Shown piece by piece: positions 1 through 64,000 of a stretch of 64,000 nucleotides of DNA. This DNA is from Salinibacter sp. 10B (GTDB lineage Bacteria > Bacteroidota > Rhodothermia > Rhodothermales > Salinibacteraceae): the NCBI RefSeq assembly GCF_002954405.1, contig NZ_MQWC01000004.1:4076790-4140789 (forward strand). The letters run 5' to 3'. The notes under the pieces were generated by a model, which saw only the letters and a program-made list of their open reading frames with translations, was not told the DNA's origin and ran no database searches. The stretch's first letter is position 1, and the number at the start of each line of letters is the position of its first letter. Position numbers and translations under genes: made by a program.

Positions 1-370
1 TGGTCGGCTGCTCGCCGGTGCCGGTAAGAAAGAAGCCGTCGGTGCCGACGAGCCCCTGCCAGGAGGTGCCGAACATGATCCCGAAGCCAACGCAGTAGAA
101 GACCAGCGCCCCGGCGGAGGCGTCCATCACGTTTTTCATGATAATGTTGACCGCGTTTTTGGCGCGGGAGAAGCCGGCCTCCAGCAGGGCAAAGCCCGCC
201 TGCATGAAAAACACCAGGGCCGCTGCGAGAATCGTCCACACGTAGTTGAGATTCGTTTGAACGCTTTCCGCCGCTTGTGGAACGCTTGCACACGGGTCGG
301 CACCGAAAACGGAAGGGGCGATTCCCAGTCCGATCAACATGAGAACAACGGCCCGAAGAGACGTAGACAT
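1..370 (-). CDS. Ammonium transporter (Amt family), 3' part cut off by window edge
   Basis: I translated this from the raw bases because the gene runs off the left edge; 123 codons are present from ATG at 370. Residues 1-23 form a signal peptide ending near SVFGA. A membrane segment follows with the text FFMQAGFALLEAGFSRAKN, and then IIMKNVMDASAGALVFYCVGFGIMFG in the next helix. This is the opening of AmtB-type ammonium channels, where MQAGFALLEAG and the downstream N-x-x-MKN pattern are highly conserved. It would conduct NH4+/NH3 across the inner membrane. The C-terminal helices and any GlnK partner lie outside the window. Confidence 0.9.
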   Translation of the reverse strand, partial: MSTSLRAVVLMLIGLGIAPSVFGADPCASVPQAAESVQTNLNYVWTILAAALVFFMQAGFALLEAGFSRAKNAVNIIMKNVMDASAGALVFYCVGFGIMFGTSWQGLVGTDGFFLTGTGEQPT

Positions 371-1055
371 AAGCGAAGATCGATTTCGTGGAGGGACGTG
401 GAGTGAACGCTGGCGGCCAGGCCGCCGAGCACGATCACTACCTTAGGCGATCTTCTGTTTTATGTCAAATAATAAGGGTGCGGAAGCGCTTTTAGGCGTG
501 TAATTTTTCTGAGAGGTGGATTTGGGAGAAGAAACTTGTTTGGTAGGGCTTCCGGGAAAGCCCAAACGAAAATCTCTTCGATCAATTCTGTTGACTGCTG
601 GCGCAAGAGAACGGGAAGAGGCGCGATCTCCTTCTCATTAGGATGAAAATAGCATAAACGGAGCGGGTCTCCACGTGAATGCCGTGAAGGACGGGAGGAC
701 GCAAGAGGGACAACAGTCTCGTTTGGGAAGGGACATATTCGGAGACACGTGCCCAGGATGAAGTGCTCCGCACCGTTGCCCGAAAGGGGGGGCAAAAGCA
801 TCTTGCTTCTGGGCACTCACCACAGCATCTGTTTGGGAGATGGATACGATTCTGAGACATTGGGCGAAGTGACAGAACGGTGCCCAAGTGCCCTCCTGTG
901 GCGGAGCTGCTGGGGGAGCGCGGAAGCCGTTCTGCACGAGATCCACGAAAATAGCAGGCCGTAGACCATCCGCCAAACAGGTTCTCAACGTCAAGACAGG
1001 CAGACCGGAAGAGCCGCTCTCCCTTCCTCGTTCTCTGCTCGTGCTGAGTAGCAGA
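371..1055. other. Gene-less stretch between amt and the helicase
   Basis: These 685 bases separate the divergent 5' end of the amt gene from the 3' end of the helicase. Short frames are open on the minus strand, but none has recognisable protein features or a good start. The stretch includes one copy (954-984) of a 31-nt sequence that recurs at 32639-32669. It may be a decayed accessory segment; I see no gene in it. Confidence 0.5.
954..984. repeat. 31-nt dispersed repeat, copy 1
   Basis: The segment begins CAGGCCGTAGAC and ends ACAGGTTCT. It matches 32639-32669 at 29 of 31 positions in the same orientation, differing only at nt 13 and nt 22. Both copies are intergenic. The origin is unknown; it could be the end of a decayed insertion sequence. 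Confidence 0.6.
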
Positions 1056-2792
1056 TTACTTGAGGCGCTTCATTTGCAAGCACCGCTTCAGCCACTGTTT
1101 TTTTCGCCGCAAGAGCTTGAGACTCATATCCGACTGCGGCTTTCGGAATCGCTCTTTGGCCTTGGCGTGAACATCCCGAACATGAATATCCATTCCTCGA
1201 TCCTGAAGGCTGCGGGCAAGCCGATTGGCCAGCTTGGCACACTCCTGCCGCAACTCCTCCTCCTGAGCCGACACGTCGAGGGAATTTGGATCCGGACGCT
1301 CAAACGGCTGGCGCTGCACCCGCAGATTCGAATTCGATCCGTTGTTCTCCAGTTCAAGCCGATGCGTTTCGATATCGCTCTCGTCCACGCCCGTCAGCGC
1401 CCACTCGGAGCGCTCGCTGTCCTCGGTCGATTTGTTGGGCGGCGTCTCATTGTTCTGCTTCTGCTGCCGCAAGCCCTCCTTCACCTCCCGCGTCATCCAG
1501 TCGAGGGTTTGGGAGAGCCCGAGATCGCCGGACGTGAACACGTCACAGACGTTGGCCTCCTCGTCCCAGCCGTCGTAGTACCGCATCCCCCGAAAGATCT
1601 GCTGCAGGGTCTTGGAACGGGCGCTCACCAGGTCTAGCTTCGCAATGACGCTGATCGTTTTAATGTCGGTCCCTTCCCCGATCATATCCACTTGCACCAT
1701 GATGTCGACGTCGCCCTGACGGTAGGCATCGAGGCGCTTTTCGCGCTCGTCCCGGGGCACGTCCTGCCCAATGCGAGTGGCCGAGAGCCACGAGTAGCGC
1801 CGTTCGACAAAGTCGAGCACATCGGCCGCATGCCGGTTGCTCATGCAGGTGACGAGCATCTGGTGGTTGCGCACGTCCCCCGATCCAAAGAGCGTGGCGC
1901 GCTTCTCCTGAAGTCGGCCGATGGCCGGGCTCAGCAGAGTGTCGAGGTACACGTCGTGGAAGCGGAGGCTCTTCCGGGCGAAAAACTGGTCGAGATGGCT
2001 GGTGTCGCGCCCGACCTCGTCCTGGAGCTCCGCCAAGGTGAATTCGACTTCCTCACCGGTATCCTCCTCCACCATCGTGATCGTATAGTCGACCACGTGG
2101 GCCTCGATCCGCTTCAGGATCTCACCTTCAGCGTGAGCATCGCGGAGGCTCACCTCGTGGAGGGCCTTGTACTGCAGCTGCTCGTGTCCGCTGGGCGTGG
2201 TCTCGACCTCGTGCGGAACGCCGAAGAGAGGCTTGCCATCGCTGCGGAGGGGGGTGCCGGAGAGGCCGATCAGGGAGTCGTAGGGCAGCCGTCCCACGGC
2301 ATCCGACCACGCGCTTTGTTCGGGAAGGTGGTGGATCTCATCAAGTACGAACAGGGGATTGCCGTCCCGACAGTAGCGCTGCAGGCTCCGGTTGCCAGAC
2401 TCGCCGCAGGTGTACTGGTACGTTGCGATGACGATGGGGGTCGGATTTTTCAGGAAGACCCGGCTGGAGTCCGCCACGCAGAACTGCATAGGGGGCGCCC
2501 CAATCCAGCGCAGCATCCGCGCCATCTCCTCCTGGTCGGCGTACTGGTCGCGCAGGTTGCCGCGGGGAACGAAGACGACGAGTCGGTCGGCAACGCCCAT
2601 GGCACGGGCCAAGGCAAACGACGCGAGCGCCGTCAGAGTCTTGCCGTAGCCGGGCACAAAGACGCCGAGATGATCGGTCCGGCCCTCCTGGTAGGCCTTC
2701 GCGAGCTTAATGAGAAAGGCCCGTTGGCCGTGCCGGAACGAGAAGTCGGGGGCAGGGTCAAGTCCGGGAAGGTCGGCGGCAGATACGGGCAT
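1056..2792 (-). CDS. Orphan superfamily 2 DEAD/DEAH-type helicase
   Basis: From ATG 2792 this encodes 578 residues. A Q-motif-like HGQRAF (about 21) precedes the Walker A loop PGYGKT (about 47-52). Motif II is DEIHH (151-155) and motif III is SGTP (178-181). A C-terminal helicase lobe carries QQIFRGMR near residue 430, which replaces the usual QxxGRxxR. The last ~130 residues are charged and coil-like. This matches SF2 ATPases of the type III restriction/UvsW kind, acting on DNA or RNA. The frame stays open to 2870, but those 26 extra residues look non-conserved, so I chose 2792. No methylase or nuclease partner is next to it, so a defence role is only a possibility. Confidence 0.8.
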   Translation of the reverse strand: MPVSAADLPGLDPAPDFSFRHGQRAFLIKLAKAYQEGRTDHLGVFVPGYGKTLTALASFALARAMGVADRLVVFVPRGNLRDQYADQEEMARMLRWIGAPPMQFCVADSSRVFLKNPTPIVIATYQYTCGESGNRSLQRYCRDGNPLFVLDEIHHLPEQSAWSDAVGRLPYDSLIGLSGTPLRSDGKPLFGVPHEVETTPSGHEQLQYKALHEVSLRDAHAEGEILKRIEAHVVDYTITMVEEDTGEEVEFTLAELQDEVGRDTSHLDQFFARKSLRFHDVYLDTLLSPAIGRLQEKRATLFGSGDVRNHQMLVTCMSNRHAADVLDFVERRYSWLSATRIGQDVPRDEREKRLDAYRQGDVDIMVQVDMIGEGTDIKTISVIAKLDLVSARSKTLQQIFRGMRYYDGWDEEANVCDVFTSGDLGLSQTLDWMTREVKEGLRQQKQNNETPPNKSTEDSERSEWALTGVDESDIETHRLELENNGSNSNLRVQRQPFERPDPNSLDVSAQEEELRQECAKLANRLARSLQDRGMDIHVRDVHAKAKERFRKPQSDMSLKLLRRKKQWLKRCLQMKRLK

Positions 2793-3150
2793 GCGTTGCG
2801 TGTGTGGGTGTGGGCGTGTGGAGAGACGGACGTATCCAGGCGGAATGCCGGGTCGCACTGCACAAGACACAACTTGCGCAGAATAATCGGAACGTCCGGT
2901 CTTCTCACACGGAGATGCTGCGGAACGACAATTCGGAACGTACGGATCGGCGCGGGGAGGCGAAAGGCCCCAACGGCAATCTCACATTACCGGGAGTGGG
3001 GGAGAAGGAGCGTTGAGCGAATGAGAGCACTGGGAGAGGAGTAAGTGGGTGTGGAAGCGCGGAGGCAAGGAAGCGTGGAGGACGGCTACCGGTTGCGCAT
3101 CACTCTCCAATTTCCAGATTTCTTACGCCCCAATCCGAACCCCGAATTCG
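2793..3150. other. Gene-less stretch upstream of the helicase
   Basis: I see no convincing gene, terminator or repeat in these 358 bases. The stretch lies between the helicase start and the 3' end of menB (both on the minus strand), so it should hold the helicase promoter. Confidence 0.45.
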
Positions 3151-4044
3151 TCAATAGTGCCAGGGCACATCGCTCCAGTCAGGATCGCGTCCCTCCAGAA
3201 AGGCGTCGCGTCCCTCCTGCGCCTCGTCGGTCATGTACGCCAACCGGGTGGCCTCGCCGGCAAACACCTGTTGACCCACCATCCCGTCGTCGACCGCGTT
3301 GAAGGCGTACTTGAGCATGCGGATGGCGGTCGGGCTCTTGCCGTTGATGGTCTCGGCCCAAGTGAGTGCCGTCGACTCCAGTTCGTCGTGCGGCACAGCC
3401 TCATTGGCCATGCCCATATCCACGGCCTCCACCGCCGAATAGGTCTTGCCGAGGAAGAAGATCTCGCGGGCCTTCTTTTGTCCCACCTGACGGGCGAGGA
3501 GGGCGGAGCCGAAGCCGCCGTCAAAGCTGGCCACGTCGGGGTCGGTCTGCTTGAACGCTGCGTGCTCACGGCTGGCGAGCGTCAAGTCGCAAATCACGTG
3601 CAGACTGTGTCCGCCGCCGACCGCCCAGCCCGGCACCACGGCAATGACGACCTTCGGCATGAATCGGATGAGGCGCTGCACCTCTAGGATGTGGAGACGG
3701 CCCGGCCGCGACTCATCGGGCTCGCCCTTTTCGTCCTCATATTGATAGCCGTCTTTTCCGCGAATGCTTTGGTCTCCCCCTGAGGAAAACGACCACTTTC
3801 CATGTTTCTCCGACGGTCCATTTCCGGTCAAGAGCACGCAACCCACGTCTGGGCTCTGACGCGCATGATCGAGGGCCTGATACAGTTCGTCGACCGTGGG
3901 GGGACGGAAGGCGTTCAGTACCTCCGGACGGTCGAAGGCAATGCGCACCGTCCCGTGATCCTGAGCACGGTGGTACGTGACGTCCTCAAAATCAAACCCG
4001 TCAACCGGCGTCCAGGCATCGGGATCGAACAACGCAGAAATCAT
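3151..4044 (-). CDS. menB: 1,4-dihydroxy-2-naphthoyl-CoA synthase
   Basis: MenB closes the second ring in menaquinone synthesis, converting o-succinylbenzoyl-CoA to 1,4-dihydroxy-2-naphthoyl-CoA in the cytoplasm. The 297 residues show the crotonase fold. SGGDQSIRGKDGYQ is the MenB-specific loop after the first oxyanion-hole segment. PGWAVGGGHSLHVICDLT is the second oxyanion hole. TDPDVASFDGGFGSALLARQVG carries the active-site region, and the protein ends DWSDVPWHY, as in MenB. Length and motifs fit well. No other men gene is adjacent, so the pathway genes must lie elsewhere. Confidence 0.95.
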   Translation of the reverse strand: MISALFDPDAWTPVDGFDFEDVTYHRAQDHGTVRIAFDRPEVLNAFRPPTVDELYQALDHARQSPDVGCVLLTGNGPSEKHGKWSFSSGGDQSIRGKDGYQYEDEKGEPDESRPGRLHILEVQRLIRFMPKVVIAVVPGWAVGGGHSLHVICDLTLASREHAAFKQTDPDVASFDGGFGSALLARQVGQKKAREIFFLGKTYSAVEAVDMGMANEAVPHDELESTALTWAETINGKSPTAIRMLKYAFNAVDDGMVGQQVFAGEATRLAYMTDEAQEGRDAFLEGRDPDWSDVPWHY

Positions 4045-4160
4045 TGGGGCGGGAGACTGTGCGGGAGAGAATGAGCGCCAGGCAGAAGGGGGCGTTACTT
4101 TGAGGGCCGCCCTGGCGACTCTATGGACGAAAGCACCTCCGAAAAAACTGCCGTAGCATC

Positions 4161-4667
4161 ATGCGTCTACGATTCGTTCCAAAGAGCGTTCTGTGGAGCG
4201 CGGTCGTCAGTATTCTGCTGTTCGGGGTCGGACGTGCGGCTGTAGCACAAGTCGATTCGTCTTCGACGTCGCCTCGTTTGGGCCTTCGGGAGGAGACCGA
4301 ATCCTCTCGTTCCATGTCGTCAATTCGCTCGGAGTCAAACGGGACCCAGTCCGGCCCTTCCCTCAATCCTTACGGATCGCTCGAACGGTTCGTCGCCTCT
4401 GGAGATAGGAAAACGTCGATCGGAGTCCCCCTCCATGCGCGCCCAAAATCCCACGTTGAACTCAGTCGAGGCGGACATCTCTTTTGGGGCACGGTCGGAC
4501 TGGTCGTGCACTCGTATTGCGACGCGCGGACCGATGCGTCTTCCCCTGTGACGGATCCCCCGCCTGGGTATCCGATCTTAGATGACGATCGGTGCGATCA
4601 ATGTGATCGGATTGGGAGTCGAGCGCTGGGAGCAGTGCTTGGAGGGCTGTTCGCCGGTGGGCCGTAG
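4161..4667 (+). CDS. Small secreted protein of unknown function
   Basis: I do not recognise this 168-residue protein. It starts with MRLRFVPK followed by a hydrophobic stretch and a VAQ cleavage-like site near residue 30, so it is probably exported. The middle is Ser-rich and low in complexity. The C-terminal part has a hydrophobic segment (FWGTVGLVVHSY), a CDQCDR motif near residue 147, and a Gly-rich end (ALGAVLGGLFAGG) that could be a membrane-associated hairpin. It is divergent from menB with 116 bases between them. The reading is supported mainly by the signal peptide and the open frame. Confidence 0.5.
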   Translation: MRLRFVPKSVLWSAVVSILLFGVGRAAVAQVDSSSTSPRLGLREETESSRSMSSIRSESNGTQSGPSLNPYGSLERFVASGDRKTSIGVPLHARPKSHVELSRGGHLFWGTVGLVVHSYCDARTDASSPVTDPPPGYPILDDDRCDQCDRIGSRALGAVLGGLFAGGP

Positions 4668-4733
4668 TCTGTTTCCGTTATTGTAATGGGCTCTATTAGC
4701 CACGAGTGCTTTTAAAAAGTAGCTTCAATTGCA

Positions 4734-4778
4734 CCTTCGTCGCTCTAGAACATCTGAGATGTTCAGGGGCGACGACGG
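4734..4778. repeat. Long imperfect palindrome
   Basis: The core is GAACATC-TGA-GATGTTC (4748-4764). It is extended outward by CGTCGC (4738-4743) pairing with GCGACG (4769-4774), with three mismatches in between, and imperfectly to the full 45 bases. No T-run follows, so it is unlikely to be a terminator. It lies just left of two MITE-like elements. A related palindrome occurs at 31457-31475. Confidence 0.6.
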
Positions 4779-4797
4779 CAAGACATTTCCGCACTTA

Positions 4798-4925
4798 GAG
4801 TCCCTATCAAAACCGGGCACGTCCTCCTTACCATCGTGGAAGGAGCTCCCTAAACGTGGCTGCCCGCACCAAGAAGCTTCTTCGACAGGCTCAGAAGGAC
4901 CTGCTCGTTGTTTTGATAGGGACTC
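4798..4925. mobile_element. MITE-like element 1 (128 bp, TTA target duplication)
   Basis: Perfect 16-bp terminal inverted repeats, GAGTCCCTATCAAAAC at 4798-4813 and its complement at 4910-4925, bound a non-coding segment. The trinucleotide TTA flanks both ends (4795-4797 and 4926-4928). Terminal repeats starting GAG with a T-N-A duplication are typical of the IS1031-like group of the IS5 family, so this is probably a non-autonomous derivative of such an element. The parent transposase is not in the window. Confidence 0.75.
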
Positions 4926-4928
4926 TTA

Positions 4929-5101
4929 GCTCGACTTTGGCGCTTTCGAATGACCGAAAAACTGCCTATTCCAGCGGATTGAGGCACTTTTTGATTATTT
5001 CCATGTCGCGGTTTGCCCCCGACATCAAATAAATACTACGCCTACCGGCCTCCATCTTCTAGAAACGACGATTGGTCGAAGTCAAATGGCCAAAGTCGAG
5101 C
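4929..5101. mobile_element. MITE-like element 2 (173 bp, TTA target duplication)
   Basis: Perfect 13-bp terminal inverted repeats, GCTCGACTTTGGC at 4929-4941 and its complement at 5089-5101, are flanked by TTA on both sides (4926-4928 and 5102-5104). It abuts element 1 and shares the central TTA with it. The terminal repeats differ from element 1, so it is a different element with the same target preference. It is non-coding inside. Confidence 0.7.
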
Positions 5102-5142
5102 TTAGAAGTGAATTCTACGCCGAGTCAATAGCACCATCCGTA

Positions 5143-6240
5143 TTAGCCGGAGGGTGGAGACGCAGTGCCGGAGAACCAGCGTCGCAGCAGGGCCTCCGCG
5201 GGCTTGCCCTGCGGGGTAAAGGCCGTCGGGCGATGATTTCCCTCTGGGTGCCACTTCCAGATGATTGCCCCTTTAAACCACGGAACGCCTCGCATGGTAG
5301 AAAAGAAGGCACGAAAGCATCGGGCCTGGAGTGACGAGTCCGGCGGCACGTCATCATCGCGTTCGGGCCATTTCCATGGCGCTTCAGCGGCGTTGGGGGC
5401 GCTCCGGTAGCCGATCTCCGTAAACAACACCGGTTTCCCCGTCTCGCGGTGGAGTTGGGAGAGCGTCTGTCGGTGCGAGTGCCAGCGCGCCTGGAGGGTG
5501 TCGAGGGAGGGGTTGGCGACCTTGGAGAGTGGGAAATACGCCTGAATCCCCACGTAGTCGAGGGCGTCCCAGAATTCGATTTGCTGGTACTCCTTGTGCC
5601 AGTTGGCCGCGTAGGTCAGCTTTCCGTCGTAGACGGCACGGACCGTGTCGGCCAGGGCGCGCCAGTAGGCCGGGCGGGTGGTGGCTGTGCTCGTGAGCTC
5701 CGTGCCCAGCACCAGCACATCGGCGTCGATCTCCTGCGCCAGTCGGGCATAGTGCATCAGGAAGTGACGGTAGCTCTTCTCCCAGCGGTTCCACTGAGCC
5801 TCTGTTTCGAAGGTGATCTCGCTCCGGTTCTGGCCTTCGTCGTACCCCCCAATCCATAGGTGCGGTTTCAGGATGACGTTCATGCCCAGCGTGTCGGCCT
5901 GCCGGGATAAGGCCCGGATGCCGCGGTGAGACTCGCTGTACCAGCCCTCAGACGTGTCGACCCGCACGTTCGGGTCGTCGGTGCGCTCCTGCCAGCCGAA
6001 CGACACAAGCGTGAGGTGCGTGACGCCGATCTCACTCAGGCGAACCAGCAGGTCCGGGTCGGGGCGGTTTCGGGCATCGAGGGTGACCGACCGGATGTCG
6101 AATATCGGGGCGTCCGGGGCCGAGTCGGGGACTGCCCGCGGGGCGTGCGAGGAAGGAGATGCAGACTCCGTGTCGGCGCAGCCCAGAAGGGCCACCGTGG
6201 TGAACACAGCGCCGAAGAGCAGACGAAGCGAGCGAGCCAT
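5143..6240 (-). CDS. GH113-like glycoside hydrolase lipoprotein
   Basis: The 365-residue product begins MARSLRLLFGAVF and has a lipobox LLGC, so it should be a lipid-anchored envelope protein. The body reads as a TIM barrel of the GH113 (beta-mannanase-like) type. Features are the strand VTHLTLVSFGWQ, then HLWIGGYDEG, VLVLGTELTS with the candidate acid/base Glu, YVGIQAYFPLS, and VLFTEIGYRS with the candidate nucleophile Glu, and finally a Trp-rich FKGAIIWKWHP. The frame extends upstream to 6264, but the ATG at 6240 sits directly before the signal peptide. The substrate (mannan or another beta-glycan) is inferred from the family and is not certain. Confidence 0.75.
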   Translation of the reverse strand: MARSLRLLFGAVFTTVALLGCADTESASPSSHAPRAVPDSAPDAPIFDIRSVTLDARNRPDPDLLVRLSEIGVTHLTLVSFGWQERTDDPNVRVDTSEGWYSESHRGIRALSRQADTLGMNVILKPHLWIGGYDEGQNRSEITFETEAQWNRWEKSYRHFLMHYARLAQEIDADVLVLGTELTSTATTRPAYWRALADTVRAVYDGKLTYAANWHKEYQQIEFWDALDYVGIQAYFPLSKVANPSLDTLQARWHSHRQTLSQLHRETGKPVLFTEIGYRSAPNAAEAPWKWPERDDDVPPDSSLQARCFRAFFSTMRGVPWFKGAIIWKWHPEGNHRPTAFTPQGKPAEALLRRWFSGTASPPSG

Positions 6241-6384
6241 AGTTGGGGGCGTTGATGAGGGCACATCGTCCAGCTAAACTCTCCCACCGCGTCCATGTTG
6301 CTTCGGGGAACGGACCATCGTAGGGAACGCTTTGTTGATGCTCCGTCTCAGGCCTCACGGATCAGTCCAATCATCGCTTGACGC

Positions 6385-7650
6385 ATGTCCACGTACGACG
6401 TCGCAATCATCGGTGGGGGCATCGTCGGCCTCGCCACGGCCTACCGTCTGACCGAGCAGTATCCGGATCTCTCACTCACGGTATTGGAGAAGGAGGGCCA
6501 GCTGGCGGCCCACCAGACCAGCCATAACTCCGGTGTTATTCATTCGGGCGTCTTCTATGAGCCCGGCTCGCTGAAGGCCGAAAACTGCCGGGAGGGCAAG
6601 CGGGCCCTTGTCAAATTTTGTGAGCAGGAGGGGGTGGACTACGAGATGTGCGGGAAGGTAGTCGTGGCGGCAGAAGCCCACGAACTCCCCGAGCTTGACC
6701 GTATTCAGAAGAAAGGAGTTGCCAACCGCGTGGAATGCACACGGATTGGGGCGGAGCGGTTGCACGAGTTGGAGCCGCACGTCCGAGGCGTAGAGGCACT
6801 GCACGTGCCCGGAGCAGGCATCGTGGATTATCACGGGGTCGCACAGGCCCTGGCCGATCGGATTCGTGAGCACGGCCACACGCTGCGGACCGGTGCGGCC
6901 GTCCGCGATTTGCACCCGGAACCGAAGGGGGTTGCCATCGAGAGCACGGCAGGGACGACGCGGGCCCGGCACGTTGTGAACTGTGCTGGCCTATACGCCG
7001 ATCGCGTCGCCGAAATGAGCGGGCAGGAGGGGCTTGACGTTCAGATTGTGCCGTTTCGGGGCGAGTACTACGAACTGGTCCCGGAGCGCCGCTCTCTCTG
7101 TCGCAATCTCATCTATCCGGTGCCCGATCCCAATTTTCCGTTCCTGGGCGTCCACTTTACGCGGATGGTGGATGGGCGGGTGGAGTGCGGGCCGAGCGCC
7201 GTTCTCGCGTTTGCGCGCGAAGGGTACCGGTTGGGGGATGTGCATTGGGACGAGCTCCGCGAGATTCTGACGTATCCCGGCTTTCAGCGGCTGGCCGCGA
7301 AGCATTGGCGAAAGGGGGTTCGTGAGCTCCTGCAGTCCATCAGTAAGGGAATGTACGTGCGGGCGGCTCGCCACTTGATCCCTGAGTTGCAGATGGACGA
7401 CGTAGTGGCCGGCCGGGCGGGCGTACGGGCCCAGGCGCTGCATCCGGATGGTAGCTTAGAGGACGACTTCCTCATCATGGAGACGGACCGCGTGGTAAAC
7501 GTCATCAACGCCGCGTCGCCGGCGGCCACCTCGGCGCTCAATATCGGCTCGCTCATTGTTCAGAAGCACCTCGCCGACCGGTTGAGGCAACTGCAGGTGC
7601 CATCGGATCGAAACGGGGCACTGGAGGGGGACCCCTCTTCGGATGCGTAA
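6385..7650 (+). CDS. lhgO: L-2-hydroxyglutarate oxidase/dehydrogenase
   Basis: This FAD enzyme of the DAO family oxidises L-2-hydroxyglutarate to 2-oxoglutarate, passing electrons to the quinone pool in the known homologue. The 421 residues start with the Rossmann fingerprint YDVAIIGGGIVGLATAY and continue with QTSHNSGVIHSGVFYEPGSLKA, the LhgO-specific FAD/substrate loop. VNCAGLYADRVA, PFRGEYYEL and the C-terminal RAGVRAQALHPDGSLEDDF also match LhgO. A hypothetical AhpD-like gene follows 62 bases downstream on the same strand. Confidence 0.92.
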   Translation: MSTYDVAIIGGGIVGLATAYRLTEQYPDLSLTVLEKEGQLAAHQTSHNSGVIHSGVFYEPGSLKAENCREGKRALVKFCEQEGVDYEMCGKVVVAAEAHELPELDRIQKKGVANRVECTRIGAERLHELEPHVRGVEALHVPGAGIVDYHGVAQALADRIREHGHTLRTGAAVRDLHPEPKGVAIESTAGTTRARHVVNCAGLYADRVAEMSGQEGLDVQIVPFRGEYYELVPERRSLCRNLIYPVPDPNFPFLGVHFTRMVDGRVECGPSAVLAFAREGYRLGDVHWDELREILTYPGFQRLAAKHWRKGVRELLQSISKGMYVRAARHLIPELQMDDVVAGRAGVRAQALHPDGSLEDDFLIMETDRVVNVINAASPAATSALNIGSLIVQKHLADRLRQLQVPSDRNGALEGDPSSDA

Positions 7651-7712
7651 CGTTTGGGGCCAGTGCACGACAGTTGCTTGTCTGTTTGTAACTTCAACCT
7701 GCACCTATTCCC

Positions 7713-8303
7713 ATGGCCTGGATCGATACGATCGACCTCGATACTGCCGACGAGCAGCTCCGCGAACGCTATGAGGAGATTATAAGCGCGCGGGGGAAGG
7801 TGTCCAATATTATGAAGGCCCACAGCCTGAACCCGGCAGCAATGGCGTCCCATCTGGAGCTCTACGATACGCTGCTGTTTGACGGGTCTTCTCCTCTTTC
7901 CCGGGCGGAGCGAGAAGCCATTGCAGTCGTTGTTTCTGCCGAGAACGACTGCACGTACTGCATCGATCACCACCAGCAGGCGCTCGCGGCCTATTGGTCT
8001 CAAGACCGTGCCGAACGCTTGGCAACGGACTACCGCCTGATGTCAGATTTGAATGAACAGCTACAGGCCGCCTGCGAGACCGCAACGAAGCTTACCCGCT
8101 CGCCGAATGCGATGACGGAGGGAGACGTGGACACTTTACGCAATGCTGGATGGTCGGACCGGGCCGTTCTCGACATCGTTCTCGTCACGGCGTACTTCAA
8201 CTTCGTCAATCGAATCGCGACGGGGCTTGGGGTCGAGGTCACGCCGGAGGAGGTATCCGGCTACGACTATGATCCGCACACGGCGCGGGATTCGGAGGAG
8301 TAG
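7713..8303 (+). CDS. AhpD-like/peroxidase-related carboxymuconolactone decarboxylase-fold protein
   Basis: The 196-residue protein is all-helical and carries CTYCIDHH near residue 78. This is the CxxC-x2-H redox motif of the AhpD/CMD fold, preceded by LSRAEREAIAVVVSAEND. Proteins of this peroxidase-related subgroup have thiol-based peroxidase or alkylhydroperoxide-reducing roles in the cytoplasm; the exact substrate is not known. It probably forms an operon with lhgO upstream. It ends three bases before the convergent PorV-like gene. Confidence 0.85.
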   Translation: MAWIDTIDLDTADEQLRERYEEIISARGKVSNIMKAHSLNPAAMASHLELYDTLLFDGSSPLSRAEREAIAVVVSAENDCTYCIDHHQQALAAYWSQDRAERLATDYRLMSDLNEQLQAACETATKLTRSPNAMTEGDVDTLRNAGWSDRAVLDIVLVTAYFNFVNRIATGLGVEVTPEEVSGYDYDPHTARDSEE

Positions 8304-8306
8304 GGG

Positions 8307-9518
8307 CTACTGCTCGCCGTCGCCTTCCTCGCCCCGTTGAAGTCCGGGCTGTTCGAGACGGAGCTGGGCCGAGATGCGGTAGGAATAGCCGAGGTCCTGC
8401 GCCGTGAGCCCGGCAAAGTCGCCGAAGCTGAAGTCGATAGAGACCTGCTGCAGGTCGAGCCCGGCGCCAACGGAGGGCGTCAAGTCGAGCCCAATATTTT
8501 TGCCGTACTGGATGCGCTGAAGGCCACTTCGGAGCTCCACCACGCCCTTGTAGCTGAACGCGGCGCCGAGGCGCGGGTGGAAGGACACGTCGCCAACGTT
8601 GGGCACAAAGGCGCCCTGTCCGTCCACCGCCACGTCCACGTCGAGTCCCAGGGTGAGCCGGTGTCCGTCGCCGATTGGCCACACCGCCCCGGATCCAAGC
8701 CGCGCCACCGGGAGCACGAGGGCAGTGCCGCCGGACGGAATCTCCTGGGAGAACACGGCCTGGTATCGTGCCGCGTTGCCGGTATACACCGAGTCGGTTT
8801 CGGGGTTGATGCAGGCCTCGAACGGTTCGTTGTCCACTGGATTCGTGCAGTTGACGTCGAACGCACTGGGGTTTACGCTCCAGCTCTGCAGCATGGTCGA
8901 CACGTCGCGAATGACAGCGCCAAAGCGGTAGGGACCGGTGCGGTATTGCGCCGCCACGTCCATGCTGTAGCCCCAGGCCTCGGCAAAGTCGCCGATGGAG
9001 CGATGAATGCCCTTGAAGTTGATCCCAAGGGTGAGACGGTCGTTCAGGCGGCGGCTGTAGTTGACGAAGAGGGCCCAGTCGGCTGCCGAGAAGCGCGTGA
9101 TGCGGCTCTCGTAGCTTCCCACTGGCGTTCCGCGGTCCGGATTCCAGGCTTCCAGCGTATTGACGATGTCATTGACGCCGCTCCGGAAGGCCGAGATGCC
9201 CACGGTCGAGCGTTCGGTGACCGGGAGCGCCACGCCGCCGTAGTCGAACGAGACGGCCCCGGCGAACCGCTCGACGTGCATGTAGCTGATTTCGGGGTAG
9301 CTGAGGTGGCTCAGGCCGGCCGGATTCCAGTATCCCGCGCTCACCTCATCGGCGAGGCTCACGTAGGCTCCGCCCATGCCGAGGGCCCGCGCATCCACGC
9401 CGCCGGCGAGGAAGTCGGCCCCGTATTTGGCAATGCGTTGACCGTGGGCTGGGGCGATGCCGATCAGGGTCAGAAGAAGAACGACGACGCCCCGTCGGGC
9501 CATCCGGGAAGGAGACAT
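8307..9518 (-). CDS. PorV/PorQ-like outer-membrane protein
   Basis: The 403-residue product has a signal peptide (RGVVVLLLTLIGIAPAHGQ). It is followed by KYGADFLAGGVDARALGMGGAYVSLADEVSAGYWNPAGLS, the hallmark opening of FadL-like PorV/UPF0164 outer-membrane proteins of Bacteroidota. Alternating beta-strand text continues to the end (YRISAQLRL), consistent with a barrel. Such proteins serve type IX secretion or lipid/solute transport. No por genes are next to it, so the role stays open. A second ATG five codons downstream (9503) is an alternative start. Confidence 0.8.
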   Translation of the reverse strand: MSPSRMARRGVVVLLLTLIGIAPAHGQRIAKYGADFLAGGVDARALGMGGAYVSLADEVSAGYWNPAGLSHLSYPEISYMHVERFAGAVSFDYGGVALPVTERSTVGISAFRSGVNDIVNTLEAWNPDRGTPVGSYESRITRFSAADWALFVNYSRRLNDRLTLGINFKGIHRSIGDFAEAWGYSMDVAAQYRTGPYRFGAVIRDVSTMLQSWSVNPSAFDVNCTNPVDNEPFEACINPETDSVYTGNAARYQAVFSQEIPSGGTALVLPVARLGSGAVWPIGDGHRLTLGLDVDVAVDGQGAFVPNVGDVSFHPRLGAAFSYKGVVELRSGLQRIQYGKNIGLDLTPSVGAGLDLQQVSIDFSFGDFAGLTAQDLGYSYRISAQLRLEQPGLQRGEEGDGEQ

Positions 9519-9568
9519 GCTGGGCAGAATCGTGGAGAAGAGCCGACAGCAGTAGGACGAGCGAGGGC

Positions 9569-10915
9569 TCAGGATGTTACGTGTCGGAGGCGGACGGCGA
9601 AGGCCCCGTCGGTGCGGTGTCGATGGGGAAGGGTGGCAAGAAAGCCTTTGTCCGACACCACATCGTCGGGCACAAACCCCTCGGCCGACTCTATTGTGAA
9701 GTCGGGGTGGCGGGCGAGAAAGGCATCAATCCGCTGTTCGTTTTCTTCCGGCTCGATGGTGCACGTGCTGTAGACCAGAAGGCCGCCGGGCCGCACCATG
9801 GTTGCAGCCGCGTCGAGGAGGTCGTCTTGTAGCGCCGCGAGCTCGTCGAGATCCTCGGGCGATCGCTGCCAGCGGAGGTCGGCCCGTTTGGCGAGCACCC
9901 CCAGCCCCGAGCACGGTACATCAAGCAACACACGGTCGGCCTGCGGGGGCTCCGGAAGGTCGGCCATCGCCGTAAGGTCGGCGGCCTCCGTTTCGACCAC
10001 ATCCTCGGTGCCTTGTGCAATCGCGCCTTCCGTGACCTTCTCTAGACGACTCTCATTGGAGTCGATCGCGAGAATGGTGCCCTCACCGTCGAGGCGAGCA
10101 GCCATCGCCATCGTTTTCCCCCCAGGGGCGGCACAGCCGTCGACAATCGTGTCGCCCGGCTGCGGGTCGAGAAGCTGCACTACGAGGCCCGCACTCTCAT
10201 CCTGAACTGCCACGTGCCCGTCGTCGAGAAGGTCGCCCTGCACGAGAGGCTGAAGCCGTTTTAATCGAAGATGGGTGTCGAGGTAGGGCGAGCCGGTAAA
10301 GATGACGTCGTGCTCGTCGAGCCAGTCCTCCACCGCGTCCCGATTCGTGCGAAGCGGGTTGATCCGGACGCTGTACATGGGCCGACGATTATTCCACTCC
10401 AGAAGGTCGGGCGTTTCGTCCAGCCCGAACCGGTCCAGCCACCGTCGGACCATCCAGGTGGGGTGGGAGTAGCGAATGGCCAGGTCCTCTGCGTCGTCTC
10501 CGGTGTCCGGGTTGGGAATGTGCTGCCGGTCCCGGTCGATGGTGCGGAGAAGGGCATTGACGAGGTTGCCCGCCCCCGGTCGGAGGGTCTGCTTTGCAAG
10601 CTCCACGTACTGGTGAACCACCGCTCGGGTGGGCGTCGACTGAAAGAGGAGTTCGTAAAGCCCAAGCCGCAGGATGTGGCGGAGGCGAGACTCCATCGAG
10701 TCGTAATCGTCGTGGTACGCTTCTGCAAGCACGAAGTCGAGCCACCGGCGCTGTCGAGTGACGCCGGCCACCAGCTCGCGCGCTTGTCGGCGGGTGCGGG
10801 CATCAGCATCATCGGCCTGTAGGCGCTCCACGAAGGCCTCATCGTGGTCGACCCGCTCCAGGTGTTCGAGGGCGAGGTAGCGGGAGGACGAGATCGAATC
10901 GGTCGAAGACGACAT
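9569..10915 (-). CDS. rsmB: 16S rRNA (cytosine-967-C5)-methyltransferase
   Basis: RsmB methylates C967 of 16S rRNA using SAM. The 448-residue product starts MSSSTDSIS at 10915. An N-terminal NusB-like helical domain (about 5-140) contains RRQARELVAGVTRQRRWLD and VVHQYVELAKQT. The C-terminal Rossmann methylase has DGCAAPGGKTMAMA for SAM binding, then LLDVPCSGLGVLAKRADLRW with the PCS catalytic motif, and VYSTCTIEPEENEQ with the second conserved Cys. The frame is open for 109 more codons upstream, but that part has no conserved features, so the 10915 start is preferred. Confidence 0.92.
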   Translation of the reverse strand: MSSSTDSISSSRYLALEHLERVDHDEAFVERLQADDADARTRRQARELVAGVTRQRRWLDFVLAEAYHDDYDSMESRLRHILRLGLYELLFQSTPTRAVVHQYVELAKQTLRPGAGNLVNALLRTIDRDRQHIPNPDTGDDAEDLAIRYSHPTWMVRRWLDRFGLDETPDLLEWNNRRPMYSVRINPLRTNRDAVEDWLDEHDVIFTGSPYLDTHLRLKRLQPLVQGDLLDDGHVAVQDESAGLVVQLLDPQPGDTIVDGCAAPGGKTMAMAARLDGEGTILAIDSNESRLEKVTEGAIAQGTEDVVETEAADLTAMADLPEPPQADRVLLDVPCSGLGVLAKRADLRWQRSPEDLDELAALQDDLLDAAATMVRPGGLLVYSTCTIEPEENEQRIDAFLARHPDFTIESAEGFVPDDVVSDKGFLATLPHRHRTDGAFAVRLRHVTS

Positions 10916-11264
10916 AGACGTTCGGACGTTCGGCGAGGACGTAAAAGCGCGGCTGGTACGATTCAGGCCCGGCGGCGTTTTCCCGATTCGTGCGAAAGTA
11001 TCGCGACTTTTCTCGGAGTTGAAATTGAGGAGCTTGGGGGCAGAGCTCGAAGCCTGCGATTGCGTTCGCCTTTCCAGGAATCCGTCGTGCCCATCGGCTC
11101 GGAAATGTCCGGGCAAGGCAGAACGCAATCCACCTCGTCCGGCACACGTGCCGTTCACATAAAGTGCGGCGCATCCCGTAGCAGGGCACCGGACGGCAGT
11201 TGAGCAGGAATAGTCGCACCCGTGTTCACGGCTCCGCCCCACGCTGCGTGCACGAATGGACTCG
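10916..11264. other. Gene-less stretch upstream of rsmB
   Basis: I find no gene or clear structural element in these 349 bases. They separate rsmB from the 3' end of the subtilase gene, both on the minus strand, and should carry the rsmB promoter. Confidence 0.45.
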
Positions 11265-12998
11265 TCACTGCGGGCTCACCTCGGCGGCCCGCTGGAGCGC
11301 GGCGTGAGCATTGACAACGGCCCCCGTACGGGACAACTGCCCGAAGGGAATTTTATCCGATCCTCCGGGTCTTCTTACCTGCACGTCCTTGTAGGACGTA
11401 GCGGTTTCCAGGATAATAGACCGCACCTGGGCCGTCGTGAGCTCCGGAAAGTAGGCCATGATAAGTGCCGCTACCCCCGACACCATCGGGGCGGCCATAC
11501 TCGTGCCCGAATTGCGCTCGTACTTGTTTTCTGGCACGGTCGAGTAGATGGCGCGACCCGGCGCGAACACATCCACCGTCTCGTCTCCATAGTTGCTGAA
11601 AGGGGCAGCCAGGTCCGACTCGCCCTTCCACGAAGAGGCGCCAACCTCGATCCAGTGTTGCGCCTGTCCGCCCCCCAGGTAGTTTCGCGTCGGGTAGTTT
11701 TCGGTCGTGTCCACGTCGGCCCCGTCATTGCCCGCTGCGTGTACCATAAGCACGTCCATCGAGTCAGCGAACTGCACGGCAGCATCCACAACCTCTTTGG
11801 AGGGGGAATATCCTTTTCCAAAGCTCATGTTGATGACGTCCGCGCCGTTGTTGGCGGCGTAGCGAATGGCGTTGGCGACATCCTTATCGCGCTCATCGCC
11901 ATTTGGCACGGTGCGGACGGACATGATACGCACAGCGGTGGCGATGCCGTTGATGCCGACGTCGTTGTTTCTGGCAGCAGCCACGATGCCGCCCACGTGC
12001 GTGCCATGGTTGGCATCGGGGCCGGTCACGTCGTTGTTGCCGTAGTACCGCTCCGTCTTGTCGGCGTAATCGTCACCCACGATGGAGCGCGGATTGAAGT
12101 CGGGGTTGTAGTTGTATTCCACCCGCCGCTTCAGGGCATCGTAGTACTCATAGATGTCTTCCGGCCCGAGATTCTGGTTGTAAAAGTACTGGAGGATCTC
12201 CCGGGCGCGAGACACCTTCTGCTCGGAGGTTGAGATGGTGTCGACGGCGGCCTGCGAGAGCGAGTCGGTCCCGAGGTACTCGGTGAGGATCTTTTCTGAG
12301 AACTGTACGGCATCCCGGGCCTTGCGGACGTTGGCGAGTTCCTGTTTTGCCTGCTGTCGTTTCTTCTGGAACTTTGCTTTGAGGGTCTGGAAGCGCTGAT
12401 ATGCATCGCGCTGGCCGGAGGGCACCTCTGCCGAGTCTACATCGGCAAAACGCTCCCGAAACTTGACGTAGAGCCGCGTCAACTCGTAGGTGTCTTGGTT
12501 GACATTTTTGCCGTTGGGGCCGCCGATGAAATTCCATCCGTTCACGTCGTCGACGTACCCATTGCCGTCATCGTCTTCGTTGTTGCCGGGCACCTCGTCG
12601 TCGTTCGTCCAGGTGGTCACACTCAGGTCCTCGTGCTCCACGTCGACGCCGGAGTCGATGATGGCAACCACGACAGTGTCTTGCGGGGAGCGGTTCTTCA
12701 GCACCGTCTCGTAGGCCGTGCGGGTGGCGAGGCCTGGAATGCGCGCCGATGCGCCATCGAGGTGAAACCAGTCTTGCGGGGCTTTCGAAGGAAGGGCCGT
12801 CTCCCGGGCGGACGTGTCGGATGCTGCCGATTGAGAGGCCGATGTGTTCGTTTCGGACTGGGGCGACTCGGATTGGGAAGGCGATTCCGTTTGGGGGGAG
12901 GAGGACGTTGTGGGCTGGCTGGAGGTGCACCCGGCCAGCAAGAGGGCACACGCAAGCGCGGCAATCGTGGGGAAGAAAACCGTGGGGCGGTACGTCAT
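11265..12998 (-). CDS. Subtilisin-like (S8) serine protease lipoprotein
   Basis: The 577-residue protein starts at 12998 with a signal peptide and lipobox LLLAGC, then a ~45-residue Ser/Gln/Thr-rich linker. The catalytic triad is visible: Asp in VVAIIDSGVDVEHED, His in NHGTHVGGIVAA, and Ser in NSGTSMAAPMVSGVAA. Between Asp and His there is an unusually long, charged, helix-rich insert of about 150 residues (LTRLYVKFRERF through ILQYFYNQN). Most subtilases have a much shorter segment there. It should act at the cell envelope as a general or maturation protease. The upstream frame to 13031 adds 11 residues and is less likely. Confidence 0.9.
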   Translation of the reverse strand: MTYRPTVFFPTIAALACALLLAGCTSSQPTTSSSPQTESPSQSESPQSETNTSASQSAASDTSARETALPSKAPQDWFHLDGASARIPGLATRTAYETVLKNRSPQDTVVVAIIDSGVDVEHEDLSVTTWTNDDEVPGNNEDDDGNGYVDDVNGWNFIGGPNGKNVNQDTYELTRLYVKFRERFADVDSAEVPSGQRDAYQRFQTLKAKFQKKRQQAKQELANVRKARDAVQFSEKILTEYLGTDSLSQAAVDTISTSEQKVSRAREILQYFYNQNLGPEDIYEYYDALKRRVEYNYNPDFNPRSIVGDDYADKTERYYGNNDVTGPDANHGTHVGGIVAAARNNDVGINGIATAVRIMSVRTVPNGDERDKDVANAIRYAANNGADVINMSFGKGYSPSKEVVDAAVQFADSMDVLMVHAAGNDGADVDTTENYPTRNYLGGGQAQHWIEVGASSWKGESDLAAPFSNYGDETVDVFAPGRAIYSTVPENKYERNSGTSMAAPMVSGVAALIMAYFPELTTAQVRSIILETATSYKDVQVRRPGGSDKIPFGQLSRTGAVVNAHAALQRAAEVSPQ

Positions 12999-13095
12999 GA
13001 ACAGAGGGGGGGACGATCGAGGGAAAAACACGAATCGGATCCCGAGCCGTCACCGGATCGGGGGGCGCCCAACGCAGTCGCGGTCGGGGCGGGGG

Positions 13096-13683
13096 CTATG
13101 CAAGCACCGGTCCCTGCAGGGTGCCCTTGAGCTCGGGAGGGAGTCCAAAGTGCTCGTCCCGGAAGCCCCCAAGCTCGTCTAACGTCTCATTCGAAAGGCG
13201 CTGCACGAGCTCATCGACTGCCGGCCCCCCAATCATGAGAGGAAGGTGCGTGAGCAGCATCTCGGTGCCCCGGCAATGGGCAAGAATCTGATATTCGCAC
13301 AACTCTGCCTTCGGGGTGTCGTGGACGATGCAGTGTTGCGTCCAGCGTGTGGGGTCGAGGGAGTCCTGGTCGAGCAGCGAAGCAGTGCGCCTGGGAAGGT
13401 CGACGTGCTCGTTGAGGTAGGCCGTGCAGCGCTGCCTCGACTGTGCCGAAAACGACTGGCTCAGCGAGGCGTGGCAGCGAAGGCAGAGAGCATACCCAAA
13501 GACCGTTTCTTCCACGTCGTACGCCTCAAATGACCGATATCCCTTTTCGATGACGTACTCCGTCCCGTCCTGGTGGAGCGGACGGTCGCAGGCGAGGCAC
13601 GTCTCGAATGGCGCCTCTGTGTCCTCGGCGTAGAACGAGGGAGGAATGGGAACCCGTTGGGGAAGCACAGGGAGGAAAGACAC
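13096..13683 (-). CDS. Conserved-looking hypothetical protein with two CxxC pairs
   Basis: I do not recognise a named family. The 195-residue protein has CLACDRP near residue 29 and CLRCHAS near residue 67, which together could hold a structural zinc. Aromatic and acidic residues around them (EYVIEKGYRSFEAYDVEETVFGYALC) suggest a folded N-terminal domain. The C-terminal half is helical and contains LLTHLPLMIGGPAVDELVQRLSNETLDELGGF. No signal peptide or membrane segment is seen, so it is probably cytoplasmic. Confidence 0.65.
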   Translation of the reverse strand: MSFLPVLPQRVPIPPSFYAEDTEAPFETCLACDRPLHQDGTEYVIEKGYRSFEAYDVEETVFGYALCLRCHASLSQSFSAQSRQRCTAYLNEHVDLPRRTASLLDQDSLDPTRWTQHCIVHDTPKAELCEYQILAHCRGTEMLLTHLPLMIGGPAVDELVQRLSNETLDELGGFRDEHFGLPPELKGTLQGPVLA

Positions 13684-14102
13684 GTTCGGGAAAACCGGTT
13701 CACCCGTCGACAGTCACGACACTCCATTGTAAATACGATTCCGGGGGAAGTTCGGGCGGACGAGGGGCGCCCAGGCCTTTCGGCACGCTCGGGAGAGGAG
13801 TAGACGTTTCGCGATAGCGGGGCAGCATGTTGATTTTAGGGGGGATTGTTGACATTCCTTTTGAAAGGGGAGACCTTATAGAGTCCCTTTTACTGAGTAT
13901 GGAGTTCATCCATTTTCGTCGTCGGAGAATCGCGGGCCCGAATCTCTGGGGACAGGGGTGTGACACGATTCTTGCCTCTTTCCTCAGAGCGTCTCTACCT
14001 GCAGTCGTCAATCGTTTTGTGACTTGGGGAGGAGAGGCTGGGGACAACTCCACAGCGATTGCTTCGCATCGCACGACAATCTCAAACAAGCCTCTTCCTG
14101 CG
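13684..14102. other. Divergent promoter region
   Basis: These 419 bases lie between the 5' ends of two divergent genes and should hold both promoters. A frame in phase with the downstream lipoprotein is open from 13827, but the signal peptide and lipobox place the real start at 14103. I see no reliable promoter match, repeat or RNA. Confidence 0.45.
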
Positions 14103-15641
14103 ATGTCGTGGTTTCGGTTGGGCTGTACAGGGCTTACGCTCGTCGTTTTCGTATTCGTTGCCGCGTGTACGGCGTCGGAGACGGTCACACAGACGCAGAC
14201 GCGTCTGCGGAGCGTAGAGAACTATCGTACGGTTGACGTTCAGGCGATGACAAATCTCCTGAAGGAGTACCGAAGGTCTGATGAGGATGAGGTGCTCTAT
14301 GAGATGGAGAGCGGCATGCTACATCATTTTCGGGGAAACTGGGAGGAAAGTGCAGGCCATTTTCAACAGGCCGATCGGGCCATTGAACGTCACTACACGA
14401 AGGACATCTCCAAAAATCTAAAGTCGTTTCTGATCAATGATCTCCAGCTTCCTTATGAGGGGGAGCCGTATGAGAGCATTTACCTTACCACCTTCAATTG
14501 CCTGAACTATTTACACATGGGGGATATGCAGGGCGCCTTGGTGGAGATGCGGCGGATTAATCACAAGCTGGAGCTCTTAAATGACCGCTATCGAGGGATT
14601 GCCCAGTCCCTAATGAAGCGCGATACGGCCCTAACGGCCGTGAAAGAAGCCGACGAAAAGCTGGAAGGGGTTCAACTTCTCTCGAAAGATGGGATGGCGC
14701 CGGAGATTCGACAGAATAGCGCCCTGGGGCGGTTTCTTACCACCGTCCTGTACGGGAAGACGGGAGCGCCGGACGATGCTCACATTGAGCTTCAAAAGCT
14801 CCGGACGGCCCTCGAAGACCAGGGGCAGTTACGTTTTCTCTCGTCCCTCGCGCAGGCGAGCAGCTCCGAAAGGGAATCGGACAATGATGCGATCCCATCC
14901 ACCTGGGCACAAGAGGAGTGGACAGCTTCGGATGTGCTTTCCTCTCTTTTCGAAATGCAGTACACGATGTCGGAGGAGCCGGCCGGGCCCACGACGGCTC
15001 CGGAGGCCAAGTCCGCTGCCGTGTCCATCCCGAGGCCCAGCCAACTTACGCAGGGGCGGCACTACAATACGCTTCTTCTCGCCTTTACGGGACAGGCCCC
15101 GATCAAAGAGGAGCGGGCCTTTCACATCCCGGTTCCCGTGAATGACGAAATCGTCCAGTTGCATTTTGCCGTCCCGATCCTGAAGTCGCCGGAATCCAGA
15201 GTAGAACAGGTACGAGTGCTTGCGGCCGGCGACACGGTGGACGTGCCAATGGTGGAAAATATGCAAAGGGTGGCCCACGAGATGTTCGATCAACGAAAGC
15301 CCATCGTGTACACCCGAGCGGTGGTCCGCGCATTTTTGAAGATGGGGGCGACGGAAGGAGCGCAAAAGTTGGCCAAAGATGAGTTGGGCGATACCGCTGG
15401 ATTTCTCGCAAAGCACGCCGGGAATCTGATGAGCAGTCAGGCGGCACAGGCCGACACCCGGGGGTGGCAAACGATGCCGGGGCACGCACATGCCCTCGTG
15501 GCTCAACTGCCGAAAGGAGAGCAGACAGTCACCTTTGAGTATCTCTCCGATCGGGGCCACGTCCTGAAGCGACGAACCCGCACCGTGACCGTCCGCGAGG
15601 GAAACGATCTTGCCCTTGCGGAGTCGATCTATCTGAAATAG
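14103..15641 (+). CDS. COG3014-like TPR lipoprotein
   Basis: The 512-residue product starts MSWFRLGCTG and has a lipobox FVAAC at about residues 18-22, so it is an envelope lipoprotein. The N-terminal third is helical and TPR-like: EVLYEMESGMLHHFRGNWEESAGHFQQADRA and YESIYLTTFNCLNYLHMGDMQGALVEMRRIN. This layout matches COG3014, a family usually encoded just before LPP20 and LpoB homologues, exactly as seen here. It is probably part of a periplasmic complex linked to peptidoglycan synthase activation. That function is inferred from context. Confidence 0.8.
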   Translation: MSWFRLGCTGLTLVVFVFVAACTASETVTQTQTRLRSVENYRTVDVQAMTNLLKEYRRSDEDEVLYEMESGMLHHFRGNWEESAGHFQQADRAIERHYTKDISKNLKSFLINDLQLPYEGEPYESIYLTTFNCLNYLHMGDMQGALVEMRRINHKLELLNDRYRGIAQSLMKRDTALTAVKEADEKLEGVQLLSKDGMAPEIRQNSALGRFLTTVLYGKTGAPDDAHIELQKLRTALEDQGQLRFLSSLAQASSSERESDNDAIPSTWAQEEWTASDVLSSLFEMQYTMSEEPAGPTTAPEAKSAAVSIPRPSQLTQGRHYNTLLLAFTGQAPIKEERAFHIPVPVNDEIVQLHFAVPILKSPESRVEQVRVLAAGDTVDVPMVENMQRVAHEMFDQRKPIVYTRAVVRAFLKMGATEGAQKLAKDELGDTAGFLAKHAGNLMSSQAAQADTRGWQTMPGHAHALVAQLPKGEQTVTFEYLSDRGHVLKRRTRTVTVREGNDLALAESIYLK

Positions 15642-15658
15642 GAGCTCTCTACGTTGTT

Positions 15659-16717
15659 ATGCATCGCCTCGATCGCGTCGTTCTCTCTGTGTTCGTTCTG
15701 AGCGGGCTCGCCTTTGGATTAACGGGTTGCTCCGGAGGGGCCACGGCCCAGCAAACCGCGTCGTCGCCACCGAACTGGTTTCTGAGTCCGGATGAGGCCT
15801 ACAGTGAAAGTCGGTATCTCACCGCGGTCTCCTCCGCCTCGACGGCACAGGCCGCTCAGGACAAGGCGTTTGGCAACCTGGCCCGCATTTTTGAGGCCGA
15901 CATTCAGGCAAGCCAGGCGCTCCGCGAGGAGTACGAGGAGGTACAACGGGGAGGCAACGTGACCCAGAGCCAACAGGACACGCGCATGATTACGCGTTCT
16001 GACATCCGGTCCAACCAGAAGCTGTTGAACTCAGAAGTGCTGGAGCAACAGCAAGTGGGAGATACCTATTACGCAATGGTTGGAATGGAACGCCAGGAGA
16101 CGGTCAGTATCTACACCGAAGAAATTGAGACCAACCGGCGCAAGATCAAGGACTACCGGGCCACGGCCCAGCAGACGGAGAATCCGATTACTCGGCTTGC
16201 CTTTTTGCAGAAGGCCCTTGTGTTCGCCAAGGTCAATGATCGGCTGGTTACGCAGCGCAACATTGTGGCTGGCGGAGCGGCTCCGAGCACGGGCGCGTCC
16301 CCCGTCACGGCGTTGGAAAAATCCGTGCGAGAGGCTCAGGCGGCATGTCCGGTGGTCGTCCAGGCGGCATCCGACGATATTCCGTCGTCTATCGTGGACC
16401 AGGTGGGGGCCACCCTGGAAACGGCGGGCTTTCGGGTGGTTGCGTCGCCGGAGGAAGCAATCCTGGAGGCGCGAGTGAAGTACAACGAGCGTCCGGCCCT
16501 GGAAAGCCGGGACCAGGAGTTTTTACGGTGGACCCTTGCCATTGAGTTGACCGACCGTACGATTCAGCAAACCCTTGAAACCTTTACGACCGAGCAGCGC
16601 GCCGGGGCGATGTCGGAGGCCGCACTGAAGCGACGGGCCCACAATGGGGCGCGGCGAGCCGTGGAAAATGACTTCTCCACATTTCTTAATCAGACTCTTC
16701 TGAATATCAACCAGTAG
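15659..16717 (+). CDS. LPP20-like lipoprotein
   Basis: The 352-residue product has a signal peptide and lipobox (GLTGC). The following region, PPNWFLSPDEAYSESRYLTAVSSASTAQAAQDKAFGNLARIFEADIQA, is typical of the LPP20/FlgT-N-like fold, in which aromatic-Pro-x-W and an Ala-rich helix precede the core domain. It starts 17 bases after the COG3014-like gene and ends 11 bases before the LpoB-like gene, so the three form an operon. The role in the envelope is inferred; homologues are lipoproteins of unclear function. Confidence 0.8.
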   Translation: MHRLDRVVLSVFVLSGLAFGLTGCSGGATAQQTASSPPNWFLSPDEAYSESRYLTAVSSASTAQAAQDKAFGNLARIFEADIQASQALREEYEEVQRGGNVTQSQQDTRMITRSDIRSNQKLLNSEVLEQQQVGDTYYAMVGMERQETVSIYTEEIETNRRKIKDYRATAQQTENPITRLAFLQKALVFAKVNDRLVTQRNIVAGGAAPSTGASPVTALEKSVREAQAACPVVVQAASDDIPSSIVDQVGATLETAGFRVVASPEEAILEARVKYNERPALESRDQEFLRWTLAIELTDRTIQQTLETFTTEQRAGAMSEAALKRRAHNGARRAVENDFSTFLNQTLLNINQ

Positions 16718-16728
16718 TCGAATCCACT

Positions 16729-17361
16729 ATGACCAGACCCAACGCCATGCTCGGTAGTCTTCGAATCTCGTCCTTTTTGCTTTTTGCTCTGTGCCTTTTC
16801 GTTGCGTGTGGCCCGTCGCGCACCACCACTCGGGTGAGTCCCGACCAGCAGACCGACCTGTCGGGCCGCTGGAATGAGACCGATGCCAAGATGGTGGTGG
16901 ACGAAATGATTGGGGGAATGCTGGAAAGCGCGTGGCTACAGCGCTGGAATCAGGAGCACGACGACCGCCCGACGCTGATCATCGGGCCCATTCGGAACAA
17001 GACGATGCAACACATTGACGAGGAGATCTTCATCAAAGACATTGAGCGCAACCTCGTCAACTCCGGCAAGGTCCGATTCGTCGCGGCGGCTGATGAGCGG
17101 GAAGCCCTTCGGGCGGAGCGAGAAGACCAGCAGACCCATGCGACGATGGAGTCGGCCGCGCAGATGGCTCAGGAGGTCGGTGCCGACTACATGGTGTACG
17201 GCACCATCAGCTCTAACGTCCAGGAAAACCTTGAGGGGGACAAGTCGAGCTTGTTTTACACCGTCAACCTGGAGCTGCTGAACATTGAGTCCAACGTCAA
17301 GGCGTGGCTCAACGAGAAGGAAATCAAGAAGATCGTGGAGCGGAGCAAGGCGAGCTTGTAA
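16729..17361 (+). CDS. LpoB-like penicillin-binding protein activator
   Basis: In Escherichia coli LpoB is an outer-membrane lipoprotein that reaches through the periplasm and activates PBP1b. The 210-residue product here has a lipobox (FVAC) and the LpoB core: DAKMVVDEMIGGMLES, PTLIIGPIRNKT, HIDEEIFIKDIERNLVNSGKVRFV, GADYMVYGTISSNVQE, and the end LLNIESNVKAWLNEKEIKK. Length matches E. coli LpoB (about 213). It is the last gene of the three-lipoprotein operon and is followed by a bidirectional terminator. Confidence 0.85.
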   Translation: MTRPNAMLGSLRISSFLLFALCLFVACGPSRTTTRVSPDQQTDLSGRWNETDAKMVVDEMIGGMLESAWLQRWNQEHDDRPTLIIGPIRNKTMQHIDEEIFIKDIERNLVNSGKVRFVAAADEREALRAEREDQQTHATMESAAQMAQEVGADYMVYGTISSNVQENLEGDKSSLFYTVNLELLNIESNVKAWLNEKEIKKIVERSKASL

Positions 17362-17411
17362 CCGCTATGTGCCGTGTCGTCGGGCGAGACGGAGGGGACC
17401 GGAGCGGCAAA

Positions 17412-17453
17412 AAAAGAAGGGGACGGCATGAGTGATGTCATGCCGTCCCCTTT
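17412..17453. terminator. Bidirectional terminator between lpoB-like gene and aspS
   Basis: A 13-bp perfect stem (17419-17431 with 17438-17450, arm GGGGACGGCATGA) closes a 6-nt loop. Read on the minus strand it is followed by a CTTCTTTTTTT tract, so it terminates aspS well. On the plus strand only TTT follows, so it is weaker for the LpoB-like operon. Confidence 0.85.
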
Positions 17454-17484
17454 GGAATGTGCGTCTACAGCGTGAACTGGGGCG

Positions 17485-19374
17485 TTACGTTGCCAGTCGG
17501 CTCCGGCGGGCCACCTGGGCGGGCGGTTCCACGTCTGGCGGCAGGTCGAGCTGCAGGTGAAGCGCCTCCAGTTGCTCCGGGTCGACCCAGTCAGGCGACT
17601 TGACCATCGGTTCCTGACCGCTCTGGTTTTTCGGGAACGCGATGACATCGCGGAGTGAGTTGGCGCCGGCCAAGAGCATGACCAGACGGTCGAGGCCGAG
17701 GGCAATGCCGCCGTGAGGCGGGGCCCCATGCCGGAAGGCATCCAACAGGAACCCGAACCGCTCCTGCGCCTCGTCTCGATCGATGCCGAGGAGATCGAAC
17801 ATCTGCTCCTGCGTCTCGCGATTGTGGATCCGGATGGATCCGCCACCGATCTCGTTGCCGTTGAGGACGAGATCGTACGCGCGCGCTTCTACGTCCTCCG
17901 GATTGTCTTCTAGTCGGTCGAGGTGTTCCGGCTTGGGTGCGGTGAACGGGTGGTGCATCGAGACGTAGCGCCCGGCCTCGTCGTCGTACTCCACGAGGGG
18001 GAAGTCCGTAATCCAGACGAACCGGTCCGGTCCTTCCCCGGGATCGGGGCGAAGGTTGAGCTTCTCGCCGAGGTGGAGGCGAAGCTGTCCGGCCTGGTGG
18101 TACACGGTGGGGGCCTGACCCGCAAGGACGAGCATGAGGTCGCCCGTTCCGGCCCCGATCTGATCGGCAGCGGCTCTGCCGTACTCCTTCGGCATGGCGT
18201 CGGTACTCAGATTCTGTTCCATGTCCGAGCCGTCGGACGGAAACTGGAAGTAGATGAGCCCGGCGGCTCCAATCTCCTCAGTGACGTGCTCTTCGAGGCG
18301 GTCCATTGCGGCGCGGCCGGTGTCGCCGGCGTCCGGCACCCGGATCGCGAGGATGTGGCCGCCGTCGTCCACGATGGACTCGAAGACGCGGAAGCCGCTG
18401 TCCGCAAAGGCGTCGGACACGTCGTTGAGCTCCAGGCCGAAGCGCAGGTCCGGCTTGTCGGTGCCGTACGTGCGGAGGGCGTCGTCGTAGCTCATGCGAG
18501 GGAAGGGGGTCTCCAGGTCCGTCCCCTCCAGATCGGCCCAGAGGTCCGCCATCAGGCCCTCGGTCAGGTCGTACACTTGTTCCTCCGTGGCAAAGGTCAT
18601 CTCCACGTCGATCTGCGTAAATTCGGGCTGGCGGTCGGCCCGCAGGTCCTCGTCGCGAAAGCACTTCACGATCTGGAAATAGCGGTCCATGCCCCCCACC
18701 ATGAGCAACTGCTTGTAGGTTTGGGGCGACTGCGGCAGGGCGTAGAAGCGGCCCGGCTGCAGGCGGCTGGGCACGAGGAAGTCGCGCGCGCCCTCTGGGG
18801 TCGATTTCATGAGCACCGGCGTTTCGACTTCCACGAAGTCCTTCTCGTCGAAGTAGTGTCGGGTGGTCTGGTAGAGGTCGTGGCGCAGAACGAGGTTGTC
18901 CTGCAGGGCCGGGCGGCGAAGGTCCAGGTAGCGGTGCTTCAACCGGACGTCTTCGCTCGTGTCCATCTGCCGTTCCTCATGGGCACTCACGAGGAAGGGG
19001 GGCGTCTCAGCCGTGTTCAGGACATTCAACTCCTGCACTTTCACCTCGATCTGGCCGGTACTCAGATCGGGGTTCACCATTTCGTCGCCGCGGGGGCGAA
19101 CGGTGCCCCGTACGCTAATAACGTCCTCTCGCCGCAGGCGACCTGCCGCCTCGTAGGCTGCCTCGTTGTCCTGGGGCGAAAAGACGACCTGCGTAAGGCC
19201 GTAGCGGTCGCGCAGGTCGATGAAGATGAGACCGCCGTGGTCGCGGCGGGTATCGACCCAGCCCTTGAGCGTGACCTCCGCGTCCTCGTGGTCGGCTCGA
19301 AGGTCGCCGCAGGTGTGCGAGCGAGGGCCGTGGGTGTCAGGGGAAATGAGATCGGCACGGGGTTGCTCGGCCAT
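17485..19374 (-). CDS. aspS: Aspartyl-tRNA synthetase
   Basis: AspS charges tRNA-Asp. The 629-residue product starts MAEQPRADLIS at 19374. The N-terminal OB fold shows VTLKGWVDTRRDHGGLIFIDLRDRYGLTQVVF. Class II motif 2 is FRDEDLRADRQPEFTQIDVE, and motif 3 is GIALGLDRLVMLL. LPQSPQTYKQLLMVGGMDRYFQIVKCFRDED is the bacterial AspS signature. The bacterial GAD insertion domain is present between motifs 2 and 3. An upstream in-frame extension to 19476 lacks conservation. It is divergent from the POT transporter gene. Confidence 0.96.
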   Translation of the reverse strand: MAEQPRADLISPDTHGPRSHTCGDLRADHEDAEVTLKGWVDTRRDHGGLIFIDLRDRYGLTQVVFSPQDNEAAYEAAGRLRREDVISVRGTVRPRGDEMVNPDLSTGQIEVKVQELNVLNTAETPPFLVSAHEERQMDTSEDVRLKHRYLDLRRPALQDNLVLRHDLYQTTRHYFDEKDFVEVETPVLMKSTPEGARDFLVPSRLQPGRFYALPQSPQTYKQLLMVGGMDRYFQIVKCFRDEDLRADRQPEFTQIDVEMTFATEEQVYDLTEGLMADLWADLEGTDLETPFPRMSYDDALRTYGTDKPDLRFGLELNDVSDAFADSGFRVFESIVDDGGHILAIRVPDAGDTGRAAMDRLEEHVTEEIGAAGLIYFQFPSDGSDMEQNLSTDAMPKEYGRAAADQIGAGTGDLMLVLAGQAPTVYHQAGQLRLHLGEKLNLRPDPGEGPDRFVWITDFPLVEYDDEAGRYVSMHHPFTAPKPEHLDRLEDNPEDVEARAYDLVLNGNEIGGGSIRIHNRETQEQMFDLLGIDRDEAQERFGFLLDAFRHGAPPHGGIALGLDRLVMLLAGANSLRDVIAFPKNQSGQEPMVKSPDWVDPEQLEALHLQLDLPPDVEPPAQVARRSRLAT

Positions 19375-19800
19375 TGGTGGTGTTCGGCTGCTGAGGGTTG
19401 TGTTCTGAATCGATGGGAGAATGTCTCCCTGCCAGGGGGCGGTGAGACGGAATCGTGAAGCGTGACTTGTGAGCACGTCCGGTCTAGCAGGCCGTCGTCT
19501 CGTTCATCATCTCACACGTGTCATGTGTTCACGTCTCACACAGAAAGCTACGAACGGCAACGGCAGAGTCAATCCCCGGTTCGTCCTCACGGTGAATTTA
19601 GACATGAAATTAGACAGAGCGAGCGCCAGCCGCTATCTTCGTTTCGTTCCGTTTTGATACGGTCCCTCTCAATTCGAGAAGAACGACGTTATGCGGCCAT
19701 TTCTTTCTTTGGCGATCACGGGCCCTCAGGCGTCTCCGAATCGAGGGGCCGTGTACGGATGCGATCGGTCCCGTTCATTTTCACGAAACCGAGGCAGTTC
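19375..19800. other. Divergent promoter region between aspS and the POT transporter
   Basis: These 426 bases should hold two promoters. A short direct repeat TTAGACA occurs twice at about 19609-19625. No further structure is convincing. A plus-strand frame in phase with the transporter is open throughout, but has no membrane or conserved text. Confidence 0.4.
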
Positions 19801-21708
19801 ATGGCTACGAGTGATTCGTCAGACGATTCGTTGCAGAATGGGGGTGGAAGCGCTTCCGCCAATACGGCCACGGTGCCCCAGCAGCAAGACTTTTTCGGCC
19901 ACCCGCGCGGGCTCGCCACGCTCTTCTTCACGGAGTTGTGGGAGCGGTTCAGCTACTATGGGCTCCGGGCGCTGCTCGTCCTCTTCATGACCGCACCGGC
20001 AGGCGCGTCGGTTGCAAACCCCGGCCTCGGCTTCGGAACGGCCAAGGCGACCGCCATCTATGGTCTCTACACGGCCTTTGTCTACCTTCTGGCCCTACCG
20101 GGGGGATGGGTGGCCGACAACATCTGGGGGCAGCGGCGGTCCGTCTTCGTGGGCGGCTGCATCATCGCAGCCGGGCATTTTAGTCTCGCCATGCCCGCTG
20201 TGGGGCTCCCGGATACCTCGTTCTTTTATCTTGGGCTCGTTTTGATCGTCATCGGCACGGGGCTTCTCAAGCCCAACATCAGCACGATGGTGGGTGATCT
20301 CTATCCCGAAGGGGGAGCACGGCGAGATGCGGGCTTCTCGGTCTTCTACATGGGGATCAACTTTGGAGCCATCTTGGGGCCGACCCTCTGCGGCTTCTTG
20401 GGAGAAGGCTACAGCTGGCACTGGGGGTTCTCGCTGGCGGGGTTCGGCATGCTGGTTGGACTCCTCTCGTATAAGCTTGGGGTAGGGAATCTGGGGGAGG
20501 CAGGCACTCTCGACGTGGAGGACGAGGAAACGGTGCAACGGAAGAGTCGAAACTTCTACTTCAGTGCAGCCGCTGTTGCCGCCGCCCTCGTGGCCTTCGG
20601 GTTCCTGGCCACATCGGGCATCATCAATGTCACGCTGACCCAGGTGGCCGAGGCGGCAGGCGTCGGCATTGTGATCGTGACGGTTCTCTTCTTTGCACAA
20701 CTGACCCTTGGCTGGCGATCGGTGGTGAGCATCGGAGCATTTTTCGTCGCGGCGACGTTTGTGACCGGGCAATTCGTGGACGGGATGGCGTTTGCGTCGC
20801 AGTTGGCTGTGGGGGCGACGGTTCTGCTCTTCATCATCGTCAACATCGTTCGGCTGGCCGCCCCCCAGTTTGATGTGACGCTGGAGAAGAAGCGCCTGTT
20901 CGTCATCTTCTGGCTGTTTCTACTCTCGGCCCTCTTCTGGTCGGGCTTTGAGCAGGCGGGCTCTTCGATGAACCTGTTCGCCAAAGACCTTACGGCCCGC
21001 GGCTTTGGCCCGTACGGTTGGATGCAGCAGACGACTCCGCTGCTGCCCGTGCTCATTTTGCTGATTCCAGTCGGGTACATCTGTTATCGCGTCTTTTCGC
21101 GGGACGATCTCTGGTGGATCGCCAAAGGCGGCGTGGCTCTCCTCAGTGTCCTCGTGCTCGGCTTTCTCGGATATGTGTCAATTCAGATGGCCGGAGGATG
21201 GACCATGCCGGCGAGCATTCTGCAGAACATCAATCCGACGTTTATTGTCCTGCTTGCTCCGGTCTTCGGAAGTCTGTGGACGTGGCTCGCCAACCGAAAC
21301 GCCAATCCGTCGATTCCGGTGAAGTTTGGTCTCGGCCTGTTGGGATTAGCGGCTGGCTTCTTCGTCATCTCCTGGGGGGCCGTGCAGGCCTCGCCGGGCA
21401 GCCCGGTTGGGCCGCAATGGCTGGTGGTGACCTACTTTCTTCACACGTGCGGGGAGCTGGCCCTCTCGCCGGTGGGACTCTCGTCGATGACCAAACTCGC
21501 TCCGGACGACCGAGTCGGGCAGATGATGGGCATCTGGTTCGTGTCCACGGCCCTCGGGAACCTGTTTGCAGGATTGATTGCGGGTCAGCTTGAAGCCCTG
21601 GATCCCTCGGGGCTCTTTGGAACGGTGGCTCTGATTGCCGGGGGGGGCGGACTGATTGCTCTTCTCGCGGCTCCCCCGGTGAAGCGCCTCATGGGCGATA
21701 TTGAGTAG
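19801..21708 (+). CDS. Proton-dependent oligopeptide (POT/PTR2) transporter
   Basis: The 635-residue inner-membrane protein imports di- and tripeptides with protons. The POT signature is clear: FFTELWERFSYYGLRALLVLFM in helix 1 (ExxERFxYYG), followed by LPGGWVADNIWGQRR and GTGLLKPNISTMVGDLY. Further helices include ALFWSGFEQAGSSMNLFAKD and the C-terminal ELALSPVGLSSMTKLAP. At least 13 hydrophobic segments are visible. The start at 19801 is chosen because the preceding in-frame residues have no family features. A strong terminator follows. Confidence 0.92.
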   Translation: MATSDSSDDSLQNGGGSASANTATVPQQQDFFGHPRGLATLFFTELWERFSYYGLRALLVLFMTAPAGASVANPGLGFGTAKATAIYGLYTAFVYLLALPGGWVADNIWGQRRSVFVGGCIIAAGHFSLAMPAVGLPDTSFFYLGLVLIVIGTGLLKPNISTMVGDLYPEGGARRDAGFSVFYMGINFGAILGPTLCGFLGEGYSWHWGFSLAGFGMLVGLLSYKLGVGNLGEAGTLDVEDEETVQRKSRNFYFSAAAVAAALVAFGFLATSGIINVTLTQVAEAAGVGIVIVTVLFFAQLTLGWRSVVSIGAFFVAATFVTGQFVDGMAFASQLAVGATVLLFIIVNIVRLAAPQFDVTLEKKRLFVIFWLFLLSALFWSGFEQAGSSMNLFAKDLTARGFGPYGWMQQTTPLLPVLILLIPVGYICYRVFSRDDLWWIAKGGVALLSVLVLGFLGYVSIQMAGGWTMPASILQNINPTFIVLLAPVFGSLWTWLANRNANPSIPVKFGLGLLGLAAGFFVISWGAVQASPGSPVGPQWLVVTYFLHTCGELALSPVGLSSMTKLAPDDRVGQMMGIWFVSTALGNLFAGLIAGQLEALDPSGLFGTVALIAGGGGLIALLAAPPVKRLMGDIE

Positions 21709-21740
21709 CCTCCGTTTCGATTCCTGCGTACGCTACAACT

Positions 21741-21786
21741 GTAAAGGCGTCCCGTCCTCCGGGACGCCTTTACGATCGTTTTTTCT
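21741..21786 (+). terminator. Rho-independent terminator after the POT gene
   Basis: A 14-bp perfect stem, GTAAAGGCGTCCCG (21741-21754) with its complement (21760-21773), closes a 5-nt loop. It is followed by GATCG and TTTTTT. Confidence 0.9.
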
Positions 21787-21812
21787 AGAGTCTATTTGTC
21801 TGTTCTCCGCCT

Positions 21813-22265
21813 ATGCTTGACGTTGCCATCACGCGCCTGTCTCACGCGAAAGGGCTCGATCTACCGTCGCACGAAACCGATGCCAGTGCGGGGCTTGACC
21901 TGCGAGCGGCCGTGTCCGAAACGGAGCCCGTCACCCTCGATCCGGGGGAGCGGGATCTTTTGCCGACCGGCCTCAAGATCGCACTTCCGGAAGGCTATGA
22001 GGGGCAGATTCGTCCCCGTAGCGGTCTCGCGTATCGTCGCGGGGTGACGGTGCTCAACAGTCCGGGGACCATCGATGCCGATTACCGGGGCGAGGTGAAG
22101 GTCCTGCTGGTGAATCACGGAGAGGAGGCCTTTACCATTGAACGTGGAATGCGCATCGCGCAGCTCGTGGTGGCCCGGCATGCCCGCGTGTCGTGGGTGA
22201 GGCAAGACGCACTGGAGGAGACTGTGCGCGGGCCGGGCGGGTTCGGGTCGACGGGAACCGAGTGA
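21813..22265 (+). CDS. dut: dUTP diphosphatase
   Basis: Dut hydrolyses dUTP to dUMP, keeping uracil out of DNA and feeding dTMP synthesis. The 150-residue trimeric-type enzyme has all five motifs: [10 protein letters not shown] (1), [12 protein letters not shown] (2), [17 protein letters not shown] (3), [11 protein letters not shown] (4) and [10 protein letters not shown] (5). Length fits the family. It is followed after 141 bases by ispE on the same strand. Confidence 0.96.
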
Positions 22266-22406
22266 ATGTGCCGTTGGCGCTCGGTCCGGGCGGCCTTTGG
22301 GGATGCTATTCCGTTCCTGTGACTGTTCTGCTCGCGGGGGACTGATGGGAACGGACGGACGCCCGGCCTTTCTGGATCTCTTCTTGATTTTCGGTGACGG
22401 CTCTCC

Positions 22407-23297
22407 ATGTCTCTCGTTGACGATGCACCCGCTAAAATCAACCTCGGACTTCACGTCCTCCGCAAGCGAGAGGACGGCTACCACGAGGTGGAGACGGTGC
22501 TCCACCGCATCGACTGGGTGGATACCGTCACGGTTGAGTCCGCGGATTCGCTGTCGATGACGTGCTCGGATCCGTCTCTCCCCACCGACACGGACAACCT
22601 GTGTCTGCAGGCAGCTCACGCATTGCGGGAGGCATTTGACGTGTCGGCGGGGGCCGCGCTTCATTTGGAGAAGCGGGTGCCCTACGGGGCTGGGCTCGGC
22701 GGCGGGTCCAGTGATGCCGCTACCACGCTGTACTTGCTTGCCCAACTCTGGGAGCTCGACGCCTCTCGTGAAGAGCTTCAAGCGGTGGCGAGCGGAATTG
22801 GCGCAGACGTGCCCTTCTTTCTTGGCGACACGCCGGCGGCCCTCGCCACGGGGCGAGGGGACGAGCTGAGTCCACTCCAAACGAACGGCACGCCGTATCG
22901 AGTGCCGTACCCCATTCTTATTGTCGTGCCGTCCGACGAAATTTCGACGCCGGAGGCCTATGCCCAGGTCACCCCCGACGAGGACTGGCGTCCTCCCCTC
23001 CGGGCTCTCGTGCAGTCGAACGACCTCGCGGCGTGGCGACGAGGTCTCCTCAACGACTTCGAGCGCCCGATCCGGCGCACCCATCCGGCGGTGGAGTCGG
23101 CGCGAGCGTGGCTGGCGGACGAAGTGGAGGCGGACTACGTGTCGCTCTCGGGGTCAGGGAGTGCGGTGTACGGGGTGTTTGAAACAGAGAAGGCAGCGGA
23201 GGCGGCACATCGAATGGGGCAGAATCGGGAGGAGCGCATGCATCTCATGAACGGGCTGGCTGACGAGTCAGACATGACGGGGCAGACGGGATCGTGA
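22407..23297 (+). CDS. ispE: 4-diphosphocytidyl-2-C-methyl-D-erythritol kinase
   Basis: IspE phosphorylates CDP-ME in the MEP isoprenoid pathway. The 296-residue GHMP kinase starts MSLVDDAPAKINLGLHVLRKREDGYHEVETV, the IspE N-terminus. The ATP loop PYGAGLGGGSSDAATTLYLL lies near residue 90. SGIGADVPFFLGDTPA and LSGSGSAVYGVF are the further conserved GHMP/IspE motifs. No other MEP gene is adjacent. Confidence 0.95.
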   Translation: MSLVDDAPAKINLGLHVLRKREDGYHEVETVLHRIDWVDTVTVESADSLSMTCSDPSLPTDTDNLCLQAAHALREAFDVSAGAALHLEKRVPYGAGLGGGSSDAATTLYLLAQLWELDASREELQAVASGIGADVPFFLGDTPAALATGRGDELSPLQTNGTPYRVPYPILIVVPSDEISTPEAYAQVTPDEDWRPPLRALVQSNDLAAWRRGLLNDFERPIRRTHPAVESARAWLADEVEADYVSLSGSGSAVYGVFETEKAAEAAHRMGQNREERMHLMNGLADESDMTGQTGS

Positions 23298-23408
23298 CCC
23301 GAAATTCAACTGCGCAGTGTCTCCGAAGCGCTTCGCTCGTGAAACCGCTCGACGCTTCCACAGGTAGGTATCCCGATCCGCATTCCCTCCAAGTCACGCA
23401 TCGAATAC

Positions 23409-24395
23409 ATGCTAGATGTCGTCATCATCGGCGCCGGGCCGGTGGGGCTCGCCGCTGGTATTGAAGCGCAGCGGAAGGACCTCGACGCGCTCATCATCGA
23501 GAAGGGTGCCCTCTGCAACTCGTTTCTTGGGTATCCCACCCAGATGGAATTCTTCTCCACGCCCGAGCGGCTGGAGATTGGGGGGTATCCGTTCTCGACA
23601 CGTGAATACAAGCCGCGCCGTGAGGAGGCACTCGATTACTACCGGCGCGTGGCCGTGGCCGAGGACCTGAACGTCAACCTGTACGAGGCAGTGACGGGAC
23701 TTCGGGGGAGCGACGGCAATTTTACGGTGGAGACTGAAGAGGGGACCTACGAAACCCGAAAGGTCGTGGTGGCCACCGGCTTCTACGACATTCCCAACCG
23801 AATGGACGTGCCGGGGGAGGACCTCGACAAGGTGCGGCACTACTACAAGGAGCCGTTCCCGTACGCTTTGACCGATGTGGCCATCGTGGGCGGGGGCAAC
23901 TCTGCGGCGAAAGCGGCGCTGGCATGCTACCGCCACGACGCCAATGTGACGATGATCGTGCGGAGCGGGGCCCTCGACGACGGCGTGAAGTACTGGATCA
24001 AGCCGGACGTAGAGAACCGGATTGAGGAGGGGTCGATTGACGCCTACTTCAACACGACTGTGAGCGCCATCGAGGAGGATGCCCTCCACCTCGACACGCC
24101 TGAAGGATCCACACAGATCGACAACGATTTCGTCTTGGCCCTTACCGGGTACAAGCCCAATTATGACCTGCTGGACCGATTAGGCATTGCCATCCGAGAC
24201 GACGAGGATCGTACGCCGGTGCACGACGAGGAGGGGGAAACCTTCGAGACGAACCGGGAGGGGGTGTATCTCGCCGGCACCATCTGCGGGGGATGCGACA
24301 CGAGCCGATGGTTCATTGAGAACGGCCGGTTCCACGCGGAGAAGATTGTGGATCACATGGTCTCCCATCTCGACGCCGAGCCCGTGGCTGTTTGA
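23409..24395 (+). CDS. ypdA: YpdA-type bacillithiol disulfide reductase
   Basis: YpdA (Bdr) reduces bacillithiol disulfide with NADPH, working with bacilliredoxins. The 328-residue flavoprotein has the FAD fingerprint DVVIIGAGPVGLAAGIEA and then GALCNSFLGYPTQMEFFSTPERLEIGGYPF, the YpdA-specific region. The NADPH fingerprint is VAIVGGGNSAAKAALACYRH, and the C-terminal text GVYLAGTICGGCDTSRWFIENGRFHA is also YpdA-like. The thioredoxin-reductase CxxC is absent, as expected. It implies that the host makes bacillithiol. Confidence 0.9.
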   Translation: MLDVVIIGAGPVGLAAGIEAQRKDLDALIIEKGALCNSFLGYPTQMEFFSTPERLEIGGYPFSTREYKPRREEALDYYRRVAVAEDLNVNLYEAVTGLRGSDGNFTVETEEGTYETRKVVVATGFYDIPNRMDVPGEDLDKVRHYYKEPFPYALTDVAIVGGGNSAAKAALACYRHDANVTMIVRSGALDDGVKYWIKPDVENRIEEGSIDAYFNTTVSAIEEDALHLDTPEGSTQIDNDFVLALTGYKPNYDLLDRLGIAIRDDEDRTPVHDEEGETFETNREGVYLAGTICGGCDTSRWFIENGRFHAEKIVDHMVSHLDAEPVAV

Positions 24396-24531
24396 TTCTG
24401 TTTCGTGTGTACGTTTGTAAGTATGAAAGTGCGGAAGTGTGGTCGGCTTGCCCGAGATGTGATCGTCTGGAAAGACGTGGGAGACACCTCTGTACATCCA
24501 TACTTCCAAACCTACATACGCCCATACAAAA

Positions 24532-24562
24532 CCCCCACCCATCCGAGCAGACAGGTAGGGGG
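24532..24562 (-). terminator. Probable terminator of serA
   Basis: CCCCCACC (24532-24539) pairs with GGTAGGGGG (24554-24562) with one bulge. Read on the minus strand it is followed by TTTTG. It sits 38 bases past the serA stop codon. The plus-strand gene ypdA converges on it. Confidence 0.55.
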
Positions 24563-24599
24563 CTTTGCGGTTCGATAAGAGGAATTCCGAACAAACAGG

Positions 24600-26195
24600 T
24601 TACTCCACGTTCACTGCTCGAACGCCTTCCACGCCGTCGAGGTTGGCAATCGCCTCCAGCACGTCCTCGGGGATGTCGTCGTCCACGTTGACGGCCGTGA
24701 GCGCCATTTCGCCGCGCCCCTTTCGGCCGAGGGCGAGGGCGCCGATGTTGATGTCGGCCTCTGCCAGCAGGCTTCCCACCTTGGCCAGCATGCCGGGCCG
24801 GTCGATGTTGCGGTAAAAGAGCATCTCGCCCTCCGGCGCCGCCTCCAGGTCGTACTCGTCGACGCGGACAAGGCGCAGGTTTTTGCCTTCCAGAAGCGTA
24901 CCGGCCACGACGTGCTCCGCGTCGTCGGTTTCGGCCACGACCTCAATGAGCGTCGTGTAGCTGCCGCCCTCGGCTTCTCGTTCCTCCCGAAAGCGGAGCC
25001 CGATTTCCTCCGCCAGCACGGGGGCGCTGATGAAGTTGACCGGCTCGTCGGTCCACTGATTGAGCGCGCCACGCAGGGCCGCCACCGAGAGTACTTCGGC
25101 GTAGCGACGTGGCACCTCGCCCCGGCAGCGCACCGTGAGGCTCTGTACGTTCTGATCGCTGAGCTGGTAGGCGATCTGCCCAAGTTTGTCGGCGAGCTGC
25201 ATGTACGGTTGCACCTCGTCCTTCCCGGCCATCTTCAAGGCCATGCCGTTCACGGGCGTGTCCACCGGCTTACCGTTCAGGGCACTCACCACCTGTTCGG
25301 TAATCTGCTTGGCCACCTTCGCCTGGGCGGCTCCGGTTGTGGCGGCGATGTGCGGCGTAGCCACCACATTGTCGTGGGCGATGAGCTCGTGGAGAAAATC
25401 CGACTCTGGGGGCTCTTCGGAGTAGACGTCGACCGCGGCCGCCGCCACCTCTCCGTCGTTGAGGGCGTTCAAAAGATCCTGCTCGTCTACGATGCCACCG
25501 CGGGCGCAGTTTACGATGCGGACCTCATCCTTGCACTGGGCGAGCTCATCGGCCGCAATCATGCCCCGGGTCTCGTCGTTCATCGGGGCGTGGATGGTGA
25601 TGAAGTCACTTGTCTCCAGCAGTTCGTCGAGCGAGACGAGCGAGACATCAAGCCGATTGGCGACCTCTTCCGACACGATCGGGTCGAAGCCGACCAGGTC
25701 CATGCCGTAGCCCTGCATGCGCTCGGCCACGGCGCGACCTACTTTGCCAATCCCGACAATGCCAAGCGTTTTGTCGTGGAGCTCCGCGCCGGCAAACTTG
25801 CTCTTGTCCCAGTTGCCGTCTCGCAGCGAGCGATTCGCCTGTGGAATGGTGCGAGCCATTGCCTGAAGCATTGCACAGGCGTGCTCGGCGGTGGAGATGG
25901 TGTTGCCGTCCGGGGCGTTGCAGACCAGAATGCCCTGGCGCGTGGCGGCGTCGAGGTCGATGTTATCTACGCCGACGCCGGCCCGACCGATGACCTCCAG
26001 GTTGTCGGCATGCTCAATGAGGTCCGGGGTAACAGTGGTGCCGCTACGCACGATCCATCCGTGAGCGTCCGCCAGATGCGCCTTGAGGGTCGCCTCGTCG
26101 TAATCGAACAACTCGACGATGTCCACGTCGTTCTCGGACAGAATTTCGTGCCCGAGAGGGTCGATGGGATCGGTGATGAGAACGGTGTGAGACAT
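24600..26195 (-). CDS. serA: D-3-phosphoglycerate dehydrogenase, long form
   Basis: SerA makes 3-phosphohydroxypyruvate, the first step of serine synthesis. The 531-residue product starts MSHTVLITDPIDP at 26195. Substrate and NAD domains show RSGTTVTPDLIEHADNLEVIGRAGVGVDNID, TLGIVGIGKVGRAVAERM, NCARGGIVDEQDLLNAL (catalytic Arg), and VVATPHIAATTGAAQ (catalytic His). An intervening allosteric substrate-binding domain follows (about 320-450), and then a C-terminal ACT domain (MLFYRNIDRPGMLAKVGSLLAEADINIGAL). This is the long, serine-regulated type. Confidence 0.95.
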   Translation of the reverse strand: MSHTVLITDPIDPLGHEILSENDVDIVELFDYDEATLKAHLADAHGWIVRSGTTVTPDLIEHADNLEVIGRAGVGVDNIDLDAATRQGILVCNAPDGNTISTAEHACAMLQAMARTIPQANRSLRDGNWDKSKFAGAELHDKTLGIVGIGKVGRAVAERMQGYGMDLVGFDPIVSEEVANRLDVSLVSLDELLETSDFITIHAPMNDETRGMIAADELAQCKDEVRIVNCARGGIVDEQDLLNALNDGEVAAAAVDVYSEEPPESDFLHELIAHDNVVATPHIAATTGAAQAKVAKQITEQVVSALNGKPVDTPVNGMALKMAGKDEVQPYMQLADKLGQIAYQLSDQNVQSLTVRCRGEVPRRYAEVLSVAALRGALNQWTDEPVNFISAPVLAEEIGLRFREEREAEGGSYTTLIEVVAETDDAEHVVAGTLLEGKNLRLVRVDEYDLEAAPEGEMLFYRNIDRPGMLAKVGSLLAEADINIGALALGRKGRGEMALTAVNVDDDIPEDVLEAIANLDGVEGVRAVNVE

Positions 26196-26408
26196 GTAGG
26201 GTCGGGGTGCTGGTTGGTCAAGAAAGCCAGAGGCCATCCTGTTAACTAAGGCCTGGGGTGGGGGGAATGGTAGGAGATCGGCGTAAAAAAACCGCCAAGT
26301 CTCCCGGAAGATGGTAGGGCAGGGCGGGAGAAAGCGGCGGAGCATTCCTCTGCGTTTCAGTTCGCCATCCGGCCTGGAAAACCGTCTGCGGCGAAGAGAA
26401 GGGAGAAA

Positions 26409-26990
26409 TCAAAACAGGTTTTGAATCCAGTGACGAAGGTCGCCTACGCCGCGATTGGTGTTAGCAGAGGTGAGAATGACGGGGCGATCCAGGCCCAACT
26501 CGTCCAGGCACTCTCCGATGCGGCGCTGGGCCTGAGCGCGGCCGTTGCCGGAGAGCTTGTCCGCTTTGGTGAGGGCTAGCAGATGCGGACGTTCGGTTTG
26601 GGACAGGCGGTCGATGAGGGCAATGTCGCTGTCCATGGGCGGATGGCGGCTGTCGATAAGTTGCACCACCCCCCGGAGTGGGGAGCGTTCCGCGAGGTAT
26701 CGTTCCTGCAATTGTGCCCACTGCGCGCGCTCAGATTTGGGGGCCTTCGCGTAGCCGTAGCCTGGAAGGTCGACCGCGTAAAAGCGGCTGTCGATCAAAA
26801 AGAAATTGAGTTGCTGCGTCTTGCCGGGCGTCTTGCTGGTGTAGGCCAGGTTCTTCCGGCCCAGCAGGGCATTCAGCAGTGAACTCTTGCCGACGTTCGA
26901 TCGGCCGACGAAGGCAACCTCCGGCCGGCCGTCGTCAGGCAGCTGGTGCCAATGGGCAGCGCCGATTTCGAAGGTTGCCTGATCGAGCAT
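26409..26990 (-). CDS. engB: Ribosome biogenesis GTPase EngB/YsxC
   Basis: EngB is an essential GTPase for 50S subunit assembly. The 193-residue product starts MLDQATFEIGAAH at 26990. G motifs are present in order: GRSNVGKSSLLNALLG (G1), the G2 region TPGKTQQLNFF, DLPGYGYAKA (G3), TKADKLS (G4) and TSANTNRGVG (G5). Length is normal. A longer frame to 27080 lacks conserved residues. Confidence 0.94.
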   Translation of the reverse strand: MLDQATFEIGAAHWHQLPDDGRPEVAFVGRSNVGKSSLLNALLGRKNLAYTSKTPGKTQQLNFFLIDSRFYAVDLPGYGYAKAPKSERAQWAQLQERYLAERSPLRGVVQLIDSRHPPMDSDIALIDRLSQTERPHLLALTKADKLSGNGRAQAQRRIGECLDELGLDRPVILTSANTNRGVGDLRHWIQNLF

Positions 26991-27281
26991 TTCGGGGAGG
27001 GAGAAGGGCGTAGGGTACGGAGGGACCGGTGTCTGTAGACGCGCCGTCCCGATGTGGGATCCCAGTCTCCCGCGCATCAAGGGGATGGGAGCGTGGACGT
27101 GGGGGGGCGAGCGCGGAAGACTGGGCGTGGGGGCAAGCGACAGAGCGGAAGCCCTAGAGGCGAGGCAGAGCGGGGAAACAGCTTTTCCTCACGAACGCCC
27201 ATACTCCCACACCGATCATGCAGCAAAGAATGGGGCCGATCCCGACCGCCAGCGATCACGGCAAGCAGGGAAGATCGGAGG

Positions 27282-28151
27282 CTATCCCATGACCTCCTTT
27301 ACAGTCTCACCGATAAGCGCCGGGTTCTTCACGACCGTTGCCCCTGCCGATTCGAGGGCTTCGAACTTGGCTTCGGCCGTTCCGGAGCCGCCGGACACGA
27401 TGGCACCGGCGTGGCCCATGCGTCGTCCCGGAGGAGCCGTGCGACCCGCGATGAATCCGAAGACGGGCGTATTCATGTGATCGCGGATGTATTTCGCGGC
27501 CTCCTGTTCGTCGGAGCCGCCAATTTCCCCAATGAGGACCACGCCTTCCGTCTCAGGGTCGTCTTCAAACATTTCTAGAGCGTCGATAAACCGCGTGCCG
27601 ATCACCGGATCGCCCCCAATGCCGACGGCGGTGCTCTGTCCGTATCCGGCTCGGGTAAGCTGATCGACCGCTTCGTAGGTGAGGGTCCCGGATCGGGAGA
27701 TGAGCCCAATCGGGCCGGGTTCAAAGATCATGGCCGGCATAATGCCCACTTTTGCCTCGCCGGGCGTAATGGCGCCCGGGCAGTTCGGACCGATGAGGTG
27801 GGCGCCCTGCTTCTTCACGTAATGATAGGTCGGCTTCATGTCCGCCTGTGGGATGCCCTCCGTGATGCACATGATGACCTCAATCCCCGCGTCGGCGGCT
27901 TCTTGAATTGCGTCCGCAGCAAATGGGGGCGGTACGAAAATGATCGAGGCATTGGCATTTTCGTACTCGACGGCCTCCGCCACGGTGTCGTACACCGGAC
28001 GGTCGAGGTGGGTCTGGCCGCCCTTGCCGGGCGTAACGCCGGCCACCACGTTGGTGCCGTATTCGATCATCTGCTCGGCGTGAAACGAGCCTTCCGATCC
28101 GGTTAGGCCCTGGACTACCAGGCGCGTGTCGTCGTCGACGAGGATGCTCAT
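27282..28151 (-). CDS. sucD: Succinyl-CoA ligase alpha subunit
   Basis: SucD forms the alpha subunit of succinyl-CoA synthetase in the TCA cycle. The 289-residue product has the CoA-binding domain [37 protein letters not shown] and the segment [19 protein letters not shown]. The phosphohistidine site is [18 protein letters not shown]. The beta subunit gene sucC is not next to it, which is common in this phylum. Confidence 0.96.
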
Positions 28152-28341
28152 GCGATTGAAGGGTTGTTGCGTGACACGTGAGGCGGGAGGCGAAGCCGGT
28201 CGTTCCGAAGAGGAGGAGACGACCTAGCCCATTGCACGGGTGATGGTAGGAGCCAGCGGGCGCAACCGCAAGATCTTTGCGCATTTCTATTCTGACGGGC
28301 GGTGTGGCCCAGGCGTGGCCCGATGGGAGGGGGCGTTGGGG

Positions 28342-28566
28342 TCAATTCAAGTGGTCGACGTGGCGGAGCGTAGTGGGCTCCAGCAGGCGGTTGATTTCAT
28401 ACTCCAGAAGATCACGGAGGCGCCAGCCGGTGGGTAACTCGCCTTGGGTGACCTCCGCGAATAGCGAGATGCGACCGCGCGTGGCGCGCATGGCCTGCTT
28501 CTCGGTTCCCTGCGGAGAGGGATGGAAGACTTCGAATGTAAAGCCGCGGTAGGAGTCGTCGTTCAT
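28342..28566 (-). CDS. Small hypothetical protein
   Basis: I do not recognise this 74-residue protein, which starts at ATG 28566 on the sucD strand, about 190 bases upstream of sucD. The sequence is folded-looking: mixed hydrophobic and charged, with GFTFEVFHPSPQG, then RGRISLFAEVTQGELPTGWRLRDLLEYEINRLL. It has no signal peptide or Cys. A coding origin is supported by its amino-acid composition and by the lack of a competing frame. Confidence 0.5.
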   Translation of the reverse strand: MNDDSYRGFTFEVFHPSPQGTEKQAMRATRGRISLFAEVTQGELPTGWRLRDLLEYEINRLLEPTTLRHVDHLN

Positions 28567-28746
28567 GAGAGATCAGACCCGAGGGTGCAGAACATGGCGA
28601 AAGGACACTCGACCCCCCGACGATCGGTCGGGGAAGTCACCTCCTCACAACGTCCACCTTCAAATCGAGTTCGCTGTTGTGACCGTGATCGCTGGCTCCT
28701 ACGTTACTAGCGGTTCCCATCAGAATGTTCAGAAACGCATGTCGCC

Positions 28747-29931
28747 ATGGCCTGGAGTTCCATTCTTGACCAGGATCGGGTCGTCGAAACTCTGCGTCGT
28801 GCCCTTTCGCAGGATCGAGTAGCGCATGCCTATCTGTTCCACGGGCCGGAGGGGGTGGGGAAGCGGGCCGTAGCGCTGGAGATGGCTCGTGCACTCCAGT
28901 GCACGGAGCAGACCGAAGAGGCGTGTGGGGACTGTCAGGCCTGTCGAAAGACGGGGCGTATGGTGCACCCCGACGTGCATGTGCACCTTCCCCATCCGTG
29001 GAGCGAGGAGGCCGATCGGGACGAGGAGGACATTGGCAAGCGAATCCAGCGTCTTGGCGACAATCCGTACGCTGCCGTCGATTTTGTGCGGCGTCCCTCG
29101 CTTTCCGATCCCACGGAGACCTCGAACAAGCAGGTGCTTTACCGTATTGAGCAGGTACGGCAGGACTTGATCAAGCCCATGAGTCTGGCGCGGGGAGAAG
29201 GGCAGTACAAGGTCAATATTCTCATGGACGTAGAAAAGATGCGGGAGGAGGCGGCCAATGCCTTTCTCAAACTGCTTGAGGAGCCCCCGCCGCAGACGAT
29301 TTTTCTGCTTACGACCAGCCGGCCCGAGCAGCTCCTGCCGACCATTCTCTCGCGCTGCCAGCGCCTACGATTCGATCCGCTGCTGCCGGAGTCGATCGAG
29401 TCCGCCCTCGTGGAACGGAATGAAATGGCCCCCGATGCGGCCGCCATGCTGTCTCGGATGGCCGACGGCTCGTACAGCCATGCCCTCGATCTTGCCCGAA
29501 ACGAGGCGCTGATGACCAGTCGCGAGCGTGTGCTCGACTATTTTCGGGCGGCCTATACCCAAAAGGTTGAGTCGCTCACCGGTTGCATTCAAACTCTCTC
29601 TAATCAGGGGCGTGAGCAGGTGAAAATCGTCCTTCAACTGATGCTACGGTGGGTACGAGACCTCCTGCTGTACCGCTCGATGGGGGAGGAGGCCCCCCTC
29701 GTGAATGTGGATCAGAAGGAAGCAGTGGCGCGCTTCTGCAAAAACCTACCGGACGCCGACCTAAAGGGAATGGTTGGGCTGGTAGAAGAGGCCATTTATC
29801 TCACCGAGCGGAACGTGCAGGTCTCACTCGTGCTCACTGCCCTTGCACAGTCGCTGGGCAAAGCCATGCGGGGAGGAACGGTCGATTCGTTGTATGTGCC
29901 CCTGCCGGAGGCCGAACTCCGGACGGCGTAA
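28747..29931 (+). CDS. holB: DNA polymerase III delta' subunit
   Basis: The delta' subunit is part of the clamp loader. The 394-residue AAA+ protein has LDQDRVVETLRRAL, Walker A GPEGVGKRA, and a zinc module (ALQC, EACGDCQAC). KVNILMDVEKMREEAANAFLKLLEEPPPQTIFLLTTS is the Walker B/sensor region, and ILSRCQRLRF carries the SRC motif. It starts at 28747; an overlapping ATG at 28739 is in another frame. A ~20-residue charged insert (SEEADRDEEDIGKR) after the zinc module looks like a halophile-type acidic insertion. Confidence 0.92.
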   Translation: MAWSSILDQDRVVETLRRALSQDRVAHAYLFHGPEGVGKRAVALEMARALQCTEQTEEACGDCQACRKTGRMVHPDVHVHLPHPWSEEADRDEEDIGKRIQRLGDNPYAAVDFVRRPSLSDPTETSNKQVLYRIEQVRQDLIKPMSLARGEGQYKVNILMDVEKMREEAANAFLKLLEEPPPQTIFLLTTSRPEQLLPTILSRCQRLRFDPLLPESIESALVERNEMAPDAAAMLSRMADGSYSHALDLARNEALMTSRERVLDYFRAAYTQKVESLTGCIQTLSNQGREQVKIVLQLMLRWVRDLLLYRSMGEEAPLVNVDQKEAVARFCKNLPDADLKGMVGLVEEAIYLTERNVQVSLVLTALAQSLGKAMRGGTVDSLYVPLPEAELRTA

Positions 29932-29977
29932 TCTGCTGTCACACGTCGGTTTTCCCTGCCAAAACGAGAAGCGAGCT

Positions 29978-30337
29978 GTGTTTACCCCATCTACCGAGTC
30001 GCCACTGCTCACTAACCGTTGTCGTCTCCCCCAACGGTCGCTCTGGTTTGGGCGCGCACTTCTGTACGAGGATCGAGTGCGGATTCAGGGATGGACGTGG
30101 CGTGGCCGATACGAACGCGTGATTCCGACGGATCGGATCGATCGGGTGCAGTGGTGGGCTGTGATTGACGATGTGAACTTTATGCTGCACCTGAAAGACG
30201 GCGGCGCCGTGCCTCTGCAGCTTTTGAAGGGGGCCGGGACCTGGAACGTAAAGCTTCACGATCTGCTCGGGCAGAGTCTGATGGCACATCATTCCCCCCC
30301 GTCCGTTCAACGAAAAGACGAGAAAGTGTCGTCTTGA
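29978..30337 (+). CDS. Small PH-like hypothetical protein
   Basis: The 119-residue frame most plausibly starts at GTG 29978, preceded by GAGAAG, 46 bases after holB. The core reads RSLWFGRALLYEDRVRIQGWTWRGRYERVIPTDRIDRVQWWAVIDDVNFMLHLKDGGAVPLQLL. This looks like a short bacterial PH-like beta sandwich: Trp-rich strands ending in a helix (GTWNVKLHDLLGQSL). I know no specific function. No signal peptide is present. It ends just before the TPR gene. Confidence 0.6.
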   Translation: MFTPSTESPLLTNRCRLPQRSLWFGRALLYEDRVRIQGWTWRGRYERVIPTDRIDRVQWWAVIDDVNFMLHLKDGGAVPLQLLKGAGTWNVKLHDLLGQSLMAHHSPPSVQRKDEKVSS

Positions 30338-30393
30338 GTGTCGGTGATTTTGAGCACCCCGCGTTTCTTTCTACACTTCTCGGTAAGGTGGTT

Positions 30394-31203
30394 ATGGATC
30401 GGTCTGCGCCTACATGGCACCGTACGTTCTTGTTGAGGCGTTTTCTCCCGCTGCTCGCAGTGGGGCTTTTGGCTTCTGGGCCGGCACAGGCGCAGACGAG
30501 CCCGTCGCCGGAAACACCGGATAGTGTCCTCGTGCAGGTGGACGAGCTGCGGGGGGACGGGCGTTTCCAGAAGGCCATTTCCCGGCTCAAGACCCTTCGC
30601 CGTGAATACGGAGACGACGTCGAGATCCTCTGGCGGTTGTCGCTCACGGAGGTTGATCTTGCGAAAACACTGGAGGAGAAGGACGAACGGAAGCCCCACT
30701 ATCGGACGGCACTGGCGTTTGCGGACACGGCCCTCACAGTGGACTCCACGAGTGCGCATGCTCATCTTGCGAAGGCCGTGGCGGAGGGGCGCATCGCGCT
30801 GGACGCGGGGACCCGCGAGCGCGTACAGCGGTCTCGGGCCGTGAAGACGCATGCCGATCGGGCAATCGAACTGGATGACACGTTGCCCGGCGCGTATCAC
30901 ACGCGCGCACGATGGAACCGAGAGGCGTCCGATCTCAATTTTTTCGAGCGTGCGATCGTGAAAACGGTCTATGGCGGTCTGCCTGAGTCTTCGTTTGAGC
31001 AGGCGGTTCGGGACTTCAAGCGAGCCATCGAGTTGGAGAATGTGCGCTTTCATCACCTGGAGTTGGCCAAAACGTATCTCAAGATGGACCGGACGGCCGA
31101 GGCACGAAGCGAGTTGCAGACCGTGCTCGAACTTCCGGCCCGGGAGCCGTTCGACCAGCAGTACAAAACGGAAGCGCAAACCCTTCTGGAGGAGTTGGAA
31201 TAA
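30394..31203 (+). CDS. Secreted TPR protein
   Basis: From ATG 30394 the product is 269 residues, with a signal peptide (RFLPLLAVGLLASGPAQAQ). Helical repeats follow: VDELRGDGRFQKAISRLKTLRREYGDDVEILWRLSLTEVDLAK, then RTALAFADTALTVDSTSAHAHLAKAVAEGRIAL, then QAVRDFKRAIELENVRFHHLELAKTYLKMDRTAEARSELQTVL. These are TPR units, resembling regulator-of-microtubule-dynamics-type TPR proteins in order. A TTG at 30334 opens the same frame further upstream and overlaps the previous stop codon, but it would bury the signal peptide. It probably scaffolds a periplasmic complex. Confidence 0.75.
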   Translation: MDRSAPTWHRTFLLRRFLPLLAVGLLASGPAQAQTSPSPETPDSVLVQVDELRGDGRFQKAISRLKTLRREYGDDVEILWRLSLTEVDLAKTLEEKDERKPHYRTALAFADTALTVDSTSAHAHLAKAVAEGRIALDAGTRERVQRSRAVKTHADRAIELDDTLPGAYHTRARWNREASDLNFFERAIVKTVYGGLPESSFEQAVRDFKRAIELENVRFHHLELAKTYLKMDRTAEARSELQTVLELPAREPFDQQYKTEAQTLLEELE

Positions 31204-31300
31204 AAAACGGAGACTCTGCATCTTCCGATTCCGTCCTCTCGTTCTCCGTGTGGGAGGGGGCAAAAGCTCTCTGTTCTTCTGTGGGGAGGATGAGGGATTG

Positions 31301-31311
31301 GGGAGACGAGT
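31301..31311 (+). repeat. 11-bp target-site duplication, left copy
   Basis: GGGAGACGAGT is identical to 31603-31613 and abuts the terminal inverted repeats of the element on both sides. Confidence 0.7.
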
Positions 31312-31602
31312 TAGCTACCGGACACTTTTCAATTTCGCGGTTGTGGGCACCGAAAAATCTCTGGCGATTCCGCTGATCTTTCTTTCGAGATCGCTACCTA
31401 TGAGCGAAACTGCTCAAAAGTGCACCAACGATTTCCCGGTTCCCTAACGTCACTCCTGGACATCCGAGATGTCCAAACTTGATTTGGAGCCTATAAATTC
31501 GTAGGTCAGATAGGCTCTGGCCATCTAGATGGCCTAGATCGGGGTCTGGAGCGACGGCTGGAGAAGATTTTTCGGTGCTCTGAGCAAACTGTCCGGTAGG
31601 TA
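31312..31602. mobile_element. Non-autonomous transposon-like element (291 bp)
   Basis: Terminal inverted repeats TAGCTACCGGACA (31312-31324) and TGTCCGGTAGGTA (31590-31602) match at 12 of 13 positions. A second, perfect 14-bp inverted pair lies inside (GCACCGAAAAATCT at 31347-31360; complement at 31565-31578). An 11-bp direct repeat flanks both ends exactly. No transposase is encoded. The 11-bp duplication is in the range known for IS4-family elements, so a miniature derivative is plausible. The interior holds three further palindromes. Confidence 0.75.
31457..31534. repeat. Cluster of three palindromes inside the element
   Basis: TGGACATC-CGA-GATGTCCA spans 31457-31475. GAGCCTAT (31487-31494) pairs with ATAGGCTC (31510-31517). 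GGCCATCTAGATGGCC is a perfect palindrome at 31519-31534. The first shares the form xCATC-3nt-GATGx with the palindrome at 4748-4764. Confidence 0.65.
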
Positions 31603-31613
31603 GGGAGACGAGT
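31603..31613 (+). repeat. 11-bp target-site duplication, right copy
   Basis: GGGAGACGAGT is identical to 31301-31311. Confidence 0.7.
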
Positions 31614-31707
31614 AAGTTTCCGGCTCATTTACATGCACGCCGGAACGACGGCGGGGGAGGGCAATGCGACTTTTGTTCGTTTTCGTTTGTGAACCCCGTT
31701 AGAGCGC

Positions 31708-32574
31708 ATGCCGTATTCCGCCGAGATTAGCCGCCAGCAGCCCACCGCGTTTCTCTTTCTTCTCGATCAGTCGGCGTCCATGCAGGATCCGTTTGGGGGC
31801 GCCGAGCAAACGGGAGATGCGGCTCCGAGCAAGGCGCGCGTGCTCGCCGACACGGTGAACCAACTTCTGCAAAACCTGGTCTTGCGGTGTGCGAAAGAGG
31901 AGGGGGTGCGCGATTACTTCCACGTCGGCGTCGTTGGGTACGGCGAGCGGGTGCAGCCGCTCATCCAGCCAACCGGGGAGTATGAGACCGGCACCGGGCT
32001 GGTGCCCATTAGTCACCTCGCCGACCGTCCTCGTCGCATGGAACAGCGGGTAAAGGAGGTGGCGGATGGGGACGGAGGGATCACCGAGCAGCGCGTGAAA
32101 ACGCCGATCTGGTTTGATCCACAGGCGAAAAATGGCACGCCGATGTGCCAGGCGCTCGATCTGGCCGCACAGACGGTGCGCGGCTGGATCGACGATCATC
32201 CTTCCAGTTTCCCCCCTGTGGTGCTCAATGTGACCGATGGGGAGGCGACCGATGGGGAGCCCCTTCGCTACGCGCAGCAGCTTCGCGAATTCGCGACGGA
32301 TGACGGCGAGGTGCTTCTTTTCAATGTGCACCTCTCTGAGTCGGAAGCTCCTCCCGTTGAGTTGCCGTCGAGCCGGGCCGAGTTGCCGCCCGATGACGAG
32401 TACGCCGAGACGCTCTTCCAGATGTCGAGTCGGTTGCCGTTTTCAATGCGATCGGCGGCCGAGCAGGAGGGGTATACCGTTGATCTCGACACGCGGGGGT
32501 TCGTCTTCAACGCCGACCCGACGGCCCTGGTAGCCTTGCTGGAGATTGGAACGCGGCCCAGTAACCTACGGTGA
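31708..32574 (+). CDS. von Willebrand factor A domain protein
   Basis: The 288-residue cytoplasmic protein is almost entirely a vWA domain. The MIDAS motif is complete: FLLDQSASM (DxSxS) near residue 20, the Thr in NGTPMCQALDLAAQTV, and the Asp in VLNVTDGEATDG. The C-terminal part (SSRLPFSMRSAAEQEGYTVDLDTRGFVFNADPTALVALLEIGT) resembles bacterial vWA proteins found near kinases or protein phosphatases, where they bind metal-dependent partners. No partner gene is adjacent here. It lies just right of the transposon-like element. Confidence 0.85.
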   Translation: MPYSAEISRQQPTAFLFLLDQSASMQDPFGGAEQTGDAAPSKARVLADTVNQLLQNLVLRCAKEEGVRDYFHVGVVGYGERVQPLIQPTGEYETGTGLVPISHLADRPRRMEQRVKEVADGDGGITEQRVKTPIWFDPQAKNGTPMCQALDLAAQTVRGWIDDHPSSFPPVVLNVTDGEATDGEPLRYAQQLREFATDDGEVLLFNVHLSESEAPPVELPSSRAELPPDDEYAETLFQMSSRLPFSMRSAAEQEGYTVDLDTRGFVFNADPTALVALLEIGTRPSNLR

Positions 32575-32638
32575 GAAGAACCGTTGATAACCTGCTTCGT
32601 GGATCGATACGATGCCTGAGGCACCGTGGGCGACGTCA

Positions 32639-32669
32639 CAGGCCGTAGACAATCCGCCAGACAGGTTCT
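32639..32669. repeat. 31-nt dispersed repeat, copy 2
   Basis: It matches 954-984 at 29 of 31 positions. It lies in the 136-base gap between the vWA and glycosyltransferase genes. Confidence 0.6.
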
Positions 32670-32710
32670 GAGGCTCGTAATCTTCCTGCTAAGCGTTGCT
32701 CCCCCTTGTA

Positions 32711-33892
32711 ATGACTGACGGAGTGTCCTCCTCGTCCCGTTCTCACAAGCGCATCGCGGTTGTGGGGCCGGTGCATCCGTACCGGGGGGGCATTGCCCAC
32801 TTTACCGAGAAAACGGTCGAAGGGCTGGCCGGGCGCGGGCACGACGTTCTTCCCGTGAGCTTTTCGCGACAGTATCCGGAGCTGTTGTTTCCGGGAAAAA
32901 CACAGTACGAACCGGATGAACAGGCCCCGCCGGCGGTACGGGGGGCCCCGCGCCTCCTCGACACGCTCAATCCGCTCTCCTGGCTTCGCACGGCCCAGTG
33001 GCTGCGCGAGCAGGCCCCTGACGCTGTGGTCTTCCAGTACTGGATGCCGTTCTTTGCCCCAGCCTACGGCATTGTCGCGTGGCTCCTTCGATGGGCGGGC
33101 ATCCCGTCCTTCGCCGTGGTGCACAACGCGCTGCCCCACGAGCGGCACGTCGGCGACGCGTGGCTGAGCCGCGTCTTCCTGAAAGCGTGTGAGGGACACA
33201 TCGTGATGTCCGACGCGGTGGCCGACAATCTTCGTCCCCTCCGTCGTCCGGAGGCGCCAGTGCGTCGGATCGAGCATCCGGTCTATGATCGATTCGGGGA
33301 GCCCATTCTTAAAGGAAAGGCCCGAGCGGCACTCGGGCTTCCCCTGGAGGCGCCGGTGCTTCTGTTTTTCGGCTTTGTGCGGGAGTACAAGGGGCTGCAC
33401 GTGCTGCTGGAGGCACTGCCTGCGGTACTGGATGCGTTGCCGGATGCTACTCTCGTGGTGGCGGGGGAGCCCTACGGCGATCCGGAGCGCTACCGTCGTC
33501 TCATTCGGGCCCACGGCCTGGACGACCGGGTGCACTGGTACGACGAATACATTCCGTCCGGGGACGTCCCGACGTTCTTCTCAGCCGCCGACCTGGTGGT
33601 CCAGCCCTACGTGTCGGCCACCCAGAGCGGGGTGGCGCAGATTGCAACGCACTTCGAGGTGCCCATGATTGTGACGGATGTTGGGGGCCTTGCGGAGACC
33701 ATCCCGCACGAGGAGGTGGGGTTCGTGGTCCCGCCGGAGGACCCGTCGGCACTCGCGGAGTCGGTGGTGCGGTTCTTCGACGACAACTGGCAGGAACGGC
33801 TCACCGACGGCGTTCGCGACCTCAAACAGCGCCAACACCCCGACCGCTTGTTCGAGGCCATCGAAGCGCTGATCACAGTCGCAGAGGACTGA
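32711..33892 (+). CDS. GT4 family glycosyltransferase
   Basis: The 393-residue GT-B enzyme starts MTDGVSSSS at 32711. The N-terminal domain has RIAVVGPVHPYRGGIAHFTEKTVEGLAGRGHDV, with the Gly-rich acceptor loop. The C-terminal domain has PVLLFFGFVREYKGLHVLLEALPAV, DEYIPSGDVPTFFSAADLVVQPYVSATQSGVAQIAT, and VPMIVTDVGGLAETI, the nucleotide-sugar site with its E-x7-E-like pattern altered to QSGVAQ/GGLAE. It probably builds a surface glycan or glycolipid. Donor and acceptor are not predictable. No glycan cluster surrounds it. Confidence 0.88.
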   Translation: MTDGVSSSSRSHKRIAVVGPVHPYRGGIAHFTEKTVEGLAGRGHDVLPVSFSRQYPELLFPGKTQYEPDEQAPPAVRGAPRLLDTLNPLSWLRTAQWLREQAPDAVVFQYWMPFFAPAYGIVAWLLRWAGIPSFAVVHNALPHERHVGDAWLSRVFLKACEGHIVMSDAVADNLRPLRRPEAPVRRIEHPVYDRFGEPILKGKARAALGLPLEAPVLLFFGFVREYKGLHVLLEALPAVLDALPDATLVVAGEPYGDPERYRRLIRAHGLDDRVHWYDEYIPSGDVPTFFSAADLVVQPYVSATQSGVAQIATHFEVPMIVTDVGGLAETIPHEEVGFVVPPEDPSALAESVVRFFDDNWQERLTDGVRDLKQRQHPDRLFEAIEALITVAED

Positions 33893-34091
33893 GTTTGTCC
33901 CGTCCCGACCAATAGGAGGGAGAAGGACGGCCCCATGAGAATGGCGGTGCCCTGCGAAGTGTATTGCATGCCAATTCAATGGCACCAGCCGTATTAAAGG
34001 AAAATGGACGCCCCTGGGGGGAGGACTCTGTGGATTCGTTACAATTTGAAAGAGGCTCATTGCTGAGGGCTGTTATCTCTCGGGGCGCTTC

Positions 34092-34108
34092 TTTAGAATA
34101 GATCCAAA
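34092..34108. promoter_or_regulatory. Candidate iron-responsive operator of the Fe(III) importer
   Basis: TTTAGAA-TAG-ATCCAAA is an imperfect 7-3-7 inverted repeat of the form TTTAGAT-N3-ATCTAAA, 29 bases upstream of the binding-protein ATG. A closer match to the same form lies at 60408-60424. A metal-dependent DtxR- or Fur-type regulator is the natural guess given the downstream genes; no regulator gene is in the window. Confidence 0.45.
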
Positions 34109-34137
34109 TAAAATCCAGGATTAAGCGGAATGCCATT

Positions 34138-35214
34138 ATGAAACGATTTCTCGGAAGCGGTCTCGTTTTTCTACTGTTGCTGACGAGCATTGGATGTCAG
34201 CAAAGTGAACAGGACGAGCTCGTTGTGTACAATGGGCGAAATGAAGCCCTCGTCGACACGCTGGTGAAGGAGTTCGAAAAGAAGACGGACATCCCGGTGA
34301 GCGTGCGGTATGGAACCGATCCACAGCTCTTGTCGGCCTTGAAGGAGGAGGGCGACCAGAGTCCGGCGGACGTGTTCTGGGCCAACACCACAGGAGCGCT
34401 CACGCAGGCACGGTCGGCGGGTATGCTGACGAAGCTGCCCGATTCGTTGCTGTCCATGCCGGGGTCGTTTGTGCCCGAGAGTGGCATGTGGGCACCGGTG
34501 ACGGCGCGGTTTCGCGTTTTGGCCTACAACTCCGACGAGATCAATCCGGACGATCTTCCGTCGTCGGTTCTCGACTTGCCCGACCTCGATCAATATGAGG
34601 GACGTGTGGGGTGGACGCCGCCGTACTCCAGCTTCCAGGACTTCGTGACGGCGCTGCGAGTGCTCCACGGGCCGGACACGACGCGCACGTGGCTCAACGG
34701 GATGCAGGATCTGAATCCGAAGGGCTATTCGTCCAATACGCCCATGATTCGGGCACTTGCGGCCGGAGAGATCGACATTGCTCTTACGAATCACTACTAC
34801 GTGCTCCGCCTCAAATACGGGGGGGCTGAGGGGTATTACGAGGAGGAAGAAGAGGGGGAAGAGGAAGAGCATGAGGAAGAAGAGGGCACTCCGTCTCCGA
34901 ATGCGCCAGTCGAAACGTACCACTTCCAGGACGGAGACGTCGGGAATCTCGCGCTCGTGACCGGCGTGGGACAGTTGGCGACGAGCGACCAGCCGGAGGA
35001 CGCACGACGGTTCATTCGCTTCCTGTGGTCGGACACCGCCCAGCAACTGGCCGCGACGCAGGTAAACGAGTATCCGGTCGTGGAGAACGTGCAGGTGCCG
35101 GAGTACATGACGCCCGTGAAGGAGGTTCTGCCGAAGAGTCCGACCTTTGATTTCGAGCGCCTGTCGGACCTCGACGCTACCCTCAAGCTGCTACGGGAAG
35201 AGGGGATCCTTTAA
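34138..35214 (+). CDS. Fe(III) ABC transporter substrate-binding lipoprotein
   Basis: The 358-residue product has a lipobox (SIGC, about residue 20) and the FbpA/ferric-binding fold. Features are ELVVYNGRNEALVDTLVKEFEKKTDIPVSVRYG, then PADVFWANTTGALTQARSAGML, WAPVTARFRVLAYN, PKGYSSNTPMIRALAAGEIDIALTNHYYVLRLK (with the Tyr pair that binds iron in the family), and SDQPEDARRFIRFLWSD. After the Tyr pair there is a Glu-rich stretch of about 17 residues (YYEEEEEGEEEEHEEEEG) that I do not expect in FbpA. It is first in an importer operon with the permease and ATPase downstream. Confidence 0.9.
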   Translation: MKRFLGSGLVFLLLLTSIGCQQSEQDELVVYNGRNEALVDTLVKEFEKKTDIPVSVRYGTDPQLLSALKEEGDQSPADVFWANTTGALTQARSAGMLTKLPDSLLSMPGSFVPESGMWAPVTARFRVLAYNSDEINPDDLPSSVLDLPDLDQYEGRVGWTPPYSSFQDFVTALRVLHGPDTTRTWLNGMQDLNPKGYSSNTPMIRALAAGEIDIALTNHYYVLRLKYGGAEGYYEEEEEGEEEEHEEEEGTPSPNAPVETYHFQDGDVGNLALVTGVGQLATSDQPEDARRFIRFLWSDTAQQLAATQVNEYPVVENVQVPEYMTPVKEVLPKSPTFDFERLSDLDATLKLLREEGIL

Positions 35215-35324
35215 CTTCCGACATCTCGCGCTCCACTTCCCGGTTTGCCTCTCGTTTCACCGTCAGGTGAGGCCAGGGCGCACCGGAGTGGAGCCCCCAC
35301 CACGAGATTGGCTGTACGGTATCT

Positions 35325-36965
35325 GTGCCTGAGTTGCAGCAACATCCTTCTACAGACCAGGACACGCACGGGCGAGCGGCGGAGCACGAGACGGCTTCGT
35401 GGGCTCGCCCGTGGTCACTTGGGGTTGAGGTGCACGAATGGTATCTCTGGGCACCGGCCCTCTTTGTGGTCGTCGGGGTTCTGATTCCGATTGCCTACTT
35501 GGTGCTGCGGGCGCTAGAGGCGGAGCCGGCCCAGCTGGCAGATCTGGTGATTCGGACCCGCACGCTGTGGCTGCTTTGGAATACGGTCACGCTCACCGTT
35601 GGGGTTCTGGTGTGCACAACGGCGATTGCGTTTCCGATGGCCTGGCTCACGGCACGCACGAACCTGTGGGGCCGCCGGGCCGTCACCCTGCTCGGCGTGC
35701 TCCCGCTGGCCGTGCCGGGATACGTCATGGCCTACGTATTGCTGGCCACGACGGGAGGGCACGGCACGCTGGCTCAGTGGGTCGGAATCACGATTCCCCG
35801 ATTGAGCGGATACACGGGGGCCTTGCTCGCACTCAGCCTCTACTTGTTTCCCTATCTGTTTCTCAATCTCCGAACGGCCCTGCTGGACCTCGATCCGGCT
35901 CTTGAAGAATCGGCTCGAGCGCTGGGGTATGGCCGATGGGAGGTGCTGTGGCACGTCATCCTTCCGCAGCTTCGCCCGGGCTTTTTGGCGGGCGGATTGC
36001 TTGTGGGGCTGCACGTGCTTGGGGACTTCGGCGTTGTGTCGCTGATGCGGTTTCGGACGTTCAGCTATGCGCTGTATTTGCAATATACGGCCTCGTACGA
36101 TCGCATCTATGCGGCCTGTTTGGCCTTGATGCTGCTCGTGTTGACGATCGCCGTGTTGTTTTTGGAGGCTCGATTGCTCCGGGGACTGTTGCTGCACCGG
36201 ACCGGAAGCGGGGCCGGTCGTTCGGCGACGCGCATCCAGCTCGGGGGCTGGAAATGGCTTGGCTATCTGTTCGTGGGAGTCGTGGGCGTGACGTCCGTTG
36301 GCATTCCGGTGGTTACGGTCCTGTACTGGATGGGAGCCGGAGCGACCATTCCGTGGGCGGGGCTCCAGGAGGCCCTCGTTGGGTCGGTTTCGGCCTCAGT
36401 TCCCGCCGCGTTCCTGGCCACAGCTCTCGCCCTGCCGATCGCGTATCTGGGCGTGCGGCGTGCGTCAAAAGGGACCCGGGTTCTGGAGCGGCTTGCCTAC
36501 TTTGGGTACGCCACTCCCCCACTGGCCTTTGCCCTTGCGCTCATCTTCTTTACGCTACGCACGGTCTCACCGCTATATCAAACCCTGACCCTGCTCATTG
36601 TGGCCTATGCGCTTCACTTCTTGGCCGAAGCCATCGGGCCGGTCCGAACCGCTCTTTATCAGGCCTCCCCCCAGCTCGAGGAAGCCGCGCGATCTCTGGG
36701 ACGGTCGCCCTTTCAGGCGTTCGTTGAAACGACCCTCCCGCTCCTGCGCAAAGGATTGCTGGTGAGTGTGGCCCTTGTGTTTCTGTCGGCGATGAAAGAG
36801 CTGCCGATTACGTTTTTGCTGTCGCCCATCGGCTTTCGGGCCCTTGCGTTGAAGGTGTGGAGCCACGCAGAAGCGGCGATGTTTGCCGAGGCGGCTCCGT
36901 ATGCTCTCGCCATCATGGGCGTGTCTGCGGCGTTCGTTGGCCTGTTGCTGGTGCGTGAGCGATGA
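35325..36965 (+). CDS. Fe(III) ABC transporter permease, two-domain
   Basis: The 546-residue inner-membrane protein begins at GTG 35325 and has about 12 hydrophobic segments. Both halves carry the permease EAA loop: ALEESARALGYGRWEVLWHVILPQLRPG near residue 190, and QLEEAARSLGRSPFQAFVETTLPLLRKG near residue 450. That makes it a tandem FbpB-type permease. Its stop codon overlaps an ATG of the next gene frame by four bases (ATGA at 36962), consistent with coupled translation. Confidence 0.9.
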   Translation: MPELQQHPSTDQDTHGRAAEHETASWARPWSLGVEVHEWYLWAPALFVVVGVLIPIAYLVLRALEAEPAQLADLVIRTRTLWLLWNTVTLTVGVLVCTTAIAFPMAWLTARTNLWGRRAVTLLGVLPLAVPGYVMAYVLLATTGGHGTLAQWVGITIPRLSGYTGALLALSLYLFPYLFLNLRTALLDLDPALEESARALGYGRWEVLWHVILPQLRPGFLAGGLLVGLHVLGDFGVVSLMRFRTFSYALYLQYTASYDRIYAACLALMLLVLTIAVLFLEARLLRGLLLHRTGSGAGRSATRIQLGGWKWLGYLFVGVVGVTSVGIPVVTVLYWMGAGATIPWAGLQEALVGSVSASVPAAFLATALALPIAYLGVRRASKGTRVLERLAYFGYATPPLAFALALIFFTLRTVSPLYQTLTLLIVAYALHFLAEAIGPVRTALYQASPQLEEAARSLGRSPFQAFVETTLPLLRKGLLVSVALVFLSAMKELPITFLLSPIGFRALALKVWSHAEAAMFAEAAPYALAIMGVSAAFVGLLLVRER

Positions 36966-37117
36966 GTTTGGCGTCCCGACCCAGGAAACGCCCGCGTTAC
37001 AATGCGGAAGGGGCATCCGGAGAAACGGTGAAGGCCGAACGTATTGCCGGGGCAGCAATTAGATCTACGGCGCAGACGGAGTGCTCTTCCCTTGCTTTGG
37101 ATGGGAATCGATCTACT

Positions 37118-38212
37118 ATGAACTCCATTCTCCAGGTGGACGCGTTGACGAAGCGTTTTGGCCCCGACATGCCTCCGGTGGTCGATCGGGTCAGCTTCGA
37201 CGTAGAGGACGGGGAAATCTTTGCCCTCCTGGGGCCGAGTGGCTGTGGCAAGACCACGACGCTTCGGTGCATTGCCGGGGTGGAGCGGCTCACGCAGGGC
37301 ACCATTCGAATGCGCGATCGAGTGCTTGATGGAGACGGTGCGCACGTTCCTCCCGAGAAGCGGGGGATCGGGCTCGTATTCCAGAATTATGCACTGTTTC
37401 CGCACCTCACGGTGCTCGAAAACGTGTTTTTCGGTCTGCGGGACGGCTCCGAGGCGGAGCGGGCGGAACGGGCGCGTGAGGCACTGGAGATGGTAGACCT
37501 CAAGGGGTTTGAGGATCGGCGTCCGCAAAACCTCTCGGGCGGACAGCAGCAACGGGTGGCTCTTGCTCGGACCCTTGCTCCCGAGCCAGATCTCATCCTA
37601 TTAGACGAGCCGTTTTCCAACCTTGACGCGCTGCTTCGGGAAGAGACCCGGCAGGAGGTGCGGCATTTGCTCAAAGACAAGGGCATTAGCGCCGTCCTCG
37701 TCACACACGACCAGGAAGAGGCACTGTCGTTTGCCGATCGGTTGGCCGTCATGCGGAGTGGGCAGCTCGATCAGGTCGGCACGCCTGAAGACGTGTACTA
37801 CCGACCCCGCACGCTCTTCGTGGCGCAGTTTCTGGGCCGAACCAATCTGCTTTTGTCTCAGGCCTCTGGCAGTGAGGCCGACACCCCCCTCGGCCGCGTG
37901 CGCCTTGACCGAGACGCCGACGGCACAGTTCTCGTCTCCTTGCGTCCAGAGCACCTCACGATTGCCGCGCCAGAGACCGCCGAAGGGCCCATCGGCACCA
38001 TTGTCGATCGGGCCTTCAAGGGACACGACATTACATATCGCGTGTCCTGTGATGGCAATGAGTACCTCGTTCATACCAACAACCGAGAGTTGTATGAAGC
38101 GGGGGACACGGTGGGCCTACAGCCGCTGGAGCCCGCCGTGGTGCTGGAGCGGCAGTCTACCCCCGCCGACGTGCCCACTGGTGTGACGCCCGAACCGTCC
38201 GAGTCGGCGTAG
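37118..38212 (+). CDS. Fe(III) ABC transporter ATP-binding protein
   Basis: The 364-residue ATPase starts MNSILQVDALTKRFG at 37118. Walker A is GPSGCGKTTT, the Q-loop is VFQNYALFPHL, the signature is LSGGQQQRVALARTL, Walker B is LILLDEPFSNLD, and the H-loop is VLVTHDQEEA. A C-terminal TOBE-like regulatory domain follows (FLGRTNLL through PLEPAVVL). The frame is open to an ATG at 36962 that overlaps the permease stop codon, so a 416-residue form coupled to the permease is possible, but its first 52 residues look non-conserved. Confidence 0.92.
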   Translation: MNSILQVDALTKRFGPDMPPVVDRVSFDVEDGEIFALLGPSGCGKTTTLRCIAGVERLTQGTIRMRDRVLDGDGAHVPPEKRGIGLVFQNYALFPHLTVLENVFFGLRDGSEAERAERAREALEMVDLKGFEDRRPQNLSGGQQQRVALARTLAPEPDLILLDEPFSNLDALLREETRQEVRHLLKDKGISAVLVTHDQEEALSFADRLAVMRSGQLDQVGTPEDVYYRPRTLFVAQFLGRTNLLLSQASGSEADTPLGRVRLDRDADGTVLVSLRPEHLTIAAPETAEGPIGTIVDRAFKGHDITYRVSCDGNEYLVHTNNRELYEAGDTVGLQPLEPAVVLERQSTPADVPTGVTPEPSESA

Positions 38213-38595
38213 ACCCTGTTCGTACTGACGACGCTCGCTGGCCTCGCTGTCGGGACGTTTGCGCCGAATGGAGGAAGCGGGCCGAAGAGGCCGAGCCGGG
38301 AGCCGGTCGTGTCTATGGTCGGTTTTCCCGGCAGCATGACCGCGCGTGCACTGAAAGGAGCGCCGGAGACCGATTGGGAAAGGTGAGTCTTACTGGTTGG
38401 GCGTCAGCGGAATACGGAGATACGCGTGAGTATATTTGGGGCGCATATGGAGGGCTCTTGATTGCGCCCTCGGCAGTCCTTAGGTTCCTTTGAAATCAAC
38501 ATCGGAGCCCCCGTCGCATCGTCGCACCGATTCTCGTCTGCGAATCGGGGCTCTACCGGCGTACGCTTCCCTCTGCTCATTTCTGGACACTGCCC
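38213..38595. other. Gene-less stretch upstream of the DUF350 module
   Basis: These 383 bases separate the iron importer from the next operon and should hold its promoter. A short hairpin with 7-bp arms, CCGATTC and GAATCGG, lies near 38530-38552 in the presumed leader. I see no gene or transposon structure. Confidence 0.4.
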
Positions 38596-39462
38596 ATGGA
38601 CGCGCTGAACGTTTCTCTGTTGACCGACGCCGTGCAGGCCCTCCAAAATCCGGCGGCGTTTCTCGTTCTGTTCGTGGCTCTTTTTTTGGTGGGCAAGTGG
38701 CTCAACGATCTGGTAACAGATCATGCTCTGAACAAAGAGTTGACGGAGAAAGATAATCCTGCCCTCGCGATTAGCACAGCGGGCTACTACCTCGGGATCA
38801 TCATTGTTTTTATCGGGGCCGTCATCGGGCCGTCGACGACGCTGCTGTGGGACGTGTTGCTGGTGGGAGGATACGGGCTCGGGGGTATTGTTCTGTTGCT
38901 GTTGTCTCGTGTGATTAACGACCGACTGATTCTTCGGGGCTTCTCGGCACAGCGAGAGCTCATTGAGGATCAAAATCCGGGCACCGGGGCTGTGCTCTTT
39001 GGCAGCTACGTGGCGTCGGCCCTTATCGTGGCGGGGAGTATTCAGGGAGAAGGTGGGGGGCCGCATACGGCACTCGTCTTTTACGCACTCGGGCAGGTGG
39101 CGCTCATCGTCTTTACCTGGCTGTACGACTGGATGGCTCCATACTCGCTTCTCGATCAGATCGAGCAGGACAATACGGCGGCCGGTGTGGGGTTTGGAGG
39201 GGCCCTCATTGCCATCGGCATTATCGTGATGCGGGCCGTGTCGGGCGACTTCCTGGGATGGGCCGCCGACCTGCAGTATCTGGGCTGGAATGTGCTGTTG
39301 GTCTTTGTCTACCTAGTGGTCGTGCGTCTCTTCTTCGACCGGGTTCTCATCCCGAATAGCGATCTCAGTGTGGAGATTACCCGTGATCGCAATGTGGGGG
39401 CGGGCCTGCTGGAGGGCGCTGTCTCGATTGGCTTTGCCGCGGTTCTCTTCTTCGTGCTCTAG
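38596..39462 (+). CDS. DUF350 (YjfL-type) membrane protein, two copies in tandem
   Basis: The 288-residue inner-membrane protein has about eight hydrophobic segments arranged as two similar halves. Each half has the DUF350 pattern: ELTEKDNPALAISTAGYYLGIIIVFIGAVIG in the first, and LDQIEQDNTAAGVGFGGALIAIGIIVMRAV in the second (charged-x-x-DN-x-A followed by a Gly-rich helix). DUF350 function is unknown. In E. coli yjfL sits in a yjfIJKLMC operon with a PspA-like gene and a glutathionylspermidine-synthetase-like gene. Here it opens an operon with DUF4178-like and aminopropyltransferase genes, which is a similar theme. Confidence 0.85.
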   Translation: MDALNVSLLTDAVQALQNPAAFLVLFVALFLVGKWLNDLVTDHALNKELTEKDNPALAISTAGYYLGIIIVFIGAVIGPSTTLLWDVLLVGGYGLGGIVLLLLSRVINDRLILRGFSAQRELIEDQNPGTGAVLFGSYVASALIVAGSIQGEGGGPHTALVFYALGQVALIVFTWLYDWMAPYSLLDQIEQDNTAAGVGFGGALIAIGIIVMRAVSGDFLGWAADLQYLGWNVLLVFVYLVVVRLFFDRVLIPNSDLSVEITRDRNVGAGLLEGAVSIGFAAVLFFVL

Positions 39463-39512
39463 CAGGCCGTTTCGGTCCCGATCTTCACTTCTGACGATCC
39501 TTCACATCAGTC

Positions 39513-40871
39513 ATGGCTGCAGACGACACAGGCGATTCGGAGAGCGCAGGATGTCAGCAGTACGGGTGTGGGTGTGCCGGCGTTGGGGCAGCGCTCGTGG
39601 TGATTGCGATTGCGGTGTCCCTTCCGTCGGCAAGCTCATTCTCGACGCTCGAGGTGTTCTTTGTGCCCGCGTTTCTCCTCATTCCGGGGGCCATCTTGGG
39701 CTTGGTTGCCCGCAAGTTTGTTCCGGAGACCGACATCCGCGACTGGCTCGGCGTCGCAGGAAAGTACATGCTATGGTTTGCCGGCATTTGTTTAATCAGT
39801 GCCATTGGGCTGACGCTGCGGCCCGGGGGATTTTCGTATTACGAGGAGATTCCGGCCGACGGGGGGCTTGTGGGGCCGATTACCATTGAAAAGCAGGACA
39901 TGCGGCTGGGCGTGGAAGTGGAGCAGTACATTGAGGAGGGGGCTGGGAGACGGTATCAGCGCTGGAGCTTCGTAACCATTGAGCTGCTGGACAATAACAA
40001 GGAGTATCTCTCCAGCTTTGGGGGAGAGTTTTGGCACTATGCCGGGTACGACGATGGGTACTGGGAGCAGGATGATACGGAGTACGAAGCGACTCTTGAG
40101 GTGCCGTCGTCTGGGACGTACTACCTCCAGCTCCAAACCGAGGCCAACGTCGACATGTCGGAGCTCTCCTCCATCGGGATCCAGTTGGAGGAGCAGGTCT
40201 GGTGGGGAAATCCAGCCCCCCTGCAGATGGCCGGGTATGTGGCGTTCTTTCTCGGGGTGATTCTCGTCATCCTTCCCACCGACGGGGCGGTCTCGCTGGG
40301 CTTTACGGACCTTTCGGGGCAGTTGAAAGAGGGAACGGAGTTCGACTACCGGGGGCACACCTGGACGGTGCGAGGACATGCCTACTACGATTATGGGGAG
40401 TGGCTGGCAGAGGAATGGACGGTCCAGTCGTCGGATGTGTCGGTGAAACGGCCCCGCTATCTCGAACGTGAATACGAAGCGGGCAGCGACTGGGAGGCGT
40501 GGTTCTGGTCGACCCCGATCGACATGGACACCCTCCGCTGCACCGATGCACAGGAGTCCGAAGTGCCCGTGGCCGACGTCATGACGGCGGAGGACGACGT
40601 CCCGGATCAGATTCAGTACGAAGACGCTGATTTCCGCCTCGACGATTCCGGGACGACCCAACGGGACGGTCGCTCCATTCGGTATCACACGTACAAGGAA
40701 CGATGGGAGTCCGGCAGCCGGTCCATTACCATTGAGGGCGACCCGTCGGACGAGTGTAGTGCAGTGGTAACGGAGGAGATTAGCAGCAGTCAGATTGCGG
40801 TGAAGACGGAGGAGCGTGCCGCCGAGCCTGAATGGGAGGCTGGAGGGGGCGACCTTGGAGGGGAGTTTTAG
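39513..40871 (+). CDS. Membrane-anchored DUF4178-like protein
   Basis: The 452-residue protein has a Cys-rich N-terminus (CQQYGCGCAG), two or three N-terminal membrane segments, a periplasm-like beta domain (about 115-230), another membrane segment near 235-255 (GYVAFFLGVILVIL), and a soluble C-terminal domain. That last domain (TEFDYRGHTWTVRGHAYYDYGEWLAEEWTVQS and later TTQRDGRSIRYHTYKERW) aligns in layout with the 183-residue protein at 42867 and with DUF4178. It starts 50 bases after the DUF350 gene. Function is unknown; the two DUF4178-like domains are probably paralogues. Confidence 0.75.
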   Translation: MAADDTGDSESAGCQQYGCGCAGVGAALVVIAIAVSLPSASSFSTLEVFFVPAFLLIPGAILGLVARKFVPETDIRDWLGVAGKYMLWFAGICLISAIGLTLRPGGFSYYEEIPADGGLVGPITIEKQDMRLGVEVEQYIEEGAGRRYQRWSFVTIELLDNNKEYLSSFGGEFWHYAGYDDGYWEQDDTEYEATLEVPSSGTYYLQLQTEANVDMSELSSIGIQLEEQVWWGNPAPLQMAGYVAFFLGVILVILPTDGAVSLGFTDLSGQLKEGTEFDYRGHTWTVRGHAYYDYGEWLAEEWTVQSSDVSVKRPRYLEREYEAGSDWEAWFWSTPIDMDTLRCTDAQESEVPVADVMTAEDDVPDQIQYEDADFRLDDSGTTQRDGRSIRYHTYKERWESGSRSITIEGDPSDECSAVVTEEISSSQIAVKTEERAAEPEWEAGGGDLGGEF

Positions 40872-40938
40872 AGAGGGGCGTCGGGGGGGGCAGGGGGACC
40901 GATGTTTTTCTGCACTTGGATAGACCATTTCCATCGGT

Positions 40939-41175
40939 ATGAGTGAACGTGTTGTGCGAATTGCAGTGGCCGTGGTCCTGGGCGGATTGTATGTCGGGTT
41001 GCTGGGCTACAGCGTGATGGGCGCCCGCCAGCCGGCGACGGAGGCGGAGCAGCAGACCCGGCGAGGGACGGTGCCCCCGCGGGTGATGTATCACGATGAC
41101 GATGTGGACGTGTACTCGCGTCGGAGTGTGCGCTCCAGCGGGCAGCGCGGTGGGGGGCTGCGGGGCGGAAAGTAG
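40939..41175 (+). CDS. Small single-pass membrane protein
   Basis: I do not recognise this 78-residue protein. Residues 7-27 (RIAVAVVLGGLYVGLLGYSVM) form one membrane helix. The rest is polar and basic, ending in RSSGQRGGGLRGGK, with a short acidic HDDDVDV patch. It is third in the DUF350 module, 67 bases after the previous gene and 83 before the aminopropyltransferase. Its position argues for a part in that module. Confidence 0.65.
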   Translation: MSERVVRIAVAVVLGGLYVGLLGYSVMGARQPATEAEQQTRRGTVPPRVMYHDDDVDVYSRRSVRSSGQRGGGLRGGK

Positions 41176-41258
41176 GGGGCGTCGTGCATTCTGTGTTGGC
41201 GCTGGAAGGGAGGCGGCAGTGGGGACCTCGAAGGAGTCATTTCTAAAGGTGTGATGGG

Positions 41259-42785
41259 ATGCGACGGGTGTTGAGCAACAAGAATGTGGTGATCTTCTCG
41301 GTCTTTGTGGCCGGGCTGTGCTCCCTCGTCTACGAACTTCTAATCAGTACCACGGCGTCGTACTTTCTGGGGGACAGTGTCCAGCAGTTTTCGATCACCA
41401 TTGGGCTGTACCTCGCGTCAATGGGGCTGGGGTCGTACATCTCCCGGTTCATCAAGACGAAACTGCTTCGCTCGTTCGTCGTCGTCGAAATCCTGCTCGG
41501 GCTGATTGGCGGGCTGGCCGTGCCGCTCTTGTACCTTGCCTATGCGTACGGCACGGTGTTTTGGCCCGTGGTGGTGGGCCTCATCATGGTGATTGGGGCG
41601 CTCACGGGACTGGAAATTCCACTTCTGACCCGCATCATGGACGGAGAGGAGTCGCTGGACGTCAATCTGGCGAACATCCTCTCGTTCGACTATTTGGGGG
41701 CGCTGCTCGCCACGCTTGCGTTTCCGTTCGTGCTGCTGCCGGTGCTCGGGACCTTTCGGGCATCGCTCACGCTCGGCCTGTTCAATCTCGTGGTGGGCCT
41801 CGTGAACCTCTGGTGGTTTGCCGACCGACTGGAGCGCCGCTCGCAGTGGCAGGGGTACGCCTTGTCGGCGGGGACTGCGGTGCTGCTGGGCGGACTACTG
41901 GCTGCGTCTGGTCCCATTATGGACCGGTGGAGCAACGATGTGTATGAGGACCGGGTGGTGTACCGCGAGCAGACGCCGTATCAGAAAATCGTGATGACGC
42001 GGTGGCAGGAGGACCTGCGCCTCTTCCTCAACGGCAACCTGCAGTTTTCGTCGCTCGACGAGCCCCGCTACCACGAGCCGCTCGTTCATGTGCCGATGGC
42101 CCAGGTGCAGGCGCCACGGCGGGTCCTGATTCTCGGTGGGGGCGATGGGCTGGCCGCCCGGGAGGTCCTGAAGTATGAGAGCGTCGAGGAGGTTGTGATC
42201 GTCGACCTCGACCCCAAGATGTTCGAGATCGCGCGGACGCACACGGCCCTCACGCGCCTCAACGATCGCAGCCTTCACAGCCCGCGGGTGCGGACCGTGG
42301 CACAGGACGCGTTCGTGTTCCTGGAGGAGACGGACCGGCGCTTTGACGTCATCCTGGCCGACCTGCCGGACCCCAACAACGTCTCTCTCGCACGCCTCTA
42401 CAGCCGCACATTCTACGGCCTTGTCCGTACCCATCTGACTGGGCAGGGCGTTTTCGTCGCGCAGTCCACGAGTCCGTACTTTGCCCGGGAGGCGTTCTGG
42501 ACGATCCACGAGACCATCGGGGCGGCGGACTTCCCGCACACCTATCCGTTTCACGTCAATGTGCCGTCGTTTGGGGAGTGGGGATTCGTTCTAGCGGCCG
42601 AGCGTCCGCTGGACCCGGATGCCGCGGGGCCGTCGGTGGACACCCGGTACCTAAACGCGGCCATCCTGCCCGGGCTCTTTCACTTTCCGAAGGACCTGCG
42701 CCCCGACACCGATCACCAGCCGTCGACGCTCGATCGTCCCCGTGTGCTGGACGCCTACCTCGACGGCTGGCGGTACTGGAACTGA
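41259..42785 (+). CDS. Membrane-anchored spermidine-synthase-like aminopropyltransferase
   Basis: The 508-residue protein has about seven N-terminal membrane helices (residues 8-210). A soluble spermidine-synthase domain follows: YREQTPYQKIVMTRW, then LRLFLNGNLQFSSLDEPRYHEPLVHVPM, RRVLILGGGDGLAAREVLKY (SAM-binding GGGDG), VVIVDLDPKMFEIARTH, and FDVILADLPDPNNVSLARLYS. The aminopropyl-transfer residues of SpeE are largely kept, so it may use decarboxylated SAM to extend a polyamine or another amine at the membrane. AAGGTG lies about 10 bases before the ATG, one of the few Shine-Dalgarno-like sites seen here. Confidence 0.85.
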   Translation: MRRVLSNKNVVIFSVFVAGLCSLVYELLISTTASYFLGDSVQQFSITIGLYLASMGLGSYISRFIKTKLLRSFVVVEILLGLIGGLAVPLLYLAYAYGTVFWPVVVGLIMVIGALTGLEIPLLTRIMDGEESLDVNLANILSFDYLGALLATLAFPFVLLPVLGTFRASLTLGLFNLVVGLVNLWWFADRLERRSQWQGYALSAGTAVLLGGLLAASGPIMDRWSNDVYEDRVVYREQTPYQKIVMTRWQEDLRLFLNGNLQFSSLDEPRYHEPLVHVPMAQVQAPRRVLILGGGDGLAAREVLKYESVEEVVIVDLDPKMFEIARTHTALTRLNDRSLHSPRVRTVAQDAFVFLEETDRRFDVILADLPDPNNVSLARLYSRTFYGLVRTHLTGQGVFVAQSTSPYFAREAFWTIHETIGAADFPHTYPFHVNVPSFGEWGFVLAAERPLDPDAAGPSVDTRYLNAAILPGLFHFPKDLRPDTDHQPSTLDRPRVLDAYLDGWRYWN

Positions 42786-42866
42786 AGGGCCGGTGCCGGA
42801 GGATCTGCCTCTGGTGGCGGTTCGTTACACACATCGATCTCCTACTTCACACATCCACGCAACCCC

Positions 42867-43418
42867 ATGGGCTTTTTCGATTCACTCTTCGGCGGCAGTG
42901 CAGACGAGGACACGTCCTCGGAGGACCCCATTGAGGATCCCTCGCTCGACCAGCTGCGTGAGGGCTATATGCTCGACTACGAGATGCGCACGTGGGAGGT
43001 GACCAAGCACGCCAAGTACGACTACGAGGGCTGGCCCGCCGACGAATGGACGCTGGAGACCGGGGACGATCTGATGTTTTTGGAGTACGAGTACGACGAC
43101 GGCGATGTCTTTCTCCTGTCCGAGCCCGTGGAGATTACGGCGGTAACGGCCGATGGGGAGCCGTTCCGGGCCGTGGTGCGCGAGCAGGAACCGCCCACGA
43201 CAGTAACGTACGATGGACAAGAGTACGTTCTCTCCGAGGAGGGACCGGCCACGCGCACGGTGGATGACCGGACGAATGAGCTACACTACTGGGTGTACGA
43301 CGGGGAGGAGGGCTTCGTGGCACTCGAACGCTACGGGTCCAGTGACTGGAACGTGTACGCGGGGCGAGAGGTGGAGCCGTTCGAATTTGACAATATTCTT
43401 CCCCGCGCGGCGTCGTAA
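42867..43418 (+). CDS. DUF4178-like soluble protein
   Basis: The 183-residue protein starts MGFFDSLFGGSADED, a short amphipathic helix that could touch the membrane. The core (GYMLDYEMRTWEVTKHAKYDYEGWPADEWTLETGDDLMFLEYEYDDGDVFLLSEP) is a beta-rich DUF4178-like domain, followed by a second similar half (VTYDGQEYVLSEEGPATRTVDDRTNELHYWVYDGEEGFVALERYG). It is very acidic. It closes the five-gene module, 81 bases after the aminopropyltransferase. Function is unknown. Confidence 0.78.
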   Translation: MGFFDSLFGGSADEDTSSEDPIEDPSLDQLREGYMLDYEMRTWEVTKHAKYDYEGWPADEWTLETGDDLMFLEYEYDDGDVFLLSEPVEITAVTADGEPFRAVVREQEPPTTVTYDGQEYVLSEEGPATRTVDDRTNELHYWVYDGEEGFVALERYGSSDWNVYAGREVEPFEFDNILPRAAS

Positions 43419-43544
43419 TTTGGGGCGGAGCCCGGAACCTACGTCCGGGCTTCCAATTCGACAGTCGCACTTCTGATGGGCATGCACACCGAGGGCATTC
43501 ATTCCCCGAATGGATCGTCGTTGTGCAAGGCCTTCGACATGCCA

Positions 43545-43630
43545 GCCCGAGTGGCGGAATTGGCAGACGCGACGGATTCAAAATCCGTTGCCCTTCACAG
43601 GGCGTGAGGGTTCAAGTCCCTCCTCGGGCA
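43545..43630 (+). tRNA. tRNA-Leu (anticodon CAA)
   Basis: The acceptor stem GCCCGAG (43545-43551) pairs with CTCGGGC (43623-43629), with discriminator A at 43630. The anticodon arm is ACGGA-TTCAAAA-TCCGT, giving CAA. A long variable arm (TGCCCTTCACAGGGCGT region) marks a class II leucine tRNA. The T loop GGGTTCAAGTCCC is normal. CCA is not encoded. Confidence 0.95.
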
Positions 43631-43650
43631 CTGCTTCTTTCAGCGGTAAT

Positions 43651-43690
43651 CGCCCCTGAGCGGCACTGAAGGCCGGTTCAGGGGCGTTTT
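43651..43690 (+). terminator. Terminator after tRNA-Leu
   Basis: CGCCCCTGA (43651-43659) pairs perfectly with TCAGGGGCG (43678-43686) across an 18-nt loop that can fold further, and TTTTCT follows. Confidence 0.85.
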
Positions 43691-43843
43691 CTATTTCGAC
43701 CGCATCGATGCCGAATTGCACTGAGTTGCATCGAAAAGGAGCTCTGTGGGCAACAGGCGGGAAACGGGGTTCTGGGAATCGCCGCGTCCAGACGCCGACG
43801 GCCGACTGTATATTCGTTTCCGATAGGGGCACCCCGAGGTCCG

Positions 43844-43879
43844 TCACAGGGCGTGAGGGGGCGAGTCTCTCTTCGAGCT
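43844..43879 (+). repeat. Diverged copy of the tRNA-Leu 3' end (att-like)
   Basis: The segment repeats tRNA positions 43595-43630 in the same orientation. The first 16 bases (TCACAGGGCGTGAGGG) are identical and the remaining 20 have 7 mismatches. Duplicated tRNA 3' ends are what tyrosine-recombinase integration leaves behind. The copy lies 214 bases past the tRNA and 35 bases from the sheath gene. No integrase is present. Confidence 0.6.
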
Positions 43880-43914
43880 CCGACAAGCCCCCACGCCCGC
43901 CATCGTCCGAGCGG

Positions 43915-45777
43915 TCAGGAGTCGGCTGGCACGCGAAGCACCATCGCCAGCCGAGCGTTCGCCGAAAGAATCCGATCGGGAGGACGTAGCCGGACGGCCA
44001 GAACCTCTTGGTTGGGAAGATCCACATCGGAGACGTGTTCAACGCGTACGGTGTCCGGTTCCAGCACGTCGTTCATTTCAGCGGCGACCCGCGCCTGTAG
44101 GTCAGTCAGCGGCGCCGTAAGGTCCAATGTGCGTCGCAGCGTGAAGAGGCGGTGCGCGACCCTGGCCAAAAACAAGCGGCACGGAAGGGACGCCTCCGCC
44201 CGGGCTTCCGCGGCGGCGGAGGGATCGTCGTAGACCGTCGGTTCGTGGACTGACGGAGCGTGTGCGATGCGAAGATCACCGTCGTCGGTTTCGTCCAGAA
44301 CGACGAAGCCGGCCCGGGCCAACTCTGACTGCATACTTCCCGAAAACTGGGCCGAGAGCAAAGAGGCGTCGTTGGCAGATCCCCCGCAGCCGAACGTCTG
44401 TTGCGTCAGGTGCGTGGACCATCCGGTTTCTGCGTAGCTTTGGGCCGCGGCCACGCCCACTGCGAGCGCTCCGCTGCCAAACACCCCCTCATTCTCGTCT
44501 ACAGCGATGACGGAATCGGAGGCGCTCTTCGTATGAGGGGGGCGGAGCTGTACAGAGGGAAGCGCAAGGGATAAGAAGGAGCTTGCGTCTTCCGAGCGGA
44601 GCTGGTCCCACTTGATGTACTCGTCTCCCTGCAGGTGCGGGCGAAGAGAGGGCAACTGGGTCAAGCCCCGCAGGTGCTCCAGGCCAAAGAAGTCTGCGCT
44701 CACCGACGCCACCACGGGGGTCTGAAGGCTTTGCCCCGTCCCCGCGAGATCAGCTAGTTGATCGACCTCGACGTGTGAATGCCCGAAGGCGTGGTCGATC
44801 ATCAGCAGGGAGGTGGGCGGCTCGTCGTTTGCTTCATTGTGCTCGGGCTGTAGCACCTGGTGGTGCAGGGCGTCGTGCAGGTCAGCGCGCCTGCAGGGAA
44901 GCACGAGAAGATCGACATTGCCATTCAGGTCAATGTGGGACTCCAGGAAGCGAAGCCCTCGCCACGCAGCCTCCAGTTGCCGAAATTCCGGCACCGTGAG
45001 TACGGCGTGCACCTGCGCCGCGATTGCCGAATCCAGCCGATGGAGAATAGAGTCAGCAGCGTCGCGGATCGGGGCCGGATCCGCAGGAGGAGTCGTCTCC
45101 GGCTCAGGGGTATCGCCGGTATCCACCATGCTCATGACGCGGTCGAGAGCATCCTCCGGTTGTTGCTGCGGGGACGACACTTCGCGCGAATTGCCGTTTG
45201 CCGGTGGCGGTTCCTCATTAAGAAGCCGGTACAACTCGTCGGCCCAGTCGATGCTGAAATCGATCTCATCTAGCTGGTTCCGAAACGCCGTCGGACTCAG
45301 TTCGCCAGTTTTGACCTTCTGGACGAGCGAGCGGACGGACAGCAGGCGAGCCGTCGGTGGCATTTGCTGGGCAATCTGCCGTGGGGAAAACGCCTCCAGG
45401 GTTGGGAAAGAAAGTGAAACCGTCCATTGGTCCGGCTGATCGCTGAGCCGATTGGGAACCTCTACCTGAAGCTCCGGCCCAAGCTCAGCCTGAAGGTCCG
45501 CTACGGTTTTTGGACCGATATGGTGACGGCGGTCCGTTTCCGACCAGTCGGCGGGTGAGCGTTGGGGAGTGAGGTTGCTGACGAAAAGGAGCCGAAACGG
45601 CAGGGGAGAGCTCGACGAGGAGTGCGGATCTTCCCGGGGAGTCGTGACAACCTCCGAATCAATTTGGACGTCAGAGGGAGGATCCGATGCAGGAGCGGTC
45701 CGAGAGGACGAATCGTCAGTCATGTTTTGAGAAATCGCAATAGGGAGAAGAGGAGAGAACGGAGAGGCGCGCTCCAT
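43915..45777 (-). CDS. Type VI secretion-like TssB-TssC sheath fusion protein
   Basis: The 620-residue product joins two sheath proteins. After a disordered start, residues about 55-150 read as TssB: PLPFRLLFVSNLTPQR, LQVEVPNRL, then FPTLEAFSPRQIAQQMPPTARLLSVRSLVQKV. From about 235 the text is TssC: LHRLDSAIAAQVHAVLTVPEFRQLEAAWRGLRFLESHID, LLMIDHAFGHSH, WDQLRSEDASSFLSLALPSVQLR, and an EVFGSGALAVG-like segment with a C-terminal ARVAHRLFTLRRTLDLTAPL. TssB and TssC are normally separate proteins that form a contractile tube. Its ATG (45777) overlaps the stop of the upstream gene (TGATG), so the two are coupled; ATG 45723 is an alternative start. No other T6SS gene is nearby. Confidence 0.75.
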   Translation of the reverse strand: MERASPFSPLLPIAISQNMTDDSSSRTAPASDPPSDVQIDSEVVTTPREDPHSSSSSPLPFRLLFVSNLTPQRSPADWSETDRRHHIGPKTVADLQAELGPELQVEVPNRLSDQPDQWTVSLSFPTLEAFSPRQIAQQMPPTARLLSVRSLVQKVKTGELSPTAFRNQLDEIDFSIDWADELYRLLNEEPPPANGNSREVSSPQQQPEDALDRVMSMVDTGDTPEPETTPPADPAPIRDAADSILHRLDSAIAAQVHAVLTVPEFRQLEAAWRGLRFLESHIDLNGNVDLLVLPCRRADLHDALHHQVLQPEHNEANDEPPTSLLMIDHAFGHSHVEVDQLADLAGTGQSLQTPVVASVSADFFGLEHLRGLTQLPSLRPHLQGDEYIKWDQLRSEDASSFLSLALPSVQLRPPHTKSASDSVIAVDENEGVFGSGALAVGVAAAQSYAETGWSTHLTQQTFGCGGSANDASLLSAQFSGSMQSELARAGFVVLDETDDGDLRIAHAPSVHEPTVYDDPSAAAEARAEASLPCRLFLARVAHRLFTLRRTLDLTAPLTDLQARVAAEMNDVLEPDTVRVEHVSDVDLPNQEVLAVRLRPPDRILSANARLAMVLRVPADS

Positions 45778-46325
45778 CACGCTTCGTCTTCAGGGGCAAC
45801 AGGGCGGAAGGTTCGCATCATTCGTTCGATCTTGGGACCAAGCGTCTTCCGCGTTTTGGGCGTACAACCGGCGATCAGCACGTATCCGGTGGTTTTATGA
45901 AGGACGTACATGTGCTCCTGGTAGAGCGTCCGATGAGCGTCGGGGTGCCAACGGTAGATCAGTCGGTGGGCAGGGTGCCCACAGTCAAGTGAGATGGGGT
46001 CGTCGATAAGGATACGACACCCGTCGAGCTGTTCAGTCAGACGCCCCCGCTCGTGCTGGGCCAATGCAGATGCGTCTGACGCTTCGACGTCGGGGATTGT
46101 CGTAATAGAAAGTCGATGCGTCAGTCCATCGTGCGTAGGCCCTGTGAGCATGTGAGTGGACCGATCGGTCCACCCGTCGTGCGGAAGCGTACAGTGAAAC
46201 GCATCTGCGTAGTACGGGCAAGGCTCGGCCGTCAACGATGCTGTCGGTGCGTTTCGCTGATTGTCGGGGTGTTGGTCAGTCGACGAGGCGAGATTTTGAT
46301 AGTACTCGGGAAGATCGTTGCTCAC
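45777..46325 (-). CDS. DUF1795/EagR-like protein, first copy
   Basis: The 182-residue protein starts at GTG 46325. After a ~35-residue polar lead, the domain reads YYADAFHCTLPHDGWTDRSTHMLTGPTHDGLTHRLSITTIPD, then LAQHERGRLTEQLDGCRILID, HPAHRLIYRWHPDAHRTLYQEHMYVLHKTTGYVLIAGCTP. That order matches DUF1795 (DcrB/EagR) proteins. EagR members are chaperone/adaptors that load membrane-helix-bearing effectors onto T6SS spikes. It is coupled to the sheath fusion downstream. The family call is from pattern recall, so it is moderate. Confidence 0.6.
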   Translation of the reverse strand: MSNDLPEYYQNLASSTDQHPDNQRNAPTASLTAEPCPYYADAFHCTLPHDGWTDRSTHMLTGPTHDGLTHRLSITTIPDVEASDASALAQHERGRLTEQLDGCRILIDDPISLDCGHPAHRLIYRWHPDAHRTLYQEHMYVLHKTTGYVLIAGCTPKTRKTLGPKIERMMRTFRPVAPEDEA

Positions 46326-46387
46326 GATGTGTAGTCAATTGTGCAGAACGGAGGGTAAATGTTCAAATAGTGAAAATAGATAACAGG

Positions 46388-46399
46388 TAAAAATACGGG
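46388..46399 (-). promoter_or_regulatory. Motif shared upstream of both EagR-like genes (site 1)
   Basis: CCCGTATTTTTA on the minus strand lies about 65 bases upstream of the GTG at 46325 and is followed by CCTG. The same 12-mer lies upstream of the second copy (47083-47094). Confidence 0.4.
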
Positions 46400-46473
46400 T
46401 ATTCCCGATTGAGGGGGGAATGGACGTTCACGACCGCCCAATTCGGGATCCTCGTCTCTGTGGCGGATTGAGA

Positions 46474-47034
46474 CTAGCGGCGTCGGAGGGGGAAGTGCGG
46501 GTCGAAGCTTCGGATGATGTGCTCTACCGTTGGGCCGACGATGGGAAGACTATGTTCAGTAAATTGCGCCGATAACCGGTAGCCGACTCCGTGATGGACG
46601 ACGTACCAGTCTTCCTGGTAGAGCAGTCGGTCGTCTCCTGACATTAACGAAAAGATGCACCGCGATGCCGGACGGTCGTTGTCGAGTTTGGTGCGAGAGC
46701 GGGCAAGAAGGTCACCGGGGTCGAGCGATGCGGTCTGTTGTGCAACCCGACGCTCAGCGTAATCAACCACAGAGATTTCCCCTACTTCCGGATTGACACT
46801 GATCCGGATGACGTGTTGAAAATTGTCCTGAACGGGGCCTTCTAGGCGGTACGCTGTGTCATTACACCAGAGGTCTCCGACAGACATTGTGAATCCGTCG
46901 GCGATGTACGTTGTGGACGGATCGGAGATCAGGTTCTCATGAACTGGGAGCTGCGAACCACGAATCGAGGCAGGGTCCGGCTCTGTTTGGGGAGGAGGCA
47001 TATCCGTTCCAGCGATTACGGTCACATTCAGCAT
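46474..47034 (-). CDS. DUF1795/EagR-like protein, second copy
   Basis: The 186-residue protein resembles the neighbouring 182-residue one in domain order: TYIADGFTMSVGDLWCNDTAYRLEGPVQDNFQHVIRISVNPE, then QTASLDPGDLLARSRTKLDNDRPASRCIFSLMSGDDRLLYQEDWYVVHHGVGYRLSAQF, and IVGPTVEHIIRSFDPHFPL. It has the same strand-helix-strand pattern with the YQE-x-x-YVVH/YVLH strand. The two are probably diverged paralogues, separated by 148 bases on the same strand. A role as an adaptor for an unseen effector is inferred. Confidence 0.58.
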   Translation of the reverse strand: MLNVTVIAGTDMPPPQTEPDPASIRGSQLPVHENLISDPSTTYIADGFTMSVGDLWCNDTAYRLEGPVQDNFQHVIRISVNPEVGEISVVDYAERRVAQQTASLDPGDLLARSRTKLDNDRPASRCIFSLMSGDDRLLYQEDWYVVHHGVGYRLSAQFTEHSLPIVGPTVEHIIRSFDPHFPLRRR

Positions 47035-47082
47035 CGAAGATGTAATGGGCTGAATTTACACCGTTCTAGCGATTCAGGTTTA

Positions 47083-47094
47083 TAAAAATACGGG
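47083..47094 (-). promoter_or_regulatory. Motif shared upstream of both EagR-like genes (site 2)
   Basis: CCCGTATTTTTA on the minus strand lies about 50 bases upstream of the ATG at 47034, and CCTG follows four bases later. The sequence around it is A/T-rich compared with neighbouring genes. Confidence 0.4.
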
Positions 47095-47456
47095 CTTACG
47101 CGTTAATTCACTGTAGGAGAGGGGGCGACTCTGTCAGAATAGGCGAGAGAGGGGAATAGGTAGCCGGAGGTCTACCAGGGGCTGGTACCAACGGGGCAAG
47201 CGTTAAAAGACGTTTGGGAAGGGGGCGCTGAACTTAGAGTGTATACCAGCAACCAGGGGACGTGCACGTGCGTGTTCAGCATCGGAGAGAAGGACCATCG
47301 GGGGCCGCACGGGGAGGACCCTGATCCGGAGGCGTCGGGGATCCGAGGGCGAGAAGGACGATGAAGACGAAGAATGCGAAGTACCCCTGGGGGCTCCCCG
47401 GGCGCGTCGTTGGACGATGAGGGTGCGAGATGATTCGCCGGACGTGGGGGCCCTGT

Positions 47457-47505
47457 GGCGCACTCTAAAAGTACTTCCTCCCTTCGGTCAGGGCGCACTC
47501 TAAAA
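47457..47505 (+). repeat. Direct repeat, two copies of a 14-mer
   Basis: GGCGCACTCTAAAA occurs at 47457-47470 and 47492-47505. Only two copies are present, so it is not a CRISPR array. Confidence 0.5.
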
Positions 47506-47646
47506 CTGCGTCTAGGACGCCGTTCGACTCCAAGGACGCCATGAGGGTGCAAGCCTTTCAGAGGGCCCATGTCCGTGCGTTATGCCAGCGGTTACTCCCA
47601 GGAGAGTATACGCCCTCGACGGCCGGGGGGCAAAGTCCAGATACGA

Positions 47647-49311
47647 CTACGCGGTTTCCACCATTGGGGACGCCTCGAACGCCCGGTTCACAAGCGCCTG
47701 CGCATCCTCGTGCAGTCGTTCGAGGTGGGCCTCGCCTTTGAAGCTCTCCGCGTAGATCTTATAGATGGCCTCTGTGCCGGAGGGCCGTGCGACGAACCAG
47801 CCGTTGTCGGTTTCCACTTTCAGGCCGCCAATTGGGGCATCGTTGCCGGGCGCTTTGGTTTGGATTGACGTGATCGGGTCCCCCGCGATCTCGTCTTGCG
47901 TGACCTGATCCGGCGAGAGGGTTTTGAGTGCCTTCTTTTGGGCAGGCGTGGCCGGAGCGTCCTTGCGCTCGAAGATCGGAGATCCGAGATCTGCCGTCAG
48001 TTCCTCGTAGCGCTCGCTCGGGTCTTCGCCCGTGCGGGCCGTAATCTCAGCAGCGAGCAGGCCGGCGATAATGCCATCCTTGTCTGTCGTCCAGACGTGC
48101 CCGTTGCGGCGCAGGAAGGACGCGCCGGCGCTTTCTTCACCAACGAAGCAGCACGTTTCGTCTAGCAGCACGTCCACGAACCACTTGAATCCGACCGGCA
48201 CCTCGTGCACGTCGCGCCCGTGTTTTTCGGCCACGCGGTCGAGGAGGCTGGTGGTGACGACCGTCTTCCCCACCGAGAGATCAGTTGACCAGTCGTCGCG
48301 ACTCTCGAGCAGGGCGTCGAGGGCCACGCAGAGGAAGTGGTTGGGCGACATGAGGCCGCCGCTGGCCGTCACGATGCCGTGGCGGTCGTGGTCGGTGTCG
48401 CAGGCGAAGGCCACGTCGTACTGGTCCTTCAAGTCGATGAGCGACCGCATGGCGGGCGCCGACGACGGGTCCATGCGGATGTTGCCGTCCCAGTCCAGCG
48501 TCATGAAGCGGAATGTGGGATCGACCTCCGTGCGGAGCACCTCCAGCGGCAGGTCGTAGTGATCGGCGATGGTCGTCCAGTAGTGCACGCCGGCGCCGCC
48601 GAGCGGGTCGACCGCGAAGGAGAGCCCCGAATCGCGGATGGCCTCCATGTCGATGACCGCGTCGAGGTCCTCCACGTAGTTGCCGAGGAAGTCGTGCGTC
48701 TGTGTGGTGGCCGCGGCCGTCGCCTGGTCGTAGGGAAGGCGCTCAACGTCCTCCAGGTCGTTTTCCAGTATGTCGTTCGCCCGATCCTCGATCCAGGAGG
48801 TCGTTTCCGGACTTGCCGGGCCGCCGGTGGGCGAGTTGTACTTGATGCCGCCGTCGGCGGGGGGATTGTGCGAGGGCGTGATGACGATACCGTCCGCCTG
48901 CCCGGCCGAGCGGTCGCGGTTGTGGGTGAGGATGGCGTGCGACACGGCAGGCGTGGGCGTGACCCCATCGTCGGCCGCAATGCGGAGGTCGACCTCGTGG
49001 GCCGCCAACACCTCCATGCAGGTGGCGTGGGCGGGGGCCGAGAGGGCGTGGGTGTCCATCCCCAGAAACAGCGGGCCGTCAATGCCGGCCTGCGAGCGGT
49101 ATTCCGCAATGGCCTGCGCGATGGCCAGAATGTGGTCCTCATTGAAGGTGGTGTCGAACGCCGATCCACGATGGCCCGAGGTCCCGAACGATACGCGCTG
49201 CGAGGGAACCGATGGGTCCGGCGTTTTCGTCTGGTAGGCTTCGAGCAGAGCAGAGACGTCAATAAGGGAGGAGTCCGGCGCCGGTTGGCCGGCGAGGTCG
49301 TGTGCGCTCAT
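47647..49311 (-). CDS. pgm: Alpha-D-glucose phosphate-specific phosphoglucomutase
   Basis: Pgm interconverts glucose-1-phosphate and glucose-6-phosphate. The 554-residue product starts MSAHDLAGQP at 49311. Motifs are SQRVSFGTSGHRGSAF, TPSHNPPADGGIKYN (phosphoserine loop), ACDTDHDRHGIVT (metal-binding loop), EESAGASFLRR (sugar loop) and RPSGTEAIYKIYAES (phosphate-binding). The length and the DGVTPTPAVSHAIL segment match the bacterial glucose-specific form. The frame is open upstream to 49359 but without conserved residues. Confidence 0.95.
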   Translation of the reverse strand: MSAHDLAGQPAPDSSLIDVSALLEAYQTKTPDPSVPSQRVSFGTSGHRGSAFDTTFNEDHILAIAQAIAEYRSQAGIDGPLFLGMDTHALSAPAHATCMEVLAAHEVDLRIAADDGVTPTPAVSHAILTHNRDRSAGQADGIVITPSHNPPADGGIKYNSPTGGPASPETTSWIEDRANDILENDLEDVERLPYDQATAAATTQTHDFLGNYVEDLDAVIDMEAIRDSGLSFAVDPLGGAGVHYWTTIADHYDLPLEVLRTEVDPTFRFMTLDWDGNIRMDPSSAPAMRSLIDLKDQYDVAFACDTDHDRHGIVTASGGLMSPNHFLCVALDALLESRDDWSTDLSVGKTVVTTSLLDRVAEKHGRDVHEVPVGFKWFVDVLLDETCCFVGEESAGASFLRRNGHVWTTDKDGIIAGLLAAEITARTGEDPSERYEELTADLGSPIFERKDAPATPAQKKALKTLSPDQVTQDEIAGDPITSIQTKAPGNDAPIGGLKVETDNGWFVARPSGTEAIYKIYAESFKGEAHLERLHEDAQALVNRAFEASPMVETA

Positions 49312-49619
49312 GGTCGGGGAAGCGGATTGGGGAGGATACGGCGTAAAGGGGACGGTCAACAGTAAACGGAATTTCTATCGGAGTCTCCAGGGGCGTTCAT
49401 GGCGGGCATCGATCATCAGCAAGGAGCGTTTCCCGTTCTCCGCTTTCCATTTCACGCCCAGTGGTGAGCACTACAACAATGTCCCATGTGGGGGCGGGGT
49501 CGTAGGCTTTTGCCACATCTTCGTGGCGGCAGCCCGAAACTTTCAGAAAAGCGCGTCGTGTAGCGAAGGTACTAAACATCGACGCCCCAACTTGAGCGAC
49601 TGACATTCACGCCTGCGTT
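49312..49619. other. Divergent promoter region between pgm and rpmE
   Basis: I see no gene in these 308 bases. They hold the pgm and rpmE promoters. No Zur-like palindrome or leader structure stands out. Confidence 0.4.
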
Positions 49620-49859
49620 ATGAAAAAGGACCTGCACCCGGAGTACAACGAAGTGACCATCAAGCTGGCGGACGGAACCGAGATCGTCACCCGCTCGACG
49701 ATGGACAAAGACACTCACGAGTCCGAAGTTGACTCGACGAATCACCCGTTCTACACCGGTCGGCGCCAGTTTGTCGATACTGCGGGCCGCGTCGAGAAAT
49801 TCAACCGCCGCTACGGCCTCAATCAGGACGACGAGGACGAGGAGGACGACGAAGAGTAG
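49620..49859 (+). CDS. rpmE: 50S ribosomal protein L31, zinc-independent form
   Basis: The 79-residue protein has the L31 layout: MKKDLHPEYNEVTIKL, STMDKDTHESEVDSTNHPFYTGRRQFVDTAGRVEKFNRRYG. The four zinc Cys of the classic form are absent, so this is a C-minus form. The C-terminus ends in a run of Asp/Glu (about 10 residues), typical of halophile proteins. A terminator follows. Confidence 0.95.
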   Translation: MKKDLHPEYNEVTIKLADGTEIVTRSTMDKDTHESEVDSTNHPFYTGRRQFVDTAGRVEKFNRRYGLNQDDEDEEDDEE

Positions 49860-49887
49860 CTGCTGGGCCATCCAAACTGCGAGACTG

Positions 49888-49921
49888 GGGTCATCCGTCC
49901 GCCGGATGGCCCTTTTCTTTT
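49888..49921 (+). terminator. Rho-independent terminator after rpmE
   Basis: GGGTCATCCG (49888-49897) pairs with CGGATGGCCC (49903-49912), with one G-T pair and a 5-nt loop. TTTTCTTTTT follows. Confidence 0.85.
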
Positions 49922-50005
49922 TCCGTGGGAGTACCGCTGCGGACCCCCTCTGGGAGGAGGGCGAGCGGGACGTTCCAACGGTTCATGTCATCTCGGTTTA
50001 CCGCC

Positions 50006-51352
50006 ATGTCTGATTTCAATCCCGTCCGCTTGATCGCCACAAAACGGGACGGAGAGGCCCTTGCCCCGTCGGATTTGAAGGACCTAGTCGAGGCGTATAC
50101 CAACGGTTCGGTGCCCGACTACCAGATGAGTGCCTTCCTTATGGCGGCCTACATCAACGGCCTCTCGGACGGGGAGGCGGCGGCGCTAACCGAGGCGATG
50201 CTCCATTCGGGCACGCACATCGACCTCTCCGACGTGCCGGGCATCAAGGTGGGCAAGCACTCCACCGGCGGCGTCGGCGACAAGGTGTCGCCCATTCTCG
50301 TTCCCGTGGTGGCCAGTTGCGGCGTTCCGGTGGCCAAACTCAGTGGGCGCGGCCTTGGTCACACTGGCGGCACGCTCGACAAACTGGAGTCCATTCCCGG
50401 CTTCCGGACGTCCCTGTCCGTAGAAGAGTATCGACGGCAGATTGAGGAGCTTGGGCTCGTTCTTGCCGGACAGACCGGCGACGTGGCCCCGGCCGACAAG
50501 AAGATCTACGCCCTGCGTGACGTCACGGCCACGGTCGACTCCATTCCGCTCATTGCTGCGTCCATCATGAGCAAGAAGCTCGCGGAGGGCAATGACGCCC
50601 TCGTCCTCGACGTGAAGTGTGGGCGCGGGGCGTTTATGAAAACAGAGCCCGAGGCGCGATCGCTGGCCGAAACGATGACGGCCATCGGAGCGAGGCACGA
50701 TGTGCCCGCCACGGCGGTTCTCACCAACATGGACGTGCCCCTGGGGCGAACGGTGGGAAACTGGCCGGAGATGGTAGAGGTTATTGAGTGTCTTCGGGGA
50801 GAGCACACCGACACGCGACTCATGATGATTGTGCGGGCCCTCGCGGGAGAGATGATTGCGCTTGGGGGAAAGGCGGAGTCGGCTTCGGCGGGACGCGAGC
50901 AGGCGCAGCAGGCCCTCAACAGTGGGGCGGCCCTGGAGCGGTTCCGTCAGTTTGTCGAGGCACAGGGGGGCGATCCGCGTCTGATCGACGACCCGAGTGC
51001 CCGTCCCGATAGCGACTCGATCGCGGTGGTACGTGCACCGGAGGGAGCGAAGGGGTACGTCGACGATCTGGATGCACTTGCCATCGGGCACGCGGCGGTG
51101 GGGCTTGGGGCGGGCCGTCGGACCAAGGAGGAGGAGGTCGATCCGGTTGCGGGCCTGTCGGATTTGAAGAAGCCAGGCGATCCAATTGCGCCCGGGGAGG
51201 CGCTTGCCCATCTTCACACGCAATCGCCCGAGGCGGTGGAGCGAGCACAAGAGGCTGTTCGGGACGCCTACACGTTTGCTGATACGCCGCCCGACCGCGC
51301 CGCCCCGGTGCACGCGCGATACTCGGCTGAGGGATGGACCCAACTCGGATGA
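50006..51352 (+). CDS. Pyrimidine-nucleoside (thymidine) phosphorylase
   Basis: The 448-residue product starts MSDFNPVRLIATKRDGEAL at 50006. It cleaves thymidine or uridine with phosphate to the base and (deoxy)ribose-1-phosphate. The family signature is GRGLGHTGGTLDKLESIPGF. Other conserved segments are KHSTGGVGDKVSPILVPVVASCGVPVAKLSG (phosphate site), IAASIMSKKLAEG and LVLDVKCGRGAFMKT. Length matches DeoA/Pdp. A longer frame from 49925 is not conserved. Whether it is thymidine-specific or a general pyrimidine enzyme cannot be read from the text. Confidence 0.92.
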   Translation: MSDFNPVRLIATKRDGEALAPSDLKDLVEAYTNGSVPDYQMSAFLMAAYINGLSDGEAAALTEAMLHSGTHIDLSDVPGIKVGKHSTGGVGDKVSPILVPVVASCGVPVAKLSGRGLGHTGGTLDKLESIPGFRTSLSVEEYRRQIEELGLVLAGQTGDVAPADKKIYALRDVTATVDSIPLIAASIMSKKLAEGNDALVLDVKCGRGAFMKTEPEARSLAETMTAIGARHDVPATAVLTNMDVPLGRTVGNWPEMVEVIECLRGEHTDTRLMMIVRALAGEMIALGGKAESASAGREQAQQALNSGAALERFRQFVEAQGGDPRLIDDPSARPDSDSIAVVRAPEGAKGYVDDLDALAIGHAAVGLGAGRRTKEEEVDPVAGLSDLKKPGDPIAPGEALAHLHTQSPEAVERAQEAVRDAYTFADTPPDRAAPVHARYSAEGWTQLG

Positions 51353-51454
51353 ATGGGCGACAGAGGGGACGACTGAACTTTTGCCGACAGTGCGAAGTCC
51401 AATCCTTCAGAACAGCTCCTTCGACAAATTCCCGTATCGGCACGTGCGGTGCCC

Positions 51455-52174
51455 ATGACGCGAACCGATTGGATTGGACTTACCGCGAGTATCCTCCTTC
51501 ACGTTGGGATTGGGCTCCTGGCGGCCTCCCTCACCGCTTCGAAGCCTCCGCCCCGGCAGCTTGGGTACGTGGAGGTTGAGTTTGGAGAGTTTTCGCCGGG
51601 GCAGCCCGTCGACGCCACCCAGACCGTCGAGGAAGAGGCGGCCCCGGAAGCGCAGGAGAAGACGCCTGAGCCTGAGACCGAACCGGAGGAGGCGGCGGAG
51701 GAGCCTCAGACTGAGCAGGTTGAGCTTCCCGACGCCAATGATCCGCCCGAGGAGGAAGTCCCGCCCACAGAGGAGGAGGCCGAGCCCCCGCAGACCGAGC
51801 CGCAGCCAGAAGAAGAGACCATTGCTGATCAGCAGGAGCCCAGCGAGCAGCCGAGCGAAAATCAGCAGGGGGATGCGGGAGAAGGGGCGACCGAGCAGGC
51901 CTCTGCGCCCTACAACATCGAAGGCCTCGACCGCAATCCTGAGCGTGCACCGCTTCCCGCTTATACCGAGCAGGTCAATGCCCGCATCCGGGTGCGCATT
52001 ACCGTTAATCCCGAGGGCCGCATCGTCCGGCGTATTCCGTTGATTAAGGGCGATCCGAAGCTGGAAGCTGCCGTGATGGATGCGTTGCAGCGCTGGAAAT
52101 TCAATTCCCTTCCCCCGGGCGCCCCGCAGGAGAATCAGACGGGGACGATTACGTTTACCTTTCGGCTGGAGTAA
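51455..52174 (+). CDS. TonB-like energy transducer
   Basis: The 239-residue protein (from ATG 51455) has one N-terminal membrane helix (WIGLTASILLHVGIGLLAASL), then a Pro/Glu-rich spacer (about 30-145) full of PEPE/EEP repeats. The C-terminal TonB domain is VNARIRVRITVNPEGRIVRRIPLIKGDPKLEAAVMDALQRWKFNSLPPG, with the conserved W-x-F and GxITFTFRLE end. It would couple the proton motive force to outer-membrane receptors. A GTG two codons upstream (51449) is an alternative start. No ExbBD genes are adjacent. Confidence 0.88.
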   Translation: MTRTDWIGLTASILLHVGIGLLAASLTASKPPPRQLGYVEVEFGEFSPGQPVDATQTVEEEAAPEAQEKTPEPETEPEEAAEEPQTEQVELPDANDPPEEEVPPTEEEAEPPQTEPQPEEETIADQQEPSEQPSENQQGDAGEGATEQASAPYNIEGLDRNPERAPLPAYTEQVNARIRVRITVNPEGRIVRRIPLIKGDPKLEAAVMDALQRWKFNSLPPGAPQENQTGTITFTFRLE

Positions 52175-52342
52175 ACAGCACTGGCGGAAACGGGAGCGAT
52201 TGACGACAGCTCGTTGCTGGTGTGGGGCGGCGTCCTGGATTCTGGACCGATAAGAGAGCCGGGGGCGGCAAACGTTCATGCCTCCGTCCCTACTACGTCA
52301 ATGGGCGGCGCATTTTCGGTTTCATTCGATTCTTTTCGCTTT

Positions 52343-54334
52343 ATGGCCTCACCATCGATCGATGCTCAGGAAAATCTTGATCTCCACGCCCTTGCCCGTG
52401 CGCTTCTTGAGCCGCGCGCGATCGAAGAGAAGATGTTGACGTTGCTCCGTCAGGGCCGCCTGTCGAAGTGGTTCAGCGGCATTGGGCAAGAGGCCATTGC
52501 GGTGGGGGCCACGTGGGCGCTCGAGGACAGCGACTATCTCTTGCCGATGCACCGCAACCTCGGCGTCTGGACGACGCGGGGAGTGGACCGGGAGCGCCTC
52601 TTCTGCCAGCTGATGGGCAGGGAGGGGGGCTTCACGAATGGGCGCGATCGCACATTCCACTTCGGCCTCCCGGAAAAGAACCTCATCGGGATGATTTCGC
52701 ATATGGCCGCCATGCTTCCAGTGGCGTGTGGGATCGGGCAGGCCCTGCGCTACCGGGAGGAGGATCGGGTTGCGTGTGCCTTCTGCGGCGATGGAGGCAC
52801 GCGGGAGGGAGACTTTCACGAGGCGCTCAATCTGGCGTCCGTCTGGAATTTACCCGTCATTTTCCTCGTGGAAAACAACGGGTACGGCCTCTCCACGCCA
52901 ACGGAGGAAGCGGTGGCGCCGGACGATATTGCCGATGCGGCGGCCGGCTACGACATGCCGGGAACGGTGGTGGACGGCAACGACGTCTTTGCCGTGATCG
53001 AGGCGGTCCGAGAAGCGCGGGCCCATGCCCGGGATCAGGGACCGGTGCTCTTGGAGATGAAGACGTTCCGTGTGCGCGGACATGAGGAGGCGTCCGGCAC
53101 TGCCTACGTGCCCGATGAACTGATCGCGGAGTGGAAAGAGAAGGATCCGATCGATCGGTTTGCCGCCGATGTGCAGGAGGAGGGGGCGCTTGGGTCGGAG
53201 GATCTGGACGCCATCCGTACGGAGTTGGAGACGGAGATTGATGATCGGGCGGAGTGGGCGCTCGACCAGCCTGCCGTCACAAGTACGCCCGAGGCAGAGC
53301 GGGACGCCGTCTTTGCCCCATCGCCTGTAGCGGATCCGCCGGCGTCCGACGTCGATACGGCGGAGGCGCGCTTCATTGACGCCATCCATGATGGGCTTTG
53401 GGAGGCGATGAGGGCAGATGAGGACGTGGTCCTGATGGGACAGGACATTGCGGAATATGGGGGGGCATTCAAGGTGACCGATGGATTCGTGGAAGTGTTT
53501 GGAGAAGAGCGTGTCCGCAACACCCCCATTATTGAGGATGGGGCCATCGGGGCGGGAATGGGGCTGGCGATCGAGGGACTCACGCCGGTCGTGGAGATGC
53601 AGTACGCCGACTTTATCTCCTGTGGCTTCAACCAGACCGTCAACAATCTGGCGACCACACACTACCGATGGGGGCAGCCCGTCAATGTGACCATCCGCGC
53701 GCCGTTTGGGGGCGGCATTGGGGCCGGCCCGTTTCACTCGCAGTCCCGAGAAGCATGGTTTGCCCACACGCCAGGATTGAAGGTAGTCATTCCTGCTACA
53801 CCCCATGACGCTAAGGGGCTGCTTCGCACCGCGTTGGCCGATCCGAATCCGGTGCTCTACTTCGAGCACAAAAAGCTCTATCGCTCCATCCGCGGCGAGG
53901 TGCCAATCGGGTCCTATGGTCTGCCGTTCGGCGAGGCCCGGGTGGCACGATCGGGAACCGACGCGACAATTGTCACCTACGGCGTGGGGGTGCACTGGGC
54001 ACTGGCGGAGGCTGACCATCAGGCGGAGGCCCACGGCGTGGAGCTGGAGGTGATCGACCTGCGGACCCTGGTGCCCTGGGACCGGGAGACGGTCCAGGAG
54101 TCCCTGCAGAAAACGAATCGTTTGCTTGTGCTGCACGAAGCGACGCGGACGGCCGGGTTTGGGGCCGAGGTCGCGGCGGAGCTCGGCGAGACGGCCTTCG
54201 AATGGCTGGATGCCCCCATCACGCGGGTGGCCGCGGAAGATCTGCCGGTGCCCAACGCCAAGCCGCTGGAGGACGAGATCTTCTCGGCGAAGGGCCGGCT
54301 GCGGCCAAAGGTGGAAGAGCTGTTGGCGTTTTAA
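52343..54334 (+). CDS. Branched-chain 2-oxoacid dehydrogenase E1, alpha and beta fused
   Basis: The 663-residue product starts MASPSIDAQENLDLH. The alpha part (about 1-335) has the thiamine pyrophosphate motif GDGGTREGDFHEALNLASVWNLPVIFLVENN and HRNLGVWTTRGVDRERLFCQLMG. After a linker rich in Ala/Pro/Asp, the beta part (about 345-663) has DVVLMGQDIAEYGGAFKVTDGF, EMQYADFISCGFNQTVNNLATTHY, APFGGGIGAGPFHSQSREAWF and VYFEHKKLYR-like text. Fused E1 is common in Bacteroidota. The E2 and E3 genes are not adjacent. The substrate is branched-chain 2-oxoacids by family. Confidence 0.92.
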   Translation: MASPSIDAQENLDLHALARALLEPRAIEEKMLTLLRQGRLSKWFSGIGQEAIAVGATWALEDSDYLLPMHRNLGVWTTRGVDRERLFCQLMGREGGFTNGRDRTFHFGLPEKNLIGMISHMAAMLPVACGIGQALRYREEDRVACAFCGDGGTREGDFHEALNLASVWNLPVIFLVENNGYGLSTPTEEAVAPDDIADAAAGYDMPGTVVDGNDVFAVIEAVREARAHARDQGPVLLEMKTFRVRGHEEASGTAYVPDELIAEWKEKDPIDRFAADVQEEGALGSEDLDAIRTELETEIDDRAEWALDQPAVTSTPEAERDAVFAPSPVADPPASDVDTAEARFIDAIHDGLWEAMRADEDVVLMGQDIAEYGGAFKVTDGFVEVFGEERVRNTPIIEDGAIGAGMGLAIEGLTPVVEMQYADFISCGFNQTVNNLATTHYRWGQPVNVTIRAPFGGGIGAGPFHSQSREAWFAHTPGLKVVIPATPHDAKGLLRTALADPNPVLYFEHKKLYRSIRGEVPIGSYGLPFGEARVARSGTDATIVTYGVGVHWALAEADHQAEAHGVELEVIDLRTLVPWDRETVQESLQKTNRLLVLHEATRTAGFGAEVAAELGETAFEWLDAPITRVAAEDLPVPNAKPLEDEIFSAKGRLRPKVEELLAF

Positions 54335-54550
54335 AAAAGATGAGAGGACGGGCGAGCACGTCGGCGACGATAGTGGGACGGGGAGATTCTCCGCTCTTAC
54401 CGAAGAGGAGCATACATTTCCGAGCTCCGGCTCATACAGACACCGCCGTCCTTGCGAAGAGCGTCATGCCACACCCGATGCGGGATTGACACCGGTTGAA
54501 AGGGGCGATTGAGGCCCGGCGATGTGTGTAATGACCGACGGGGGTTGAGG

Positions 54551-55504
54551 TCAGGCCCGGAACGCATCCGAGATGCGGGACAGGCTCTTCCGGACGGCAG
54601 GCCCCGGATCAGCCGTCCCTTCAAATTCCAGCGTCACGTATCCCTCAAACCCCGCGTCCCGGAAAATCTGGGCAATGCGCTCGTAGTCAAGATCGAGCGT
54701 GTACCACTCCCCGCCGCCGTAATAGGTCTTTGCGGACACCAGAATGCTGTGGGAGGCGAGCGCTTCGAGCTGAGAGTAGGTCTGGTCCGGAAAGTTGCCG
54801 GTGTCTGCGAGGACCTGGAGCCACGGCGAGTCGACGGCTTCTACGATCCGGAGGACGCCGTCGGCGGAGCTCGTAAGGCCCCAGTGGTTTTCGAGTGCCA
54901 TCACCACCCCTTTGTCCCGAGCAACCGGCACGCACTTCTTAAAGGCGTCGATGCACCATTGGAATGCGTCCTCTCTCGTGTAGCCGTCGAGCGGCGGCTC
55001 GTTGCCCCCCTCGGCCATGAGTTTGTCGAAGGAGTCGATCGTACCCCAGCGCCCGGAGTTGACGCGAATGCAGGGAATGCCCATCTGAGCAGCGAGATCG
55101 AGCGCGTACTTCGTGTGGTTGATGTTATGCTCGCGCTGCCGTTCGTCCGGCGTCACGAAGTCCTGATGGATGGACAGACAAATCAGATCGACGCCCTGTG
55201 AAAAGGCGTAGCGACGAAGCTCCCGGGCGTACTCGGGAGTCTCGCGCGGCATTTGCCGGTGCAACACGTCGACGCCGCCCACCCCGATGGCCGAGGCTTC
55301 GTCAATCACATCTTTGATGGGAACCGGGGGACCGTCGAAGTGCCAGTACGAATAGGTCGAGATGCCAAGCTTTGAGCCTCGTGCCCATCCGTTGTCTGCG
55401 GCCGGACGGGTCAGGGAGACCGCTGAGGAGGACGCTCTGGCCCCGAGGAGGCCGCCGGCAGACCAGGCGCCTGCAGTTTTGAGGAAACCACGTCGAGAAG
55501 GCAT
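54551..55504 (-). CDS. Tat-exported sugar-phosphate-isomerase/epimerase-like TIM barrel
   Basis: The 317-residue product starts MPSRRGFLKTAGAWSAGGLLG at 55504, a twin-arginine signal (SRRGFLK). The rest is an AP-endonuclease-2/xylose-isomerase-like TIM barrel: LGISTYSYWHF, VDLICLSIHQDF, GIPCIRVNSGRW, GVVMALENHWG (metal-binding Glu), LADTGNFPD (metal-binding Asp), VSAKTY and GYVTLEFEG. Homologues act on sugars or inositols, often in secreted catabolism. The substrate is unknown. The frame is open far upstream (to 55849) without conserved content. Confidence 0.85.
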   Translation of the reverse strand: MPSRRGFLKTAGAWSAGGLLGARASSSAVSLTRPAADNGWARGSKLGISTYSYWHFDGPPVPIKDVIDEASAIGVGGVDVLHRQMPRETPEYARELRRYAFSQGVDLICLSIHQDFVTPDERQREHNINHTKYALDLAAQMGIPCIRVNSGRWGTIDSFDKLMAEGGNEPPLDGYTREDAFQWCIDAFKKCVPVARDKGVVMALENHWGLTSSADGVLRIVEAVDSPWLQVLADTGNFPDQTYSQLEALASHSILVSAKTYYGGGEWYTLDLDYERIAQIFRDAGFEGYVTLEFEGTADPGPAVRKSLSRISDAFRA

Positions 55505-55699
55505 GTCAGAAGAAGGGGGAATAGCAGCATCGGAGTGAAAAAATCGAACCGGGGGAGGATTGGGCTGTTTCTCCGGCTGAGGAGGAAGCCGAGGCCGAAC
55601 CAATGTCACGAGTACGTGATTTGGATGACAGAAATTGAAATTTGTTATCTGTAAGGATAGAGTGTATTGCGCGCTTCTCATCCAAACACCTGCATTCCG

Positions 55700-55897
55700 A
55701 TGCCGACTGTTCGCGTTACCATTCCGCAAGGCGACCTCAGCGATGAACAGACTGCCCGGTTTGTGGAGCGTCTCACCGATGCCGTGCAGCAGTTTTATCT
55801 TGACGAGACGGGAGAGGACCTTCGAGATGTCGTCAACGTGCAGATTCAAGAGACCGCTGAGAATGGGTATGCCGTGGGGGGAGAAATCATTGGTTGA
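55700..55897 (+). CDS. 4-oxalocrotonate-tautomerase-family protein
   Basis: The 65-residue protein reads MPTVRVTIPQGDLSDEQTARFVERLTDAVQQFY and ends NVQIQETAENGYAVGGEIIG. Pro2 would be the catalytic N-terminal base after Met removal, as in the family. Length matches the short 4-OT type. It lies 88 bases before the TetR gene on the same strand, possibly in one transcript. The natural substrate is unknown. Confidence 0.85.
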   Translation: MPTVRVTIPQGDLSDEQTARFVERLTDAVQQFYLDETGEDLRDVVNVQIQETAENGYAVGGEIIG

Positions 55898-55984
55898 CGG
55901 TCTCGACTTGAGATGCGGCGGGTTGGGTCAATACATTGGGGGGCGAGTCGGGGGCTCTTGTTTGATGTGAATTGGAGGAACCGC

Positions 55985-56560
55985 ATGCCCACGCCGGACG
56001 ACATTCTGAATGCGACCGAACGCGTGCTCCGGCGCTTTGGGCCGGAAAAGACGAATGTGGTGGACGTGGCCCGTGCGTTGGACGTGAGTCACGGTGCCCT
56101 TTACCGCCATTTTTCGAGCAAGGAGGCCCTCTTTGATGCTGTGACCCGCCGGTGGCTGCGAGAGGTTGAGCGGCCGCTTGCGGCAATCAGGAGCAAGGAG
56201 GGCGCTGCCGACGAGCGTCTCTACCGGTGGCTCGACACCCTCATCCGTACCAAGCGTGAAGCTCGACACGACGATCCGGAGATGTTTGCGACGTACTACC
56301 AGCTCGCGCAGGAGGCTGAGGGAATCGTCGATCAACACGTGGAGGTACTGGTGGGGCAGTTGACCGATATTCTGGAAGACGGTCGGGCACAGGGGGTTTT
56401 CTATGTGAGCGACGCAGAGGCTGCGGCCCGAGCGGTTTTTCAGGCGACCTCTCGGTTTCATCATCCAGCGCGATCCGACACCTGGGACGAGCCGGCCATC
56501 GACGATCAGTTTGAGGCGATCTGGCAGATCGTGCGCACCGGCCTGACGACCGAAGGGTAG
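55985..56560 (+). CDS. TetR family transcriptional regulator
   Basis: The 191-residue protein starts MPTPDDILNATERVLRRFGPEKTNVVDVARALDVSHGALYRHFSSKEALFDAVTRRW, the canonical TetR helix-turn-helix (about 5-55). The C-terminal domain is helical and ligand-binding. A longer frame from 55913 is not conserved. The operator and effector are unknown; the tautomerase gene upstream and the DUF3095 gene downstream are the nearest targets. Confidence 0.9.
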   Translation: MPTPDDILNATERVLRRFGPEKTNVVDVARALDVSHGALYRHFSSKEALFDAVTRRWLREVERPLAAIRSKEGAADERLYRWLDTLIRTKREARHDDPEMFATYYQLAQEAEGIVDQHVEVLVGQLTDILEDGRAQGVFYVSDAEAAARAVFQATSRFHHPARSDTWDEPAIDDQFEAIWQIVRTGLTTEG

Positions 56561-56632
56561 GCAATACCCAGGACGGGCACAGGCGCCAGAGTCCAGCAGG
56601 AGACAGTCCATGCTCCCATTAGCCGGCGACCC

Positions 56633-57808
56633 ATGACCACAGAGACCTTTTACGACCAGTTGCCGCTCCTGAACGACTTCACGGAGGTCGCGAATCCGGA
56701 GCACTATCGGCCCGTCCCGGACGACTGGGTGGTTGCGGTGGGAGACGTGCGGGATTCGACCGGGGCAATCGATCAGGGGCTCTACAAAGACGTGAACGTG
56801 GTGGGGGCATCTGTGATTGCGGCCGTGCTCAATGCCCTCGGACACCGGTCGGTCCCCTATGTCTTTGGGGGCGACGGGGCCGCCCTGTGCGTCCCGGGAG
56901 AGCAAGCCGAGGCCGTGACGCAGGCGCTGGGCGGGGTGCGACGGATGGCCCGAGAAGAGTTTGGGCTCCGGCTGGACGTGGGAGTGGTCCCGGTGGAGGA
57001 CCTCATCCACGAGGGACACACCGTCATGGTGGCCCGGTATCGGCTCTCAGAGGTGATTGAGCAGGCGGTCTTCATCGGGAGCGGGCTCTACGTGGCGGAG
57101 GAGCGGGTAAAGGCCGATCCGGACGGACCGTTTGGCGTGCCGTCCACAGTGACGGGCCCGGCAGATTTTTCTGGTCTCGAATGTCGCTGGGATCAGGTGC
57201 CCAGCCATCGAGACGAAATTGTGGCACTGCTGGTCCACGCCACAGGGGCATCCCTGCAGGATAATGCAAACATCTACGATGAGGTCATCACTCGTCTGCG
57301 CCAGATTTATGGAGGCGATGACACTCGACGACCGGTTCTGCATGGGCAGCTCCGCATGAGTTTCTCGCCCCGGAAGCTTTCCACGGAGCAGCGGGTCCGA
57401 ACGCATAGACGAGGACGGCTTGATCGCCTGCTCTACTGGCCCAGGGTCATGGTGAAAAACCTGATAGGGTCGGCTCTCATGGCCCTGGACTGGTCCACAA
57501 GTGCGACCCAGTGGGGCAACTATAAACAGGACCTGGAGCGACACACCGATTTCCGCAAGATGGACGGGACCCTGCGGCAGGTAATCGCCGGCACGGTAGA
57601 ACAGCGAAACAAACTCGAGGCCTATCTTCAGGAGCAGTACGAACGAGGGAATCTAATCTACGGCCTCGACGCTTCGGAGGCAGCCATGATTACGTGCCTC
57701 GTCTTCCAGTACGAGAAGGAACACGTGCACTTTGTGGACGGGGCGGACGGTGGCTACGCTCATGCGGCACGGGCCTTGAAAGCGCGGGAACGAGCCCGTG
57801 GGGCGTGA
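56633..57808 (+). CDS. DUF3095 protein
   Basis: The 391-residue protein matches DUF3095: FYDQLPLLNDFTEVANPEHYRPVPDDWVVAVGDVRDSTGAI, then VNVVGASVIAAVLNALGHRSVPYVFGGDGAALCVPGEQ. The GGDGA segment after VPYVF resembles the metal/nucleotide loop of class III nucleotidyl cyclases, so DUF3095 may be a cyclase-like domain. The DVRDSTGAI segment resembles the first metal-binding motif. The C-terminal half (ERHTDFRKMDGTLRQVIAGT) is helical. It has no signal peptide. Catalytic activity is not established. Confidence 0.8.
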   Translation: MTTETFYDQLPLLNDFTEVANPEHYRPVPDDWVVAVGDVRDSTGAIDQGLYKDVNVVGASVIAAVLNALGHRSVPYVFGGDGAALCVPGEQAEAVTQALGGVRRMAREEFGLRLDVGVVPVEDLIHEGHTVMVARYRLSEVIEQAVFIGSGLYVAEERVKADPDGPFGVPSTVTGPADFSGLECRWDQVPSHRDEIVALLVHATGASLQDNANIYDEVITRLRQIYGGDDTRRPVLHGQLRMSFSPRKLSTEQRVRTHRRGRLDRLLYWPRVMVKNLIGSALMALDWSTSATQWGNYKQDLERHTDFRKMDGTLRQVIAGTVEQRNKLEAYLQEQYERGNLIYGLDASEAAMITCLVFQYEKEHVHFVDGADGGYAHAARALKARERARGA

Positions 57809-57837
57809 TCGGAAAACGCAGTAGACGGCTCAAAATG

Positions 57838-59187
57838 TCAGCGGTTGGTTTGTCCCTGGTAGAGCCAGATGTGACTCTCGGTGCCCTGATCAAACCTGCT
57901 GTTGACCACCGCGAGATCTCCACCGGCGTTTGCCGCGAGCTTTTCCATCAGCAGGCCCTGTTGACTGCCGTTGAAGCCGTGTTCGGGGTCGGCACTTCCC
58001 GGTACGGCCGACGGAGAATCGAACGTGCCCCCACCGTCGGTTGACGTCGTGTAGGCAAGGCCGCGCGGGCGCTCGCTCCGATTTGGGTAGCGTTCCCAAA
58101 GAACGTGCACCGTGTCCTGAATCGGTGCACGGAGGGTTGGAAAATGTGCTTGCGCGTCGGCTTCGGCCCGATCAGAAAGGGCAGTGGATTCGCGGAACGA
58201 ATCCACTCTGGGGGAGGAGCGAGTGTAGCGCACGTGGTACCGCTGAAACGGACCGGTCGGGCTTTCGCCGTAGGCGAGGTGGACGGTGCCGGACGGGGCC
58301 ACCGCGAGCGATGGGGCGTCAGAATGGCCCTTGCTTTCGGCGACGACCTGAGGTGGAGAAAAGGCGTTCCACGCGTCAGTTGTGTGCGTGTACTGGATGT
58401 CGGCACTCGGATCTTCGCCCACGGCCCACGCAAGATGCAGCGTCCCGGTGGAGTCGACGTCGAGGGAGGGGCCACGAGCCGGTCGTTTCGTGCTGCCGGC
58501 CACGTGCAGAGGAGAGGAAAAATGAGCACCCGCGTCTGTGGAGTGGCTAAGTAAGAGGCGCCCTTCGTATTCGGTCCAGGCGGCGTAGACCGTGTCCTCC
58601 GGTCCCACTGCGAGGTCGAGGCTTCCGTTGTGCCAGAGTTGCTTCGTCAATCGTCCCTTTCCGTCACCCGCCTTGGACTGCGAAAGATTGGTCGGTTCAT
58701 TGAAGGAGCGCCCGCCGTCCAGCGACCGGGCAAAGAGTGTCTCCCCGCCGTGCGTGCCCCCGGAGAAGATGATTTCCTGCCAGAGGACGTACACCGTATC
58801 CGGCGAGCCGGTTGGGAAGGCGACGCGGGGGAGCCAGGAGAAGGTTTCCGGATTGCGGGAGACGTTCACCGGGGAGGAGTGTCTCGGCGTCCCGTCCGGC
58901 CCGTAGATCTGAAAGAAGAGATCCTGTGCTACGTGATCGGTCCAGACGACCCCGGCGGTGCCCTCTCGGCCGAGGGCCGCGGTTGGATCATCGACGAACC
59001 GCCAGTCCGACTGATTCATGCGCCAGGGACCGCGGTATGCCTCACCACTTGCTATTTGTACAGGGGGACTCCACGACACCCCAGTCGGGACTGACGAATT
59101 TGTGAAAGGAGAGGGAGAAGAAGACCACACGAGAATCCCGAGTCCCCCCAGCAGAAGCAGGCCGATCCAGAGGCGAAGTCGAGGCAT
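57838..59187 (-). CDS. Exported sialidase-type beta-propeller protein
   Basis: The 449-residue protein starts MPRLRLWIGLLLLGGLGILVW at 59187, an N-terminal hydrophobic anchor or signal. The body is made of repeated propeller blades with S-x-D-x-G-x-x-F (Asp-box) elements: RSLDGGRSFNEP, HSTDAGAHFSSP and TTSTDGGGTFDSP. Trp- and His-containing strands lie between them (YVLWQEI, YAAWTEY, HLAWAVG, HVLWERY). That is the exo-sialidase/neuraminidase fold, but the catalytic Arg triad cannot be confirmed. It may bind or hydrolyse glycans or be structural. The first 60 codons upstream are not included. Confidence 0.75.
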   Translation of the reverse strand: MPRLRLWIGLLLLGGLGILVWSSSPSPFTNSSVPTGVSWSPPVQIASGEAYRGPWRMNQSDWRFVDDPTAALGREGTAGVVWTDHVAQDLFFQIYGPDGTPRHSSPVNVSRNPETFSWLPRVAFPTGSPDTVYVLWQEIIFSGGTHGGETLFARSLDGGRSFNEPTNLSQSKAGDGKGRLTKQLWHNGSLDLAVGPEDTVYAAWTEYEGRLLLSHSTDAGAHFSSPLHVAGSTKRPARGPSLDVDSTGTLHLAWAVGEDPSADIQYTHTTDAWNAFSPPQVVAESKGHSDAPSLAVAPSGTVHLAYGESPTGPFQRYHVRYTRSSPRVDSFRESTALSDRAEADAQAHFPTLRAPIQDTVHVLWERYPNRSERPRGLAYTTSTDGGGTFDSPSAVPGSADPEHGFNGSQQGLLMEKLAANAGGDLAVVNSRFDQGTESHIWLYQGQTNR

Positions 59188-59305
59188 GGAGCGAAACCGT
59201 TCAGCGCGTGAGTGCCTGCCCTCTTTAAGGAAGGTTTCGCCGCCGGAAAATGAAAGGGTCCGGGCACACTGGATCGTGAAAAGGCGCTCGCACAGGGGAC
59301 GGGAC

Positions 59306-60118
59306 CTATGAGGAGGCCGCCGTCGATTCTTCAGACGACTGCACCGCGCGCCACACCAGCCAGAGGCCAATGGCCACGGCGGGGATACTGAGGAGCTGTC
59401 CCATGCTCATGCCAAGGGGGAGCGCCATCTCGAAGTGGGCCTGTTCCACCTTGAACTGCTCTAGCACGATGCGCACGCCAAACACGAGCGTGAAGAACAG
59501 ACCGATGAGCATGCCGCGCGGCGTCTTTTCGCCCCATTTGCGGTACAGGCCCCACAGCAGAACAAAAATCAGGAAGTAGGAAATCGACTCGTACACCTGC
59601 ACGGGGTGGCGGGCCGTCTGGTCGATGCGCTCGAAGACGACGGCCCAAGGGAGGTCGGACGGTACGCCCAGGATTTCGGAGTTGAAGAGGTTGCCCAGCC
59701 GGATGAAGCTACCGGTGAGGGCGACGGGCGCGGCCAGGCGGTCGAGTAGCCACACGAAAGGCTGATCGTCGCGCCGGCGGCAGTAGAGCCAGATGGCAAA
59801 GGGAACGCCGATGAGACCTCCGTGGCTGGCAAGTCCCCCCTCCCAGATGGCAATGATTTCGACTGGATTCATCAGATAGTAGCCGGGCGCGTAGAACAGG
59901 ATGTGTCCGAGTCGGGCGCCGATGACCGTGCCGCCGAGAAGGTAGAGGAGCAAAAAGTCCAGGTCCGTTTCCGGCCGATCCTCGCGCTGGAAGACGGATC
60001 GCATGAGATAGAAGCCGATGAGGAAGCCTGACGCAAACAGCAGGCCGTACCAGCGGGGGGCAAGAGGCCCGAGGCGAAAGATCGTCGGGTCGACGTTCCA
60101 GTGGAGTTGGGCGAGCAT
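59306..60118 (-). CDS. lgt: Prolipoprotein diacylglyceryl transferase
   Basis: Lgt adds diacylglycerol to the lipobox Cys of prelipoproteins, which fits the many lipoproteins in this window. The 270-residue membrane protein starts MLAQLHWNVDPTIFRLGPLAPRWYGLLFASGFLIGF at 60118. The signature is EGGLASHGGLIGVPFAIWLYCRR, and the LVFGVRIVLEQFK end is also typical. About seven hydrophobic segments are present. Confidence 0.95.
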   Translation of the reverse strand: MLAQLHWNVDPTIFRLGPLAPRWYGLLFASGFLIGFYLMRSVFQREDRPETDLDFLLLYLLGGTVIGARLGHILFYAPGYYLMNPVEIIAIWEGGLASHGGLIGVPFAIWLYCRRRDDQPFVWLLDRLAAPVALTGSFIRLGNLFNSEILGVPSDLPWAVVFERIDQTARHPVQVYESISYFLIFVLLWGLYRKWGEKTPRGMLIGLFFTLVFGVRIVLEQFKVEQAHFEMALPLGMSMGQLLSIPAVAIGLWLVWRAVQSSEESTAASS

Positions 60119-60465
60119 ACTGATACGTGAATGGGTTTCTAAAGAGGTTTCCGACCGGTAGCATACCACGGTCCTCCCCAGACGGAGAATATTGTTTACC
60201 TACCCGTGAACGGATCAGTAAACCGGTCGCTGATTGCCGAGTGTAGCGAAGTACGGATCGAGAGCCTGTCAGCCCCGGGCCGCAGGGAATTCCGTCATGA
60301 GTCCCGAGTAGGGAATGACTGCCGATGCTACTAGCGATTGCACACAGGTACGTTCGGGCTTCGTTCAACCTTTACATCTCCGTCAACGGCCACAGAAACT
60401 TTGGTTGTTTATATTCGATCTAAATAGATAGCATTGCTTACTCACCGCTCGACTCGTCCCCCAAC
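60119..60465. other. Divergent promoter region between lgt and the CxC protein
   Basis: These 347 bases hold the two promoters and the TTTATAT-TCG-ATCTAAA palindrome described separately. A GTTTAC/GTAAAC inverted pair lies near 60195-60224. No gene is seen. Confidence 0.45.
60408..60424. promoter_or_regulatory. Palindrome of the same form as the iron-importer operator
   Basis: TTTATAT-TCG-ATCTAAA is a 7-3-7 inverted repeat with one mismatched pair. It lies 41 bases upstream of the ATG at 60466 and resembles the site at 34092-34108. Shared by two unlinked genes, one an iron importer, it may mark a common regulon. Confidence 0.45.
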
Positions 60466-60816
60466 ATGAGCTCCACTACGCTTGACACCTCTACGCTGTT
60501 TGCCACCGAGCACGGGGCCGTGGACTGGACGGCGGACGAGCGTCTTGCTTTTACTCTTGGAGATCGGGATTGGGTTTTTGAGAGGAAGGAGGTCCGGGCC
60601 CTTCACGAGGCGCTTCAGTCCCTGGCCGCGCAGGTGTATCGATGCAACTGCGATTGTCGATGGCAGGTGCGCCTGGAGGGACGAGAGACCATTGTTCTGA
60701 GTACCGATGAAGTTCTTCGCCTTCACTCCTTACTGGATGGGGTGGGGGCAATGATAGAACTCTACTCGCTCCTCGACGACGTGTCGGTCGGGCGTCCGAC
60801 CACGTCGGATCGGTAA
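60466..60816 (+). CDS. Small CxCxC protein of unknown function
   Basis: I do not recognise a named family with confidence. The 116-residue protein reads VDWTADERLAFTLGDRDWVFERKEVRALHEALQSLAAQVYRCNCDCRWQVRLEGRETIVLSTDEVLRLHSLLDG. The CNCDC cluster near residue 63 could bind a metal. The strand-helix-strand layout with a L-x-F-x-L-G element is seen in small Bacteroidota proteins annotated as DUF6686, but that is a weak match. No signal peptide is present. The upstream palindrome hints at iron-linked regulation. Confidence 0.65.
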   Translation: MSSTTLDTSTLFATEHGAVDWTADERLAFTLGDRDWVFERKEVRALHEALQSLAAQVYRCNCDCRWQVRLEGRETIVLSTDEVLRLHSLLDGVGAMIELYSLLDDVSVGRPTTSDR

Positions 60817-60974
60817 TCACACGTTGGGGCGCCCACGTCGAGTTGGGACTGCTCGTGTCGCTGGTCCCGGGCGCTTTTGCACCTTCCACTGCAGGTCTCT
60901 ACGTTTACCTTCGAGTTTCTGGTCCGGCGGTGCGTGGACCAGCATCGCATTCTTTGGTCCTGTGCTCGAAGGTC

Positions 60975-62447
60975 ATGATGTGTCGGTGCGCCTGGTGCGT
61001 GTTTCTGAGTCTTCTTCTGATTATGGGGGGAGGGTGTACCTCTGATTCGTCGTCTCCTTCGTCTTCCAGTCGGCCAAACGTCGTTTTTATCCTGGCCGAC
61101 GACATGGGCTATGGAGATCTTCGAAGCTATAACACAGAGTCCAAGATCCCAACGCCGCACCTCAATCGCCTGGCAGAGAACGGCATGCGATTTACGGATG
61201 CCCATTCGTCCGGGTCGTTGTGCGTGCCGTCCCGGTATGGGTTGCTCACCGGGCGATATCCGCATCGGGAGAACATGACCGATTGGACGCAGCGGTCTCT
61301 CATCGACGCCGACCAGGCGACCCTCGCCACGCTGCTTCGGGATCGCGGGTATACAACGTACATGGTGGGGAAGTGGCATCTCGGCTTTGAGGGAGGCACC
61401 GACTATGACTGTTCGCAGCCCCTCCGTGGAGGTCCCCGTGATCGCGGCTTCGACCATTATTTTGGGCTCCCGGCATCGCTCGACATTCCTCCCTACTTCT
61501 ACATTCGAAATCGGCAGTGCGTCGCGGCTCCGACCGACACGATCGGGGCAAATCAGAGCGACGCGAAGATCTGGACCGACATTCAGGGCGCATTTTGGCG
61601 CGGAGGAAACGTCGCCCCGAACTTTCGTCACGAGGAGGTCCTTCCGCGCCTGAAAGAAGAGGCGCTTTCGTATCTCCAGACGCATCATGAAGAGCGAGAG
61701 CAGCGCCCGTTCTTTCTGTATTTGGCGCTAACGGCTCCGCACACGCCGTGGCTTCCGCCCGATTCCCTTCGCGGCACGAGCAATGCAGGCCTCTACGGCG
61801 ACTTTACGGCCCAGGTCGACGGGGTCGTCGGTCGGGTGGTGAACGCGCTCGATGCGATGGGACTGCGAGAGAATACCGTAGTCATCTTTTCCAGTGACAA
61901 CGGGCCGGTCTGGTATTCCAAAGACGAGAACCGCTTCAATCACCGATCGACCCACCAGTATCGGGGCATGAAAGGGGACGCCTGGGAGGGCGGGCACCGC
62001 GTACCCTTCGTGGTCCGCTGGCCCGGACGGGTCCCGGCCGGCACCAGCAGCGATCAGCTTCTCACGTTTACGGATGTAGTACCTACGATTGCGGACCTGA
62101 CAGGTCCGGCGCTGCCGGAGGATTCGGCCGATGGGGACAATCTGGCTGCGGTCTGGACTGCGGACCGCGACTCGGTAGCGCGGGGGCCTACAGTGCACAA
62201 TGCCCTCTCGTATCTCGTGGTGCGGGACGGTTCGTGGAAGCTAATCCCCGGCCTAGGGAGTGGAGGGTTTACGGAGCCTCAGACGCGATCTCCAGCGGCG
62301 GGCGACCCCGAGGGGCAGCTCTACCATCTCGGGAGGGATCCGGCCGAGTCGAACAACCTGTACGAGGCTCGCCCCGACGTGGTGGATCGGCTCGAAGAGC
62401 AACTGGAGCACTATCGGAGCCAGCGCCCACAGACGGACACTGAGTAA
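60975..62447 (+). CDS. Lipoprotein sulfatase (formylglycine type)
   Basis: The 490-residue product starts MMCRCAWCVFLSLLLIMGGGC at 60975, with a lipobox. The sulfatase core begins PNVVFILADDMGYGDLRSYN (metal-binding Asp pair). The modified Cys is in GSLCVPSRYGLLTGRYPHR (CxPSR, converted to formylglycine). Further conserved parts are YMVGKWHLGFEG, FLYLALTAPHTPW and VVIFSSDNGP. It should hydrolyse sulfate esters, probably on glycans, at the cell surface. A sulfatase gene follows 25 bases downstream. The formylglycine-generating enzyme is not in the window. Confidence 0.92.
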   Translation: MMCRCAWCVFLSLLLIMGGGCTSDSSSPSSSSRPNVVFILADDMGYGDLRSYNTESKIPTPHLNRLAENGMRFTDAHSSGSLCVPSRYGLLTGRYPHRENMTDWTQRSLIDADQATLATLLRDRGYTTYMVGKWHLGFEGGTDYDCSQPLRGGPRDRGFDHYFGLPASLDIPPYFYIRNRQCVAAPTDTIGANQSDAKIWTDIQGAFWRGGNVAPNFRHEEVLPRLKEEALSYLQTHHEEREQRPFFLYLALTAPHTPWLPPDSLRGTSNAGLYGDFTAQVDGVVGRVVNALDAMGLRENTVVIFSSDNGPVWYSKDENRFNHRSTHQYRGMKGDAWEGGHRVPFVVRWPGRVPAGTSSDQLLTFTDVVPTIADLTGPALPEDSADGDNLAAVWTADRDSVARGPTVHNALSYLVVRDGSWKLIPGLGSGGFTEPQTRSPAAGDPEGQLYHLGRDPAESNNLYEARPDVVDRLEEQLEHYRSQRPQTDTE

Positions 62448-62472
62448 CCTGTTTGAACAACGAGACGCCGCT

Positions 62473-64000
62473 ATGACTCTGATTCGCTCGCTGGGCCTCG
62501 TTCTCCTTGCTCTTTCGGGAGCCGTATTGGCATCGTCGTTCGGGACGGCGAGGGCACAGGCCCAGGACCGTCCGAACATCGTCTTCATCTTCAGTGACGA
62601 TCACGCCGTGCAGGCCCTGGGGGCGTATGAGGGGCGCCTGGCTGCCCTCAACCCGACTCCGGAGATCGACCGGATCGCAGAGGAGGGCATGCTTTTCCGC
62701 AACGCCTTCGTTGGGAATTCGATCTGTGCCCCGAGCCGCGCCACGATCCTTACTGGACAGCACAGTCACATGAACGGCGTGCGAACCAATGGGGACAGAT
62801 TGAAGAGGGGCGTGCAGACCTTTCCGGAGTTGCTACAGCAGGCGGGGTACCAGACCGCCATGATTGGCAAGTGGCACCTGAAAAGGAAGCCGGAAGGGTT
62901 TGATTACTGGGAGGTTCTTCCGGGACAGGGGCGGTATTATAATCCTCGCTTCCGTACCCCCGACGGCACGACCTCGTACACGGGGTATGTCTCGGACATC
63001 ATTACGGACCGGGCCCTCCGCTGGCTGCGAAACGGCCGGTCGGAGGACGAGCCATTTCTGCTGATGTATCAGCACAAGGCCCCGCATCGCAACTGGCAAC
63101 CGGGGCCCGATCACCTCACGACCTATGAGGATGTCAAGGTTCCGGCCCCGCGGACGCTCTTTTACGACTATGCCGGTCTGGCTGCACCGGCGACCATGCA
63201 GGAGATGGAGGTGCAGAATGACCTACGGTGGGGATGGGACCTAAAACTACCGCAGCCGCCCTCGGCCTCCAACGACAGTCTCGGGGGCTTCCAGCGGTTT
63301 TTCAGCCGATATACCCCCAGGCAGAAGAAGGCCTGGCGGGCGGCCTACGAAGATGAGAATGAAGACTTTTACGAGCAGTATCGGTCCGGAGCACTGCAGG
63401 GCCGAGATCTGACGCGGTGGAAGTACCAGCGCTACATCAAAGACTATCTCCGCTCGATTCGGTCGATGGACGACCAAATTGGACGGCTGCTCGATGCGCT
63501 GGACCGACAAGGCGTAGCCGACGAAACCATCGTCGTCTATGCGTCCGACCAGGGGTTCTTTCTCGGCGAAAAGGGGTGGTTTGACAAGCGATGGATGTAC
63601 GAGGAGTCCCTCCGAATGCCGCTGCTAGTGCGGTGGCCTGGGGTTGTGGAGGAAGGGGCGGAGAGCACGGCACTGGTCCAAAATCTCGATATTGCCCAAA
63701 CGTTTCTCGACGCGGCGGGCGTCAAGGCACCGGGATCCATGCAGGGCCGGAGCCTCGTGCCGTTACTGAAGGGCACAGTCCCCGAACAAGAGCGAGCGGC
63801 GATCTACTATCACTACTACGAATACCCGGCCGTCCACAGCGTCATGCGGCACGAGGGCATCCGCACGGACCGATACAAACTGATCCACCACTATTGGGTC
63901 GATCAGTGGTCCCTCTTCGATCTGAAGACGGATCCCCGTGAGCTACACAATGTGTATGGACACCCCGACTACGCGCAGGTTACCGAGCGCCTGAAGCAAC
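62473..64000 (+). CDS. Exported sulfatase, cut off by window edge
   Basis: I translated this from the raw bases; it opens at ATG 62473 and runs off the right edge with 509 complete codons. A signal peptide (LGLVLLALSGAVLASSFGTARAQAQ) precedes the sulfatase core PNIVFIFSDDHAVQALGAY, GNSICAPSRATILTGQHSH (CxPSR formylglycine motif) and AMIGKWHLKRKPEGFDYW. QHKAPHRNWQPG and VVYASDQGFFLGEKGWFDKRWMYEESLRMPLLVRWPG follow. It probably forms an operon with the preceding sulfatase, 25 bases upstream. The pair suggests use of a sulfated polysaccharide. Confidence 0.93.
   Translation, partial: MTLIRSLGLVLLALSGAVLASSFGTARAQAQDRPNIVFIFSDDHAVQALGAYEGRLAALNPTPEIDRIAEEGMLFRNAFVGNSICAPSRATILTGQHSHMNGVRTNGDRLKRGVQTFPELLQQAGYQTAMIGKWHLKRKPEGFDYWEVLPGQGRYYNPRFRTPDGTTSYTGYVSDIITDRALRWLRNGRSEDEPFLLMYQHKAPHRNWQPGPDHLTTYEDVKVPAPRTLFYDYAGLAAPATMQEMEVQNDLRWGWDLKLPQPPSASNDSLGGFQRFFSRYTPRQKKAWRAAYEDENEDFYEQYRSGALQGRDLTRWKYQRYIKDYLRSIRSMDDQIGRLLDALDRQGVADETIVVYASDQGFFLGEKGWFDKRWMYEESLRMPLLVRWPGVVEEGAESTALVQNLDIAQTFLDAAGVKAPGSMQGRSLVPLLKGTVPEQERAAIYYHYYEYPAVHSVMRHEGIRTDRYKLIHHYWVDQWSLFDLKTDPRELHNVYGHPDYAQVTERLKQ

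Follow-up and report, generated by a model that had tools for sequence, protein, structure and literature searches.

A near-invariant C-terminal lysine beside a membrane-bound aminopropyltransferase in Salinibacter sp. 10B: a candidate acceptor for protein-tail aminopropylation

The stretch of DNA analysed here, called the window, comprises 64,000 nucleotides of contig NZ_MQWC01000004.1 from Salinibacter sp. 10B and carries a membrane module of five genes. An initial annotation had described these genes as co-directional with gaps of 50–83 bases, and all five open reading frames (ORFs) are indeed found at its coordinates on the + strand, with gaps of 50, 67, 83, and 81 bases from the first gene to the fifth. 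The first gene (38596..39462) codes for an integral membrane protein of 288 amino acids made of two tandem DUF350 units (Pfam E 5e-55). The second (39513..40871) codes for a protein of 452 amino acids whose N-terminal part has hydrophobic helices and whose C-terminal part is a DUF4178 domain (Pfam 8e-9, over the cut-off); its C-terminus reads GGEF, which means that it is not the tail carrier at this locus. The third is a small membrane peptide, and the fourth a fusion enzyme of 508 amino acids (41259..42785) that contains a Pfam Spermine_synth match at residues 269-447 (E 2e-39). The fifth (42867..43418) codes for a DUF4178 protein of 183 amino acids with no hydrophobic helix noted (Pfam 7e-16, over the cut-off). 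The DUF350, the two DUF4178 genes, and the spermidine-synthase domain of the initial annotation were thus all matched by Pfam, and the roughly seven helices that it placed ahead of that domain correspond to seven N-terminal membrane helices found in the fourth gene. The sole Rfam match over positions 37500-44500 was a tRNA, and a promoter and terminator scan gave no clear excess compared to shuffled sequence.

The third gene (40939..41175) codes for a one-helix membrane peptide of 78 amino acids, which a comparison of tails marks as the proposed acceptor. It ends in QRGGGLRGGK followed by the stop codon, has no lipobox, and is predicted to lie with its N-terminus in and its C-terminus out. The AAG codon at 41170..41172 specifies the C-terminal lysine, and sequence and conservation together make this residue the proposed site of aminopropylation. 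Pfam assigns the peptide to no family; the only match, to CbtB (E 0.18), falls short of the cut-off and is not believed. The ORF very likely represents a genuine gene, since the nearest relative locus (L061, with an enzyme 74% identical) also has a 78-residue ORF adjoining its enzyme, ending in RGGGIRGGK, and on this relative the idea of a spurious ORF was rejected.

The membrane domain of the fusion enzyme (residues 1-215; 41259..41903) is predicted to consist of a six-helix half of the major facilitator (MFS) type, residues 1-192, followed by a seventh helix, TM7. For residues 1-192, the matches to MFS halves reach Z 19.6, the value at which residues 1-190 align with 8vzo_A over 183 residues (rmsd 2.6). 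A Foldseek search with the membrane domain returned nothing below E 0.001, with a ZIP transporter in the top row and MFS rows only from E 0.03. Counts of K+R per loop across 105 sequences (2.2/0.3/2.0/0.4/3.0/0.9/2.7/1.6) alternate in the positive-inside manner with seven helices, and the count of seven crossings rests on this pattern together with the MFS-half alignment. Four intramembrane acids are conserved: E26, E77, E119, and D144. A single chain holds one MFS half plus TM7 rather than two halves (12 helices), and a dimer could supply both. Since a six-helix half is followed by one further helix, the aminopropyltransferase domain (residues 231-508; 41949..42782) is predicted to be extracytoplasmic, on the same side as the tail of the peptide.

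The Spermine_synth match in this enzyme is the only one in the Salinibacter sp. 10B genome. Its catalytic fold matches the polyamine aminopropyltransferases, the best being those of T. thermophilus (1uir and 3anx, Z 36). The fusion enzymes and seven canonical relatives from the phylum have 29 residues in common and differ consistently at 20 positions. Residues kept include Q242, Y271-H272-E273, GGGxG, D318, D368, D371, and P372. Residue 438 is Phe in 99 of the 105 fusion enzymes compared to Tyr in 7/7 canonical relatives, a position with a role in the acceptor pocket. Residue 270, canonically Val, is Arg in 102/105, a conservation that is biased because 80 loci (the genome_contigs set) were fetched with a pattern permitting just R or L there. 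There are changes from the canonical enzymes away from the acceptor side too, such as Met to Gln262, Thr to Ala299, and Ser to Gly442.

The same genome has a second cluster, CesT-PspA-DUF4178(PspC insert)-DnaJ-SpeD, at a distance of about 223 kb; SpeD and the PspA half of the module are found at G000:C4:3889182-3892193, outside the window. With SpeD present, the idea that the genome lacks a source of decarboxylated SAM (dcSAM) was rejected. In the phylum sample, SpeD and the fusion enzyme co-occur in 22/22 genomes, 19 of which have no strong spermidine-synthase match besides the fusion enzyme. Close to the enzyme itself, within limited flanks and with narrow models, SpeD is seen at 57, PspA at 9, and CesT at 5 of the 105 loci.

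The module was previously known but unexplained, and its small membrane protein almost always ends in lysine. The survey covered 105 fusion-enzyme loci (a distant one, L060, with 715 residues, was left out), several of which are close relatives and therefore not independent events. DUF350 or DUF4178 is present at 79 of them. Among these, a hydrophobic protein ends in [GH]K at 75 loci (four added by eye, below the hydropathy cut) and in VK at two, L120 and L142. No tail was found at the other two, L117 and L125, the sole match at L117 (333 residues, no TM found) having been removed from the count as doubtful. The tail was also not found in 16 loci without DUF350 or DUF4178, some of them near contig ends. 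Some individual assignments carry qualifications: an ORF of 321 residues at L071 lies beyond the 3.2-kb limit and is uncounted, and at L104 the first match (309 residues, no TM) is spurious, the carrier meant being the second (72 residues, GGGYRGGK). A second [GH]K ORF accompanies the carrier meant at L059, L113, L137, and L138, and the starts at L099, L102, L114, and L147 are probably over-extended.

The enrichment lies on the strand of the enzyme. Among hydrophobic ORFs of at least 30 residues at the 105 loci, 72/1240 end in [GH]K on that strand compared to 3/1236 on the opposite one; by locus, the figures are 72/105 and 2/105. A filter blind to the C-terminus, which yielded a candidate at only 35/105 loci, found lysine at the end of 32/44 small upstream TM-ORFs versus 1/16 and 1/28 in the controls. 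Other proteins of the module do not share the ending (aminopropyltransferase 0/105, DUF350 0/79, SpeD 0/59). At 72 loci, the codons of the tail lysine (AAA 50, AAG 22) and the stops (TAA 47, TGA 16, TAG 9) are mixed, and on this ground an artefact of a single codon or stop was rejected. A prediction fixed beforehand was applied to six held-out plasmid loci: four have a same-strand tail (one of these, L147, with the probably over-extended ORF), and the remaining two have a GSHK tail on the divergent strand, together with SpeD, DUF4178, and DUF350.

The carriers are of three kinds: short one-helix peptides, lipoproteins, and the DUF4178 protein itself. In their bodies, 45 short carriers are on average 20% identical. 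The nine loci where the tail is on the DUF4178 protein yielded no separate carrier. The L051 lipoprotein matches no Pfam family, and the L143 carrier, with 536 residues, has no TM by the cut applied.

At ten loci with a ligase, the lysine gives way to glycine: a protein ending in GG is present and the [GH]K carrier absent in 10/10, a mutual exclusion. The Pfam GSP_synth identity of the ligase was checked for one of the ten, L039, whose Gly-Gly protein matches no Pfam family. The Salinibacter sp. 10B genome has 0 GSP_synth matches. For other GSP_synth neighbours in the same phylum, a strict Gly-Gly prediction held only in part; Gly/Ser-rich partners, picked by eye, end in GG, GGG, SS, GS, HA, or SL and once in TR (L171), and L153, L154, and L157 each have an additional, unrelated lipoprotein as a neighbour, which ends in Lys. 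At the ten ligase loci beside the fusion enzyme, the GSP_synth ligase would first attach an amine to the C-terminal Gly, and the fusion enzyme would then extend that amine. Actinobacterial DUF4247 proteins have a Gly-rich, GK-like end; a plasmid tblastn with the window enzyme (all 60 records) or the L096 enzyme (40 of 55) gave no actinobacterial record among the matches listed. Ligases of the E. coli type lack an evident membrane anchor and the tails of their partners look exported, which for that branch poses a puzzle as to the side of the membrane.

The near-invariance of the lysine end suggests that the enzyme decorates a protein tail rather than making free spermidine. In the mechanism proposed here, the SpeD of the second cluster would make dcSAM, and the fusion enzyme would use it to aminopropylate the C-terminal lysine of the peptide at its side-chain amine. 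Because the side chain of lysine is itself aminobutyl, the modified tail, anchored in the membrane, would carry a spermidine-like side chain. The gene set, the conservation of the tail and of the shared active-site residues, the predicted seven-helix topology, and the co-occurrence with SpeD were computed directly; we put the probability that the tail lysine is the aminopropyl acceptor at roughly 65%. A conserved C-terminal lysine could alternatively act as a docking, sorting, or protease signal.

Where the reaction would take place is a separate matter. That the lysine is the acceptor and the tail is exported, whichever side is the site of modification, has slightly better than even odds. Given the lysine as acceptor, a reaction on the outer face is likewise favoured by a little; it is less certain because dcSAM would be needed outside, and we know of no extracytoplasmic use of dcSAM. 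The dcSAM, a cation, might reach the outer face by way of the half-MFS domain of the enzyme itself, which would work as a dimer, a proposal we make tentatively and hold to be rather less probable than its opposite. The module would serve membrane maintenance together with PspA and CesT. The whole picture, a system in about 13 phyla (by record titles) in which a half-transporter fusion carries its own dcSAM as a dimer and aminopropylates C-terminal lysines on the outer face, has perhaps one chance in three.

The initial annotation suggested that the module may modify a membrane-associated amine or lipid rather than making free spermidine. An acceptor other than free putrescine is supported; a lipid is not supported. 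The findings indicate instead the last lysine of the small membrane protein, which the initial annotation had listed only as a 78-residue membrane peptide. If a lipid amine of the membrane, or some other small amine, were the acceptor, the peptide would regulate or dock, with its unmodified lysine in or near the active site. The membrane location and the PspA, CesT, and band-7 neighbours at some loci fit such a membrane role, and conservation of a C-terminus is by itself no proof of modification. However, the lysine persists over carriers of differing architecture, and a docking role fails to predict that Gly-Gly replaces it at the ten ligase loci, so we consider this reading unlikely, with somewhat less than one chance in five.

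A little less probable again is that the lysine is aminopropylated prior to export of the tail, by an enzyme that faces the cytosol. The dcSAM is made in the cytosol, and DSSP draws TM5-TM6 as a single helix run, which would suit this orientation. So would the sister branch, where the GSP_synth ligases lack an evident anchor, so that modification before export may be the common rule. Against it stand the positive-inside alternation with seven helices over 105 enzymes, the match of residues 1-192 to an MFS half, and, weakly, a catalytic domain with fewer cysteines than the canonical relatives (0.46 compared to 0.98 per 100 residues).

The least likely reading, at about one in eight, is an ordinary, membrane-anchored polyamine synthase that turns putrescine into spermidine or a close relative: the fold, the 29 canonical residues, and the lack of any other Spermine_synth match in the genome speak for it, but it leaves the seven helices, the DUF350, and the conserved tail lysine unexplained, position 438 has Phe in 99/105 where the canonical enzymes have Tyr, and a passage of PMC12803844, citing Li et al. 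2019, reports relatives of the fusion enzyme as uninvolved in spermidine synthesis (a group to which the window enzyme may belong). Nor do the neighbours vary freely between genomes: SpeD co-occurs in 22/22, and a Lys-tailed protein is present at 77/79 module loci, on which count a free-spermidine enzyme without a partner was rejected.

The retention of the tail lysine over hardly alignable carriers offers a concrete candidate, with an expected shift of +57.06 Da on the last residue. If this lysine is the acceptor, a new protein modification would be defined, and the presence of SpeD in genomes without another strong spermidine-synthase match (19/22) would be explained. DUF350, DUF4178, and a branch of the PspA envelope systems would gain a common purpose, namely to make and handle protein tails of polyamine type at the membrane. 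Should the whole picture be true, outer face and dcSAM transport included, this would be the first extracytoplasmic aminopropyltransferase and would supply the acceptor that the MFS-SpdSyn family has lacked, with the GSP_synth ligase systems as a chemically parallel solution.

The gene set itself is already published, and the Lys tail is what is new here. CesT/Tir-PspA operons with a 7TM-spermidine-synthase fusion, DUF350, DUF4178, CesT, PspA, and a lipoprotein have been described, with the suggestion that other substrates are aminopropylated; neither an acceptor nor a catalytic side is named in the portions consulted, and the word "lysine" is absent from the main text (Ravi et al. 2024 mSystems, PMC11237479). 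The link between polyamine chemistry and envelope maintenance drawn in the initial annotation is supported, and both this idea and that of an acceptor other than free putrescine are already in print (Ravi et al. 2024; reportedly also Li et al. 2019). The window and the group 2 operon of that study both have the fusion, DUF350, and DUF4178 genes alongside one another. The window has the 78-residue one-helix peptide without a lipobox in place of the Ctha_1186 lipoprotein, and one DUF4178 protein in Salinibacter sp. 10B has a PspC insert. The window module is a split variant because CesT/Tir and PspA are not in its operon but in the distant cluster (about 223 kb), which also has SpeD and a third DUF4178 gene.

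A 2019 Biochem J study by Li and colleagues, cited in both PMC12803844 and PMC11237479, is said to have described MFS-SpdSyn fusions accompanied by AdoMet decarboxylase and DUF350, for which putrescine was reportedly not the acceptor and no acceptor was proposed. To these fusions, probably of the same enzyme family, the tail lysine and the predicted catalytic side are added here. Canonical spermidine synthase shares the aminopropyltransferase fold and the 29 residues with the window enzyme; it is soluble, whereas the window enzyme has seven membrane helices and Phe in place of Tyr at 438.

In E. coli, YgiBC and YjfMC each pair a DUF1190 protein with a peptide–spermidine ligase, according to RefSeq names (compare Pederick et al. 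2023). The partner proteins end in GHWGG (YjfM) and SRSMGG (YgiB). As the initial annotation correctly stated of yjfL, DUF350 (YjfL) and PspA (YjfJ) adjoin yjfMC, in the order yjfI-yjfJ(PspA)-yjfK-yjfL(DUF350)-yjfM-yjfC, and a polyamine-like tail is the outcome proposed here as well. The E. coli systems use an ATP-grasp ligase and a Gly terminus, whereas the window has an aminopropyltransferase and a Lys terminus in a genome without GSP_synth. Two further precedents are known. MccD-type enzymes aminopropylate microcin C, a ribosomal peptide, on phosphate; the proposed reaction is alike in transferring an aminopropyl group onto a ribosomal peptide, but its target would be lysine. Hypusine on eIF5A likewise places a polyamine-derived group on a lysine, but there the group is aminobutyl and the lysine is internal and cytosolic.

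The initial annotation described five genes at 38596-43418 (+), and reading of the ORFs together with a Pfam search bears it out: a double DUF350 protein (gene 1), two proteins with DUF4178 (genes 2 and 5), a 78-aa single-helix peptide (gene 3, 40939-41175) and a fusion of seven helices with a spermidine-synthase domain (gene 4, 41259-42785), the sole Spermine_synth match in its own genome. A tRNA gene (43545-43630, +) lies directly 3' of the module. Farther on, a 621-aa ORF (43915-45780, -) joins both T6SS sheath subunits in a single polypeptide (Pfam T6SS_VipA, 55-172; VipB, 243-476) and adjoins a gene for a DcrB-domain protein (45777-46325, -).

The 78-aa peptide ends in GGGLRGGK, and in most of 21 loci from the phylum (L039 and L040 are exceptions) the neighbor of the fusion enzyme ends in lysine, whatever its architecture. 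The wider set of 105 fusion-enzyme loci, which are loci and not independent events, combines these 21 with three plasmid loci, the window and 80 genome_contigs loci (the best 80 of 582 relatives, from at least 587 pattern matches). Judged from record titles, the lysine tail spans about 13 phyla. A hydrophobic ORF ending in Gly-Lys or His-Lys is found on the same strand in 72/105 loci versus 2/105 on the opposite strand. Where DUF350 or DUF4178 is visible (79 loci), such an end occurs in 75, VK in two and neither in two, a count that includes four loci added by eye and leaves out one, L117, as doubtful. The ending is absent from the other module proteins, namely the aminopropyltransferase (0/105), DUF350 (0/79) and SpeD (0/59). 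With a filter blind to the C-terminus, 32/44 small transmembrane ORFs upstream end in lysine compared to 1/16 and 1/28 in controls; the filter is strict and leaves 70 of the 105 loci with no candidate. The prediction of a lysine tail was also recorded before six further plasmid loci were fetched. Four of the six have the same-strand tail as predicted (the ORF in one, L147, is probably over-extended), and the two from Burkholderia have a SYGSHK tail on the divergent strand, with SpeD, DUF4178 and DUF350.

The carriers are of three types: short one-helix peptides (ending FGGK, GYRGGK, FYHK or RYYHK, besides the window's own), lipoproteins of 240-254 aa ending in GGFGK or similar, and the labelled DUF4178 protein itself, which is the carrier in nine loci (e.g., GGGTSFGK). 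Identity among the 45 short carriers is about 20% once the last three aligned residues are excluded. Between the window and the locus of its nearest enzyme relative, the enzymes are 74% identical, and the 78-aa peptides align well only near the helix and at RGGG[LI]RGGK. Many short carriers also have a loose S-x-R-x-[GN]-[PS] motif some residues ahead of the terminal lysine, which might serve as another recognition site.

In the other 26 loci, DUF350 and DUF4178 are not visible, and ten of these encode a ligase of one family, identified by Pfam GSP_synth in L039 (E 4e-81) and by our own profile in the other nine (E <=1e-165). The ligase's neighbor ends in Gly-Gly in 10/10 loci (the query was used without its tail), and none of the ten has a lysine carrier. 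The remaining 16, some near contig ends, have neither the ligase with Gly-Gly nor a lysine tail. In E. coli, YgiC and YjfC are peptide-spermidine ligases by RefSeq naming, and the partners YgiB and YjfM end in SMGG and HWGG. Across GSP_synth loci of the phylum, hydrophobic ORFs end in GG in 8/75 cases on the same strand (two recur from the L039 and L040 genomes) versus 0/64 on the other. Gly/Ser-rich partners chosen by eye end in GG, GGG, SS, GS, HA or SL, with one TR and none in lysine; given these mixed ends, strict Gly-Gly is not general. In six loci of other Bacteroidota (L153-L158), lipoprotein-like ORFs of about 110-150 aa adjoin GSP_synth genes, several with GGFGR-type tails whose last residue is Ser or another small one. 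A second, different lipoprotein neighbor ends in lysine in L153, L154 and L157.

The catalytic domain has a predicted polyamine aminopropyltransferase fold (pLDDT 93), closest to 1uir and 3anx, both from T. thermophilus (Z 36). The fusion enzyme has 29 residues in common with seven canonical-type relatives from the phylum (one of them a SpeD-SpeE fusion), including Q242, D267-E268, Y271-H272-E273, GGGxG, D318, D368, D371 and P372. A further 20 positions are conserved within each group and differ between them. A canonical Tyr becomes Phe438 (99/105), Met becomes Gln262, Ser becomes Gly442, and Val becomes Arg270 in 102/105, a figure that is biased because the search pattern permitted only R or L there. 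One guess is that Arg270 binds the tail carboxylate.

The membrane domain (residues 1-192) aligns with halves of MFS transporters (Z up to 19.6), including choline/ethanolamine (FLVCR) and monoamine (VMAT2) carriers. Foldseek alone gives no match below E 0.001 for this domain, with a ZIP transporter on top and MFS from E 0.03. Positive loop charge alternates along the N-terminus in the 105 sequences. Both ends of an MFS half are cytosolic, so TM7 is predicted to place the catalytic domain outside, on the side predicted for the lipoprotein tails and for N-in/C-out peptides. In the short carriers, K+R average 1.49 before and 1.00 after the helix, larger before it in 23/45 and smaller in 8/45. 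Acidic residues within the helices (E26 in 102/105, E77 in 97/105, E119 and D144 in all 105) might suit the passage of a cation such as decarboxylated SAM (dcSAM).

Full-length fusion relatives (E <=1e-100) occur in 22 of 296 genomes of the phylum, own genome counted. SpeD is present in 22/22 of these versus 61/296 overall (Fisher p 2e-17), and 19/22 have no second Spermine_synth match with E <1e-20. A SpeD-SpeE fusion ORF is present in G005, G087 and G066, in the last of these with an internal stop. Three sampled genomes of the same genus have neither the fusion enzyme nor SpeD, so the module may have been gained or lost as a unit.

In the proposed mechanism, SpeD produces dcSAM, and a dimer of the fusion would let it through via two MFS halves. 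We infer this passage and every later step. The extracytoplasmic active site would then move the aminopropyl group from dcSAM to the tail lysine, whose side chain is putrescine-like, giving a spermidine-like tail that is perhaps sensed or used at the membrane by PspA, CesT and DUF4178 proteins. Within the fetched flanks of the 105 loci, SpeD is visible in 57, PspA in nine and CesT in five, which makes the PspA link a minority feature. In one locus (L046), an amine-oxidase-like flavoprotein (10797-12452; PF01593, from a Pfam run on this locus alone) lies 3' of the enzyme, followed by a 352-aa protein with no Pfam match (12445-13503). ORFs of comparable size occupy this position in other Bacteroidota loci, and L149 has an annotated FAD-dependent oxidoreductase there. 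The amine-oxidase-like protein might process the modified tail.

Among the literature matches listed, no title or abstract opening names a C-terminal lysine as the acceptor; part of this proposal may already be in Li et al. 2019 or Pederick et al. 2023. The main text of Ravi et al. 2024 (PMC11237479), where the gene neighborhood is already published, never uses the word "lysine". In this genome, the single SpeD gene lies about 223 kb from the window's module, in a second cluster with a CesT/Tir chaperone, PspA, a DnaJ-domain protein and a DUF4178 protein (6660-7364 of that locus). In the latter, a PspC domain (residues 115-173) interrupts DUF4178, whose C-terminal part resumes past it and is similar to window gene 5. 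Together, the two loci give most of the operon of Ravi et al., and the module is thus an already known one that is split in this genome.
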